From Mercurialis annua (Eukaryota; Streptophyta; Magnoliopsida; Malpighiales; Euphorbiaceae), in NCBI RefSeq assembly GCF_937616625.2, contig NC_065571.1, positions 13,394,501-13,458,500 on the forward strand: 64,000 bases of DNA. Reading direction: 5' to 3'. The stretch's first letter is position 1. Every line of letters begins with the position of its first letter. The notes under the pieces are model-generated. The model was given only the letters and a program-made list of their open reading frames with translations, did not search any database and was not told where the DNA came from. The position numbers and the translations under genes were made by a program. Shown piece after piece: positions 1 through 64,000 of this stretch.

Positions 1-3000
1 ACTATATCGCCCACCATAAATGTTTTCTGTTTCACCCGTTTGTTATAAGCCCTTTCGACCCTTCTTTTCTGAGCTTCAAGGTGATCCAACGCCATCAATC
101 GCTCTTCGTCAAGGTCTAAAGCGTCTATCACCATTTTATCAAAGTAGTCGTCCTTGGATAACTCGTTCTGGTATCTGCGGCGAGTAGACGTGACGGTCAA
201 CTCCATCGGCAACATTGCATCGTAACCATACACCAATCTGAAAGGCGAAGTCCCGGTGGCTGACTTCTGACTGGTTCTATTCGCCGAAATTGCTTCTGAT
301 AAGAGCACATGCCATTGTCTCGGTTTCTCTTCAATCATTTTTTGAACTATAAGCTTGATAGCTTTGTTCGTGGCTTCGGCCTGTCCGTTGGCTTGGGCGT
401 AGTATGGCGTTGAATGTACCATTTTTATCTTCATTTGAGAAGCCCACCAAACTATATCGCCTCCCGTAAACATTGTCCCTTGATCTGTGGTTATAGATTC
501 GGGCAACCCGTGTCGGTGGACGATGTACTCTTTGAAGAACTTGATTACTGCTTCTTGCGTCGGCGATTTCAAGGGCTTAGCTTCGACCCATTTGGTAAAA
601 TAGCAAGTGGCGATAATCACAAAAGTATGACCGTCTGACGAGGCAGGGTATATCTTCCCTATTAGGTCGACTGCCCATCCTCTGAATGGTCATGGCTTGA
701 TAATGGAGTGCAGGTCTTCGGCCGGGACGTGCTGTATCGGGCCGAATTTTTGACAGGCTTCACAACCTTTGGCATATCTTATGCAATCCTGTTCCATTTT
801 CGGCCAGTAAAAACCGTATTTATGGATCAGCCACCTCATTCTGGGACCCGCCCGGTGAGCGCCCGCTATTCCTTCGTGTACCTCGGCCATTGCAAGCATC
901 GCTTCTTTTGGACCGATACACCTGAAGAGTAGCCCTTCAAAGCCCTTCTTATATAGTTCGCCGGCTAACACAACGTAATTCAGGGCCAAAGTTCTCAACC
1001 TTCTATCCGTGGGATCTGGCTCTTCAAACCATTTCAGGAGCTCGACCCTCCAATCTTGGGTGACATCCAGTTGGTAAACCGAGAATTGTTTTTCGTCGAC
1101 CGTGATGCCCCCGGTATGGAGATTCGGCGTTTCCCTCTCTATAGCGTTGAACTGGTGGTTTACCTTGTACCCACTACCGTGCTGAGCTAGGTCGTTTGCA
1201 ACGCTGTTATCGGCCCTCTCTGTGTATTCTATCCTCGTATCTTGAAAGCCTTCGATCAAGTGTTTCGCCTTGTTGCAATATCTCACCAGTAGCTCGGACT
1301 CGTATTTGAATTCTCCTGTCACTTGTTTAATGACTAGCAAAGAATCCCCTTTTACGTCATCGCCTTTGCCCCCAGCTCGGCTAAAATCTCAAAACCGAAT
1401 ATTAGAGCCTCTTATTCTGCTTGATTGTTGGTACATTCGAACTGGAGTCTGAATGACAACTGGTAGGATGCCCCCAAGGGCGTGATGATGTGAACTCCGG
1501 CGCCTGCCCCCTGGCTCGTCCTGGACCCGTCGAACCACATCTCCCATATGGCGATGTCGCAGAACGTGACCGTTTCTTCCCTGAGGGTAATTCCAGGGTG
1601 ATCGGCCAAGAAATCTGCCAACACTTGTCCTTTCACTGCTCTTTGGGGAACATACACCAATGTGAATTCGGACATCGCAATCGCCCATTTCCCAATCCGA
1701 TTCCTTAAGTATGGTTTTGATAAAATGTACTTAATGATGTCGGACTGGGACAATACGTACACTACGACCGGCAACATATAGTATCGCAGCTTGCAACACG
1801 TGAAGTATAGGCATAGACACATTTTTTCTATGTCGGTATAGCGAATTTCTGTGTCCGTCAGTCCTCGGCTCAAATAGTAGACTGCCCTTTCCACCCCATC
1901 GTCCTCTTGGGCGAGCATACAACCTAGGGATTCGTGTGCAGCCGATAGATACAACAATAGTGGTTTGTTCGGCTTTGGGGGGGGGGGGTCATAACCGGAG
2001 GTCTCGCCAAGTAACCTTTTAAATCATCGAACACCCTCTGTTGCTCGTCCGTCCATATCCACTCATCGGTCTCTTTTCCTCGTAGCAAAACAATCCAGCT
2101 GCGAAGTCGGCCTGCTGTGTTCGCTATGAATCGCCTAAGGAAATTAATTTGACCGATGAGCCTCTAGAGCTGCTTCTTGGTTTTTGGTGGTTCAGCATTG
2201 ATGATCGCCTTGGCTTTGTTCTTATCTATCTCTACTCCCCGCTGGTGAACCAAGAAACCCAAGAAGTTTCCAGCCGAAACACCGAACGCGCATTTCAGAG
2301 GGTTCATCTTCAACCCATTACATCGTATACGTTCAAAACCTTTCCGAAGGTCGGCCAGATGGAATTCACTGGTATTTGATTTGATTACGACGTCGTCAAT
2401 GTAAACTTCAAGGCAGTCGAGGCCTTTGAACATTTTGTTCATCGCTCTCTGATATGTTGCCCCCGCGTTTTTCAAGCCGAAAGGCATCACGACCCATTCG
2501 TACGCTCCAATCGGCCCTGGGCATCGGAAGGCTGTTTTAGAGATGTCCTCTTTGCTGATTGGTACTTGGTTGTACCCAGAGTGTGCGTCGAGAAAACTGA
2601 GTATCGTGTGTCCCGCTGCCCTGTCTATTAGCATATCGGCCACCGGCATCGGGTATTCGTCCTTAGGTGTAGCCAGGTTGAGGTTTCGAAAATCCACGCA
2701 TACTCTTAGCTTTCCGTTTTTCTTCATCACTGGTACGATGTTAGAGAGCCATTCGGTGTACTCAGCTTCTCGAATAAACTTAGCATCTTCCAGCCGCTTA
2801 ATTTCGTCCTGAATTAGGGTATCCACTTCCCTGGACATTCGCCGGGGAGGTTGCCGAAATGGCCGAAACCCACTTTTCAATGGAAGTTTATGCTCGGCGA
2901 TATAAGGATCAAGGCCTGGCATCTCATCATACGACCAGGAAAAACAATCGCGAAACTCAATGAGTAAAGCGATCAGCTGTCCTCTGAATCCTTCGTCTAG

Positions 3001-3243
3001 TCCTGCGTTTACATATATGGGCTTAGGCGATTCAGCTGTTCCCAAATTTACTTCGAGAAGTTCGTTTTGTACTTGGGCGGGATCATCTTCTAGTTTCCCG
3101 GTTGCCAATTGTATATCCCCAACTCGCAGCGATCCTGTTGGGTCTTGATCTTGGTCCTCGTAGATGCATTCGGCCGATGTAATATCATACAGCGAGGCTA
3201 ACTGCCTAATCTTCTCCCTCAATTCCTTATGTCGTGCTATCAT
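1..3243 (-). pseudogene. pol: pol polyprotein (RT, RNase H, aRNH, integrase), disrupted (Tat copy 1)
   Basis: The first open stretch (3243-2164, 359 codons) holds reverse transcriptase with the VYIDDVVIKS catalytic motif. It ends at a TAG (2164-2166) where copy 2 has CAG. The frame is then disturbed by a run of 12 G (1977-1988) that replaces a shorter C/T tract in copy 2. The next stretch, 1957-1412, holds the gypsy RNase H tail and the start of the second RNase H (WFDGSRTSQGAGAG). It ends at a TAA inside the NNQAEY motif. The stretch 1340-690 holds the rest of that domain and the integrase zinc finger, ending at a TGA in place of a tryptophan codon. Integrase coding then runs to the window edge. 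Four or more lesions make it a pseudogene. Confidence 0.92.
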
Positions 3244-6200
3244 TGTGAACTTTTGAGGATGGTAGATCGGCCTTTTCCCCCAAGGGTCACTGATACTGGC
3301 CGATCTGAGTAAACAAGTAGGCGAGGAACGCTTGTTTCTCCATTTGAACTAAGGGATTGTATGTTGCGTACTTCCTCGTCATATAAACGTGCTTCGAGCA
3401 CGTTATGGTCTTCGCCGAAGGGGTTGGGATCGCCCTGCACGACTTCGGCCTCGCCGTCATCTCGCCATATGAAGAGCATCTGATGCATGGTCGACGGTAT
3501 ACACATGTTGGAGTGTATCCAATCTCGGCCGAGTAAGATGTTATAGTTGCTCCGGGCATTAACCACAAAAAATCCTTCTTCGGTTTCCACTCGCCCGACT
3601 TTGATTCGGAGGGTGATATACCCCTCGGCCGGCGTTTCGCCTCCTGCGAAATCAGTCATGTAAACATCAGTCGGGTCAAGCTGATCCCGCGATATGCCTA
3701 GTTTCTTAAGCATTTCCGCCGGTAGTATGTTAACGCCAGCCCCGTTATCGATAAGGACCATGTTGATTGACACCCCGTTCAAATCGGCCTTGATGTAAAG
3801 TGACCGGATGTGCCTTGTCATCCTCGTTGGGGATTTACTAAGTGATACCACTGCCGTGTTGTCGGCGCTGTCTCCTTCCGGAATGATCACATCGCCTTCT
3901 AACGTTGCCTTTTGTCCAGGCTTGCTTCTGTAAGAATCAGGGAGTGTGACCACCTTTACTCCGTATTCGTCCCTTACCACCGGGACCCAAGCTTTTAGCA
4001 CTCCCTTCTTATGCGAAACAATGACCTCGCGGTGTTTAGGCAATCTCGCCTTCAACTGGCCATCCTGGTGCGACACGAGTACGTCTTTGTAAGACGGTTT
4101 GTCGTTGGAATCTATTTCGCCCTTGTGAATCGTTGTCGTATAGGACGTGTCGGCCGGATTAGCTTCTCGTTTCTCATGCTTTGGCACCCATATCTTCATG
4201 ACTTTTGAGTTTCGTCGTTCGGGCGACTTGGTGTTCATATCGGTCTGGTTCCTGACTCCCAACCTCTCGACTATAGGTCTGCTCTCCCGCTCTTCTCGAG
4301 GAGCCAATTTCGCATCATGATTCGCTCTTGACTCTTGCCTCAGCCTTTGCATTCGCCTCTTCTGAGTTTTCGTCATACGAGGGGTCTCCTCCGCTGGCCG
4401 AAAAATGTTTTTTAATACGGTGGTGCTAGACCCCCGCTGTGGCTCATGTTTCTGCCACTGCTTCGTAGGCGAATTAGGTTTAAAGGTCTTGGGATGCTCC
4501 CTCATGTTCTCGCCTCCCTTGACCTTGAAACACGTACTGCATGATGGGCAAGTCATATCTGCAGTGGGCGAACTGTGGCACTTCCTCTTCTGCTGCTGAG
4601 GTCGTCCCTTCTCGCCTCGCCATTTGAGCCATCGGTCTCCACTCTGGGCTTGGGCCTTCTAGGATTCCACTTGCTCCGTATTTGCCCTTGTTCCAGGAAA
4701 CTATCAAAGTGAGGCCGAACAGTATTGATAGAAACGTACTTTACCTCGGCCTCTTTCTTCGTCGGAAACAGAAGTTTCCCCTCGTTGATTGCCTTCTGGA
4801 TCACGTTTCTGAAATTTACATAATTGTTCGTGCTGTGCCTCCAGGAATTGTGGTACTTGCAATAATCCTTGCCGACCAGCTCCTCTTACGGCGGAATTAC
4901 ATGACCCTCGCTTAAGGCGATCTGTCCATCCTTTAACAAGGCATCGAATATGTCGTCGGCTTTGGTTAGGTCGAACGAATACTCCTTTTGTACCACCGGA
5001 GTCTTATTTTTCTTAACAAAACCAGGCTTTCGCAAGGCCGAACATTCCAGGGGCTTCGTTCCCAAAAATTCGGCCATGTTGACTTCATCTTCGGAACCAC
5101 TATCCTCGCTGTCAGACACCACGGCCACGTCCAGCTGGTCTTTGTAATAGGTCCCCTTAGATGCGCCTCTCCTCTGTTCCTTCTCTTGGAGGAGTCTTTC
5201 GTAGCTCGTCACCCTGTTCGTTAGCTCGAACAAGTCAGGAAACCTATCCCTCATGGCGAAACTCATACCTCTTACCACCATCGGTACGCAATCGGCCTCG
5301 GACATTTTGGTGGAGCACCTAGTCCTGAGGTTCCTGAATCGGCCGATATACTTTTCTGCCGATTCGCTTGGTAGCTGCGAGATTCGGGCGAGGTCGGCCA
5401 GAGTGACATCAGGTGGTGCCCTGTAAAATTCCTCATGGAAGAGGATTTCGAGGTCCTTCCACGTGTCCACCGAATTAGGCGACAGTCTAGAATACCATGT
5501 AAACACTATTTTTGTCAAAGAGCTGGCGAAAAGCCGGAGCTTCCAGAAATCGTGAGCAGCTGCTTCGCCACATTGGGCCGAGAACCGGGCGACATGTTCA
5601 ACCGTCGATTGCCCCTTCTCCTTGCTTGAAAATAGACCGAACTCCGGTACTTTGTAACCCCTTGGGAAAGGGTATAACTTGTCGATCCAGTCTGGATATA
5701 GCTTCATGTACGATGGGCGAGGCATAGGTCTCAAGTCCACCCCGAGTCTTCTTAGCATGTCCACGAGTTGCCCTTGATTGTATATATTCGGATCGCCCCC
5801 CTCTGAGCATGATCGTTCACCCACGTTAGGCTCCTGGGTGTTGGCTCCAGTAGCTGCCCCTTGTGGTCTGGTTTCGCCTTGAGGGTTTGACGAGCTTGCC
5901 CCCGGGTGATCGGCCCTTCCTGCAAATTCGGCCTCGTTCCTCGTCAAGAGTTTGACCGAACCATATGTATATCCCATCTTGTTGGGTTGCTGCGTGGTTT
6001 CGGCCGAACGACCTTGATGACCAAAACGGTTTGGTGTTTGGTTCTGTTCGGCCCGCCTGTAACTCTTATCAGCAGTTGATTGCCCGGAAAACAATCGCCC
6101 TAGGTTCTCCATCGCCTTGTTGAGGCCGTCCAAGTTTCCTTGGATCTGTCTTTGGACCGACGTTTGGTCGGCCATGATGTTCCTCATTACTTCGGACATT

Positions 6201-6541
6201 TGATGCATAGCACCATCGAACATCTGCTTGTTCTCCTGTGCTATCTCGCCCCTCATGGCCGAGAAATCGGCCTGTGATAAAGATGGGCGAGAAGCAGGAA
6301 GCTGACGTGAGTAGTCCATCGTATCATCGGTCGCGTCGTCATTCTTGTCCTTAGGCAGGTTCCCCTCGGTATTCGTTGTATTCGGCACCTTGTTTGATTG
6401 GTTCACCTGTTTGTCCTTGGCCATGGTTTCAGATCTATCCGAATCAGATTCGTCTACTATGTCACCTTCCTTCAGCTGTTGTCGACGTATAGACCGAGCG
6501 TGCCTGGAATCGTCCTTAAAGTCCGTTTTTGTGCTAACCAT
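3240..6541 (-). pseudogene. gag-pro: gag-protease polyprotein, disrupted (Tat copy 1)
   Basis: This is the gag and retropepsin polyprotein of copy 1. The start at 6541 lies just after the primer-binding site, as in copy 2. The first open stretch (551 codons, 6541-4886) carries the Retrotrans_gag core with its W-Y-S-R-L segment. It stops at a TAA (4886-4888) where copy 2 has a serine codon. The same frame continues to about 4,630, where single-base changes shift it. A third open stretch, 4556-3240 (438 codons), holds a CPSCSTC cysteine motif and the protease motif LIDNGAGVNILP. Against copy 2 it also lacks a few residues near the end of the gag core. The end overlaps the pol start by ATGA, as in copy 2. 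No single full-length product is possible. Confidence 0.9.
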
Positions 6542-6548
6542 AAACTGA

Positions 6549-6566
6549 TCCCCAGTGGAGTCGCCA
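6549..6566 (-). other. Primer-binding site of Tat copy 1
   Basis: On the minus strand the sequence TGGCGACTCCACTGGGGA follows the LTR end by five bases. It starts with TGG, the complement of a tRNA 3' CCA end. The same site stands at 45377-45395 in copy 2. The exact tRNA was not determined. Confidence 0.8.
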
Positions 6567-6571
6567 AAAGA

Positions 6572-7668
6572 TGTTCGCCTGGAAATATTCCGGACTCGAA
6601 TTTTTGAATTTATAATCGGGATCGGTTTGAGGTTCGATACTTTAACGAACTTATCTAGATATTCACATGGCTTGTTTGGTTAAAAACACTTAATCACGTG
6701 ATCTAAAAGTAATAATCTGGGAGCTATGAACTCAGGTAGGGGTGTCAAAATGGGTTGGCGGGCCGTGTTCGTGTCATGTCGACCCACTCTGTTGACACGA
6801 TTAGGGTCAACACGAACACGACCCATTTAACTAATCGTGTCAAAATTTCCAACCCTAACACGACACGAATTTTAAACGAGTGACACGACACGATACGATT
6901 AACACGTTAAGATAAATGGGTAACACGATTAACACAATTTACACGGCTAACACGACATGACTAACACGACCCACTTAACATTTAAGAATTTTTTAAAACA
7001 TATAAATATAATTTTAACCTCATAATTATCAATTAATTTTCAAATTGTAAAATTTTAATATAATTAATTTATTTTTATATTAATATAATTAATTTAGTAA
7101 TTTTATTATATATTTTTTTTATAATTATAACTATTTTATTTTTATATTATTATAAATAATATAATTTATAAACGGGTTAGGTGGGTTAGATGGGTTCACG
7201 AGTCAACCCGTGACACGACCCATTTATTTCGTGTCATAAACGGGTTGACACGTTTTCGACACGAACCCGCTAACCCTCAACCCGGATTCGCCAAACTTAC
7301 GGGTTAGACGAATCGTGTTATCGTGTCATGACCCATTTTGACATCCCTAAACTCAGGCGAGATTAATACCGAAAACTACTGCTAAATTAAAACAATCCGG
7401 AGATTGCGAGATAAAAAGCACTAGACTTGGTTTTTTATTGATTGATTTGTTGATATTAAAATAATGAAGTTCTGAGCTATTTATAGCTCCTTAAAATCAA
7501 GAGTCCTAATTCAACTAAGACTAAAATTCTAATAGAAAATCATTTCTAATGAGTTACAAATTCCTATAAAGTAGAAAAAGCAATAATAAAAAGACTTTTC
7601 GTTGGGCCTGAATCCCTAATAAGCCCACATGAAACTTTACCCAGTAATTTCCTGGGCCGGTGTAAACA
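6572..7668 (-). repeat. 5' LTR of Tat copy 1, split by a hAT-like insertion
   Basis: The outer parts, 6572-6736 and 7358-7668, align with the 479-bp LTR of copy 2. They keep the LTR ends (TGTTTACACC and CCAGGCGAACA on the minus strand) and the TATA segment GAGCTATAAATAGCTC. The LTR is interrupted at 6737-7349 by a transposon. Point differences and small indels from copy 2 are more numerous than those between copy 2's own LTRs, so this insertion is older. Confidence 0.9.
6737..7349. mobile_element. Non-autonomous hAT-type element with 8-bp TSD
   Basis: The 613-bp insert has terminal inverted repeats TAGGGGTGTCAAAATGGGT and, at the other end, TAGGGATGTCAAAATGGGT. It is flanked by a perfect 8-bp duplication AACTCAGG (6729-6736 and 7350-7357). 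Both ends are packed with short subterminal repeats of the ACACGA/TCGTGT type, and the middle is AT-rich without a reading frame. An 8-bp duplication plus subterminal repeats is the hallmark of plant hAT elements. It must be moved by a transposase encoded elsewhere. Confidence 0.9.
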
Positions 7669-7710
7669 GTATTTAATAAAAATATAATAAAAAATATAAA
7701 ATTAAATTTT

Positions 7711-8281
7711 GGCTTAATTACTTAAAAAACCCTCAACTTTAATTTTGTTTTCGTTTATACCCTGACCTAGGAAAATTATCACAAATACTCATGACCTTGT
7801 CTTTATGTTTCACCTCTACCCCAAATTTCAAAAAAAAAAATGATTTATTGAAAATAACTAAATTTAAGGGTTATTTTATACCTTTTTCTAATAAAAAAAT
7901 TATAAACAAATACTTCATCTATAAAAACGCTCAAATAAGTCCTAAAATTAATTAATTTTTTAATTTAAATAAAATAAAATAAATAAAATATTTTTTATTA
8001 ATTACAACCTACATTTATACTCCAATTTAAAAAACCGCTAATATTATTATTTTAAAAAAAATCGATTTTTGTATAATTAATAACATTGACGTGTAATTAG
8101 AATATATACTAAAGATGAAGGACTATTTAAACTTTTTTCAAATGAAAAGAGGTAAATTTAATATCTCAAGGGTTGAGTTGAAACATAAAGACAAAGTCAT
8201 GAGTATATGTGACAATTTTCCTAGATCAGGGTATAAACGAAAAAGAAGTTAAAGGTGAGGGTTTTTTTAAGTAATTAAGCC
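7711..8281. mobile_element. Mutator-type MITE with long inverted repeats, 9-bp TSD
   Basis: Ends are GGCTTAATTACTTAAAAAA and its inverted counterpart. The arms of roughly 110 bp include the inverted phrases ATGTTTCACCTCTACCCC and GTTGAAACATAAAGACAAAG. The element is flanked by a perfect 9-bp duplication TTAAATTTT (7702-7710 and 8282-8290). No coding sequence. The 9-bp duplication and long arms point to MULE transposase mobilisation. The same family recurs at 12752-13136 and, truncated, at 40869. Confidence 0.88.
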
Positions 8282-8525
8282 TTAAATTTTCATATATTAA
8301 TAAGAATATTAATAATATTTTTTAAATTGTGCGATAATAGAAAACGAACAATTATTTTAAAATCGAAATAATATTTGAACTTTAGTTATATGCTTTCTTT
8401 GCAATTCTAACAAGTTAAGTGCTCCTGGCAATATAATTAAGTAAGAAGCATTACTACTGCATGCATTACCAAATTTTTATTTTATAGCAAATAAATAACA
8501 ACAAGACTTTTGTATCTCTGGAATA

Positions 8526-8891
8526 GGGGTAATTGATTCTAGGGGTTACTGTATTTTTCAAGAATTGCAAAATGGTGACCGAACTTCAAAAAGTAACAAA
8601 TTGATTACTAAACTTTTAAATATGTGATTTTGGAAGGTTTTTTAGTGTTTTACGGTCAAATTATACAAACGTAGTAATCAAATTTTGATTATTTATAACA
8701 AATAATATCTTATATTTCATATATACACACAATCAACAAAAAATCGACTTGAAATAATTTTCTTCGGTAACCAAAAATCCTTCTATCTTAACATAACCAA
8801 ATAGTATAGTAACTAAAATGTTACGTTTTGAAGTTCGGTCACCATTTTGCAACTTTTTAAAAGTACAGTGACCTCCAAAATCAATTACCCC
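8526..8891. mobile_element. Inverted-repeat MITE (GGGGTAATTGATT ends)
   Basis: Both ends read GGGGTAATTGATT inward, and the arms continue through the inverted phrases AATGGTGACCGAACTTC and GAAGTTCGGTCACCATT. TGGAATA occurs directly on both sides (8519-8525 and 8892-8898), a 7-bp duplication, or 8 bp (CTGGAATA) if one terminal C is shared. No open frame of note. hAT-like is the best guess from duplication length. Confidence 0.8.
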
Positions 8892-8898
8892 TGGAATA

Positions 8899-9306
8899 GA
8901 TATCTCAACTTTCAGCTATATTTTGTCATAAAATATTGTGAAGAAGAAAATAGTCTTGCTATTGCCTTTTTGACTTGCATGGTTGCTCACCAATTTGTTT
9001 TACTTGTATTGTTCAGGTAATTATTCTGAGAGTCACTGTATTTTTTTTAAAGTTTCAAAATGGTCACCAAACTAATTTTCATTTTAAAATGGTCACCAAG
9101 TTTATCGTTTATGAACTTTCGGCAGTTCCTATAATGAATCCCGGCGATTTTATCCTACGAGGTTCGCCGGACGCTGAGTCACACCCACCTTTTTTTTCCT
9201 TGTCATCATTTTCTTTCCTAATTTTTTCAACATTTTCTAATAAATACATAAAATTAAAAAAATATCTAATAAATACTAATAATTCAAAAAAAATCAGAAA
9301 AAATTA
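8899..9306. other. AT-rich spacer with a fragment related to the 8526 MITE
   Basis: Around 9015-9100 the phrases GTCACTGTATTTTTTTTAA and CAAAATGGTCACCAAAC resemble the arms of the preceding MITE, suggesting a degenerate relative. The open frame across 8975-9325 is low-complexity and not credible as a gene. Confidence 0.5.
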
Positions 9307-9597
9307 CTCTCTCTGTCCCATTTAAGAAGGGACATATCCCATTTTTATTTGTCCCACTTAAGAAGGTCTTTTTTTAAATTCAAACTTAAAAAGGTCATAT
9401 CGTGTTTTTTGTGCCAATTTATATGAATTTTCTTTTTTTACCCCCTTTTCTCTTTCCATAATTAATGACTACTAATCTATACACAAAATATAACACTATC
9501 ATAAATAGAATAAAATAAAAAAAACACTATAGTAATTATTGCTTTCTTAATATATGTGAAAAAGTTATTTGTCCCTTTTTAAACGAGATGGAGGGAG
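9307..9597. mobile_element. Stowaway-like MITE (TA target site)
   Basis: The 291-bp element begins CTCTCTCTGTCCCATTTAAG and ends with the inverse of CTCCCTCCATCTCGTTTAAA. It is flanked by TA on each side (9305-9306 and 9598-9599). CTCCCTCCGT-type ends with a TA duplication are typical of Stowaway (Tc1/mariner-derived) MITEs. No coding potential. Confidence 0.8.
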
Positions 9598-9618
9598 TAT
9601 ATTTTTTAATTAATCAAA

Positions 9619-9747
9619 TCCGGACGAAGTGTTCTTCTTCTGGGTTTGAATCAAGAGGAAGAACATTTGTTTGGCTTCAAACCGGACGAAGTGTTTTTCG
9701 TTTGGGTTCAACCAAAACGAAGAACATTTTGTTTGGGTTCAATCCCA
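9619..9747. repeat. Two-copy tandem repeat, ~64-bp unit
   Basis: Two adjacent units each start CCGGACGAAGTGTT and contain GAAGAACATTTTGTTTGG or a near match. They differ by several substitutions. No function apparent. Confidence 0.65.
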
Positions 9748-10818
9748 TACACGGTGTTGACGTGACAGTTATTCATTGGTGCAATTTGCTGAGGTGTAAG
9801 TCATTTTTAACCAATCAATGACTCACACGTTAGCACCGTGTATGAATTTGGAAAAAAATGAATGTTGGTGTATTATTATGAAAAGTTTTAAAAACGTGAT
9901 TAAAATGAGAAAATGTGTAATGTTGGTGAATTTTTATGACTAAATCCAATTAAAAATTTAATGGAATTTTTTTATATTGAGATAATGAAAAAATAAACTA
10001 CGTTGTATAGTTTTTTTTTTAAAAAAAGTTTTGGATTAAGTGAATCAGATTTTTATTCTTATTTTCCTTCTATACTAAGATATGTGTTTCCTTGTAAACA
10101 AAATGTCTCATTCTTTAATAGGTAAGGAAATCGTTTTTGATGTTTAGAAAAGGAAATCCTATTCAAGGATTATTTTCCAATTAAAATTGTATCCGGACAC
10201 AAATTTATATTTAGTTATATGTTCATGCTTTAAATCATTTCATATAAGGACAACATGAAAAAGTAATTAATGTATTGCAGATTGTGTTACCATATCAGCT
10301 ACTCTGTTTAATTATGTAGTTGAGAGCCGTTCATGATATCTAATAAAACTATAAAAAAAAAAAAAACTACTTCTTTTTATATTTACCATTAAGAATTATA
10401 GTGTGAAAACTTAAATTCTAAACTTTCATAAAGTCCCATAAAGTAAAATACCAATAGGAACACAATCTGCAATACATTAATTACTTATAATTATTGATTT
10501 AATTTTTTTATAAATAATATGTATATTAAAAAGCACAAGTATCAAAAGATTTTTTCAAATTTTTTGTATAAAAAGCAGTACACATAAGGTGACACACTAA
10601 AAATTACGACTAAGAGAAAAGCTTCGACAATTAGGATTCTCAAAAAACCAAATCCGAATAAAAAAAATCACTAAGAGATATCATGTGAGAAAAATCCCTA
10701 TTATTGATTTTATTTTAACCATATAATTCTAAAAGATTATAATAATAATAGCATATCATGTGAGATACCAATACAAATACAAAAATGATATTGTTCTAAA
10801 CTGTCACCAGTATTAGCC
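9748..10818. other. Non-coding spacer with a 28-bp perfect inverted repeat
   Basis: No gene seen. Positions 10261-10288 and 10459-10486 are perfect inverted copies of a 28-bp arm (start AAGTAATTAATGTATTGCAG) around a ~170-bp AT-rich centre, a likely MITE remnant without a recognisable target duplication. The rest leads up to the ATL gene at 10819. Confidence 0.6.
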
Positions 10819-11298
10819 ATGATTATTCTAATATGCATGGCACTCATTTGCATTATTCTTGCATCGATTGTTGCCCTAACCATTAGAATAGCTTACAATT
10901 GCATTTCTTGGGTTATTTTTGGGACCCATAATCTTGATCTTGAACAAGGTTATTTAAGAACATCAAATCAGCAAAGATGGCAACTCAATTTATGGTCAGA
11001 TGAAAATGAAAATTTTGACAGTCTCCATCACTGGACTGTGGAGGAAAGCAGAAGAAAAGCAAATTGGCGACGACAACGACATTCTATTGAAGATTTGATG
11101 CCGAAAGTAAGATACGACGACGATGAAATGGAAATTTATAAGTCTAATGGTTGTGTTGTTTGCTTGAATGATTATATGGAGAATGAATCATGTAGAATTC
11201 TTCCTTTTTGTAAACATATGTTTCATTCACATTGTATTGATCACTGGTTTAACTGTAATCTAACTTGTCCGACTTGTCGTCAGTGTATTTTCGTTTGA
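10819..11298 (+). CDS. ATL-type RING-H2 finger E3 ubiquitin ligase (159 aa)
   Basis: Predicted membrane-anchored E3 ubiquitin ligase. Residues 1-35 form a hydrophobic anchor starting MIILICMALICIILASIVAL. A basic stretch (about 78-88) follows, then a C-terminal RING-H2 finger. Ligands are C112, C115, C131, H133, H136, C139, C150 and C153, with spacing C-x2-C-x15-C-x-H-x2-H-x2-C-x10-C-x2-C and the ATL tryptophan W143 after the sixth ligand. The family's GLD motif region is degenerate here (IEDLMPKVRY). The gene is intronless, as most ATL genes are. It is shorter than most ATLs and has almost no tail beyond the RING. Two paralogues lie at 35,622 and 43,318 on the same strand. ATL proteins pass ubiquitin from an E2 to substrates; the substrate here is unknown. 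Confidence 0.9.
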   Translation: MIILICMALICIILASIVALTIRIAYNCISWVIFGTHNLDLEQGYLRTSNQQRWQLNLWSDENENFDSLHHWTVEESRRKANWRRQRHSIEDLMPKVRYDDDEMEIYKSNGCVVCLNDYMENESCRILPFCKHMFHSHCIDHWFNCNLTCPTCRQCIFV

Positions 11299-12751
11299 AG
11301 ATCACTACAAACGAAGTGATTTTTGGCAACGCCTTATTACACCGACAATTAAAATCGTTAAAAAAATATATCTTTTGTTATGGCTCTTTTATTATCGTTA
11401 GAAATATAATTATTTCACAACTCATTAAGTTGCAACAATTTAAATATTTTATAATATTTTGCCGGGACTGATAAAATTATTCTAAAAAAAGAAGTTTTTC
11501 AACGATTTGATTTGTCGTTTAGAAATATAAATATTTCACAATGATAAATAATTTAGTTAAAAAAGGAAAAAGAAATTAAATTCCACATGAAAAAAATGTG
11601 AAGTTAACACGGTGCAATCTCATCATAAAGAAATATATTTTTTACTTCAACTTTGATATATTCCTTTAGAAAGTAAACAATAATAATTCGAACAATATTA
11701 AAAATTAGAAATTATAAAAAGCATTAAAAAAATAAAAATATATTACATATCAAAATAAAATATTTCTTTTTCCCTCTACAATTTTGACAACTTTGTCAAA
11801 TAAACCTCTAAACAATAGACTGTATGATCTGTCAATTTTACAACTTTGCAAAACTAATCCAAACCAAATTCAATTTATGAAATTTCTTGAACCATCAAGT
11901 AAAACCACGTGACCAATCTATATCGGACTAGATATATTTTGAATTCATAAAATTGACAAACCAAATTGTCCAAATTTTGTTATAGCAATATGTTTGATAA
12001 AATAGTAAAACTTATGAATAGAAACATTATTTTGTTTCAAAATAATAATTACTGATGTAATTGTAGAAACTTCTTTTTTGGACAGCCGTATGACACTGAA
12101 GCGTCCAATAATAGTTGTTGAAGACATTCAAGGAGCAAATTTACATGTAGCGGTAAAATTAAAGGATTGAATCATAGTTGTTACAAATAACCCATCAACA
12201 TTTAAAGGAATTGTGGATATAAGTATGGAAAATAAAACTAATTTCAAAACTTTTAAAGTTGTAGGTCAATCTGTCGAATTGAAAAAAGAATATGTAAAAC
12301 TAGAAATTTAGGACTCCTAAAACCTTCCTTGACACTTTGAAAAACCAAAATGACACTTTTATTATTTTTTTATATCATATTTATTTTAATCCAAAAATTA
12401 ACCTAAATTAATTAATAAATTAAGATTTAATTGAACCGAAAATCACCAGTTTTTGCGAATTTTTAGTATTTAATAATATTTTTTTTCTTGACCAACATAA
12501 CTTAGCCTAACTATAAATACAATTGTGTCTCCTTTTCTAAGAGAGATTGATATAAACAAACACAAGCTAAATTACTGAGATTGGCAGCCCCTGATAAGCC
12601 CTATAAGTTGATCATTTCATTGATCAATATTCAATCTAATAGGAGACTGACAGCTATTGGAAGATTGAATAGTGAATTCTTCGTACGGCCTATTAGAAAA
12701 TTTGCCAAGACAGAACAGTACTTTTGAAAACTCAATCTATTATAAAATTAA
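11299..12751. other. AT-rich intergenic region, no gene seen
   Basis: AT-rich sequence with runs of A and T and scattered stop codons in all frames. The short open frame at 11945-12127 (minus) has no recognisable features. Around 12430-12500 the phrase AAAATCACCAGTTTTTGCG resembles one arm of the MITE family at 13897 and 14362 and may be a solo fragment. Confidence 0.55.
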
Positions 12752-13136
12752 GGCTTAATTACTTAAAAACCACCCAGTTTGAACTTTTTTTTTCATTTAT
12801 ATCCTGACCTAAGAAAAAAAATCATTTATATCCTGATGTATGTATTTATGTTTCACCTCTACCTCGAGGCACTAAATTAACCTCTTTTCATTTAGAAAAA
12901 AGTTTAAAATAGTTCTTCATTTTTAATCTAAACTAATTAGAATTTAATTAGAAATGAATTTTTCTCTAAATGAAGGACTATTTTAAATTTTTTTCTAAAT
13001 GAAAAGAGGTTAATTTAATACTTCAGAGTAGAGGTGAAACATAAACACATACGTCAGGGTATAAATGAATTTTTTCCTAGGTCATGGTATAAACGAAAAA
13101 AAAGTTCAAGGTGGGTGGTTTTTAAGTAATTAAGCC
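12752..13136. mobile_element. Mutator-type MITE, 9-bp TSD (same family as 7711)
   Basis: Ends GGCTTAATTACTTAAAAAC and its inverse. It is flanked by a perfect 9-bp duplication TAAAATTAA (12743-12751 and 13137-13145). Internal phrases on TTTATACCCTGACC and GTTTCACCTCTACC match the 7711 element, but this one is 385 bp instead of 571 bp, so the centre differs. No coding sequence. Confidence 0.88.
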
Positions 13137-13146
13137 TAAAATTAAT

Positions 13147-13500
13147 ACTACCAGTCAACTGAATTTAGCGACGGATTTTGGCGACGGATCATATAATATA
13201 TGTCGCTAAAATTTACTTTGCAGACGAATTTTAGCAACAGATATAGTATTCGTTGCTAATCCAGCCAAATAATTTGGCGGGCTTAAACCCGCTTAATTTA
13301 GCGACCAAATCAAGTTGGCTAATTTAGCGATGGATACGAAATTCATCGCTAAATTTTGACGACAGATGTGAGAATTCGTCGCTAATGTTAGCGGCATGTA
13401 TTTGTCACCAAATCACTCGATGAATGAAACATATTGTTTCATTAATCGAGTAGCGACGGATTTGTGATTTTACCGACGGATTAGGATCCGCCGCTAAAAT
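13147..13500. repeat. CACTA-like end with GCGACGGA subterminal repeats
   Basis: Starts near ACTACCAGTCAACTGAATTT and then carries many direct and inverted copies of the motif TTTAGCGACGGAT or its variants (GTCGCTAAA, CATCGCTAA). Such clusters are typical of the subterminal regions of plant CACTA (En/Spm) elements. The other end and a 3-bp duplication were not found. The pyrimidine- and CCG-rich stretch that follows (13520-13800) has no supported gene. Confidence 0.5.
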
Positions 13501-13896
13501 TAAAATCATATACTCGATCAGGGGCTCTGCTTCTTCCCCATTCTGCCAAAATTTCTCTTTTTTTCTCTCCATTCCGCTGGCACCGTTTCCTCCATCAAAT
13601 CTCATTCCTTCGTTTCCAACCTCCGCTGCTTTCTCCATCAAACTCCATTCCTCCATTTCCAGCCTCCACCGTTTCCGCCAATTTCTCCAGCCTCCGCGCC
13701 ATTCTCTCCCCTGTCGGTTTCTCCAGTCGTCGTTCGCTTTCCCTGCCGGTTTCCAACCGCCGTTACCTCACCTCTCCAGCATCTGCCGGTTTCCGTCTCA
13801 GGCATGTATAATTTATTAACATTATTAAATTTATTAAATTAATTGTTAATTATTATTTTATTAAAATAATTAATGATAGGTTAATTAATTAATTAA

Positions 13897-14183
13897 AGTT
13901 TAATTGCACCAAAAATCACCAACTTTCGTGTGTTTTTGTTATTTAACATAATCTCTTTTTTTTGGCATATTTAACATTAACTTTCATTTTTTGGCATATT
14001 TGTCCAAGGTTACGTTTTCTTTGAAAACTTGTGCCGGTCTGGATGCAAAACGGCGTCGTTTTACATCCAAAACGGCGTCGTTTTACATCCAGAACGGCGT
14101 CGTGGACAAATATGTCAAGAAAAAAAGATTATGTTAAATACCAAAAACACGCGAAAGTTGGTGATTTTTTGTGCAATTAAGCC
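13897..14183. mobile_element. Mutator-like MITE with internal ACGGCGTCGTTTT repeats
   Basis: Inverted arms GTTTAATTGCACCAAAAATC and the inverse at 14150-14183, with an imperfect 9-bp duplication ATTAATTAA / ATTGATTAA. The centre holds three close copies of AACGGCGTCGT (14047-14105). The same arm family is found at 14362-14665. Its 5' end has lost the usual GGC. Confidence 0.72.
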
Positions 14184-14361
14184 ATTGATTAATTTAATTA
14201 GGTTATTTATTTATTTAGTTTGTTAAATTATAATTCAATATTAAATAATTAAGTTAGGTAAACTGGAAATTAATGCATACATTGTTTGCCTTGAAAATAT
14301 AACCGCCCTATCTCAAATTCAATACCAAGACCATATAATCCAATTTCATATAAACATTAAA

Positions 14362-14665
14362 GGCTTAATTGCATAAAAAATCACCAATTTTTGCGTATTT
14401 TTGGTATTTAACTTGGTATAAAAATCATCAACTTTCATTTTTTGGCATATTAATCCACGAGTTGTGAAACGGCGCCGTTTTGAATGTAAAATGGCGCCGA
14501 TTTGCGCTAAAACAGCGTCGTTTTGCGCTTAATTTTTCAAAGGAAACGGTCATGTGGACGAATATGCCAAAAAATGAAAGTTGATGATTTTTTATGCCAA
14601 GAAAAAAAGATTATGTTAAATACCAAAAACACGCGAAAGTTGGTGATTTTTGGTGCAATTAAGCC
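14362..14665. mobile_element. Mutator-like MITE, perfect 9-bp TSD
   Basis: Ends GGCTTAATTGCATAAAAAAT and the inverse, flanked by a perfect 9-bp duplication AACATTAAA (14353-14361 and 14666-14674). The centre has GGCGCCGTTTTG and related GC-richer words against an AT-rich background. It is a sibling of the element at 13897. Confidence 0.87.
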
Positions 14666-14989
14666 AACATTAAATGGAAAACACGTAGCTTAAAAAACTT
14701 ATATATAAATATCAGCAGTTTCATTTAATAGTTTTATGAACTATTGATAACTAGATTAACAGCCTTCCAAAATACCCAACTAATGGAGCTCTAGAATTTA
14801 AAACAGTTATGAATAAAGGGTCATTGAGCCCCCAAACTTGTGACGCGGGGTCACTTACCCCCCAGATTTTACTTTTTTGAGCAACTAACCCCTAAACTCT
14901 TGAATATTAGGTCAGATCACTCATAACTGTATATATTTTTAAAACGCGTTGTGAGTGGAGCGAGGTTCGGGGGTCTCTCGTCTAGGCTT

Positions 14990-15790
14990 ATCGCTGACTT
15001 CAGATTGAGAAAGGTTTGAAAAATGGAGTCGCCACGTAGCTCAGCTACAAAATTCCTTTTATACCGACTGGGTAGATATCTCACGCTTGTATGTGAGAGC
15101 ACCTTACATTGGACCAAAAGACTAGGTTCGTGGACATTCTTTTGAAACTCGTGTACTTAACTTATCGATTACATTTCTATTTACATTACATACTCAATTT
15201 ATCATCTTGACATTCATGCAATTCATAGGATATTATACTGGAAATTAAACACGTCTGAAAGCAGTATAGGAGAGCACTAAACCATGTAAGACGCGCATAT
15301 CACTCTATCTGAACTAGTATGTGAGGCTAGTGACAGATACTCCTAAACATACATCTAACCCTGGAATGTCTATCAAAAAATAAATACTGGCTAGTTTGGA
15401 GCATTTTGCATGCACAAAGCCTAAAATGGATTTCTAAGTGAGATTGATTTTACCATGCCGTCTTGAATGCCTATACAACCTTATAATTATATTTTCATGG
15501 CAATCCTATGATTTCTAGGTGATTTGCTGGACTTGCTGGATTTGATTACTACTTTATGTGGTTAAGTCCTTTAACCTGTTAATATTTGGACTGGACATGC
15601 TTTTTGAAAGTGTTTATACATTGCAAGCATACACAAAATGCAGATGATATACATATAAGGTTAAAGATACTTTTAAACTTTGCGGAGTGTCTGACACTCG
15701 ATGCGATTTGGCCATCAAAGTGGTCAGAATAAGGACTCAATCACCACATGGAAGTTCCTTGTCTCTTCTATACGGATATATTGATTTCAA
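14990..15790. repeat. Dispersed repeat R1, copy a
   Basis: Shares a collinear, diverged stretch with 28797-29480. Common phrases include ATGGAGTCGCCAC, TACCGACTGG, AGGTTCGT, GAAACTCGTGTACTT, ACATTCATGCAATTCA, AAATTAAACACGT, AGGTGATTTGCTGGA, TAAGTCCTTTAACC or TTAGTCCTTTAACC, and TCGATGCG. The first phrase reads TGGCGACTCCAT on the minus strand, similar to the start of the Tat primer-binding site, so an LTR-retrotransposon remnant is possible. No coding frame supports that. Confidence 0.6.
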
Positions 15791-17790
15791 ATGTTAATTC
15801 ATTAAAGTATTTGAAATATTTTTATCACATAATTGTACCCAGACATATCATAAACATAAATCTTGAATGCCACGAATAAGAAATCGCAGCGAGCATTGAG
15901 TATGTTCACCAAATATTAGAAAATAAATAATTTCTACATGTATAATAGTACATGCATCACATGCATGGAAATGATTAGAGTTAAATGTAACTCTTTGGGG
16001 ATGAGAGGTCTCACCACCCTGGCGCACAATTATGTAAAAAGAGATTTTTATCGATAAAATGTTTTTGAGAAAGATGTTTTGAAACGAACTCGCGAGTCAC
16101 GTTATGATAAATGTATTTATTAAGTTGTTGGATTTCAAACGGTTTTGGAATCTTAACGAAAGATAGCTAGACAAATACTCTGTTATGATAGTGGTAAATT
16201 GAGGACGACTGCACTATAAAGGACCAGGTTGTATTTTGGAATAACTGTGTTTCGTAGAATTTAGTATTGGCTATAAGGTTGCGCTCGAGATATTATTTCG
16301 TTAAGTGCGATAAGATGTTGAGGTCGGATTAGAAGGCTTATGCATTAACTTCCGATTTATTATCTGAGGAGTGTTGAATTCAGAAATTTGGTTATGCTTC
16401 ACGCGTGTATACAATGTGATTTTAAAAGATGCTTTATTTTTACGGATACGATTTTTGTCCAATATTTTGTTATTTTTTTGTAAAAATATTTTTATATAAG
16501 CTGAGAGATTTTTTTTTAAGATTTTTATGTTTTGAAAAAGGGCTGGAAAATCTATCAAATTTGATTTAAAAGTAATTATAAACTTTGCCGGTTACACGAT
16601 ATCATAAATTTATTCAAAAGCAAAATTCTTCTGCGAATTCAAAAAAATAATGGGAGTTTTAAAACATGATGTGTAAGAAGCGTGAAATTTTTCAGCGGTT
16701 TGTTATTTTCGATTTTGAAAATAAAATGGAGTTTTAGATGTTAATGTTTTTAATTGGAAGTGGATAATATTACTATTTAATATTTTGAGAAAACAAAAAT
16801 AATTTTACTATAAAAAGGGTTTTGAGCAATAATCCACCCCGGTTCTGATTTCAAACACTGAATGAGTTTTAATTGTGACATCAACTATACATGGGAAAGC
16901 TAATGCAACTATTAGAATCAGAATCATGTTACAAAAGATAAATTGCGACTCACTTTCCTTTGTCAATATCCTTCTAACCGTCACGTGAGAAGATCTGTAT
17001 GGATTAAGGATACGCCAGGATAAAGTAGCGGCATGGAAAAAGATTTTCATTTGAAAAGGGATTTTATTGACAGAAGATATGGAAAAAAGGGATGAAATTG
17101 AACAAAAAGGCGGCTGAGTGGTAACTTCAAATCCTCTTCAATCAGTCGAGCTTCTGTTGGTCGCATTCTTTAGAATGAAACTAGCCCAAAGGGCATAACG
17201 ATGACAGAAGCCAGGAAGAAAGAGTCAAACACTTACTAACTCCTAATCCGGCTACAATTACACAATTTATACAGAATGCTCTCGGTTGTACTCCAAGACA
17301 TGAAAATTTCTTAAGTGCCATTATTTTTACAGTATTCAATATTTGATTTTAAAGTGGCTTACTTATATTTGTTGAAGAGTCAATTTTTTTTTTATATATT
17401 TCAGATGAATGCTTGCCTAATAACAAAAAAATACAATTGATCATTAATTTTATTTTATAACATCCTTATTTTTATTAATGACAACTTATATTAGATACAA
17501 AATAGAGAAAATTTATTTACAGAAGAATAAAATATAAATTTAATTAAAAACAATATTAAAAAGTAAAAAATAAATATTTTTTAAAATAAAGTAAGGGAAT
17601 ATTAAATCTGCTATGAAAGTGATTAATTGGTTTAAATGGTGTTAGAAGGAATAATGCATATTTCAATTGAAAGGAAAATTAATTTCATCACCTTCTCGAT
17701 TATCACTCAATCAAGAACAAAATGATAAAGTTGATCGAAATTCTAAAAAAAAAAAAATTATTCCTAAAACATTGATAATAAATAAAAAAA
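15791..17790. other. Intergenic region, no gene seen
   Basis: Low-complexity, AT-rich sequence. Short open frames at 16301-16558 and 16808-17050 (minus) lack domains. The end of this region is downstream of the cysteine-protease gene's stop codon and should contain its 3' UTR; no single polyadenylation signal was chosen. Confidence 0.5.
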
Positions 17791-19085
17791 CTAAGCTAGT
17801 GGATACGAGCAATCCGTGGCTATACCACAAAGACCTTCCTTGGACTGCACGTTTTTCTCCATTCTCACAAATCCTTTCTCTCCCCATTTCTTTCCCCACG
17901 AATTCTTCACCAGCCAATACTTTGTTGCCGTATTTGTCTGGCCATATCCGACGGCTAAAACCCCATGGTTTACATTGGTTCCACAAGCTCCTCTATAAAC
18001 ACCAGTGGAGTAGAACTGAAAGGTGGTTGAACCAGCATCAATCGCCACCGCCACAGGCTGATTAGCCACTGCCTTCATCAAATCTTTTTCACTGTTCGCT
18101 GGAACTTTTTGGTATCCGGTGATTGTTGCAATTCGCGAAGTCACCTTTTTAGGGTCGCATTTTTGACCGACTCCTTTGTATGGATATTTAATGTCACTAG
18201 TGATTCCACGATTGTTTATAATGAACTTAAAAGCATCCTCCATTGAACCCCCTTTACAACCTTTGTCAGCACCATTAGTGTCGCAATCTACAAGCTCTTG
18301 TACTGATAGAGATGTTAAATCGTTTTTTGTTATTTTACGAAGTCCTTCGGTTGCTCCCACGGCTGAGAAAGCCCAACAACTTCCTGTTCATACAAAATTA
18401 GCAAGCTATTAATATAAAAGCACAGACAGTAGTAAAATTTTATCTTATGATTTCAGTATAAATTTTTTTAATTATATTGAAGTAATATAAATCAAATTTT
18501 TGGTATACAAATTGAAATGTTAAAACCAAATTGTAAGATAAAAAAGTTCACTATCTCTAAAAAATTTAACACATATAAATGCTACATGTTTCCAGGTGCT
18601 AGTGATAAATATAAAAAGGTTCCATTAATTTATTATGAAAATATAATTTTATGTCACTTACCGCAAGTTCCCTGATCTTTGATACTAGTAACAGCATGTT
18701 TTTCTGTCCAGTCTATGGCAGATGGTGGATAAGTAACATTTTCATACTTAAATGGTGTTACCGCCATTGATAAACTACCAGGTGACGATCTCTTATAAGT
18801 AGTCCATGAAGCTCTAAACTCTTCATTAGTTAAATCAGCAAACTGATTAATCCCTAACTTATATGATTCTTCACCACCGGTATTAAATTTCTCAATGAAC
18901 TCAACATTGTTCTTGAATATTTTAAACCTTTTTAATTTCTCTTCGCCATTCTTATAAGACTTTCCATACTCTGCAAGCCATTGATCGTGCCTTTCCGCCA
19001 TTGTTAAATCTTGAAGCTCGCGAGAGGTACACTGATTAGCAAAAATGAAGAAGAGAGCAATCGATAAACATCGAAGTGAAGCCAT
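17791..19085 (-). CDS. Papain-family (C1A) cysteine protease, two exons, 338 aa
   Basis: Secreted or vacuolar cysteine protease of the SAG12/vignain-like plant group. Exon 1 is 19085-18662 and exon 2 is 18383-17791; the intron (18661-18384, 278 nt) has GT-AG ends and splits a glycine codon next to the active site. Residues 1-21 look like a signal peptide. The I29 inhibitor prodomain spans about 30-90 with ERFNIN-like spacing ([13 protein letters not shown]) and [13 protein letters not shown]. The mature enzyme starts around 122. Catalytic residues visible are Q138, C144 (in GSCWAFS), H281 ([11 protein letters not shown]) and N302 (KNSWGKKWG). A GCKGG motif lies at 183-187. Length is normal for the family and no lesion was seen. 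A broken paralogue lies at 57,656-62,469 on the other strand. Confidence 0.94.
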
Positions 19086-19169
19086 TTTTTCAGTTGTTGA
19101 AGCTAAGTGATATTTTTTTTGTAATTGTAAGTGTCTACTGAGATTGTGTTTGAGTTAATAATGAGTTGT

Positions 19170-19178
19170 CTTAAATAG
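19170..19178 (-). promoter_or_regulatory. TATA-like box of the cysteine-protease gene
   Basis: On the minus strand the sequence CTATTTAAG lies about 85-93 bases before the start codon. The same word in the same context (CTATTTAAGACA) precedes the pseudogene at 57576-57584, and this conservation supports it as a core promoter element. Confidence 0.65.
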
Positions 19179-19499
19179 GTTTAGAAGAGATGTTAGAACT
19201 GAAATATTCAAAGTGTTAGATCATATTTTGTGGGTAGCTCTAATAATAGAAGTGATGTGAAAGTTTTAAAACGTGACATGTGTTTCAAAATGAATATTTT
19301 GAGGCTTTAAATTTTTGAATAATTGAAATTTTATATTAGATTGTTACTTGTGTGGTGAGGTGAAGATGACTGAGATTTATATATTAAAGTGTTGAATGTG
19401 GAAATAATTCAGGACATTTATCCAAAAATATAGGGTGACTCATGAGAAGTTGTCTTTACAGAAACACTCTAGTGTTTTTCTTTTAAATCAATTAATTAA

Positions 19500-19797
19500 G
19501 TCTAAATGACCAAAAAAGGATAATTTTTTTATGAAAATTTCACAAAAGTCCACACCTTTCAATTTTATCCAATTTGTCCTGAAATACATGATTTTGTTCC
19601 AATTTTGTCCAATTATGTAATTTTGCTCATGTGGCACCTACGTGGCATGTCACACATCAGCGCCACATAAGCAAAATTGTGTAGTTGGACAAAATTGAAA
19701 CGAAATCATAAATTTCAGGATAAATTAGATAAATTTGAAAGGTTTGAACTTTTATAAAACGTTCATGAAAGGTTTGGCTTTTTTAGTCATTTGGCCA
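19500..19797. mobile_element. Palindromic MITE upstream of the protease gene
   Basis: The arms read AAATGACCAAAAAAGG at the left and, inverted, GGCTTTTTTAGTCATTTGG at the right. A strong inner inverted pair surrounds ACGTGGCATGTCACACATCA. Target duplication is uncertain because both flanks are TTAATTAA-rich. No coding sequence. Confidence 0.65.
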
Positions 19798-20338
19798 TTA
19801 ATTAATCGTTGTGGCATGTCATCTTACAATAAATCATAAGAGGTGTGATATGTACAAAAAAAGAATTGTACAATTATAAAAAGATAATAGATTTTAAACC
19901 TCTTACTGGTTCGTTGATATAAAATAATTATTAAAAAAATAATGAATTAACTAAAGAAAGGGGGAATCGATGAATTTGATCAAATTTCAGGAGATAAACA
20001 ATTGACTTTTTAAATGTTATGGGGTTTATAATATTTCGCACCTTAACTCATGGTAATAATAACTATACATAAATCAGAAGAGGTGTAAAATGTACAATTT
20101 CTTTTATAATTACTATACAATTATAAAAGAAATAAAGTTTAAACCACTTACTAGTTGCTTAATATGAAATAATTTCGTCATAAAACAGATATTTATCGAT
20201 GGATTCTTGATGGCTAAAATCATCGAGAATACACCGACTGAGAAAAACTTTCTGATGCATAGTATAAATCTGTTGCGAATTTACTGACAAAAAAAGTTGT
20301 CAATGAATATATGAATATGTTAAAAAAGTTATATACTA
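19798..20338. other. AT-rich spacer, no gene seen
   Basis: Contains two diverged copies of a stretch with TAAATCATAAGAGGTGTGATATG and AAATCAGAAGAGGTGTAAAATG (about 19830 and 20070), each followed by ATTATAAAA and AAACC.CTTACT words, so a local duplication is likely. Confidence 0.45.
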
Positions 20339-21159
20339 CTCCCTCCATTCCACAATACATGACGTCTTGGGGAGTTTGAAAAATTCCAAAATATATGACG
20401 TTTTAGGTATTATTAGCTGCTTTTGCCTAAAATGACCTTCTTCTCTTTCTTGAAAATAATCTTCTCTTTTCTTTCAAACAGCATTGGTCTCTGTGTCAAT
20501 ACATTTTATCATCTGTTCTTCATATTACTATTATTTTCCCATCATTTTTCCAGTAATCAACCACTTGTTTAGAAACAGAAAATCAAAAAAAAAAAACAGA
20601 AAACAGAAAACAAATCTATTGTACAGTTTATAAAAGTGAAAAGGATGAAAAATATTAGAGTTTTTAAGTCTTGGAAACATATTGCACATTTTCCTTCACT
20701 TTCTTGCATTTTCTCATAAACCAAACACCCATTTTAAAACAGAAAACCATATGTTGGGTCCTAACATCATTTTTTCAGAAACTAAACACCAATTTTAAAA
20801 GCAGAAAACAAAAACGTAAAAAAAGAAAAAGAAAACTGAAGCTTTCAAATAAATTTGCGAACCAAACACCTAAACTCACCTGTAAACTTTGGTTTTTAGG
20901 TTCAAAGATGAAAACGCCACCCTTTATAAATCAAAATTACAACAATATTTCTCAAAAATATAAAAGATGAAACCCAGTTTCAATTAAACTAAAGCAACAA
21001 GAAATGGGCTGACGTTCTGTGTTTTTGGACTCTTTCCTTCTCTCTGTGCAAATAGCAGATGCATTTATTAGGGATAGTTTAGGTATTTTTGTATGTTTTA
21101 ATTAAACCTTAATATGTGTGCATAACCTTAAAACGTCAAGTATTGTGGAATGGAGGGAG
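20339..21159. mobile_element. Large Stowaway-like element (821 bp, TA target site)
   Basis: Terminal inverted repeats of about 27 bp with one mismatch, starting CTCCCTCCATTCCACAATAC, flanked by TA (20337-20338 and 21160-21161). It is long for a Stowaway MITE. The open frame inside (20671-20970) is A-rich and lysine-rich without a transposase motif. Repeated AACCAAACACC words are visible internally. Non-autonomous mariner-derived element is the best reading. Confidence 0.78.
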
Positions 21160-21668
21160 TACATCATAATTATTTTTCATATTCTAAATTTACGAGGGAT
21201 ATGTGACGATTCAATTTCTAAACATTTAGTGACATATTTTTGGCAGTCGAGAAATTCCGCAGCCAGATGTTTTCTTTCATTGAGAAAATCTTTCTATAAA
21301 TACTCTTCTCTCCAAATAATAAATTAAAAGAAGAGCAATATTTAAGAATTAGATTCTGAAATTCACTTTTTAATTCTAGCGGATAAAGTTTAATGATAGC
21401 CATATATGTTTAACTATGGAATTCCAATCTAGAACACCAACTAACAAAATTTCTCAGATTCCCAAAAAAAAGTCCGGAGGGAATCTAGTAAATTTTAGTT
21501 CTAGTAATAAATTGTAGGCAAAATCTATTCTAAGGTCTTTGTACTTTCTATTTTTTCTTTACTTCGTCCCTAAACGCTTTTATTTATTTATTTGGTTTCT
21601 GTACTTTTGAAAACAATTTTATACAATAATACCTATCGATAAATTCTTGATAGCTAAAATCATCTAGA

Positions 21669-22015
21669 ACACTACCAGAAAAAGTAACTATATGGGCGGT
21701 TTTTTAGCCATATTGGCCCCTAAAAATAATTTAATATATTCGATAATTAACACTACCACAAAAAGTAACTATATCGACTGCTTTTTTTTTTTTGCTTTAT
21801 AGAAGCAGTTATAACCACCCCTATAATTAGTAACTGCGTTTTTACCCAAAAACTGACGCTTTCCCCGGTGCCACTACATTATGGGGGCGGTTTTTGTAGC
21901 TGCCGGGGTAAGTGATTTTTAGGGGCATAGTTATAGGAGCGATTTCCAATACTGTCACAATTTGTAAACCGCCCCAATACGGACACAATTTTTAAAATTT
22001 AGGAGCGGTTTACAT
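21669..22015. mobile_element. CACTA-like terminal fragments
   Basis: CACTACCAGAAAAAGTAACT (21670) and CACTACCACAAAAAGTAACT (about 21751) resemble CACTA-transposon termini. They are followed by subterminal-like repeats such as GGGGCGGTTTTTG, AGGAGCGATTT and AGGAGCGGTTTAC. Two near-identical starts about 80 bp apart suggest nesting or duplication. No transposase coding sequence is present. Confidence 0.55.
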
Positions 22016-22881
22016 GACTTGCATTTTTATGCAAAATATGCTGGAATATCCATGACCTAAACCGGAGAATCACATATGTACTAATTGATTAATTTTGCTT
22101 AAATTAATCAAAACGAAACTCATAATAGTGAATTAGCACATAATAAGTCAATTGCTTTTGGAGACATTAAGCACAAAATAAGTCGATTGCTAAAATATCA
22201 TCAAACGATCTCTTCATGTATTTAAAAAATTGTTGTCTTTTGAAAGGACTACTATACATCATCTTTTTATTATATAAAGAAATAAACTAAATTTATCTCA
22301 GTCGATCGTACATTTCATTAAGTTTTCTCTTCTGCCTGAAATTAGATTACAAAAGAGATTAGAGCAGTCTTAACATTTCTTACATAGTAAACAAAATTGT
22401 TCAGGCTCAATCTTTTTGCAAAGAGGGTAACGAATAAATGCCAAACCGAGTATAAAACTTTATGCGAGGTCCTGAATAACATCTAGTGTGTGCGTGTGTG
22501 TGTATAGTTGTTGAATCCTAAAAATGGATTGAATTGAAATGGTTCATGCATTTAATTTTATGCATATTTATATATTCATATAAGGTTCCATAAAAAAACA
22601 GTATATTTCATGTAAAAATAAGAGACATAGCAACAAGCTTCGGAGAAAATTAATGAAAGCACCAAAATACTTCCAAAAAAGTATGTACTCATAAATACCA
22701 TAAGACTATGACCAATGAAAAAGTGAAGATTTAGGCTATATCTACACATTTTAATTAAATGGAAACGCATAAGAAAAAATGTGGTTTGCGTAGGTGAGCA
22801 CCTTGACGGGTCCAAATTTAAACAGTTCTGAACAAGGTGAATGCATCATCATCTACATATCTAATCATTAAAAACATACTT
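22016..22881. other. Intergenic sequence, no supported gene
   Basis: AT-rich, with a short GT-rich tract near 22488-22505. The open frame at 22576-22815 (minus) is hydrophobic but has no recognised motif and is left unannotated. Confidence 0.4.
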
Positions 22882-23547
22882 TCAATAGAAATAAAATGAA
22901 TTACTAATAAGTAAGGCATAAAAAATGTCATAATAAATCAAGTACAACGCTATAAGATTACCACAACTACTTGGCAGGACTGCTGCTGTACCTGATTTTG
23001 CAGCATTTTGAAAAGCTCCAATTCCATCATATTCACCAGAACTAATCTTGCCACTACTTTTACCAATAGAATTAAGACTACCAAGTGATTGAAGAGCCGG
23101 GAACAATTTATTTACGATACTTAGTTGACATTCATAAAAAGGGACCGCCAATATTTGATCTTCTGTTGCTACTAATATTAGTATTATCAATGCCATTACC
23201 ACTAGAATTAATATTGATATTCCTTTTAGAACTTCGAGTCCCACCATTATCTGCAGAATTATCAGTTTTGGGCAATGAATCAGCCATATTTCCCATTGAA
23301 TACGCAGTATGATTAAATGCAGGTGTAGACAAGCTCTTGATTACAAAGCTTTCATCTTGTAAAAGCATATCCAGATACAATTATTTTCAATCATATCAAG
23401 GGGAATAAACTCTTGTACAGCGTTGCAAGTGTAGTACACCTGCTTTACCACCAGACTACAAAGTTGGCCTACAAAAATAGAGGGTGAAAAATCAATTAAG
23501 ATTATCAACGTAATCGAGCAAATCCAAACCCGAAAAGCGCACTTCAT
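22882..23547 (-). pseudogene. Possible secreted-protein gene with broken frame (unrecognised)
   Basis: I do not recognise the family. The first 68-codon stretch (23547-23341) begins with a strongly hydrophobic N-terminus like a signal peptide, followed by a cysteine-containing segment (QLCSLVVKQVYYTCNAVQEF). Near 23,380 the sensible reading passes to another frame, which is Ser/Asn-rich (23380-23132). A further stretch in the first frame (23247-22882) ends with a hydrophobic tail. A single-base shift near 23,380 would join the first two; introns could also explain the pattern. Composition looks protein-like rather than random, but no domain supports it. Confidence 0.35.
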
Positions 23548-24347
23548 TGCAATTAAATTAGAAGTTTCTCAAACGAACGAAGATGCATAGACATGATGTA
23601 GAAATAGCAACAGTTGAAGAAGCGGAATAGAAATGACTCGGTTCAGTTAAATTTATGTCCTGCTTTGTGATAGAGGCAACTTCATTCAATCCGAACGTCA
23701 AACTGTAATTGACATTTTCATTATAAATTTTCAGTAGAAGAAACAGCTACTAATTATCAGCATTTTAAAACTATTTGTTAAATTCTTTTCTATTTTAGCT
23801 CAGCTTCCTTTTCCACTACAAGTGTTAACTATTCTTACAAACTTATCACTGTTTTCATTGCAATCCAAAGGCCAGTTGGTGAAACTGTTCGTAAGCTTAT
23901 AGTCACATCAAATTAAAATAATCATTATTTTCATGTAGTTTGACAAAGCTGTTACCCGAGAACTGAGTCTCATTCTGTTATTGATAAACTTCTAATAAAT
24001 ATATATATTAATGTTTATATATCTTGTTTGTATGGCTGCAGATAGCTGAGAGCATTCTCCAATAAAATTTAGACTGTGTTAGATTTTTCATAGCTAGCCT
24101 GGTAAAAATTTGAAAACTTTAGCCATTATATGTACTCCGAGTCCTGCATTTTGCTAGGTTAAACAATCTAAAAAAACTCTCTACTTTGCCACAAGAGCAA
24201 AGGAAGTCACTGACAATGCCCAAGTCAACATGGTACAGATCCATCTTTCTTATTTTCTCTATTCTATTCTTAATAAACAATACGACTTTATTACTGAGCG
24301 GATATTATTGCGTACATTCATTTTGAAGTTAGTTCGAAATGCTTTGA
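23548..24347. other. AT-rich spacer before the copia remnant
   Basis: No gene, RNA or element end recognised. No matching 5' LTR for the copia remnant was found here, although the LTR copy at 26620-26941 gives a query for it. Confidence 0.45.
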
Positions 24348-24840
24348 ATGAGCAGATATTATAATACAGAGTTCAATGCACTTGTCACGGCAACACGTGG
24401 ATGGTCAAAAGAACCAACTTTGAATGAGATAGAGAATGTGTGGGCTAACCAAGAGGAGTTAGACAAGCAAATGTCTAAAACCTTAATCAAAGAAGAGGAG
24501 AGATCCCTATTCTGTAGTAAAAATATAAGGAAACCACGAGACGTAAGATCCAACAGAGAAGGAAAGCCAATGCAAGAAAATTAGAGAAGACAAAAACAAA
24601 AAAGGACCTGACAACAAGGGGGAGCACAAACCAACAATGATCAACGTGAGGGGACGAGACGACGTAAAAATAATCAATGCTTCGTTTCTGACAAACGAGG
24701 TTACTATGCTCGTGATTATTGGTATAAGAAAGTCGAAGGAAACGTGGTATCCATACACCCACAAGTGGAAACCAAGGAGGAGTTGGATTTTCAAGCATCT
24801 GCAGCGATGAGTGATAATCTTGTTAATTATGATAATGATT
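24348..24840 (+). pseudogene. copia gag C-terminal part and degenerate zinc knuckle
   Basis: The segment at 24348-24584 matches the C-terminal gag region of copia elements, with phrases such as NALVTATRGW and NEIENVWANQEELDKQMSK. Near 24,680-24,735, in another frame, a zinc-knuckle-like stretch has GYYARDYWYKK where the family has a CCHC knuckle; its first two cysteines and the last cysteine are replaced. The 5' part of gag is missing. Confidence 0.72.
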
Positions 24841-24897
24841 GAATTTGGACTTCGGATGCTCCAATCATATGAGTGGAGATAAAAAAAATGTATAAGC

Positions 24898-26477
24898 ATG
24901 TCGAAGTATAAAGGAGCACGAGGCGTAGTTACTGCAAACGACTCGAAGTTGCCTATCACTTGCATAGACAAGTCAATGGTAATGCCTCTATACAATTCTA
25001 AAGAAGTACCATTGGAAAATGTACTTCATGTGCTCGGGATGAAGAAGAATTTAATATCAATATCACAACTCACATCTTCGGGAAATTTTATGGTGTTCGG
25101 ACCCAAAGATGTGAAGGTGTATCGAAACTTAAGATTTCCAAGTAAGCCATTGATGGAGGGACGAAGGCTAAAGTCTGTCTACGTGATGTAAGCTCAAACG
25201 GCATACGCAAATAAGACGAGGGAAAATAAGACAGCTGACTTGTGGCATGCACGTCTAAGACACGTGAACTATAACAAATTAAAGGTGATGATTCATAAGT
25301 CTATACTCAGGGACTTCCTCAACTTAATGTTCGACAAGATACAATATGTGCTGACTGCCAGTTCAAAAAAGCGCACCAGTTATCATTTGAGAATTCCAAG
25401 TATGGAGCGAAGGAGTTGCTCGAGTTAGTCCATTCAGATGTATTTGGATAAGTGGAGCATCCATCAATTAGTGGCTTTCGATACATGATTACCTTCATTG
25501 ATGATTTTTTAAGGTATGTTTGGATTTATTTTATGAAAGAAAAATCGGAGGCATTGCGAAAATTTATTGAGTTCAATGAGACAGTATAAAAAGAATTCGG
25601 CAAAAGAATTCGGTGTCTGCATTCTGATAATGGGTGAGAATATACATCACGTGAGTTTTCAAAATATCTGCAAGATTGTAAGATAAGACGTCAACTGACC
25701 TGTCCAAACACTCCACAACAAAATGGAGTTGCCAAAAGAAAGAATAGACATCTAATGGAAGCATGTTACACGGGAAGAATGTTCCACCCCCGGTTTTGGG
25801 CAGAGTGTATGAAAACAGCTGCTCACGTGATCAATAGACTATCACAAGTACCAATTGGATCTATTTCACCCTATGAGAAGCTGAAGAATATAAAACCCAC
25901 TATAAGTTGTTTTCGAGTTTTCAGATGCGTGTGCTATGTATTCGTGCCTGATCATTTGCGAAGAAAACTTGATAAGAAGGCGTTGAAGTGCATCTTTGTG
26001 GGTTATGACAATGAAAAAAAAAGGTGAAACTGTTGTGATCCAAATACAGAAAAATGCTATACTTCGAGAAATATAATATCCGATGAGACTTCCTCGTGGT
26101 GATCTTCTCAAGAAATAGTCCTTCTTGACTCTAAAGAGATTGGGGAGAGGTTACAAGAAAATTCTGAAGAAGACAAAGTGATCAAGCAGAGTACTCGAGA
26201 GGTGCAGTCAAGCGAAAAAAAATTACAAAGTCAATCCCCGAAAAAGTCTAAGTCTCTGTGGCGCACAAGACTATACCAACGGAAACCAGAAGAAGAAAGA
26301 TCAAGCCAACTCGAAGACGATATTCAAGAAGAGATTCCAGAGAAGCGTGAGATACAACTTAAAAGAAGCGAAAGGCAAAGAAAGCCAAACCCTAAATCTG
26401 CTAATGCGACACTTGTTGAAAATGACAATATGAGGGTGCCTGCAGCATTTGAAAAGGCGGCCTCAGGTGGAATGTAG
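24898..26477 (+). pseudogene. copia protease remnant and integrase, inactive
   Basis: 24898-25191 carries the segment after the protease active site (VLHVLGMKKNLISISQL). From 25240 the GAG_pre-integrase motif LWHARLRHVNYNKL is visible. Integrase follows with HSDVFG and LHSDNG acidic positions. In PQQNGVAKRKNRHL the third catalytic acidic residue (family PQQNGVAERKN) is lysine. Stops interrupt it after LVHSDVFG, in FNETV and after HSDNG. The C-terminal integrase domain (FRCVCYVFVPDHLRRKLDKK) and a charged linker (26178-26477) remain. Confidence 0.82.
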
Positions 26478-26619
26478 AAGATGAAATTGGTGAAGACCGA
26501 CGACCAGGTGTGCGACATATTCACTAAGAGAATAAACCGTGAATATTTTGGAGACCTCGAAAGGAGGTTTGGTGGAGTAAGCAGAGAAGCATTTTAAGAG
26601 AGTAGTCACTGAGGGGGAG

Positions 26620-26941
26620 TGTTAAATATCACCGACATTACTATCTTAGTCTCTAGGGCTTTTCACTTCTAGATATTTCTAGGATTGTGTAATAAAAGAA
26701 AAATCTAGAAACACCTAAACTTACTATTAACCGACCTAGACAACTATAAATAGGGGTGGCTAAATCAAATGTGTACATGAGTAATAAGTGAGAAAGCAAG
26801 TGAAGCATAAGTGTGTGTAGTGGGTGCAAGTGACGTGAGTGTGTGAGCAAAGAGTGGTGTAATGGCAAGACTTTGTATTATTTACTTTTTAGTATAAATA
26901 AAGAAAGTTTCTTTCAATTTAGTCCTTCTTAATTTCTAACA
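26620..26941 (+). repeat. 3' LTR of the copia remnant
   Basis: Begins TGTTAAATATC directly after a polypurine tract and ends TTTCTAACA, giving TGTTA/TAACA inverted ends. Contains a TATA-like segment (ACTATAAATAGGG, about 26740-26752) and AATAAA words near 26895. The only LTR of this element found in the window. Confidence 0.82.
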
Positions 26942-28796
26942 AGGCAGTCTATGAGAAAACCATAGACTCCACCTTTTTCATTCTAGTGCATGGAATTTAG
27001 GTGAGAAAAAAAAATTCAAGATTTTGGAGTGAATCAAATATAATTTTGTATTCGGGACATATCTAAAGCGAGGAGTATCCAAATTATATGATTCAATCAT
27101 GAAGAAATTGCACTTCAGGACTAATTTTCTAAAACTCATTAGCAACTCACAAAACATTTAATGCAAAAATCCCCCTATTTGGGGATTATAGGTGGCTGTT
27201 AAAAGTAGTCGAAACTAGCCGTGGTTTGTTGATTGAATTCCATAAGTATACAAATTCGCAAGAAATACAGGGATAATTAAGTTTATATCGATTCACGGGA
27301 AAAAAAGTCACTAACTGAAGTCAACATTGATTGTCTATAAATTAAGGAATTGAGTTTTATTTAACTAATTATAAAATAAGGCACAACAATCAAAAGTAAA
27401 AATTAAACTAAGATTTAAAATGCTAAAAGTAAGAAGTAAACAAGTTGAATAAAACTATTGGGTATACAACAATTGGAAAATGACACTTTATAATGCTATA
27501 TCAAGTCTTAAATTCTGATTTATATATTGTTTGTGTGACCCGGGTTTTTAAAAAACTAACTCTGCTCTCTCGAGTCAAATTTAAAGCAAAAGTCAACTAA
27601 AACGACTCACTCTTGTATTATCACTAATCAACCTATTTAATTCAACTTACCTAATAAGTAACCCTAAGGACACCTAATATGTTCAATTCATTCTCATGTC
27701 ATCAAACAAGCTAGATTAATCATTCTACACAATCAGAAATGCAAAAATACTTCAAATAATACAACTAGTTGTCAAATCCCAATAGAGAATAATTAGCCAC
27801 TCGTTGCCAAAGTGAACCACTCACAAAAGAAGTAGAAGAAAGGCATAATAGATATTTTAAAATCAAATATATTAAATATCTTATTATCATTTTGAGTTTT
27901 TCAGAGAAAATGTGCATTTATAGCGAGTATTGGAGCATTTTGGTGTAATTCAAAAGTTGCTAGGCCATGAAGCGTGATGGATCAAAATTGGAGAAGCAAA
28001 ATGCAGAATTTGGGCCAAGGAGGTGTGCATCCATTATGCCTAGAGGGTTCACGAACACGAGAACGGGCACATACTGCTTTAGCTCTGATCGAGCAATTCA
28101 TGAGACAAACAAAAACGCAAAAGTAAAATTAATTAACTTGTTAAATAGGGGGATAAAAACGCTAAAGATTCAAGAATTCTGACATGGCATCGAACATGGC
28201 ATAGGCAACAAATGAATAACAAAAACGAAAGTATGAACATATCTGAAAATCAACTATTCTTAAGCTAAGCAAGTACGAAAAATACAACCAAACAAGTTCA
28301 TCAAACAAAAATCTCGTTAAAAAGAAGTAGTATGTTATTTATTTTAAAAATAGATAACAATAAAAATATTAGATAAGCAAACAAAATTTTGATTTTCTAA
28401 TTTTCTATTTGTCAAAAAATTAAAAAATAGAAAAAATGAGAAAAAAATAGAAATAGAAAATAGAAAATATTTTTTACAACTAAACATGACCTAGATGTCC
28501 TCCGGTAGTGGTAACAGTGAATGAACTAGCGATGGATCCCTCCGGATGTGTGGCACGCATGTACTGTTTCTGCATGTGGGAAATGGGTCCTCTACTCTCT
28601 CAATAACACCTCCTCTGTCTAGCCCCCATCCTCCTCTACCATGCAGCATCGACCAACGTGGAAAACCGAGTCATTTCCGAATTATTGCTCCCCTATCCAT
28701 AATTGCCTGAATTATCCCATTGAAGTCGAGAAGCTGAGTGGCCTTAAGATGCTTCATGTTGAACCATTCAGACTCCTCGAAGTCCATAGCTCTGCA
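26942..28796. other. Intergenic AT-rich sequence, no gene seen
   Basis: No domain-bearing frame. The frame at 27967-28182 is short and unsupported. Around 28330-28490 lies an A/T-only tract of AAAATAGAAA words. Confidence 0.45.
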
Positions 28797-29480
28797 AAAA
28801 TATGGAGTCGCCACCTAACCCAACTAGGAAATGCCTTTTCTACCGACTGGATAATCTCACTCGTTTGTGGGTGAGATTATCATACGTCGGACCGAAAGAC
28901 CAGGTTCGTTAACATTCTATCGAAACTCGTGTACTTGACTTATCAGTTACGTACAGATAGGGGATCCTATGAGGGGCTAGGCTTTCTTTAATCTAAGGAA
29001 TTCCTTATCTATTGAACATATTCGTTTTATTCTCATCTCAACATTCATGCAATTCACAGTATAATTTATGAAAAATTAAACACGTAAGCAAGCAGTAAAA
29101 GGACTTAGTTCAAAACGTGCATATGACTCGATCTGGTCATTTTACATGAATAACGCCTAAAAACCGGATGTCTAGGTACAACCGCTATTTATATTTTCAT
29201 GTCAATCCTAAGATTTCTAGGTGATTTGCTGGATTTGATTGGACTTACCTAAATAAATGTGATTAGTCCTTTAACCAATTGAGGATTGGATTTGGCATGC
29301 TTTTAGAAAGCTTTTAAAAATTATTAACATACACACATGAAAGGTGATAAACATACAAGGTTATAAATAATTTTTTACCTTGTAGACCGGAGTGTCGGAC
29401 ATTCGATGCGTTTCAGCCGTTGGTATGGTCTGAATCGGAACTCGGTCAGAACACAAAAGTTTTTCATCTCGCCGATACAA
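28797..29480. repeat. Dispersed repeat R1, copy b
   Basis: Diverged collinear copy of 14990-15790, in the same orientation. It shares ATGGAGTCGCCAC, TACCGACTGG, CAGGTTCGT, GAAACTCGTGTACTT, AACATTCATGCAATTCA, AAATTAAACACGTA, AGGTGATTTGCTGGA, TTAGTCCTTTAACC and GACATTCGATGCG. Similarity fades after about 29480. No coding frame. Confidence 0.6.
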
Positions 29481-32439
29481 ATCACTGGTTTGAACCGCGG
29501 TCAATTTCGAGTTCAAACAACCCAAAATGGCTTCTAGAAGTTGTTGATTTTGTCGGATGGGGCTTCGAGGCCTGATTGGTTTTGCAGAATACAATTGTGC
29601 GCTTCGAGGCCCGAAATAAATTGAGTTTAACCCATTGCAGAATATATTATAATTTTACAAATAAATACAAGTTTGTGGGCTCAAATGAGACCCAATTCAA
29701 ATAAATCTAAAAACCTAAAATCAATATCAAATAGGAGTTTGGAGGATTTGGGAATTGATACTGGGAAGGGGAAAAGAAAGAATACGGCGCCAATATCAGT
29801 GCTAGCGGCGGCACTTCATAGTGGCGCCGGGGCCACTATGATATGGGAGTGGTGCCAACGTTATCTGAGGCAGTAGATCGTCGTTTCGGCTCGGGATTCA
29901 TGAAAATGACTTAAAAAAATGTCAAAAAGCAAAGGAAAACATCCCAAAACATACTAGATCAACATATGGTTTTTATAATCAAATTAAACATTCTAAATTC
30001 ATGCTTCCAAACTGATTTCATGGTAATCATGGCAAAATATCTAAGAACACAACAAGCATGGCATTCTAAACATACATTTCAAGCATCTGGATTAAACAAT
30101 ATCAACATGTGATTATAGAAATACATATAAACAACCTTTATACATACTTCTCGGGACATAATATTGAGAAATTAAAGGTGTGGCAATATGGCAAGGCAGT
30201 TTATATCAAGAACACAATTTTTAGGCAATTTGACAACAAAACAACCTAACATGCGTTCTAACATATCAAATAACAGTTCTAAATTACATGTAATAAAAAG
30301 TGATGAGAGAATAATTTGGGTCCTCATAAGTACCGTTTTAAGTCCTTGGCTCGTTTTCTAGTGATCCGGATGTGGAATCCAACTTTGGATCAGTGTGCAA
30401 CAATGAGTTCTTGAGAATTAAAGCGTTTCTAGCTTGTTTTCTAGAATGAAAATCGTTTGTGCATGAGTTTTGGTTGTGTAGTTCGGCCTATAGGGAAATT
30501 CTAGGATTAGGTGTTTGATTTTTCTACTTATGATTCGATCTTTAACTAGGCAGTTTAGGGGTCCTATTTATAATGGTTGGAGGTAGCTTAGGGTTAGCTA
30601 GAGTCTCTGCTAGTTTAGGTTTTTATTAGCTAGAGTTGTAGATGGGTGAAAGAGTATGAAGTGATACACCTTTTAGTATTAGGATTAAGCTAAAATACTG
30701 TTTATTTAAGTAATTTGTATTAAAACTTGTAGGCTAAGTAAACTGCGGTTTTGGTGCACAAAAATATGAGTTTGGATACAGTCAATTTTAGTCCGTCAAA
30801 TTTGCAAATTGATCCATAAACTTCTAAGATATTGCAAAATAGTCCAATTTTTTATAATTAACAATTTCTTTAGATTTTTATAGCTATTTACGGCTAATTA
30901 TGTTTAATCCCTCAAGTTCGCAACTGTGCATTTATCATGGCTGCTTGAATTAAAATAAAAAAAATTGTTAGCTCGTCACTCGGAATTTTTTTTTTGGAAA
31001 TCATCATTGGAGGCTTTAATCTCTTACCATTTTTTACCTGTCCGGAAAATAAGTGTCTACACATGTATATCGTCAAACCTCAGATTTTCTTGCATTCTCG
31101 TTTATAAGATCTGTTTATAATTTTAATTTTTACAGCTTGAATGTTATTCTCTTGATTTGTTATAAATTTGGAGTATTCTTGTTATTATTATTTTAATTTA
31201 TTAATTTTGTATTCACTTGGTTGGATTTATTTTTAGATTTAATCTTGTGGAGTTGCTATTTGGTGACACTTGTTTGATAACCTAACTTATTACTTAAATT
31301 AATATATTAAACACTTAATTTGTTTAAGTTGGTTTGATAATTTAAAATGGTTCAACTTAACTTATTCAATTAAGCCGAAAACCACTTAAAATAATAAGTT
31401 AAAAAATTTGACTTATTTTTTTTTTAGTGAAAATATTAAGTTATTAAATATTAGTTTTATCATTGAATAAATTTTATACCCTTATTATTTTCAATTACTA
31501 CTCACGAATAAAAATATTTTATCTCATATATATTAATTTTTTTATTTTTTTTAATATCACAATGAGTGTATTATACTTAGATCTGCATTTAAAATGCAGA
31601 GTACTATATTTTTCATTAAAAATATCTATCTTTACTTTTCTTTTTATTATCTATATGTCATTTATTTAATATTTTCTTTTTTGATATTATTTGGACTTCT
31701 GTTTGTAACACACAACACTAATTATCAGATTAAACGGTTTTTCAGAGTTTTAAAAACTAGTAGTTTATTTTAAAGGCTAATTTTTCAAGTTAAAGGGGAG
31801 CATCATATAATTTTGAGAAAATCACAAAATTACCATAAAATAGTCTACAATTACATCAATTCTCATCAAACTCAGCTATATTACATTACTACCATAAAAA
31901 ATAAAAAGTTTACATAAATGCCATCCATAAAAATTGGAGTTGTGAAATGGTACAATGACCCACGCGTGATGTTGGGTCAACCATTCATTAGTATCTACCT
32001 GCTACGTGCTCACTTGTGGCAGTGATATACAATTGAGCACATATTTCCCTAATCAACATTTCTTGGTTGATTATTCATACTGTATGATTTATTTATTTAG
32101 AAATGTATCATTTTTTTTAAATGAATTCAACATTTATTTATTTTTTATAAATTTTCAAAATATCAATATTTATTTTAATTTTGAAAATACCAAAATATTA
32201 ATTTTTAAAAATACAAAATATACAAATAATACAATCCTTGATTCTTTTAAATTTTAAATAACACAAATATTTATATATTTATTTTATATCAAAACATTAT
32301 TTGTTATATATAAATTTTAAAAATTCTAATATTAATTTTAATTTTAAAAATATAAATATATTAAATTTATTAAAAATACATGAAACACAAATGATACATT
32401 TCTAAAATATATAATTTTATGAACTATTTATGGGATACA
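29481..32439. other. Intergenic region, no supported gene
   Basis: A short GC-richer island near 29760-29870 contains GGCGCC and GGCGGC words with inverted pieces (CACTTCATAGTGGCGCC, GGCCACTATG) but no gene signal. From about 31,200 the sequence becomes extremely AT-rich. The frames at 31463-31669 and 32006-32257 are Phe/Ile/Asn-rich artefacts of composition. Confidence 0.45.
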
Positions 32440-32763
32440 TTGTTGATATATACCGAACATGAGTCTCATGCATAAATAAATATATTTTTATGTATAAATT
32501 ATGTATGAAACATGTATTTTAAAATATATTTAAAAATGTATATATCATGTATAAATTATGTGGTAAATTTTGTATCTATTATGTATAAATTATGTATCAA
32601 CGATGTAATTGTTTTATGCATTTAAAAAACTATCTATCATGTATAAACTATGTACCAACGATGTATCTATTAAGTACATTTAAAAAATATATATATCGCG
32701 TATAAATTTAATAAAAATATATCTATCATGTATAAATTATGCATCAGAGATGTATCGAATGTG

Positions 32764-32827
<64 letters not shown>

Positions 32828-33024
32828 CATCTAATAAAATTTTCCAGTACATCTCATAAATGTATCAAATATGTATGAAAAATATGTAATAAATAAAAAA
32901 AGATGTATAAAAAGCGAAAAAATGGTTCGAACGATCGAATATGTGTCAAATATGTATCGCATATGTATCAAATATGTATTGCATATGTATCAAGTATGTA
33001 TCGCATATGTATCGGAGATGTATC
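32440..33024. repeat. Degenerate TATGTAT minisatellite
   Basis: Recurrent imperfect units built on ATGTATAAATTATGTATC and, at 32941-33024, on TATGTATCGCATATGTATCA with a ~19-20 bp period. Units vary by substitutions and small gaps. A pure TA tract is embedded (32765-32824). No coding potential. Confidence 0.75.
32765..32824. repeat. (TA)n microsatellite, about 30 units
   Basis: Uninterrupted alternation of T and A over about 60 bases. It creates an apparent Ile-Tyr repeat frame on the minus strand that is not a gene. Confidence 0.95.
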
Positions 33025-35621
33025 TATTATTTACTTACAAAATTTGAATTACATTTAAAATATAAAAATAACATATTTCAAATTAAATAATTAAATAAAT
33101 TTTAATGTACAATTTAAACTTGGTTAAATATAATACGATTAATTAAATAAATTTCAACGTACAATTTACAAATTAAACTTGATTAAAAATCGAATATGTA
33201 TCGTATCTGAGATGTATTAAAAATGATCAATTTTTCAATCATTCGGCTTAATATATGAACAATTTCTATCAAAAGATGGATAAAATAGAGAGAGATTTGT
33301 AGAATAAAACAAGTGATAAGTTGTTGAATGGTTAATCAATAATATGTGCCAATGATATATGTAATATGTGAATAACAATTGAACAATCCAATATTTTAAC
33401 AATATGAAAAATCATTGAGGAGTACAAATAATTTTAAAATTTTAGTAATATATAGTTAAAATAAAGAAATAATTGTAATTATATTTTAGGAGATGGTTAA
33501 AGTTAAAAGTTAAAACCAAAGATCCAAATTTTGTCCACTTTTGACCATGTTGACTTGTGCAATTGTTGTGAAATTGCATTAGCAGCAAGTGATACCACGT
33601 GCGCATAGTGTGCTTATAAAAGCTGTATCTTAAACTGGAAGAAGACTCTAGAAGATTGATTAATTATCAACTAATTACCTATAATTTGGCATTAAGCTGT
33701 CACGTGGGTGTAACTCTTCCCATTTAAACATACACGTGATCAGCTGATTTTGTTATTCATTTTATTCGGGACATGTGTCATTACTGGATAGTTGCTAGCT
33801 ATTAATTACAGAGATGATTGAGCAAATCTTAAATGGTACATGTGTTCTCATTTTATTGGAATGGTATTGGTGAAAGAAAAATGCCAATTGTGGCATTAAT
33901 GTAAACTTTCTGGAAAAATGGTAAAGTGTGAAAAAAAAGTCCATATTATGATTTTTCTTGTTATTTTCTCTATAATTTTTAAGGACTACTTATCAATATA
34001 TGTAATTAAACTTTATAATTTTTATTTATGATATATGTAATATTCATAATATTCTTTATATATTCTTTATTTATATTTTAAAATCTGAATAATATATAAT
34101 TTACATGTAATAGTTTATTTTTAAAATAATTAATCTTTAGAGGTTTAATATGTAAATATAATAATTTTAATAATATTCAGTAATTACAGACTTTCAGTTA
34201 TCAAACAGACTTATTTAATTCAGCACTTAAAAAAATCAACAATTATTATTTTCAGTACTAAAAATTCAACACTTAATTTTTAGTTTTATCAAACGCCACC
34301 TTAATCAAGAATTCCTCATTGTTATTGTAATATCTAACTCAAGTTTGAGACTTTTGTAGTCGAATTTTCATAGATGAAGTGAAAACAAAAAAAGTGTCTT
34401 CTTTACCATCTGTAGTAAACAAATACTCTAATGGCAAGGACACTACATCACCCTTTACAAACTTAACTTCTCAAACTTAAAAACACAACACTACATCATC
34501 AATTATTGTTAAACTTTAAATTTTATCTAGCAAGCATTCAAATCCCATCAATATATGATTTTCAATATAAGAAATAAATAAATCATAGATAGACTTTTTT
34601 TAAGTCCAATCGATCTTTTTTTAAGCGTTTGTATACGATAATCGGGATGATCAAATTGATTAAATGATATCTTTTTCCTTTACAATATGGTGATCGACTC
34701 CCTACTAGAATAATGCAGCTCATGCCAACTCTTCTCTCAACAAACTCAAGTCTTGCAATGTGAATCTTGTTGCAGAGATTATTAGTTCATATCCTAATTT
34801 AGAACTTTTAGTCAAAAACTGATGGACAAAAATGTGTAAATACTTGCATATTCTGAGTTAGTAAATTTTAAAACAATGTAATTTTTTTTTATAATTATAA
34901 TGATCTAAAATAAATTAAATAATTATTACCAATTATTCTTCTAAAATGTCACTGATCAATTCAGCAGAGTAAATATTAATAGCAAAACAAGTGCTCTAAT
35001 GGACACATGTTTATTTTAATTTAATCAAAAGGTCTTAATTTTTATTTTACATTCGAGTTCGATTCGATAACAACAATATTTAAATTTTCTAGGGAGGCAT
35101 TTATTCTTTATATAATAGATTGTAATTATAAAATACTACTATAATCAATTATTATTACCCATATAAAATGAAATTATTTGTTTTGCAAGGGAAAATGATT
35201 AAGTTACGAATATTTGTTGGAGAATAAACTACTTAATACAGTTACCAGACAGCAAATTAATATTTCTTCCACAGTTTATAATAATCTATAATTAGAGTAA
35301 CTTATTGTAGAGATCTTTTCAAATTTAGTCATTCACAAATCAACTCAGTTTCTCATAACTAGATCAATTTATTGTTGATACCATGAGTACCTCTGCGTCA
35401 TACACACCCTTGTAGTTAGGCCTATGGTTATAAACAAAACCCGAACTTTTTAAAATAAATCAGATTTTTTTCACTAAATTGACTAATAATTTCGTTATTT
35501 TAAGTTAAATAATTAGTTTTCATTACTGGTATTAAACTAAATTTGTTCTAACTCAAAAGAAAAGTTTAATATAATTGGTTTTGTCTAACAACTTCGAAAA
35601 TCGTCAATTTAAATTGATAGA
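33025..35621. other. AT-rich intergenic region upstream of the second ATL gene
   Basis: No gene or clear element end seen. The short motif TATAAAAGCTG (33614-33624) is TATA-like but precedes no open frame. Confidence 0.45.
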
Positions 35622-36206
35622 TTGCAAAAGAATGTTAAAATTCAACAATTTGTACTTACACACACAAAAAAAATGATGATTCATCCATTTTTCTCATTTA
35701 TAGTATCAAAGAATTTCTTCCATCCCAGTGTTCTTCTTCTAACTGGTTCCATTATTATCATTGTTTTTTGTGTAACAATGCTCTTTATTCTCGCCACATC
35801 TACGATTTTTCTCGCTTTCTATTTGACGTTTAAACGTATCATTCAACCGATATTTATAAGTCATACCCTTGACCGTGATCTCGAAATGTTTTATGGATCG
35901 AGATTTAGTTTCCAGGAAGACTTAGAATCAATGGGAGAAATATTTAACGAATATCCGTGCGTTGTGAAGGATAAAAAAGCACATACGCAATCGATCGACA
36001 AGCTGTTCCCGTCTATAAAATTTGACGAGAATGAAATGAGATCGAAGTATGAAGATTGTTCAATTTGCTTGGAAGATTACAAGAATGGAGAAGCATGTAG
36101 AATTTTTCCATTATGCAATCACATATTTCATTTGAAATGTATAGATATTTGGTTGGAAAACAACCTAACATGTCCAATTTGTCGTAAAACTATTTTAGAT
36201 GTATAG
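35622..36206 (+). CDS. ATL-type RING-H2 finger E3 ubiquitin ligase (194 aa, or 177 aa from M18)
   Basis: Membrane-anchored RING-H2 protein. One long hydrophobic region (about 36-69, LLLTGSIIIIVFCVTMLFIL and following) anchors it. RING ligands are C146, C149, C165, H167, H170, C173, C184 and C187, with the ATL spacing x2-x15-x1-x2-x2-x10-x2 and W177. The GLD-motif region is degenerate (SIDKLFPSIKF). The methionine at residue 18 (35673) sits nearer the hydrophobic segment and is an alternative start; the first 17 residues may be untranslated. The gene is intronless. It is closest in the window to the gene at 43,318, sharing the post-membrane phrase FKRIIQPIFIS versus [11 protein letters not shown]. 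Confidence 0.9.
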   Translation: MQKNVKIQQFVLTHTKKMMIHPFFSFIVSKNFFHPSVLLLTGSIIIIVFCVTMLFILATSTIFLAFYLTFKRIIQPIFISHTLDRDLEMFYGSRFSFQEDLESMGEIFNEYPCVVKDKKAHTQSIDKLFPSIKFDENEMRSKYEDCSICLEDYKNGEACRIFPLCNHIFHLKCIDIWLENNLTCPICRKTILDV

Positions 36207-38639
36207 ATTGTAAATTTGATTTCAACTTAGTAGAACATAATGATTTAAACATATCTGCTAATCTTGTCTCGAATCTCGTCACAAAGAAGAACACTCAATT
36301 ACGAAATGGGGTGTGTACAAAACTATTTAGCTAATTTATCTCGAAAAATTCAGTTCGTTTTAATTTAAAATTTTAATATTGATAAAGATTAATTTGATTG
36401 AATTGATTTTAGTGGTAAGAAAATTTTAATTCAATCTTAGTACAAATTGAATAAACCAAAGAAACCAATTCAAAAAAACTAATCGAAATTGATTAGTTTA
36501 GTATTTAACCAGCAAAATAATTTTTTTATATCTATAATTTTGACAACTTGGTCAAATATATTTTGATAAATAATTTAAATATTTTAATCCGTCAATTCGA
36601 ATTGAAAAAAATATATCCAACCCTTAATTTAAATTTATTTCCAGGCACATAATCTTTGTTTTAAAATCACACAATTCTTCTTGAGTAATGCTATATATAA
36701 CCCTCCTCTTTAACCCACCTCTTTTAACCCACCTGATGTGGCACTAAAAGAGTGGATCAATTAAAAGTTGGTATTTGAGATATACACTTTTGGAGGATAA
36801 TTGAACGAATTAAATGCTGCCACGTAAGGAGGTACAAAATGGTGGGTTAAATAGCATTTTTCATTTTTCTTAAAATTTAATTGAACGAAAAGGAATAGTT
36901 GCGCAAGCAGAGGCGCAACATTATTTGCTGACCCTCTTATAAAAAATGTACTTAATTAAATAGACAAATCCTAACAATCATCAATAAACGGATTGATCCC
37001 TGGTTTGAGCGGCTAGCTCATGCTCATGACAGCTTCCAATGTGTCGGATTACAAGCGGACATAAACGTCAACCTAAGAGCTAGCCGAAATGATTGTAGCT
37101 CGATGATCTAAAGTGAATCTCGAGCTAAAACCATACGGATAAGGGTTAGCTCTGAAACAGAGAATTATTTTAAAGAAACTGCCATCAATCACTTTGCGGG
37201 CAACTTTGAATATTTTTTCTTCGGTTATTTCTAATGGAATGTCATCTTTGGACTTTTCCTTTTCGTTTTTACGATCCACGTATAGTGCTCATAATCATTG
37301 ATTGCGCAGTTGAAATACGTCACACGACCCATCATTAACCGGAACATATCAATGTGGGATATGGAACTGAGATGGCAAAACATGCGACACAACCTTAGAA
37401 TTCTCTTTCAATCGGCACATATGATCGTGTCGAATGTTCACCATAAACTGAATGATGAGCACTAGGCTCAATATTTATATATCTGCTACATGCAGCATTG
37501 CAAGCCATCCTTTCCATCATTAAAAGCAGCTTGGGCACTGATTCAATTGCAGCATTCACCCCAGGTAGTGCAATCTGCTTTTCACTTGCATTATCGATAG
37601 TAACATGAACTGTATTTATAGCCAATACAAACTTTACGGCTGCATACATGGATACGGATCTGGCGACTCCACTTGATCCAGAAGATTGTATCAACCATTG
37701 TATTGGGGAAATATGTCAAATCCAAGGATTCCAACCACACCTGATTTGGCTGCTTTTAATTTCCTCTTAACCACTAGCTATTTGTTTTGAATGATAATAG
37801 CAATCCTTCAGAAGCCTCTCATTGATTTTTAGGGTGATTAATGACCACCTTAATTAAGAGCATCTAATGAAGCTTTGTTGAACCTTGTTCCACCAATTCC
37901 AAAGGGAATGACCTTGAAGGTTATAGAGATTTGCAATAATTAGTATTCCACCAAATGTAATTTTTGTGAAAATCCTTCATTTTCTTTGCTTACAATTGAT
38001 CACAAGTCGTAAAAAAAATAACTAAAAATTTATTTGCTCTTTCTAGAAATGTAAAAAAATTATTTATATTCGCCTAAAAATATTGTATTTTAAATTTATG
38101 GTGGGATTATTTTCCAAATACCTACTTTGGGTAAATTATTTACACCATTTTGGCCCATCCTTTCCTCTTATCCTACATCACCTAATAAACTAAATTATTT
38201 ACCAAAAATACCCACTATATAAAGAAGTCTTATCTCATTTTAGGTTAAATTTTTACATAGCCACCTTTTTTTTCTCTTTTCTTTTCTTCTTCTTTTCTTC
38301 TTCTTTTTCATTTGATTTACAATTTATCTCCTCCGATTACTTTTCCGTTCGTCTTTCCGGTCGTGCTTCTGTTCGTCTACTTCCGATGGATTTCTCGTCG
38401 TTTCCGGTCGTTTTTCCGTTCGTTTTTTCCGTTCGCGCTAGTCCGTTTGTCTCTTCCGTTCGCACTATGGATTTCTCGACTCGTTTTTAGATTTGTGTAA
38501 TTTTTTAGGTTTTTTGTAATGATTTAAATATTTTGTAAATAAATTATTGTAGATCTATAATTTTTTGTTTATAAAATTTATTCTATTATTTATATAATTA
38601 TTTTTTTTTTCTCTTATTCATAGATTTGTTTATTGCTAC
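36207..38639. other. Intergenic region, no supported gene
   Basis: Open frames at 37073-37279 and 37395-37694 (minus) look somewhat protein-like (the second ends near VPIEREF) but match no family I recognise and are not called as genes. Near 36690-36870 short partial inverted words (AACCCACCT, GGTGGGTTA) around GATGTGGCAC and GCCACGTAAGG suggest a small MITE. Confidence 0.4.
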
Positions 38640-38945
38640 TGATTTTGTAGGGAAAAAATTGATTTATGGTGCATTTATAATAATTTTATAATATAATTAC
38701 GTTTTAGTGTATTTTTGATGTATTTATAGTGTATTTTTGCCGTTTTTTAGTATATTTATGGTGCATTTACAGTGTTTATGGTGTATTTGGAGTGTTTATG
38801 GTGTGTTTGCAATATTTCATGGTGTAAACCACAAAAAACACTACAAAATGCCATAAATACACTACTTATACGCTATATATACACTACTTATACACTAATC
38901 TTACACTATATAAACACCATAAAAACACTATATATACACTATAAA
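38640..38945. repeat. Degenerate GTGTTTATG minisatellite with inverted half
   Basis: 38660-38825 repeats units such as TTTATGGTGTATTTG and GTGTTTATGGTG. 38840-38945 carries the inverted form (CACCATAAAAACACTA, ATACACTACTTATACACTA), so the two halves could pair. Upstream, 38250-38480 is pyrimidine-rich with TTTCCGTTCG words. Confidence 0.6.
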
Positions 38946-39672
38946 AAATAAAAAAAATTCCAGAAAAAAAAATTTATAAAAAATAAAAATTAACACTATA
39001 TAAAAAAAACTGTCGGTCGGTTCGATCGACCGAAAACTGAAATTAAAAACCGACAAAAAAATATTTTTGAAATTAAAAAAAGAAAAAGATATTTTTCGTA
39101 AATAAAAAAAGGTGAAAAAGAAAATTCAGAACTTGCAGATAAAGATGTAAATAAGTTATCAAAATATGTATTTTAAAAAATTACCAATAATTATTATTCA
39201 AATAATATAGATTAAATTTGCAATTTTATGCTCTTTTCCATCCTATAAAAATTAAAAAAAAAAACGTGACTGAGTTATGATTCGATAAAAATAGCTTCTT
39301 TCAAACACAAAAATATTAAAATATTCCTAACAATTTATTTTATTTTATCAATATGAAATGTATATCTTGATTTTTAAGAATCATTAATTCAAAATAGTTT
39401 TCTAAAATTTTATCTAGAAATGTGATAACCATAAACAGAGGAAGTAGTATTCAAAGAAAGAAATTACTCATTTTGGACGAGAATAAGGTGAAACCAAAAT
39501 CTTGATCAGTACACAGAAAAGCAATAAGAAATTCAAGAACAAGTATAACAGAGACCCTAGCATAACACAGAAATTAAAACTGAAAATCACTAGATTAAAT
39601 ATCAAATCCAACAAAAATCAAATTGTACAATTACAACAACGTAAAATCTCTTTCCATTTGATCCAACTAGAA

Positions 39673-40059
39673 TCAACGCTCGTCACCGGAATCATCACCG
39701 GAATCATCATCATCATCATCAGAACCAAACTCATCACAATCATCAGCACAACTATCATCTATTTCAGAATCATCCTCATCATCCTCATCATCATCGGATA
39801 CCGGTTTTTTCTTCCCGTGAAGCTCCAGCTTACCAATTCCACCAAATCTCGTCATCAAACTGCCATCAAAAACTGCCCCATCAATACCAATATTGCTCTT
39901 AAAATATGGTGTTTGTTGCAACAGTAACGATGATCGTAGCTCAGCTATGATGTCATTGGATTTATGGGTACTGCCCATACCGGAGACCGATCCACGTAGA
40001 AGAAGATGGAGAGGAGACGACGGTTTGGCGTTTTTGAGTAGCATCATTCTGGCCGCCAT
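39673..40059 (-). CDS. Small protein with basic N-terminus and acidic C-terminal tail (128 aa)
   Basis: Unrecognised single-exon gene. The first ~30 residues (MAARMMLLKNAKPSSPLHLL and following) are basic, hydroxylated and free of acidic residues, like a mitochondrial or plastid targeting sequence. The middle (about 31-85) is ordinary and contains YFKSNIGIDGAVFDGS and GGIGKLELHG. The last ~45 residues are almost entirely Asp, Glu and Ser. The start codon sits in AAAAAATGGCGGCC, a good plant context. A TATA-like box lies about 45 bases upstream and a telo-box further on. The acidic tail makes opposite-strand frames appear, but the composition and promoter favour this strand. Function unknown. 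Confidence 0.68.
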   Translation of the reverse strand: MAARMMLLKNAKPSSPLHLLLRGSVSGMGSTHKSNDIIAELRSSLLLQQTPYFKSNIGIDGAVFDGSLMTRFGGIGKLELHGKKKPVSDDDEDDEDDSEIDDSCADDCDEFGSDDDDDDSGDDSGDER

Positions 40060-40101
40060 TTTTTTGCTCTGTTATTATTAATGGGGGGGGAGTATTTGGG
40101 T

Positions 40102-40131
40102 TTTTATATGTAGAGTCAGGGTTTAGGGTTT
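40102..40131 (-). promoter_or_regulatory. TATA-like box and telo-box upstream of the acidic-tail gene
   Basis: On the minus strand ATATAAAA (40102-40109) lies about 43-50 bases before the start codon. AAACCCTAA (telo-box, 40123-40131) lies just upstream. A G-box CACGTG is at 40155-40160. Telo-boxes are common in promoters of plant housekeeping and translation-related genes. Confidence 0.55.
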
Positions 40132-40364
40132 TAGAGACTTTGCAGAAGAGTGGGCACGTGGCGGTTTCAGTAGTTCTCAGATCTTTCTGGACATTTCATC
40201 AACCGCCCATAGTAGATATATTTTGCTTAGGGAAGTTTAGGGGAATACCTAAAAAAAACTAAGATATTTGTAAATTTACCTCAAAAACTGAAAATTTATA
40301 AGTGTACCTAAAAAAAAAAAAATTATTTTTTTACTCCGCAATTTATTTTTTTACTCCGCAGTTT

Positions 40365-40720
40365 CAAACGGTTTCAAATACAGTTTCTAATAGAGTTTCA
40401 AACGGTTTATAACGGTTTCATAAAAATAGAATTTCAAACGGTTTCAAATACAGTTTCAAAAAACACAATTTGAAACTGTTTTATAAAAACGTTTCAAATA
40501 GAGTTTCTAATAGAGTTTCAAAGGGTGTCAAATAGAGTTTCTAATAGAGTTTCAAACGGTTTATAACGGTTTCATAAAAATAGAGTTTCAAACAGTTTCA
40601 AATACAGTTTCTAATAGAGTTTCAAACGGTTTTTAACAGAGTATTTTTAAAAAAATTTGACATTTTTGAAACTGTTTATAATACAGTTTCAAACAGTTTA
40701 AAAAAAGGAGTATTTTTACA
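40365..40720. repeat. GTTTCAAA minisatellite
   Basis: Repeated units of GAGTTTCAAACGGTTT, ACAGTTTCTAATAGAGTTTC and TATAACGGTTTCATAAAAAT in a roughly 75-95 bp higher-order order, with inverted AAACTGTTT words. No coding frame. Confidence 0.75.
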
Positions 40721-40868
40721 AATTTTTTCGGAGTAAAAAAATAAATTTCGGAATAAAAAAATAAATTTTTCGAAAAAAAATGTAGACAAATAATTTTTCA
40801 AAGAACAGAGTATTTTTACAAATATTTTGAAAAACGGAGTATTTTCTGCAAATTCCTCTTTTGCTTAA

Positions 40869-41175
40869 GGCCTAATTACTTAAAAATCACCCACCTTATA
40901 ACTTTTTTTCATTTATACCATGATCTAGGAAATTTTTAATTGGAACCTATTTTCGATTTTTATGTTTCATCTCTACCTTAATGAGTTGAATTGACCTATT
41001 TTCTTTTAAAAAAATGTTTAAATTAGTCCTTCATTTTTAACCTATATTCTGATAAAACGTTAATGTTAATCATTTATGTATCTTGTTTTTAATATTTTCA
41101 TCCTTAAATTAATTAAATTATCAAATTTTTTAATTTTGAGGTACAAATGAAACATAAAAATCGAAAATAGGTACT
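40869..41175. mobile_element. Truncated Mutator-type MITE (7711 family)
   Basis: The left end GGCCTAATTACTTAAAAATC matches the 7711 and 12752 elements, with TTTATACCATGATCTAGG following. The right side retains the inverted partner of the inner arm (GAAACATAAAAATCGAAAAT) and then breaks off, so the terminal part and the second target duplication are missing. Confidence 0.65.
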
Positions 41176-42035
41176 ACCGAAACTTGATTCAATTAACGTG
41201 TTTTGTTTCAGAAACGTTTCAAAAATTTGAAGTTTAAGAAACGAGATTTCACTTTTTATATAAAAAAATTTAAAATAATACTATTTCACCGTATCCGATT
41301 ATCCCATTTGTCCATATCTTTTTTCATTGTCCGTATTGCATATATGGCAAACTGTTTTAAAGGCATTTGATTTCGCTTTCCAGTATATTTTTTATGGTGT
41401 GTTAATTTCAGTTTTTTAGTAAAATTTTAGATATTTATTTTTTAAATAATTTCACTTTAATATTTGGTAAAAAAAGTTAAAACTTTTTTAGAGTGATTTG
41501 AATCTCCAACAGTTGCAGTTGAAAATGCAAAATTGTGAAATTTTTTGTTAACAGCTAATAGTTTTTTTATATTTTTAATTATTTAAATAAAATTATCCAT
41601 ACTAAAATATATTATTTTTATAATATATAAAATAGTTAAAATTATTTTTAAATACATTAACCATTTATAAATTATTTTATTTATTTCAGAGTAGCAATAA
41701 TTCAATAATTTTTTAAATAAATCATAAATATATCAATATATATAAATAAGTTTCAATTAAACATTATTTTTTGTAAAAATTATTTTTAATTAATTTTATT
41801 TAATATAATATATAGTGGTAATTTTCTAAAATACATATTTTGGTAACTTATTTACACTTTTACCTGTCAAGTTTTCATTTTCTTTTCTAACTTTTTTTAT
41901 TTACGAAAAATACCTTTTTTTTTTAATTTTACAAATACCTTTTTCGGTTTTCAAGCAAATTAGGTAGCGTTGGAAAATAGGAAAAGATAGGCTAAAATGA
42001 TGTAAATACTTTTCCAAAAACAGGCATTTGGAAAA
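41176..42035. other. AT-rich spacer, no gene seen
   Basis: No supported frame. The minus-strand frame at 41901-42113 overlaps the MITE end at 42036 and is not credible. Confidence 0.45.
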
Positions 42036-42426
42036 GGCAAAAATACTGAAAACTCCCCCACCTTTGAACTTTTTTTCAATTCCACCACCACATAGGAGAA
42101 TTCTCAATTGCACCCTATTTAGGGTTTTCAGTTTTTATCTGTACCCCAAAATAAAAAAAATTGATAATAATTAATTCAATGATAAAATTATTAAAACCAA
42201 CTAAATAGAGGGATTGTATCATTATTTTTTCCATTTGGAAAAAACAAATAAATTAGTATATGAAGGATTAATTTAAACTTTTTTCTAAATAAAAAGAGGT
42301 CATTTTAGTCAATTGGGGTACAGACGAAAACTGAAAACCCTAAATAGGGTGTAATTAAAAATTCTCCTACGTGGTGGTGCAATTGAAAACAAAATCAAAA
42401 CTGGGGGGTTTTTAAGTATTTTTGCC
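42036..42426. mobile_element. Mutator-type MITE, perfect 9-bp TSD
   Basis: Ends GGCAAAAATACTGAAAACTC and the inverse of GGCAAAAATACTTAAAAACC, flanked by a perfect 9-bp duplication TTTGGAAAA (42027-42035 and 42427-42435). Arms of about 110 bp include GCACCCTATTTAGGGTTTTC and its inverse. No coding sequence. It differs in end sequence from the GGCTTAATT elements but has the same architecture. Confidence 0.88.
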
Positions 42427-42435
42427 TTTGGAAAA

Positions 42436-43317
42436 TAATCCCTATAATATAACTTATTTATAATTTATTTTTAAAATAAAAATAAAAATCATATCCTTTA
42501 AGGTCCTAACATATAAACAGAAACAATTAATCAAATTTCACTAAACATAATTATTTACCGCTACCAACTACTGGTTATAAAAAACAGCTATAAATAATAA
42601 GTTAATATCTAACAGCTATCAGCTATCAGCTATCATTTACGGCCGCGGGATCACTACCTACTGTCCCTCCAAGTCCAACAACCATTCTCCCATTTTGAGA
42701 ATATCTGTAAATAAAAAGTAAAAGTAAGTTCAAATACATTAAAGCGGTAAATTAGGAGGTATAATTTTTGAAAGTTTAATTTTTGTGAATATAATTTAAA
42801 ATTGATGAAACATATACTTTCCTCCAATTAAAATAATTTTATACATTTGAAATAAATGAATAAAATATTAAAACTCTAAAGGTTATATAAATAATTAATC
42901 AAATTCTACCACACAAGTGATAATAAAACATCTAATTGTAATGATGTTTAGGAAAAATTTATACTATAACTATGGATTTTCTGTTTTGATAATAGAAGAA
43001 CTACTTGCAATAGCCAAGAAAACAAATATTAAGTTAGCAGTTTCTTTATGGTTGATGTTAACCTATATTGTTATAAACAAAACCCTGTAATTATAATTTA
43101 AGTATTTTGGATTCACTACTATAATATTTTTCTTTTCTTTCCAATTGTTGCTCATGCTAATTTTCAACAAATTAAAACTGAAAACGTTTTAACTCCATTA
43201 ATAATTGGGTTTTATAACAACCTATTCTATTTAGCAATTTAAATAGCTTATGCTACATAAGATATTTTCATGTTCAGCCATTAATTAATTTGTCGTAGAC
43301 ATTGATAAGTAAATACA
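42436..43317. other. Intergenic region upstream of the third ATL gene
   Basis: No gene seen. A short run AACAGCTATCAGCTATCAGC (about 42610-42630) is a minor tandem repeat. The last 200 bases presumably hold the ATL promoter; no single TATA box was chosen. Confidence 0.4.
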
Positions 43318-43821
43318 ATGATTTCTCTGATCTTTACATTCTTATTTTCAAATACATTAATTTTTCATCCAAATATTTTCATTTTCATTAGTGTCATAAG
43401 CATCATTTTATTTTGTATGATCGTATTAGCATTTTCATTTGCTATGTTAATAGTTTTCTTTGCTCTTTATATTACATTCAGACGTATCGTCCAGCCTCTG
43501 ATTCTGTCCCCTAATAGATTCTTCATTGAACACGCCATTGATTCGTTCGATTTACTTAGCGAATTCCTATGTTTGATTGAAGAACGGAAATTAAAAAATC
43601 GATGTATCGGAAAAGTGTTGCCATCCGTGAAGTATAAGGATTGTGATTGGAAATTAAAATATGACGATTGCGCAATTTGCTTGGAAGATTACAATGATGG
43701 AGAATCATGCAGAATTTTACCAATGTGCAGACATGTTTTTCATTTGAATTGCATAGATCATTGGTTAAAAAACAGCCTAACATGCCCAGTTTGTCGTCAA
43801 TCTATAACCTTAGATTTATGA
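43318..43821 (+). CDS. ATL-type RING-H2 finger E3 ubiquitin ligase (167 aa)
   Basis: Hydrophobic from residue 3 to about 54, long enough for one extended or two closely spaced membrane segments ([20 protein letters not shown] and following). A juxtamembrane [11 protein letters not shown] follows. RING-H2 ligands are C118, C121, C137, H139, H142, C145, C156 and C159 with W149, in exact ATL spacing. The GLD-motif region is degenerate ([11 protein letters not shown]). Intronless; almost no sequence follows the RING. It shares RING residues with the 35,622 gene ([19 protein letters not shown] versus YEDCSICLEDYKNGEACRI), so the two are recent paralogues. Confidence 0.92.
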
Positions 43822-44432
43822 TGAAAATGTGCAATTTTTGTACAAACTTTCTTTAGATTAGTTTTTCTCCAAATAATTTTTTCAATTGAGAGAGATCATC
43901 AACAAAACTACCAGCAACCTCGATAAAAGAATCAAGAGGAAATATCATTTTTTTCAATTCATCGAGGGTCCAATATTTTACAAATGGACCGTATAAGATA
44001 GAAGTAGTTCATCTCTTACGTTCACCATATAAATGTGACAAACTCTCATCTAAATAGATGAATGTAGTCGTTTAAAAATTTGAATTTGAGATCAGGAACG
44101 ATCATTTGATTGATGGCGTGGAGTTCAAATTGGAGTTTTTCACATTTATAATAGAGTAAGAATATCAATTATGCTTTTATCTAATAAATAAATATAATTT
44201 TAAGATTTAAGGATTTTAAATTTAATTAAATATAAAAAAAGAATCAATCGCGGGTTTAATTATTTCCTTATAAAGCAAAATCTATTTAGTATTTTAAAAT
44301 ATCCTTATTTAACAATTTTTCATTAGGAAAGAAATTGAAAGCCACAAATGGTTGTCACATGTACCAGTTTAACTCTATGGATCTTTTTTGACTTAATTGC
44401 TACTAATGCTTGATAGTTAATGATTTATTTTA
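43822..44432. other. Spacer between ATL gene and MITE
   Basis: Presumed 3' UTR of the ATL gene followed by AT-rich sequence; nothing else recognised. Confidence 0.4.
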
Positions 44433-44801
44433 GGGTTACTTCCTAAAAAATTACGAAATTTACACGAAATTTCATTTTAATCATGACCTTTAAAAGTTGT
44501 CATTTAAAGACACGAACTTTCATATTGTTTCAAATCCATCATTTCAGTATATTTTTATTGACTAAATTTTTCACTAAACCATTAATAAAAAACCCAAGTT
44601 ATTAATCAACATCAAATCTTATTATCTTTCAGTTAGAGTATTTAGAATTATGAATTTTTAGTCAGATAAAATACACCGAATTTTACTTTGCTAATAGATT
44701 TGAAATAAAATAAAAGTTCGTGTCTTTAAATGACAACTTTTAAAGGTCATGATTAAAATGAAATTTCGTGTAAAATTCGTGATTTTTTTAGGAATTAACC
44801 C
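44433..44801. mobile_element. Mutator-type MITE, perfect 9-bp TSD
   Basis: Ends GGGTTACTTCCTAAAAAATT and the inverse of GGGTTAATTCCTAAAAAAAT, flanked by a perfect 9-bp duplication TTTATTTTA (44424-44432 and 44802-44810). Arms of about 90 bp include CATGACCTTTAAAAGTTGTC and its inverse. No coding sequence. It lies within 90 bp of the Tat copy 2 insertion. Confidence 0.88.
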
Positions 44802-44892
44802 TTTATTTTATAAGAGTTCTTTAATTAGAAATAGAACTACTGTAAATAAATTGCTAGTGAGAATTAGCAGAGATTAATATTCATTTTCAAAC

Positions 44893-45371
44893 TGTTTACA
44901 CCGGCCCAAATAATTGTTGGATAGGAGCTTCATGTGGGCTTACAAGGGATTCAGGCCCAACGAAAAGTCTTTTAATTATTGCTTTTTCTTCTTATTAGGA
45001 GTTTGTAACTCATTAGGAGTATTTTATCTTTTAGAATTTTAGTCCTAATTGAATTAGGAGTCTTAGTTATGAGGAGCTATAAATAGCTCAGAGCTTCATT
45101 ATTTTTGTATCAACAAATCAATCAATCAAAAACCAAGCCCAGTGCTTTTTATCCCGCAATCTCCGGATTGTTTTAATTTAGGAGTAGTTTTCGGTATTAA
45201 TCTCGCCTGAGTCCGTGACTCCCAGATTATTACTTTTTAGATCACGTGGTTAAGTGTTTTTAACCAAACAAGCCCTGTGAATATCTGCATAGGTTCGTTA
45301 AAGTATCAAACCTCAAACCGATCCCGATTATAAATTCAAAGATTCGAGTCCGGAATATTTCCAGGCGAACA
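44893..45371 (+). repeat. 5' LTR of Tat copy 2
   Basis: Starts TGTTTACACCGG and ends CCAGGCGAACA. A TATA box is visible in GAGCTATAAATAGCTC (about 45075-45090), placing transcription start some 30 bases later. Four substitutions separate it from the 3' LTR. Confidence 0.95.
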
Positions 45372-45376
45372 TCTTT

Positions 45377-45395
45377 TGGCGACTCCACTGGGGAC
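45377..45395 (+). other. Primer-binding site of Tat copy 2
   Basis: TGGCGACTCCACTGGGGAC, five bases after the LTR. It begins with the TGG that pairs with a tRNA 3' CCA. The gag start codon follows only six bases later, an unusually short leader. The priming tRNA was not determined. Confidence 0.82.
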
Positions 45396-45401
45396 CAGTT
45401 T

Positions 45402-48400
45402 ATGGTTAGCACAAAAACGGACTTTAAGGACGATTCCAGGCACGCTCGGTCCATACGCCGACAACAACGGAAGGAAGGTGACATAGTAGACGAATCCGAT
45501 TCGGATAGATCAGAAACCATGGCCAAGGACAAACAGGTGAACCAATCAAGCAAGGTGCCGAATACAACGGACACCGAGGGGAGCTTACCTAAGGACAAGG
45601 TCGACGACGCGACCGATGACATGATAGACTACTCGCGCCAGCTTCCTCCCTCTCGCCCTTCTCTATCACAGGCTGACTTCTCGGCCATGAGGGGCGAAAT
45701 AGCGCAAGAGAACAAGCAAATGTTCGACGGTGCTATGCATCAGATGTCCGAAGTAATGAGGAACATCATGGCCGATCAAACGTCGGTCCAGAGGCAGATC
45801 CAAGGGAACTTAGATGGCCTCAATAAGGCAATGGAAAACCTAGGGCGATTATTTTCTGGGCAATCCGCGGCCGATCAAGGGTACAGAAGGGCCGAACAGA
45901 ACCAAACACCAAGCCGCTTTGGTCAACCAGGTGGTTCGGCCGAACAACAACCCAACAAGATGGGGTATACATATGGTTCCGTTAAGCTCTTAACAAGGAA
46001 CGAGGCCGAGTTCTCAGGAAGGGCCGATCACCCGGGAGCCAGCTCGTCCAACCCACAAGGCGAGGCTAGACCACAAGGGGGACCTACTGGAGCCAACACC
46101 CAGGAGCCCAACACGGGCGAACGATCGTACTCCGAGGGAGGCGATCCAAGCATATACAATCAAGGGCAACTCGTGGACATGCTAGAAAGGCTCGGGGTGG
46201 ATCTGCGACCTATGCCTCGCCCATCGTACATGAAACCGTATCCAGACTGGATCGACAAGTTATATCCGTTCCCAAGGGGGTATAAAGTGCCAGAGTTTAG
46301 TTTGTTTTCGGGCGAGGAGAAGCGCCAATCGACGGTTGAACATGTCGCCCGGTTTTCAGCTCAGTGCGGCGAAGCAGCCGCTCATGATTTCTGGAAGCTC
46401 CGGCTTTTCGCCAGCTCCTTGACAAAAATGGCGTTTACATGGTACTCTAGGTTGTCGCCCAATTCGGTGGACACATGGAAGGACCTCGAAATCCTCTTCC
46501 ATGAAGAATTTTACAGGGCACCACCTGATGTCACCCTAGCTGACCTCGCCCGAATCTCACAGCTACCGAGTGAGTCGGCAGAGAAGTATATCGGCCGATT
46601 TAGAAATCTCAGGACTAGGTGCTCCACCAAAATGTCAGAGGCTGATTGCGTACCTATGGTGGTGAGAGGGATGAGTTTCGCCATGAGGGAACACTTCGAG
46701 GGCCACAGGTTTCGTGACTTGTTCGAGCTAACGAACAGGGTGACGAGCTACGAAAGACTCCTCCAGGAAAAAGAACAGAGGAGAGGCGCATCTAAAGGGA
46801 CCTATTACAAAGACCAGCTTGACGTGGCCGTGGTGTCCGATAGCGAGGATAGTGGTTCCGAGGATGAAGTCAACATGGCCGAATTTTTGGGAACGAAACC
46901 CCTGGAATGTTCGGCCTTGCGAAAGCCTGGCTTTGTTAAAAGGAATAAGACCGCGGTGGTACAAAAAGAGTATTCATTCGACCTGACTAAAGCCGACGAC
47001 ATATTCGATGCCCTGTTGAAGGATGGGCAGATCGCCCTAAGCGAAGGACATACGATTCCACCGTCGGAAGAGCTAGTCGGTAAGGATTATTGCAAGTATC
47101 ATAACTCCTGGAGGCACAGCACGAACAATTGCGTGAACTTCAGAAACGTGGTTCAGAAGGCGATTAACGAAGGGAAACTTCTGTTCCCAACAAAGAAAGA
47201 GGCCGATGCCAAATACGTGGCTATTAACACAGTTCGGCCTCACTTTGATAGCTACCTAGGGCAAGGGCAGATACAAAGTAAGTGGAATCCAAGAAGACCC
47301 AAGCCGAGAGTAGAGACCGACGGTTCAAAGTGGCGAGGAGAAAAAGGGCAACCTCAACAACAGAAGAGGAAGCGATATAACTCGCCTACAGCAGATATGA
47401 CTTGCCCATCATGCAGTACGTGTTTCAAAGTCAAGGGAAGCGAGAACACGAGGAAGCATCCCAAGACCTTTAAACCGAGATCGCCCACAGAACAGTGGCA
47501 GAGGCATGAGCCACAACGGAGGCCTGCCACTAATGTATTCAAGAGGATATTTCGACCAACGGAGGAGACCCCTCGTATGACGAAAACCCAGAAGAGGCGA
47601 ATGCAAAGGCTGCGACAAGAGTCGCGGGCGAATCACGGGGCAGAATCGGCTCTCAGAGAGCAGCACGGAAATAGGCCAGTAACCGAGAGACTGGGGGCAA
47701 GGAACCAGGCCGATGCGGACGCCAAATCACCTGATAGGCGAAATGCCAAGGTAAGGAAGGTTTGGATGCCGAAGAGCGAAAAACAAGCGGCCGATGTGTC
47801 CGTAACGACAGTGGTTCACAAGGATGACGAAGATTCCAGCAACCGACCGTCCTACAAGGACGTACTGGTGTCGCACCACGGTGGCCAGCTTAAAGCGAGA
47901 TTGCCCAAAAACCGCGAGGTCATCGTTTCGCACAAGAAAGGCATGTTGAAAGCCTGGGTCCCGGTGGTAAGGGATGAATACGGAGTAAAAGTGGTCACGC
48001 TCCCTAACTCCTACAGAAGTAAACCGGGGCAAAAGGCAACGTTGGAAGGCGATGTAATCATACCAGAAGGAGATAGCGCCGACAATACCGCGGTAGTATC
48101 TCTTAGCAAACCTCCAACAAGGATGACTAGGCATATTCGGCCGCTGTATATCAAGGCCGATTTGAATGGGGTATCGATTAACAGAGTCCTCATCGATAAC
48201 GGGGCTGGCGTCAACATACTACCAGCAAAGATGCTCAAAAAACTGGGCATAACGCGGGATCAGCTGGACCCGACCGACGTTTACATGACTGACTTCGCAG
48301 GGGGCGAGACGCCGGCCGAGGGGTACATCACTCTCAGAATCAAGGTAGGGCGAGTGGAAACCGAAGAAGGGTTTTTCGTGGTCAACGCCCGGAGCAACTA

Positions 48401-48704
48401 CAACATTTTACTCGGCCGCGATTGGATACACTCTAACATGTGTATACCATCGACCATGCATCAAATGCTCTTTATATGGCGAGATGATGGCGAGGCAGAA
48501 GTTGTTCAGGGCGACCCCAATCCCTTCGGCGAGGACCACAATGTGCTTGAAGCACGGTTATACGATGAGGAAGTGCGCAACATACAATCTCTCAGTTCAA
48601 AGGGAGAGACGAACGTCCCTCGCCTGCTTGTCAACACAGATCGGCCCGTATCAGTGACCCTTGGGGGCAAAGGCCGATCCACCATCCTCAGAGATCCAAA
48701 ATGA
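45402..48704 (+). CDS. gag-pro: Gag-protease polyprotein (1100 aa)
   Basis: Structural capsid protein and aspartic protease of the element. A charged, low-complexity N-terminal third precedes the Retrotrans_gag core (about 300-430, with W347-Y-S-R-L). A zinc-knuckle-like motif, C564-x2-H567-x4-H572-x4-C577, has histidine in place of the second cysteine. A separate CPSCSTC motif lies near 667-673. The retropepsin domain is about 905-1030 with D932-N-G as the active site in LIDNGAGVNILP; DNG instead of DTG/DSG is seen in related plant elements. No internal stop. The start follows the primer site directly. Its TGA stop overlaps the pol start as ATGA, so pol is in another frame (-1). Confidence 0.94.
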   Translation: MVSTKTDFKDDSRHARSIRRQQRKEGDIVDESDSDRSETMAKDKQVNQSSKVPNTTDTEGSLPKDKVDDATDDMIDYSRQLPPSRPSLSQADFSAMRGEIAQENKQMFDGAMHQMSEVMRNIMADQTSVQRQIQGNLDGLNKAMENLGRLFSGQSAADQGYRRAEQNQTPSRFGQPGGSAEQQPNKMGYTYGSVKLLTRNEAEFSGRADHPGASSSNPQGEARPQGGPTGANTQEPNTGERSYSEGGDPSIYNQGQLVDMLERLGVDLRPMPRPSYMKPYPDWIDKLYPFPRGYKVPEFSLFSGEEKRQSTVEHVARFSAQCGEAAAHDFWKLRLFASSLTKMAFTWYSRLSPNSVDTWKDLEILFHEEFYRAPPDVTLADLARISQLPSESAEKYIGRFRNLRTRCSTKMSEADCVPMVVRGMSFAMREHFEGHRFRDLFELTNRVTSYERLLQEKEQRRGASKGTYYKDQLDVAVVSDSEDSGSEDEVNMAEFLGTKPLECSALRKPGFVKRNKTAVVQKEYSFDLTKADDIFDALLKDGQIALSEGHTIPPSEELVGKDYCKYHNSWRHSTNNCVNFRNVVQKAINEGKLLFPTKKEADAKYVAINTVRPHFDSYLGQGQIQSKWNPRRPKPRVETDGSKWRGEKGQPQQQKRKRYNSPTADMTCPSCSTCFKVKGSENTRKHPKTFKPRSPTEQWQRHEPQRRPATNVFKRIFRPTEETPRMTKTQKRRMQRLRQESRANHGAESALREQHGNRPVTERLGARNQADADAKSPDRRNAKVRKVWMPKSEKQAADVSVTTVVHKDDEDSSNRPSYKDVLVSHHGGQLKARLPKNREVIVSHKKGMLKAWVPVVRDEYGVKVVTLPNSYRSKPGQKATLEGDVIIPEGDSADNTAVVSLSKPPTRMTRHIRPLYIKADLNGVSINRVLIDNGAGVNILPAKMLKKLGITRDQLDPTDVYMTDFAGGETPAEGYITLRIKVGRVETEEGFFVVNARSNYNILLGRDWIHSNMCIPSTMHQMLFIWRDDGEAEVVQGDPNPFGEDHNVLEARLYDEEVRNIQSLSSKGETNVPRLLVNTDRPVSVTLGGKGRSTILRDPK

Positions 48705-51133
48705 TAGCACGACATGAAGAATTGAGGGAGAAAATTAGACAGCTAACCTCGCTGTACGATGTTACATCGGCCGAATGCATATATGAGGATCAAGATCAAG
48801 ACCCAACAGGATCGTTGCGGATTGGGGACATAAGATTGGCAACCGGGAAGTTAGAAGATGACCCCGCCCAAGTACAGGACGATCTCCTCGAAATCAATCT
48901 GGGGACAGAGGAATCGCCTAAACCCATATACATCAACGCAGGACTGGACGAAGGATTCAGAGAGCAACTGATCGCCCTACTCATAGAGTTCCGCGACTGT
49001 TTTGCCTGGTCATACGAGGAAATGCCGGGCCTTGATCCTGATATCGCCGAACATAAGCTTCCATTAAAAAGTGGGTTTCGGCCATTTCGGCAACCTCCCC
49101 GGCGAATGTCCAGGGAAGTGGATACTCTCATACAAGATGAGATTAAGCGGCTGGAAGACGCCAAGTTCATTCAGGAGGCCCAATACACTGAATGGCTCTC
49201 TAACATCGTGCCAGTCATGAAGAAAAACGGGAAGCTACGAGTATGCGTGGACTTTCGGAATCTCAACTTGGCCACACCCAAAGATGAATACCTGATGCCT
49301 GTAGCCGATATGCTGATCGACAGGGCAGCTGGACACACGATACTCAGTTTCCTTGATGCACATTCCGGGTACAACCAAGTCCCAATCAACAAGGAAGACA
49401 TCTCCAAAACGGCTTTTAGATGCCCCGGGCCGATCGGAGCGTACGAATGGGTCGTGATGCCCTTTGGCTTGAAAAACGCAGGGGCAACATATCAGAGGGC
49501 GATGAACAAGATGTTCAGAGGCCTTGAATGCCTTGAGGTCTACATCGACGACGTTGTAATCAAGTCAAACACCGGCGAAGTTCATTTGGCCGATCTCCGG
49601 AAAGGTTTCGAGCGTATACGACGTAATGGGTTAAAAATGAATCCTCTGAAATGCGCGTTCGGCGTTTCGGCTGGAAACTTCTTGGGTTTCTTGGTTCACC
49701 AGCGGGGAGTAGAAATAGATAAGAACAAAGCCAAGGCGATTATCAATGCTGAACCACCCAAAACCAAGAAGCAGCTCCAGAGGCTCATCGGTCAAATCAA
49801 TTTTTTAAGAAGATTCATAGCAAACACAGCAGGCCGGCTTCGCAGCTGGAGTGTTTTGCTGAGGGGAAAAGAGACCGATGAGTGGATATGGACGGACGAG
49901 CAACAGAGGGTGTTTGACGATTTGAAAGGTTACTTGGCGAAACCTCCGGTCATGACCCCTCCAAAGCCGAATAAGCCGTTGTTGCTATACCTATCGGCTG
50001 CGCACGAATCCCTAGGATGTATGCTCGCCCAAGAGGACGATGGGATCGAGAGAGCAGTCTACTACTTAAGCCGAGGATTGACGGACACGGAGATTCGCTA
50101 TACCGACATAGAAAAAATGTGTCTATGCCTGTACTTCACATGCTGCAAGCTGCGATACTATATGTTGCCGGTCGTAGTGTATGTATTATCCCAGACCGAT
50201 ATCATTAAATATATCTTATCGAAGCCATACCTGAGGAATCAGATTGGAAAATGGGCGATTGCAATGTCCGAATTCACATTGGTGTACGTCCCCCAAAGAG
50301 CAGTAAAAGGACAAGTGTTGGCAGACTTCTTGGCTGATCACCCTGGTATTAACCGCAAGGAAGAGACACCTGAGCGAGTAGACATCACGTTCTTCGACAT
50401 CGCCGTGTGGAAGATGTGGTTCGACGGGTCCAGGACAAGCCAGGGGGCAGGCGCGGGAGTACACATCGTCACACCCTTGGGGGCATCCTACCAGCTATCA
50501 TTCAAACTCCAGTTCGAATGCACCAACAATCAAGCAGAATATGAGGCCCTCATATTCGGTTTTGAGATTTTAGCCGAGCTAGGGGCGAGGGCGATCAGTG
50601 TAAAAGGAGATTCTTTGCTAGTCATTAAACAAGTGACAGGAGAATTCAAATGCGAGTCCGAGCTGTTGGTAAGGTATTGCAACAAGGCGAAACACCTGCT
50701 CGAAGGCTTCCAAGAAACGAGAATAGAATACACGGAGAGGGCCGATAACGGCGTTGCAAACGACCTAGCTCAGCACGGTAGTGGGTACAAGGTAAACCGA
50801 GAGTTCGACGCCATAGAAAGGGAGACACCGAATCTCCACACCGGGGGCATCCCGATCAACGAAAAACAATACTCGGTTTACCAGCTGGACGTCACCCAAG
50901 ATTGGAGGGACGAGCTCCTGAAGTGGTTCGAGAACCCAGACGCCACAAATAGGAGGTTGAGGACTTTAGCCCTTAATTACGTGATCTTATCCGGCGAGTT
51001 ATATAAGAAGGGCTTTGAAGGGCTACTATTCAGATGCATCGGTCCGAAAGAGGCGATGCTTGCCATGGCCGAAGTACACGAAGGTAGCAGGCGCCCACCA
51101 GGCGGGCCCCAGAATGAGGTGGCTCATCCATAA
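48701..51133 (+). CDS. pol: Pol, first part: reverse transcriptase, RNase H, second RNase H (broken at the 3' end)
   Basis: RNA-dependent DNA polymerase and two RNase H domains. RT spans about 100-350 with FLDAHSGYNQ and catalytic Y281-I-D283-D284. The gypsy RNase H follows at about 425-530 (LYLSAAHESLGCMLAQ). A second RNase H, about 570-700, has D575 in WFDGSRTSQGAG, E613 in NNQAEYEA and the KGDSLLVIKQ acidic strand. This dual arrangement marks Tat elements. The start ATG overlaps the gag stop (ATGA), and copy 1 has the same overlap, which supports the start. A two-base deletion between 51084 and 51085, compared with copy 1, throws the last ~15 codons out of frame so that integrase is not fused. 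Confidence 0.93.
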   Translation: MIARHEELREKIRQLTSLYDVTSAECIYEDQDQDPTGSLRIGDIRLATGKLEDDPAQVQDDLLEINLGTEESPKPIYINAGLDEGFREQLIALLIEFRDCFAWSYEEMPGLDPDIAEHKLPLKSGFRPFRQPPRRMSREVDTLIQDEIKRLEDAKFIQEAQYTEWLSNIVPVMKKNGKLRVCVDFRNLNLATPKDEYLMPVADMLIDRAAGHTILSFLDAHSGYNQVPINKEDISKTAFRCPGPIGAYEWVVMPFGLKNAGATYQRAMNKMFRGLECLEVYIDDVVIKSNTGEVHLADLRKGFERIRRNGLKMNPLKCAFGVSAGNFLGFLVHQRGVEIDKNKAKAIINAEPPKTKKQLQRLIGQINFLRRFIANTAGRLRSWSVLLRGKETDEWIWTDEQQRVFDDLKGYLAKPPVMTPPKPNKPLLLYLSAAHESLGCMLAQEDDGIERAVYYLSRGLTDTEIRYTDIEKMCLCLYFTCCKLRYYMLPVVVYVLSQTDIIKYILSKPYLRNQIGKWAIAMSEFTLVYVPQRAVKGQVLADFLADHPGINRKEETPERVDITFFDIAVWKMWFDGSRTSQGAGAGVHIVTPLGASYQLSFKLQFECTNNQAEYEALIFGFEILAELGARAISVKGDSLLVIKQVTGEFKCESELLVRYCNKAKHLLEGFQETRIEYTERADNGVANDLAQHGSGYKVNREFDAIERETPNLHTGGIPINEKQYSVYQLDVTQDWRDELLKWFENPDATNRRLRTLALNYVILSGELYKKGFEGLLFRCIGPKEAMLAMAEVHEGSRRPPGGPQNEVAHP

Positions 51134-52184
51134 ATACGGCTTTTATTGGCCGAAAATGGAACAAGACTGCATAAGATATGCCAAAGGTTGCGAAGCCTGT
51201 CAGAAATTCGGCCCAATACAACACGTCCCGGCCGAAGACCTGCACTCCATTATCAAGCCTTGGCCATTCAGAGGATGGGCGGTCGACCTGATAGGGAAAG
51301 TATACCCCGGCTCGTCTGATGGTCATACTTTTGTGATTATCGCCACTTGTTACTTCACCAAGTGGGTCGAAGCTAAACCTTTGAAGTCGCCGACACAAGA
51401 AGCGGTGATCAAGTTCTTCAAAGAATACATCGTCCACCGACACGGCTTGCCCGAGTCCATAACCACAGATCAAGGGACGATGTTCACAGGAGGCGATATA
51501 AGTTGGTGGGCTTCCCAAATGAAGATAAAAATGTTACACTCAACACCATACTATGCCCAGGCCAACGGACAAGCCGAAGCCACGAACAAAGCTATCAAGC
51601 TCATAGTTCAAAAGATGATTGAAGAAAACCCAAGACAATGGCATGTGCTTTTATCAGAAGCTGTTTGGGCGAACAGAACCAGTCAGAAGTCAGCTACTGG
51701 GACTTCGCCGTTCAGATTGGTTTATGGCTATGATGCGATGTTGCCAATGGAGCTGACCGTCATGTCTACTCGCCGCAGATACCAGAGCGAGTTGTCCAAA
51801 GAAGACTACTTTGACAAAATGGTGATAGATTCTCTTGACCTCGACGAGGAACGTCTGACGGCGTTAGACCACTTAGAAGCCCAGAAAAGAAGGGTCGAGA
51901 GAGCTTACAACAAACGGGTAAAACGGAAAGTGTTTACGGTAGGCGACATAGTATGGAAAGCAGTCTTGCCTATCGGCCATAAAGACACTCGGCTTGGCAA
52001 ATGGAGCCCGAATTGGGAAGGCCCCTTTATTGTAGTTAACAAGTTAGAAGGCGGTGCTTACTTACTGGCGAACATTGACGGAGAGGAACACGACAGGGCG
52101 ATCAATGGACAGTTCCTAAAAAAGTATGTCCCTAGTTGCTGGGATGGCATCGACCGACGGCTGTTTGGAGCCGACGACGAATAG
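51015..52184 (+). CDS. pol: Pol, second part: integrase, out of frame with RT
   Basis: Integrase that inserts the cDNA into host DNA. The first ~24 codons of this frame (up to about 51086) overlap the RT frame and are not the natural sequence; real integrase coding begins where the frame resumes after the two-base deletion. The HHCC zinc finger ends in CIRYAKGCEACQKFG. The catalytic core has D91 (AVDLIGK), D152 (TTDQG) and E188 (GQAEATNK); D152 and E188 are separated by 35 residues as expected. The C-terminal part (KVFTVGDIVWKAV, GPFIVVNKLEGGAYLL) resembles the GPY/F region. No chromodomain is present, as expected for Tat. No internal stop. Without suppression of the shift it lacks a proper start. 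Confidence 0.92.
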   Translation: MKGYYSDASVRKRRCLPWPKYTKVAGAHQAGPRMRWLIHKYGFYWPKMEQDCIRYAKGCEACQKFGPIQHVPAEDLHSIIKPWPFRGWAVDLIGKVYPGSSDGHTFVIIATCYFTKWVEAKPLKSPTQEAVIKFFKEYIVHRHGLPESITTDQGTMFTGGDISWWASQMKIKMLHSTPYYAQANGQAEATNKAIKLIVQKMIEENPRQWHVLLSEAVWANRTSQKSATGTSPFRLVYGYDAMLPMELTVMSTRRRYQSELSKEDYFDKMVIDSLDLDEERLTALDHLEAQKRRVERAYNKRVKRKVFTVGDIVWKAVLPIGHKDTRLGKWSPNWEGPFIVVNKLEGGAYLLANIDGEEHDRAINGQFLKKYVPSCWDGIDRRLFGADDE

Positions 52185-52229
52185 ACGCGGCCGCGAAACT
52201 TGGCCAAACACCGAGTGAAGATAAATGCT

Positions 52230-52305
52230 CGTTCTGTTTCTCCGGCAACGACGAACAGACGTGTCTACGTTCTGTTTCTCCGGCAACGACGAACAGACGG
52301 GTCTA
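52230..52305 (+). repeat. Two-copy 38-bp tandem repeat after integrase
   Basis: Two adjacent units starting CGTTCTGTTTCTCCGGCAAC, differing by one base, in the untranslated region after integrase. Confidence 0.9.
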
Positions 52306-52570
52306 CAAGTTATCGCCGAAATGCCCCGAAGTCCTATTACCGGCGACATCTTTATATGTTGTTTTAGCCGATTATGCAAGGCAGTAGCGCATACTTCGGC
52401 GGGTTGCTGTTTTAGTTGAGTTTTTCAACGGGCACTCCGTTTTCTCAGCATTTATATGTAAAAAAGCTAATCATGAAATGAATTATTGCATATCGGACCA
52501 GTTATGGACCGATCGTATAATAACAAAGCATATAAAACAACAAAACAGTTCGAAACCAATTCATAACAAT

Positions 52571-52745
52571 TCACTTCAATATTCGGCCACCTGGCCGATT
52601 TGCATAAAAACAAATTCAGAAAAACAAAGATACGGCCCCTTGGCCGATCAATAAAACAATCCACTTCAATATTCGGCCACCTGGCCGATTTGCATAATAA
52701 CAAATTCAGAAAAACAAAGATACGGCCCCTTGGCCGATCAATAAA
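52571..52745. repeat. Two-copy 90-bp tandem repeat with GGCC hairpins
   Basis: Units start at 52571 and 52661 with a 90-base period and few differences. Each holds two short palindromes, CGGCCACCTGGCCG and CGGCCCCTTGGCCG, plus GATCAATAAA at its end. It lies just beyond the stop codon of the antisense gene, between two convergent coding regions. A role as an RNA structure or 3'-end signal is conceivable but only inferred. Confidence 0.88.
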
Positions 52746-52782
52746 GTATCAATATACGTGGATTACAAGAAATAATAAATGT

Positions 52783-53988
52783 TCAAAAATGGGAAAAACA
52801 AAGCCCCAATTCACTCCTGATGGTGCTAAATTCCTTGCGAGCCCCATCCGCCTTCGGCGCAAGCTTTGAAATACTCCCTTTCAGAAGGCTCCGGCATTTT
52901 TTGACATCGATGCCTTCGACCATGTCTTTATCCATGCAGCTTTCAAGGTCTTTGATACCTTGCTCCTCGGCATCTAACTCAACCTTCAGAGAGGCGATCT
53001 TGTCCTGCAACTCTTTGGCCCGGGAGCGCCGATTCGTCAAGGTTGTAACGGCCATCTTCACGTTCGTCTTCAAGGTTTCAAGCTTTTCTTTGGCTTCGGT
53101 TTCCTGGGCGAGAAGCTTTTCATATTCGGCTTGTACCGCCAGCGAATCATTGTATATCTTCTGAAAAGCTTCAAGAGATGCCGATAACCTCGTCACAGCA
53201 TCCCGGGCCTCCTCGCCGAGAACCTCTGAAGGGGCGTCAGATAAAGCCGCGGCAGCTTTCTTCAGCCTAGCAATCTCTTCGGGCGATTTGAATAAGGAAA
53301 CGCCGAGGGTTTTCATCCGGGACATAGCATCGAAATGGGCACCCCAATCTTCGGAAAGATTGCTCGCCTCCAGAATAATCGACCCATCTTCTGGGGCGAT
53401 CGGCAGCTCGTCGTCACTATCCGAGTTCAGAAAGGCAGCCGCCTTCGCCGTCATATCGTCCTCCAGGGAAGGATCGGCGATCGGAATCTGAAACGAGTGA
53501 CCACAATAAAATATCAACTGCCAGGAAATGTAAAGATTATGAGTAAAAGCAGAAAAGTACCTTGGTAGCCGATTTCTTGGCCAGATTCTCGGACAGATTC
53601 AGCAACTCCGGGGCAAGAGGCGACAGCTTTTTAGGAACCTCCATGCTCGCCAAAATCTGGGCTGCAGTTGGAGTGCGCTGGGAGTTAGTCTCTGCCGAAG
53701 TCTGCATGCACTCTGCTTCTTCGACATGGAAACCCTCGGCAGTCTTCGTCTCGCCCTTGGAAGACGATTGAGCGCTGGCGGATGGAGTCGCCTGTTTGGA
53801 AGAATCTGAATTCTTGGGCGAAGGATCAAACAGGCGAGATCCTTTTGGCTCTACCTTCTGTTTCTTTGCCTTGGCTTCTTTAAGGGGTTTTCGTTTCGCT
53901 GGGCGTTTGGCTCTCGACCGCTTAGCTTCAGGCTCGTCGTCTCCGTCAGTGTCGAACTTGTCATCCTTGTGCCATTTCGGCACACCAA
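52783..53988 (-). CDS. Exons 2-3 of the antisense PMD gene: basic linker and coiled coil
   Basis: C-terminal half of the antisense gene. Exon 2 (53988-53561) encodes a Lys/Arg-rich segment with nuclear-signal character (KRSRAKRPAKRKPLKEAKAK) and a Ser/Thr/Pro-rich linker. Exon 3 (53487-52783, 234 codons plus stop) starts IPIADPSLEDD, is acidic at first and then forms a long helical, heptad-like region (EEIARLKKAAAAL, AVQAEYEKLLAQETEAKEKL, RAKELQDKIASLKVELDAEE). Both splice junctions join at codon boundaries or keep frame. No cysteine- or metal-binding motif is seen. A coiled coil suggests self-association or partner binding. PMD followed by a basic linker and a coiled coil is an arrangement I associate with transposon-borne PMD proteins, from memory and unchecked. 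Confidence 0.72.
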
Positions 53989-56012
53989 CTGCAAAATTCA
54001 CCCAGGTTGTAAGTACAATGAAAAAACGGCCTTAAAGAGAAAAGAATGGATTACCTGGGATTCTGGTATAACCGACTCGGACCAATTCGGCTATAGCCTC
54101 GGCATCAGACGGACATCTGATACCGGTGTAAGAAACTCCCTCATTATTAATGATCGGCTCGGATTTTTTGGTTTTCTTTTTTACGTTTTTTAATGGGAAT
54201 GTTCGTAGACATGTTGCATTTCGGAACCGGTGGGCTCTTATATTTAAACTTAGGACGAATATGAGCTAGAAAAAATTCGTATGGGTATTGATGCTGGTAT
54301 TTTTCTTCCCAAAGTTTTATCATTTTGTTCTCAAAATTACGTTTAGCTATTCGCCTATGTTTTTGCATTAAAAGGTTCATGCCTGGACGATCTAAGGGAT
54401 CATACTTAAACTTGTAAAAACGTTCGAATCTAGCTATTTCGTAGAGGTGAAAAGTAATACCTTCATACTGGGGACGTTTCGGGGCCTGCAAAAGAAAGAG
54501 ATCGGCATGAGTAGGAGTTCTTGACAAAGGAGGTAAAGAAAAATCGTGAAGAGAAAGGATTTCTTTCGGCGAAAGATCAAAGAAGGACTCTGTGACCGAA
54601 GCCCACCAGCTCTCATATTCAGGGGTAGTTTTAGGTTTGGGTGAAGGACGAGACAGGTCTGGAATGGGGGGAAGATAAGCCTTATTAAGACGAATTATAA
54701 ACTGGAGGTCGGCATAGTTTTCTAAGGAAGCTTTATGGGTCCCGCGGTTATTGACGGAGATCAATAAAGGACAGGGAATGCCTTGGTTAAAGCCGAATTG
54801 GCGAGATACATAGTTGGGGCAGTATAGTTCGATGCTACTCTGCTTATACTCCAGACCAGCGATCAAATTTCTGGATTTCAGGACACTTCCCCAGTACTGG
54901 CCACCTAGCCGAGTCGTTGGATGGGTTCGGACTTCTTCGGTATCCTCGCCATCCCAGCCGATCAGAAGCCATGATGGTGGGTACTTCATGGATAAGATTG
55001 GGCAGAACAACTCTGATGCCCTCACCGAGTTGTTAAAAACTTCAAGAACGTCCAAGACGTGGCCGAGGCGAGTGCCAGAAGACATGAGAGAAAACCCATT
55101 TAGCTCGGCTTTGATGGAAGGCACACTCTCAAATAGCTCTGGAAAATACATTGACAACCAGAGTTGGACGACCCATAACGGACCTCCAGGGCATTTGAAT
55201 ATCCTTTTTTCGGCATGTGGGGCGATGTCATTGAGAGAACGGTATAGATGGGCGAGCAGGAATTCACCCAGGTTACATCTTCGACCTTCGGCCCAAGCTG
55301 CGGCGAGGACGAAACTGTCTTGAGTTACCCTGAACGAAGCCGGGCATAGGATAAACTTGGAGATGAAGAAAGCCAAGAAAGCTACGTGTTCTCGATCGTC
55401 GGGAACGGTATCTGTGTCGCCCTGGAAGATGTTGATATAAGGGCCGTAACTTCGTTGGGGTTTGGATAACTTGAAGTTTGGTTCATCAGCTGAGAGGTTG
55501 GGCGAGATCCTTTCGCCAACTATTGGGATATTTAGCATCACTGCTAAATCCAGAAGTGTGATGGTCATGGCGCCGAATTTAAAGCAGAAGCAGTTCACTG
55601 CGCTGGACCAAAAAAGAGATGCACCCATTATGTAGTGCTTGGCTATTGGGCGGCTCGCCTTACAGAGACTAATCATGTCAGATATTCCGACCTCAGTCCA
55701 TATGTGTCCAAAGTGGGGTTTCAGTCTGTTTACCCAGGCTTGGTATCCTTTGTGTTCGGCTGGCCAGTTTCGGAAAGTTGTGTTGAACCAAATGGACGAC
55801 TGATGTGGGAGAGAGAAGCGTGGTGGGACTTCGTCATGATAGGGAGTAGCGATATCGCACAGGTGGCTCGGCGAGGTAAGAATAGGACCCACGCAGAGTT
55901 GGTTGTCCCCTGCGTCTACAATTACCTGGAATTCGGTATTCGGGGCAGCAGCACGGGTATCGGCTATCTTGTCAACAACTTGAGTGGCGATAGTTTCTTG
56001 AGGAGCAGCCAT
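52783..56012 (-). CDS. Antisense spliced gene in the retrotransposon: plant mobile domain (PMD) protein
   Basis: Three coding exons on the minus strand: 56012-54055, 53988-53561 and 53487-52783. Introns are 54054-53989 (66 nt) and 53560-53488 (73 nt), both GT-AG, and frames join at each. A 5'-UTR intron (56099-56018) ends six bases before the ATG, in TTTCCTGCAG. Exon 1 encodes a plant mobile domain at roughly residues 70-470, recognised by NWPAEHKGYQAWVNRL, IPIVGERISP, WAEGRRCNLGEFLLAHLYRS and CPNYVSRQFGFNQGIP. Host PMD proteins of the MAIN/MAIL type act in the nucleus in transposon silencing and genome stability. Near 54170-54190 an A-rich tract carries an apparent one-base frame change: the main frame stops at 54147-54149 while a second frame continues open to the splice donor, so this copy is probably broken there. 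Confidence 0.8.
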
Positions 56013-56017
56013 GATAA

Positions 56018-56165
56018 CTGCAGGAAATGAGAATACCTTAGTTAGGCGATCTCTAAAAAGGGGCGAGTCAGAATAAAAAGACAAAGAGCGAACACTTACC
56101 GGAGGAGACAGTAAATTGTTTGAACTTGCTGAAGAGAGAGAAAAGCTTGATAATTGCAGAGAGAG
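56018..56165 (-). promoter_or_regulatory. 5' UTR, leader intron and pyrimidine patch of the antisense gene
   Basis: On the minus strand CTACTCTCTCTGCA and CTTTTCTCTCTCTTCAGC (about 56128-56165) form a pyrimidine-rich patch of the kind found near plant transcription starts. A donor CTCCGGTAAGTG (GT at 56099-56098) and an acceptor TTTCCTGCAG (AG at 56019-56018) bound an 82-nt leader intron. The promoter itself must lie between here and the 3' LTR; no convincing TATA box was fixed. Confidence 0.6.
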
Positions 56166-56415
56166 TAGGTAAGTGAAGAAATGAAGTGATATTTTTCTTA
56201 AGAAACAAAATTAGAGGTATCCGAGAGGTCGTGGGGACAAGATGTGACATCGTGGGTGACAGCTGGCGATGACGTGGCATGAAGGGGGTACCGAGACGTC
56301 GATAGATGCGCACCCCTTTAGAATTTCTCTGCAATGATTTGGGCCTCAGGGACGGGCCTGGAAGCGTCAAAGGAAAGATTAAGTGAAGAACAAGCCCAAA
56401 AATAAATGTTTCAAG

Positions 56416-56429
56416 CTTGTTGGGGGCAT
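56416..56429 (+). other. Polypurine tract region of Tat copy 2
   Basis: CTTGTTGGGGGCAT lies immediately before the 3' LTR. Its purine run TTGGGGGCA is short but correctly placed to prime plus-strand synthesis. Confidence 0.6.
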
Positions 56430-56908
56430 TGTTTACACCGGCCCAAATAATTGTTGGATAGGAGCTTCATGTGGGCTTACAAGGGATTCAGGCCCAACGA
56501 AAAGTCTTTTAATTATTGCTTTTTCTTCTTATTAGGAGTTTGTAACTCATTAGGAGTATTTTATCTTTTAGAATTTTAGTCCTAATTGAATTAGGAGTCT
56601 TAGTTATGAGGAGCTATAAATAGCTCAGAACTTCATTATTTTTGTATCAACAAATCAATCAATCAAAAACTAAGCCCAGTGCTTTTTATCCCGCAATCTC
56701 CGGATTGTTTTAATTTAGGAGTAGTTTTCGGTATTAATCTCGCCTGAGTCCGTGACTCCCAGATTATTACTTTTTAGATCACGTGGTTAAGTGTTTTTAA
56801 CCAAACAAGCCCTGTGAATATCTGCATAGGTTCGTTAAATTATCAAAACTCAAACCGATCCCGATTATAAATTCAAAGATTCGAGTCCGGAATATTTCCA
56901 GGCGAACA
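56430..56908 (+). repeat. 3' LTR of Tat copy 2
   Basis: 479 bp, same length as the 5' LTR. Differences counted by eye: G to A in the CTCAGAACTTC region, C to T in AAAACTAAGCC, and two changes in GTTAAATTATCAAAACTC. Followed directly by the target duplication CAAAC. Confidence 0.95.
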
Positions 56909-56913
56909 CAAAC

Positions 56914-57655
56914 TATTTTTAAATCAGGCCACTATTGTAGAAAGTTAGGGTCAAAATCCTGACCTCCAAACGTACGAAGAGATACTTGGCCAATAGGCCA
57001 AGCCCTCGAGTGCAATTTATACGAGCTTACACTGAGAATTTTCAAATCTATATAAAATTTAATGGAAAATGTAAATACTACCACCACAAAAATAAATATA
57101 ATGTAGGTTCGGGACTCGGGCCAACTTTGATAATAAACTGAAGTGTTGAATTCCAACCCATGATGGATGGGCATGAATGAAGTCATAGATACTCAATTTA
57201 ATGAATTCAATATTTATAAATAATAAAATACTGGACATTTTATTTATTTTTTGATAAAATTAAATCACCTTAACATCTATTTTTGTGTACCATCTTTTTC
57301 CTATATATAGAATGAGAAATAACTCAACCTAAGTTTTCGCTTACAATAAGCGACTCTATATTCTTGCATAAATGTCCTTAATTACCACCACATGTAAACT
57401 CTCAAGTACCACGTCTCATCTTTAATCACCACATATAATCTAACATTTCAATTTTTAAAAATAACATTTTGAAACCTTATAATCCTCATAACCAAACACA
57501 TGTACAAATTTTAAACTTTCATACAACTTTTATAATTAACTCTTTGAATCTTTCACTTCTAACATCACTTCAACTCTATTTAAGACACAACTTATCACTC
57601 AAACACAATCAAACACACTTGTTTTAGTATTAAAATAGCAATTCAATTTTTCTTC
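56914..57655. other. Promoter region of the protease pseudogene
   Basis: No gene. From about 57290 the sequence resembles the window's last 120 bases (shared CTATATTCTTGCATAA, CACCACATGTAA, TCTCATCTTT.ATCACCACATA). It ends with the pseudogene's TATA-like box. Confidence 0.6.
57576..57584 (+). promoter_or_regulatory. TATA-like box of the protease pseudogene
   Basis: CTATTTAAG in CAACTCTATTTAAGACACAA, about 75 bases before the ATG. Matches the element in front of the intact protease gene at 19,170. Confidence 0.6.
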
Positions 57656-57742
57656 ATGGCTCTCTTCTTTTTCAATTTCTCTGCTTGTCGCGAGCTTCAT
57701 GCGCCAACAATAGCGGAAAAACATGAGCTATGGGTGTCCGAA

Positions 57743-60700
57743 TGTAATACCCCGTAGAATTATTAGTATTTATTTTCGTGTGTGTCCAATTTTAATCGAT
57801 TAGGACCTCGAAAATAGTGAATAAATTCACGTGATGAATTTTTAAGGGTGGAAATGTGAATTGGAGTGTGTTTTGCCTTAAGTTTTATTTTTGGCAATTT
57901 TACGTGTTAAAAGTGAATTTTGTGATTTTTCACTATAAACCGTCAAAATAATTATTTTAAATATTTTTAAAGGCCCAAAAATATTTTAATCCAGCCCATA
58001 TGTTATGTTTTAATGTTTTTGAATATTTGAAAAAAAGTTGAATTTATTTTGCCCCTAGAATTCGATTTATTTATAAAAATGCCATAATGGCAAACTTGTA
58101 AATAAACCATTATGGACTAGCTATTACTATGACTCTTCTTCTTCCCCAAGTAAATACATTGCTTTCTCCATTTGTGTGGGTACCGAATTCTCCCTAAACC
58201 AAAGCATAACTTTTTATCCTTTAATTTTCTCACAAAAATTCCTTAATAAAAAACGCAGCAAATTTCCCGTAGATTATTAATCTCTATTTGCATGTACGAT
58301 CAAGGTGAATTTCAAAGCTCAAAACCTTACTTTTATTTGCTGATGTTGGTTGAGTCTTAGAAACATGCTTAGGATGGTTTAAAAATGGTGTTTGATGGTT
58401 GATTAATTAGTTTTGATTGTTGTTTATGTGGGTTTCGGTTCTAAAATAATTTTTACGTAAAATTAAATTATTTATTTTAATTTTCTGGGCTGATCTAAAT
58501 GATGAGGTTAAAATATGCTTTAAAGTGTGATTTTTGTGGATTAAAAATGTCAAATGCCTCGGGTATTAATTTAATGGTTGGAGTTTCGATTTTTAATGTT
58601 TTTAAAGCCTAAAAATCGCTTAAAAAAGGTAAATCAATTGATTTAAAATTTCTGAAAATAAATTGGTTTATGTATGAGTTATATTTGTAGATGATGATGA
58701 ATAAATGTTTATTTAAGAATTTTTAATGGTTTAATAATCGGGTTTAATTTTTAATAATCTTATTCGGTAAAAAAATTGTTTAAAAGGGTATTTATGTCAT
58801 TTTTAATTTTTGGGCAGAAATTATTCATGAAAAATTTATGAAATATGTTTGATAATTATTTGTGGAGTTTAAATGATTTTTGTGAAGTGTTTTGATGGAT
58901 TAATAATCGGTTTTGATTATTAATTGTTATTTCGGTTTTAATTGTTAAAATAATGAAAAGTAATTATTTTAAAAGTTATGGGCTGCTGTATTTACAAGAT
59001 GAAAATTAAAAATGTATTTGAAATTAATTTTGGTGAATTTCGGTGTTAAAATGGCTTAAAATGGATTTTTAAGCGTTTTTGGCGTTTTTGAGTTTTCCGG
59101 CCAAAACCACCGGAATACGGTGAACGAAATGTGAGTAGAGGGGATAGAGCATTTTAGCTCAGTCCTAAGCTCAGTTGTCAGCGGTTTGTGCCGAAATGAT
59201 TTTGGCAGAAAATAAGGGGGGGCCGAGCCCCGGGTCAAAAAATATTTTACGGAAAAATATTTTTTGGTTATTTATGAATTGTGGTATATTTGTTGAGATT
59301 TTCTAAAAATGTATTTTTAGAAAATTATGTGAATTGAATGTGTGTTAGAATTATATGGAGCTATAATTCTATGTTTATTTAATGAAATAAATAAACTATG
59401 TGGTGTATCGTATAGAAATACGATGGCGTGGAAAGAGATAGTCGGAATCAAATTTGGTTATTTGATTATGTGGTTTATTTGGTTGAGTCGGTCTAGAGTT
59501 TATCCTAGAATTTAGGGTTAATACATTTGTTAACGTTTAATCTCTAAATTAGATCCAGCGAGTTTTGTCGCGGAAACCGGCGAGCAAAGGTTTTGATATT
59601 CAACGGGTGATATTTTTAAATTTGGAATAAGCGAGTACTGTGAGTGTGTTTACAACTTATACTGCTAAATATTAGTATTAAAAATATTGCGAACTGCTTT
59701 ACATGATTTGCAAATGCTTTATTTTATTTTGAATTTAAATCGCATGAATGAAACCGATTTAGATTCATTGAAACATGCTTACTATTGGGCGGCAATAGTG
59801 CTGTGTGATCACCGGTATTGCATTTAGAATGGGTTGCATGTGAATGTGCTGTGTGAATCCTGGCGACGGCCTGGAAAGTCAGGCGACGACCTAGACTCTG
59901 TGTGAACAGATCTTCAGAGGCAACAGAGTATAGACGACCAAAGGCAGTAAAGAGAAACTGCCGAGATCTGAGAGGTTGAACCTTTTATTAAAAAAGTGAA
60001 ATGGCGACGGTATATATGTACTGCCGAAATCCGTTGTATAATGAAATACGTAAAAGATGATTGATCGGATTTGACGGGCTAAAGTACAAAAGAAATGAAT
60101 AAATACGACCATGAAAATAAAAGGTTAACACGTAATGTGGTGAAATGATGTGGAATATTTATGTTTTCTGTTTTGAAAGCATATAGGAACATGAATCATG
60201 GTTTAGGGTTTCATATGAATCGGTAATCTGGAATGCATTGCTTTCATATTAATGTTTATTAGTACATGTTGTACGCATTCACTCAGTTTTTATAACTGAT
60301 CCCGTTGAATTTATAATTTTTACAGGCGAATAGTTTGACGTGTGGATTTTCAATTTCTTGTTCCGGAAATCCCTGGCTTGAATAAAGTGAGAATGACTTT
60401 CCTTTATGTGTCTAGAGTTGCAGTAGCTAGAATAAATGAATGATGATACCTTAGTAGTCGTTGGACTTATTTATGCTTTATATTTTATAACGCTTAAACT
60501 CTGATATAATGTAATATGTGAATGTTGTGCGAAAGTCCGAGCGACTACACGAGTATAAAATGCGACGAACGCATCTGCATAATGAAATGCAGTTAAATCC
60601 ATAGTGAAATGGTCTGCATAATGAAATGCGGTTAAGTCCATAATGAAATGGCCTGCATAGTTAAATGCAGTAATTATCAAAGTAAGGTGGTATGCATAAT

Positions 60701-60957
60701 GAGATGCATGATAAACCATAATGAAATGGTTTTGAAAACTAAAATGCAATAATTAAAGAGAAAATTATGTGCATGTTTTAAATGGTAATTTTTATTAGAC
60801 CGTTTTAAACTGTGATTTTAAAATGTTCGAAAATGATTTGAATTCCGCGAAAAATTTTAAGTGATTTTTAATGTATTTTTAAGGCTTGCTATGGGTTTCG
60901 GAGCAACCACTCCCATTCCCTAGCGCCGGTCTCGACGCCGAGAATCAGGTCGTGACA
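57743..60957 (+). mobile_element. Solo LTR of a Ty3/gypsy element (3,215 bp), inserted in protease exon 1
   Basis: Begins TGTAATACCCCGTAG and ends ATCAGGTCGTGACA. Flanks CCGAA (57738-57742) and CTGAA (60958-60962) are a 5-bp duplication with one difference. The interrupted coding sequence continues exactly across it. No gag or pol is present, so it is a solo LTR left by LTR-LTR recombination. TGTAATACCCC-type ends with a long LTR suggest a chromovirus of the Tekay/Del type. It contains short ATAATGAAATGCAG-type repeats at about 60580-60730. Confidence 0.85.
60575..60735. repeat. CATAATGAAATG short repeats within the solo LTR
   Basis: About six imperfect units with TGCATAATGAAATGC or CCATAATGAAATGG, alternating between two versions. 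They make a His/Tyr/Ala-rich frame on the minus strand that is not a gene. Confidence 0.7.
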
Positions 60958-62469
60958 CTGAATATGGAAAAACTTATAAAGATGATCAAGAGAAACTTAA
61001 ACGGTATCAGATTTTCAAGAGCAATGTTGAGTTCATTGAGTCGTTTAATGCTGCGGGTAATAAGTCATTCGAGTTAGGGATTAATCAATTTGCCGATTTA
61101 ACTAATGAAGAATTTAGAGCTCTTTCGACTGGTTATAAGAAGCCTAGTAGTTCATCAATGGCGGTAACAGCGTTTAACTATGAGAATGTTACTGATCCGC
61201 CTCCTGATATAGACTGGACAGACAAACATGCCGTTACGAGTGTTAAGGATCAAGGAGAGTGTGGTAAGTGGCATGATTTCCAACATTTTCCTTTCAATTT
61301 AACGCTTTTTATATTAAATATTTTGGTTAAACCTTTTATTTTTTTTAATTATAATGAATTATAGCTAAATACGTTTAATAGAATTAATTAAATTTGATTT
61401 TGCTAAAATAATATATATCGAATCATTTGAATTATGTGTCTTTTCTTGATTCAATCAAATAACTTACGTGACAAGGATCGTTCCATAAGCAAAATTAGAA
61501 GCAATTAATATAAATTGGTGAATTTAGCTATATTTAAAATTTAATCTTTCAACCGTATACTGTAAGTAATGAAATAATTTTTTTAATCAAGTAGTGACAC
61601 TGTTGGTATATTTTAATTTTCGAACATGAAACCATTGCAAAATGAAACTCCTTTCCAATATATTCGAAGATATAATTTCATTATTTACCATTTTTATCGG
61701 TACTTCTAAAACTTACAAGTTTTATTAGTATTGGCACAATATTCATTTTAATTTTTTGAATCATAAAACCATTTGAAAAATATATATTTTTCAATATCTA
61801 AACATAAAATTTCTCCATATCTATTTTTATGAGCATTTTTGTTTTCGTATAACTTAACTTATAAGCGAGCTTGCTATATTTCGTATGAGCAGGAAGTTGC
61901 TCGGCTTTCTCAGAAGGATTTCATAAGATAGAAACAAAACACTTAGAATCCCTATCCGTACAAGATCTTGTAGATTGCGACATTTAAGGCGAAAACAAAG
62001 GTTGCGAAGGAGGTTCGATGGAGGATGCTTACAAGTTCATTATAAATAATCGCGATATCACTATCGAACTGAAATACCCTTATACAGAAGCCGACGGGAA
62101 GTGTGACACTAGAAAGATAACTTCTAGGATAGTTAAAATCACCGGGTACCAAAAAGTCCCGGCCAACAACGAGGAAGAACTAATGAAGGCAGTGGCTAAT
62201 CAGCCTGTCTCGGTCGCAATTGATGCTGGTGCAAAAACTTTTCAATTCTATAAAAGTGGAATTTACAGTGGGAGCTGTGGAAGTGATGTAAATCATGGAG
62301 TATTAGCAGTAGATATGGAATAACTAAAACTGAAATAAAGTATTGGCTTGTCAAGAATTCATGGGGAAGAAAATGGGGAGAGAGAGGATTCGTGAGAATG
62401 GAGAAAGACGTAAAATCAGAGAACGGTCTTTGTGGTATAGCGACGGATTGTTCTTATCTAGTAGCATAA

Positions 62470-63879
62470 ACATTCGCTATCACTTTGTTAGTAGTTAGTG
62501 TTTTTTTTTGGTTCTCGGAAATATTTCTAGATTGAGTTAAATAATGTATTCCAATCGAGAATTAATTTTAGAAATAAAAAATTATTATTTCTGTGCTAAT
62601 CGAGAATGTGATGGAGTTAAACTTTGGATACAAAGATGTACTGTGTTCATACTCTTAATTTGACCAAATTATTCGAAGCACTCATAGTTAGCTTTGACTT
62701 ATTATTAGTACATTTCATTTCATTCTAATTGAAAAAAAAAATTGATTAAGAAAGTAACTAATGTGATGTATTAAACTCCCGAACTTTCAAGTTGGAATTA
62801 AAACTTTCTATTTCTCCAAACTTTTTTCTATTTTTTTTAATTTAGTAATTAAATTATGGATCATGTAATAAAATGAATTTTGAATTTTAATCTTCTTTAA
62901 GTGTGGTTAATGACAAACCAAATGCAGGTCTAGAGAAAGAATTGTCATCATTTATTAGTTCAATTCGCAGTTCGGAGCCAATTAAAAAACGTTTATTCTA
63001 AAGTCTGGATGAACGGGTCTTTCAAATCATTGATTCTGTTACATTTAATATGTTAATATATATACATATAGGTCATATTTAGTTCATAAAATAAAATAGC
63101 ATTAAATAAAATAGTAATTTTTTAATTTTTATAATGTTCATTTCACGAAATCGTGGAATAGAAATTCCATAATAATAACTATTCCATGAAGTAAAGTAAA
63201 GAATAATCATTTTATAAGAAATAGCTATTTCATCCCACATCTATTTCATTAACCAAACATGAAGATCTAATATCACTTATTTATATTTTTAGTGTATAGT
63301 AACACATGATCGAATGTTCAAAATCAAATTAAGTTGGTTCACATTTTCAATTTTTGCATTGTGTAGGCCCAAATCGTTTTCCGGCAATTATTTGAAGAGT
63401 TTTTTAATATATATGTATTTTATAAATTAGTAAATAAAATACTTTTTAAAATTAAAGTTATCATGTAAAAGTGTAAACTAATAGAAGTTTATACATTTTA
63501 TGCTTGTAAATTTTAAAGAATTTTAATATATCAATAATTTTATAAGTTATTAAATGTAATATTGTTTTATATAATTATTAAACTTAAATTGTATCATACT
63601 GTAAAGTTACAAAAATTTATTTCTAGGTTATAGAAATAATTTTAAGTTAATATAAGATATAGAAATAAAGGAAATTTTTTTAAAATAAACAAATAAATTT
63701 CATTTGATTTCAAATTTAATTTAATTAGATTAAATAAAAAAAATAATTAACTCAAATTTTTATTTTTATCAACTAATTAAATTATATAGTATAAGGCTTA
63801 AAAACAAATTTCAAATAAACATAATTTTTTTTTGATAATTTAATAAAATATCAATAATATAAAAATTGTGCGGACATCA
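62470..63879. other. AT-rich intergenic region, no gene seen
   Basis: Starts with the old 3' UTR of the pseudogene. Further on it is A/T-rich, with an inverted-looking stretch near 63120-63250 built on AATAGCTATT and ATTCCAT words. No supported reading frame. Confidence 0.45.
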
Positions 63880-64000
63880 ACCTAATTCCTATATAAACTG
63901 AGAAATCATCCTCACAACTTTCTCTATATTCTTGCATAATTGTCACCACATGTAACATTGTCAACTAACCCATCTCATCTTTGATCACCACATACAATCT
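63880..64000 (+). promoter_or_regulatory. Promoter-like segment of a probable third cysteine-protease paralogue
   Basis: Contains CTATATTCTTGCATAA, GTCACCACATGTAACA and CCATCTCATCTTTGATCACCACATA in the same order and spacing as 57345-57450 upstream of the protease pseudogene, and CCTATATAAACTGAGAAAT matching CCTATATATAGAATGAGAAAT there. The gene itself would begin about 200-250 bases past the window's right edge. Confidence 0.6.

Follow-up and report, generated by a model that had tools for sequence, protein, structure and literature searches.

A Tat-type Ty3/gypsy retrotransposon spans positions 44893-56908 of the window, the 64,000-nucleotide stretch of Mercurialis annua DNA that we analyzed (NC_065571.1, positions 13,394,501 to 13,458,500, forward strand), and an antisense gene sits between its integrase and its 3' LTR (Table 1). 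CAAAC is present at both ends of the element, and the two LTRs are identical except at 4 of 479 sites, in line with the initial annotation, which had called the element young. The same annotation had placed it among Tat elements, and the order of Pfam domains agrees: RVT_1 (217-374), RT_RNaseH (467-569) and RVT_3 (618-736) follow one another in the RT frame, and integrase occupies the next frame, so that an archaeal-type RNase H sits between RNase H and integrase. This position is reported as typical of Ogre and Retand (PMC6317226). Element sizes match Retand, whereas the plant mobile domain (PMD) and the split pol frames match Ogre. The RT frame overlaps the gag-protease frame. A second copy in the window is without the frame change from RT to integrase of the focal element. 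Tandem repeats, with CGGCYNNNNGGCCG palindromes starting at 52584, 52633, 52674 and 52723, lie immediately beyond the antisense gene, on its 3' side.

Table 1. Features of the retrotransposon and its antisense gene, in window positions.
Feature	Position	Strand	Evidence
Target-site duplication CAAAC, 5' side	44888-44892	.	
5' LTR, 479 bp	44893-45371	+	475/479 identical to 3' LTR
gag-protease open frame, stop to stop	45264-48704	+	Retrotrans_gag 3.3e-14, gag-asp_proteas 3.9e-8
PBS-like stretch, starts TGG, 5 nt past 5' LTR	45377-45395	+	sequence
RT, RNase H, archaeal-type RNase H open frame	48569-51133	+	RVT_1 3.7e-28, RT_RNaseH 1.1e-16, RVT_3 6.2e-18
Integrase open frame	50985-52184	+	open frames and Pfam
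Two 90-bp tandem repeats with four CGGCYNNNNGGCCG palindromes	52565-52745	.	
Coding exon 3, predicted long-helix C-terminus, with stop codon	52783-53487	-	
Coding intron 2, GT-AG, 73 nt	53488-53560	-	GT-AG in 28/30 copies
Coding exon 2, basic linker	53561-53988	-	
Coding intron 1, GT-AG, 66 nt	53989-54054	-	GT-AG in 29/30 copies
Exon 1, ATG at 56012, PMD domain, frame-broken near 3' end	54055-56017	-	first stop 54147
Leader intron, GT-AG, 82 nt	56018-56099	-	GT-AG in 27/30 copies
Leader exon, T-rich, 5' end as in the initial annotation	56100-56165	-	
3' LTR, 479 bp	56430-56908	+	
Target-site duplication CAAAC, 3' side	56909-56913	.	

Three introns interrupt the antisense gene, one in the leader and two in the coding part; on the minus strand all of them start with GT, end with AG and are T-rich (GC 0.34-0.42). 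Ahead of the ATG, the T-rich leader exon and its intron are conserved. The observed stop-free run is 687 codons long, against a maximum of 241 in 1000 Markov-1 simulations. Exon 1 cannot be read as one open frame to its donor: the ATG/PMD frame ends at the stop at 54147, about 90 nt ahead of the donor, and the final ~35 codons before the donor belong to a different frame. The gene structure proposed in the initial annotation therefore holds for the GT-AG borders and for the open joins between the exon 1 tail, exon 2 and exon 3, but the PMD frame, which it had also joined to exon 2, is not so joined in the window copy. Because this break separates the PMD frame from exons 2 and 3, the window copy cannot make the full protein; it is a recent, frame-broken copy. 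An NCBI gene model (P0001) contains RIP-VGVPKW, the peptide joined across coding intron 1. Its extra introns were rejected for the window copy, in which the two stretches they skip are open. A further copy (L007), whose contig equals that of P0001 in length (47,723,244), has a stop exactly where the first of these stretches lies; the second one can be aligned with another protein (P0004). We read these extra introns as probable model artefacts around broken sites.

To describe the gene beyond the window we used 30 genomic copies, the best of 71 scored from 736 candidates, so intact copies are over-represented among them. The exon structure recurs across the copies, with GT-AG borders intact at each intron in 27 to 29 of them (Table 1). 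Among the 22 copies tested outside class A, mean identity to the focal copy is 0.52-0.65 in the intron interiors and 0.91-1.00 at the splice columns. Spliced as they stand, 16 copies are open to a shared end (1022-1031 aa), and in 15 of them both coding introns are GT-AG; 14 are not open to the end. An integrase match lies no more than 8 kb downstream, on the strand opposite the gene, in 56 of the 71 scored copies; in one it is on the same strand as the gene, and for 14 none is listed.

Pooled dN/dS for exon 1 is 0.067 in class A (21 pairs) and 0.076 in the others (231 pairs); the corresponding values are 0.13 and 0.17 for exon 2, and 0.32 and 0.22 (medians 0.14 and 0.12) for exon 3. One copy whose 3' part is another sequence (L013) was left out of the dN/dS, exon 3 and linker tables. 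The element's own frames give 0.074 (gag-protease) and 0.073 (RT-RNase H). All these values are far below 1, and we conclude from them that purifying selection acts on the predicted antisense protein about as strongly as on gag-pol. None of the three outcomes that the initial annotation had named as refuting it was observed: a PMD was matched, further copies have the exon structure, and dN/dS is not near 1. A protein so selected should have an effect on the element. Alternatively, the useful product could be the antisense RNA, which would form dsRNA with the genomic RNA and damp the element in a form of self-limitation. The transcript would overlap the genomic RNA in its 3' part, this option has been raised for antisense ORFs (PMC7264820), and tea is reported to have 175 PHAS loci located at PMD genes (PMC10673657), which means that such genes can supply small-RNA pathways. 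However, a role for RNA only has no need of an exon 1 dN/dS of ~0.07, of a conserved frame and splice sites, or of conservative amino-acid changes, and we consider it unlikely. RNA and protein roles may go together.

Read from its exons, the gene would in most intact copies yield a product of ~1030 aa that comprises a PMD, a K/R-rich linker and a long C-terminal helix. The PMD named in the initial annotation was recovered by a Pfam search with the exon 1 frame (PF10536, E 2.2e-29, 103.2 bits, cut-off 34.9), the best stretch covering positions 1-190 of the 347 in the profile; its structure model is of too low quality to be interpreted (mean pLDDT 33). A basic stretch with 10-11 K/R per 20 aa is present in 29 of 29 copies, and a single-sequence model of exon 3 predicts a helix at 92-187, with pLDDT mostly 83-96. 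Pfam matches of exons 2-3 are confined to weak coiled-coil families and one sub-threshold match. Among the best 7995 protein-database candidates by shared words, P0001 is the only relative of exons 2-3, and a profile search with A1 returned the same five proteins and nothing further. No solved structure matched by sequence, and no relatives were confirmed among viral contigs and genome contigs. The nuclear-signal-like basic stretch and the long helix would equally fit import or RNA binding, and a function like that of retroviral accessory proteins has been suggested (PMC7264820). Instead of acting on chromatin, the gene could serve the RNA or particle of the element, through nuclear export or through import of the integration complex. 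Against this, exons 2-3 match no RNA-binding domain at Pfam E values up to 1, and we hold such a role to be improbable.

The antisense gene splits into classes between which synonymous divergence is saturated, so the gene must be old in these elements. Across the same classes LTRs and integrase are similar, the backbones being 92-98% alike in LTR or integrase, and AU tests on the LTRs reject the monophyly of each of the three classes (p 3e-4 or less; L012 and L020, with no LTR upstream, were left out of the LTR tree). The gene has therefore been reassorted among elements, and we conclude from these comparisons that anciently diverged gene classes were exchanged among element backbones. Could the conflict arise without recombination, from slower evolution of LTR and pol or from neighboring insertions being mixed up? 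The LTRs are short, and few forks of the LTR tree are well supported (6 of 25). Yet the orderings clash both ways: L010 and L019 have an exon 1 dS of 0.14 and an LTR distance of 0.080, whereas L001 and L028 are saturated in exon 1 and 0.025 apart in the LTR, so differing rates cannot explain the conflict. Along with the rejected clades, two further observations speak against an artefact. An LTR lies upstream of the gene in 28 of the 30 copies, and in those 28 the distance from 3' LTR to ATG is constant; L010, L019 and L028 are 92.3-92.7% identical to the focal copy up to the integrase stop codon, beyond which identity collapses. We regard an artefact as very improbable. In two copies, exon 3 has been exchanged near intron 2.

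There is equally little to recommend the view that the element picked up a MAIN/MAIL-type host gene recently and carries it as a passenger: host PMD proteins exist, and MAIN/MAIL1 act in transposon silencing (PMC7156037, PMC9899485), but a passenger should drift toward a dN/dS near 1, and saturated classes speak for an old gene. Moreover, in a quick tree with long branches and without named MAIN/MAIL references, the PMDs borne on elements cluster in a single starred group, well apart from the 30 other PMD loci of the genome that the tree includes.

The reading we favor, and think reasonably likely, is that the Tat-type LTR retrotransposons of this family carry an antisense accessory gene, intron-bearing, selected and exchanged between classes, whose product would be a nuclear regulator acting in trans. 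Transcription would start from the gene's own promoter or from an antisense promoter in the LTR. In the reverse-transcribed RNA, which comes from the opposite strand, the introns would read CT..AC and stay unspliced, and so would persist through retrotransposition, as the initial annotation had argued; clean intron loss is seen in none of the 30 copies. The basic linker would carry the protein to the nucleus, where its target would be the element, in all likelihood at the level of transcription or chromatin state; there it would either counter silencing on the element's behalf or serve as a regulator. Against this, DOWN (CATGCAGTTT), the one cis-motif named for the host PMD pathway, shows no enrichment across the window: 3 sites match with at most one mismatch, where 5.05 are expected. 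The simplest route to the exchange of classes would be template switching between genomic RNAs packaged together.

One can envision a broader scheme, rather doubtful as a whole, in which a pool of diverged antisense genes is reassorted as cassettes, even exon by exon near introns. The introns would be the exchange joints, and the PMD protein would be a self-directed nuclear factor, a counterpart of VANC, acting via the adjoining palindromic repeats. The reassortment half of this scheme is largely shown by the exchanges described above. The palindromic repeats beside the gene are, by analogy, a lead: a candidate VANC-like target.

Tat elements are already known to carry PMDs and antisense ORFs; a conserved intron structure and reassortment of the gene were not found in the literature searched. 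Plant LTR elements are generally without introns, the exceptions being Ogre and EVADE (PMC12786077). A multi-intron antisense gene kept through repeated retrotransposition would be a way for a retroelement to retain spliced accessory genes. If so, antisense placement lets the element keep real introns, which could then become joints for exon exchange. Saturated gene classes in such similar backbones also make the function of plant antisense ORFs testable, and LTR or pol phylogenies of elements do not describe their accessory genes.

The aORF-3R of the Retand lineage (Grande gene23, Retand ORF3/ORF4, RIRE2) occupies the same place, between pol and the 3' LTR, and is likewise antisense. The sizes found here (LTR 479, internal 11058, pol-3'LTR 4245 bp) are within the ranges given for that lineage (315-1194, 7380-12869 and 2933-6566 bp; PMC11963269). 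Grande gene23, for which a nuclear product and a promoter of its own are reported (PMC7264820), may serve as a precedent for both features. TRP28 (PF04195) is reported in 97% of clusters, and the main text of that study mentions neither PMD nor the word intron (PMC11963269); the gene described here differs in that its domain is a PMD and it has three conserved introns. In Ogre, PMD is reported in 57% of elements (PMC6317226), and among the atypical domains of plant gypsy consensuses it is reported to be the commonest (PMC9289625). The portions of these two papers compared here describe no antisense intron-containing PMD gene; Steinbauerova 2011 lies outside the comparison. Like Ogre, the M. 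annua element has gag-protease and RT-integrase in separate frames, but here the gag-protease and RT frames overlap with no sense intron between them. With MAIN/MAIL1 the element-borne proteins have the Pfam PMD in common; they differ in that this domain is joined to a basic linker and a predicted long helix, and in the distance of their PMD from the genome's other PMD loci, hosts not being individually named in the quick tree.

VANC, the anti-silencing protein of VANDAL transposons, is also an accessory protein of a mobile element with noncoding short-motif tandem repeats adjoining, and its gene and target are reported to differ between related elements (PMC10398659), as the accessory gene does here. 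VANDALs, however, are DNA transposons and VANC has an unrelated domain; the marks of a VANC-like factor are sequence-specific binding to its own noncoding repeats and loss of methylation. HTLV-1 HBZ is an antisense, spliced accessory gene that starts in the LTR and has a nuclear product. Its protein is unrelated and its start in the LTR sets it apart, but the M. annua gene resembles HBZ, itself mentioned in PMC11963269, in being an accessory gene with introns on the antisense strand of a retroelement, and its product would likewise be nuclear.

The element carries an antisense gene in the stretch from integrase to the 3' LTR. Encoded on the minus strand, it starts with a leader exon and its intron, followed by three coding exons separated by two coding introns, all exactly where the initial annotation had placed them. 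Its reading of the product as a plant mobile domain (PMD) protein is borne out by a Pfam search, in which exon 1 matches the PMD profile at 103.2 bits. Exon 2 encodes a linker rich in lysine and arginine, with basic stretches (10-11 K/R per 20 residues) kept in 29 of 29 copies. Exon 3 is predicted, in a model built from one sequence, to form a single 96-residue helix (pLDDT mostly 83-96), and has weak coiled-coil matches in Pfam, nothing stronger. The focal copy is itself broken: the proposed exon layout holds, but the frames said to join at both coding introns do not do so for the PMD, whose frame meets a stop while the remainder of exon 1 lies in another frame.

Positions of the features within the window
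Feature	Position	Strand	Remarks
Second copy of the same element family	1-7660	minus	cut by window edge
Segment of ~640 bp within the LTR of the second copy	6709-7350		flanked by two LTR-like parts
Direct repeat (200 nt), first unit	35994-36193		76% identical to second unit
Direct repeat (200 nt), second unit	43606-43805		within an ORF whose end, by reading, resembles a putative RING finger protein
LTR retrotransposon (focal copy)	44893-56908		LTRs of 479 bp with 4 differing sites; CAAAC duplication flanking either end
Overlap of gag-protease and RT frames	48569-48704
Integrase stop codon	52182-52184
Tandem 90-bp repeats	52565-52745		four CGGCYNNNNGGCCG palindromes; just past antisense gene
Stop of PMD frame in exon 1	54147	minus

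At substitution rates of 0.7-1.3e-8 per site and year, the LTR differences would make the element a few hundred thousand years old. ORF and domain searches of the focal copy identify three overlapping frames, encoding gag-protease, RT-RNase H-archaeal RNase H, and integrase. The second window copy is 86.7% identical to it across gag-pol. The gag-protease/RT frame change is common to both copies, with the same overlap, which suggests a family trait rather than damage; the RNase H/integrase frame change is present in the focal element and absent from the second copy.

Searching the 451-Mb assembly (G000, in which the window is C2:13394501-13458500) with the exon 1 protein yielded 736 candidates. 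The 71 scored were all strong, and we compared the 30 best (L001-L030), a sample biased toward intact copies. The assembly contains at least 161 PMD matches, several groups of which are distant from the one carried by the elements; one such cluster is near C2:9.26-9.54 Mb. The exon structure proposed for the family recurs among the 30 copies: GT-AG borders are kept in 27 of 30 for the leader intron (exceptions L007, GG; L020, AA; L025, GC), 29 for intron 1 (exception L013, truncated) and 28 for intron 2 (exceptions L013, again, and L016, with GA). In 22 copies of classes other than the focal one, identity to the focal copy is 0.91-1.00 in splice columns and averages 0.52-0.65 in intron interiors, although 15/57 to 27/75 interior columns are likewise conserved at 0.95 or above. 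Sixteen of the 30 copies, spliced as they stand, are open to a common end (1022-1031 aa); the other 14, window copy included, are not. In L013 the gene is cut in intron 1 and LTR-like and gag-like sequence follows, a pattern that would fit either insertion of another element at that point or rearrangement of the element itself.

Pooled dN/dS is 0.067, 0.130 and 0.322 for exons 1, 2 and 3 in class A (21 pairs; exon 3 median 0.144) and 0.076, 0.171 and 0.215 in the other classes (22 copies, 231 pairs; exon 3 median 0.123). All of these values are far below 1. Between the two window copies, the ratio is 0.074 for gag-protease and 0.073 for RT-RNase H. A protein-only check used matching database gene models, the closest of which, P0001, is assigned to Mercurialis annua. 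For P0002 and P0003, none of 1000 neutral simulations gives mismatches as conservative as those observed, and the conservativeness of P0001 is reached by 5 of 1000. P0002 and P0003 contain zero stops against 7.4 and 5.0 expected, although gene models avoid stops. Conserved GT-AG borders, open frames, low dN/dS and conservative mismatches together argue, at the sequence level, that the protein is under selection as a spliced product.

The gene travels with the element. An integrase lies on the opposite strand, at most 8 kb downstream, for 56 of the 71 scored gene copies, and on the same strand for one; 14 have no match nearby among the 116 integrase matches scored, from 5143 candidates. In 28 of 30 copies the gene has the LTR upstream of it, and in all four pieces inspected integrase is antisense to the gene. 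Clean intron loss occurs in none of the 30 copies, which fits the expectation that an intron lying antisense to the genomic RNA would escape removal from it.

Three gene groups, class A (L001-L007), class B (at least 16 copies) and a third (L017, L026, L028, L029, L030), are reassorted against LTR and pol. In five copies with integrase also read (L001, L002, L010, L019, L028), synonymous differences in exon 1 between classes are saturated (0.70-0.76 per site), yet the same pairs have integrase dS of 0.32-0.50 and LTR distances of 0.015-0.074. The orders conflict: the LTRs of L010 and L019 differ by 0.080 although their genes are similar (dS 0.14), whereas the LTRs of L001 and L028 differ by 0.025 and their genes are saturated. 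Among 28 copies, LTR data reject each group as a clade (AU p 6.0e-6, 3.3e-6 and 3.2e-4 for A, B and the third), in a weakly resolved tree (6 of 25 inner branches starred). L010, L019 and L028 are 92.3-92.7% identical to the focal copy until the integrase stop codon, where identity collapses; on the other flank, the drop falls between the 3' LTR and leader exon. In L005, a class-A exon 1 is preceded by a class-B-like segment, 94% identical to L010, that runs from the LTR into the leader exon. Exchange also extends into the gene. Exon 3 is 90% identical between L008 and L030, against 57-61% to other copies and 44% to L004, itself disturbed in exon 3. Exons 1-2 of L008 are class B (95-97% to L010), placing its switch point at or near intron 2. 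L030 has a third-group exon 1 (93-94% to L017 and L028); its intron 1 and exon 2 match neither of these types well and differ from those of the copies related to it in exon 1. The simplest cause is a switch of template between RNAs packaged together, a process documented for plant LTR elements (PMC12786077).

Antisense ORFs between pol and the 3' LTR (PMC11963269; PMC7264820) and PMDs in gypsy elements, Ogre among them (PMC6317226; PMC9289625), are already known, and PMC7264820 calls for examining spliced antisense transcripts. In searches of the open-licence PMC literature, we met no description of a gene of this kind with conserved introns, or of reassortment of its classes relative to LTR and pol. 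The gene would be transcribed antisense to the element and its transcript spliced, and the resulting PMD protein may enter the nucleus and act in trans, affecting the expression or the chromatin of the element. The CGGCYNNNNGGCCG palindromes of the tandem repeats (4 observed, 0.00 expected from shuffles of the window) recur beside copies of all three groups, at 12 of 64 loci, although the loci cover that region to a small extent. VANC proteins bind noncoding repeats arranged in tandem in the elements that encode them (PMC10398659); here the CGGCYNNNNGGCCG repeats adjoin the antisense gene, and a parallel between VANC and the PMD protein with these palindromes could serve as a lead.
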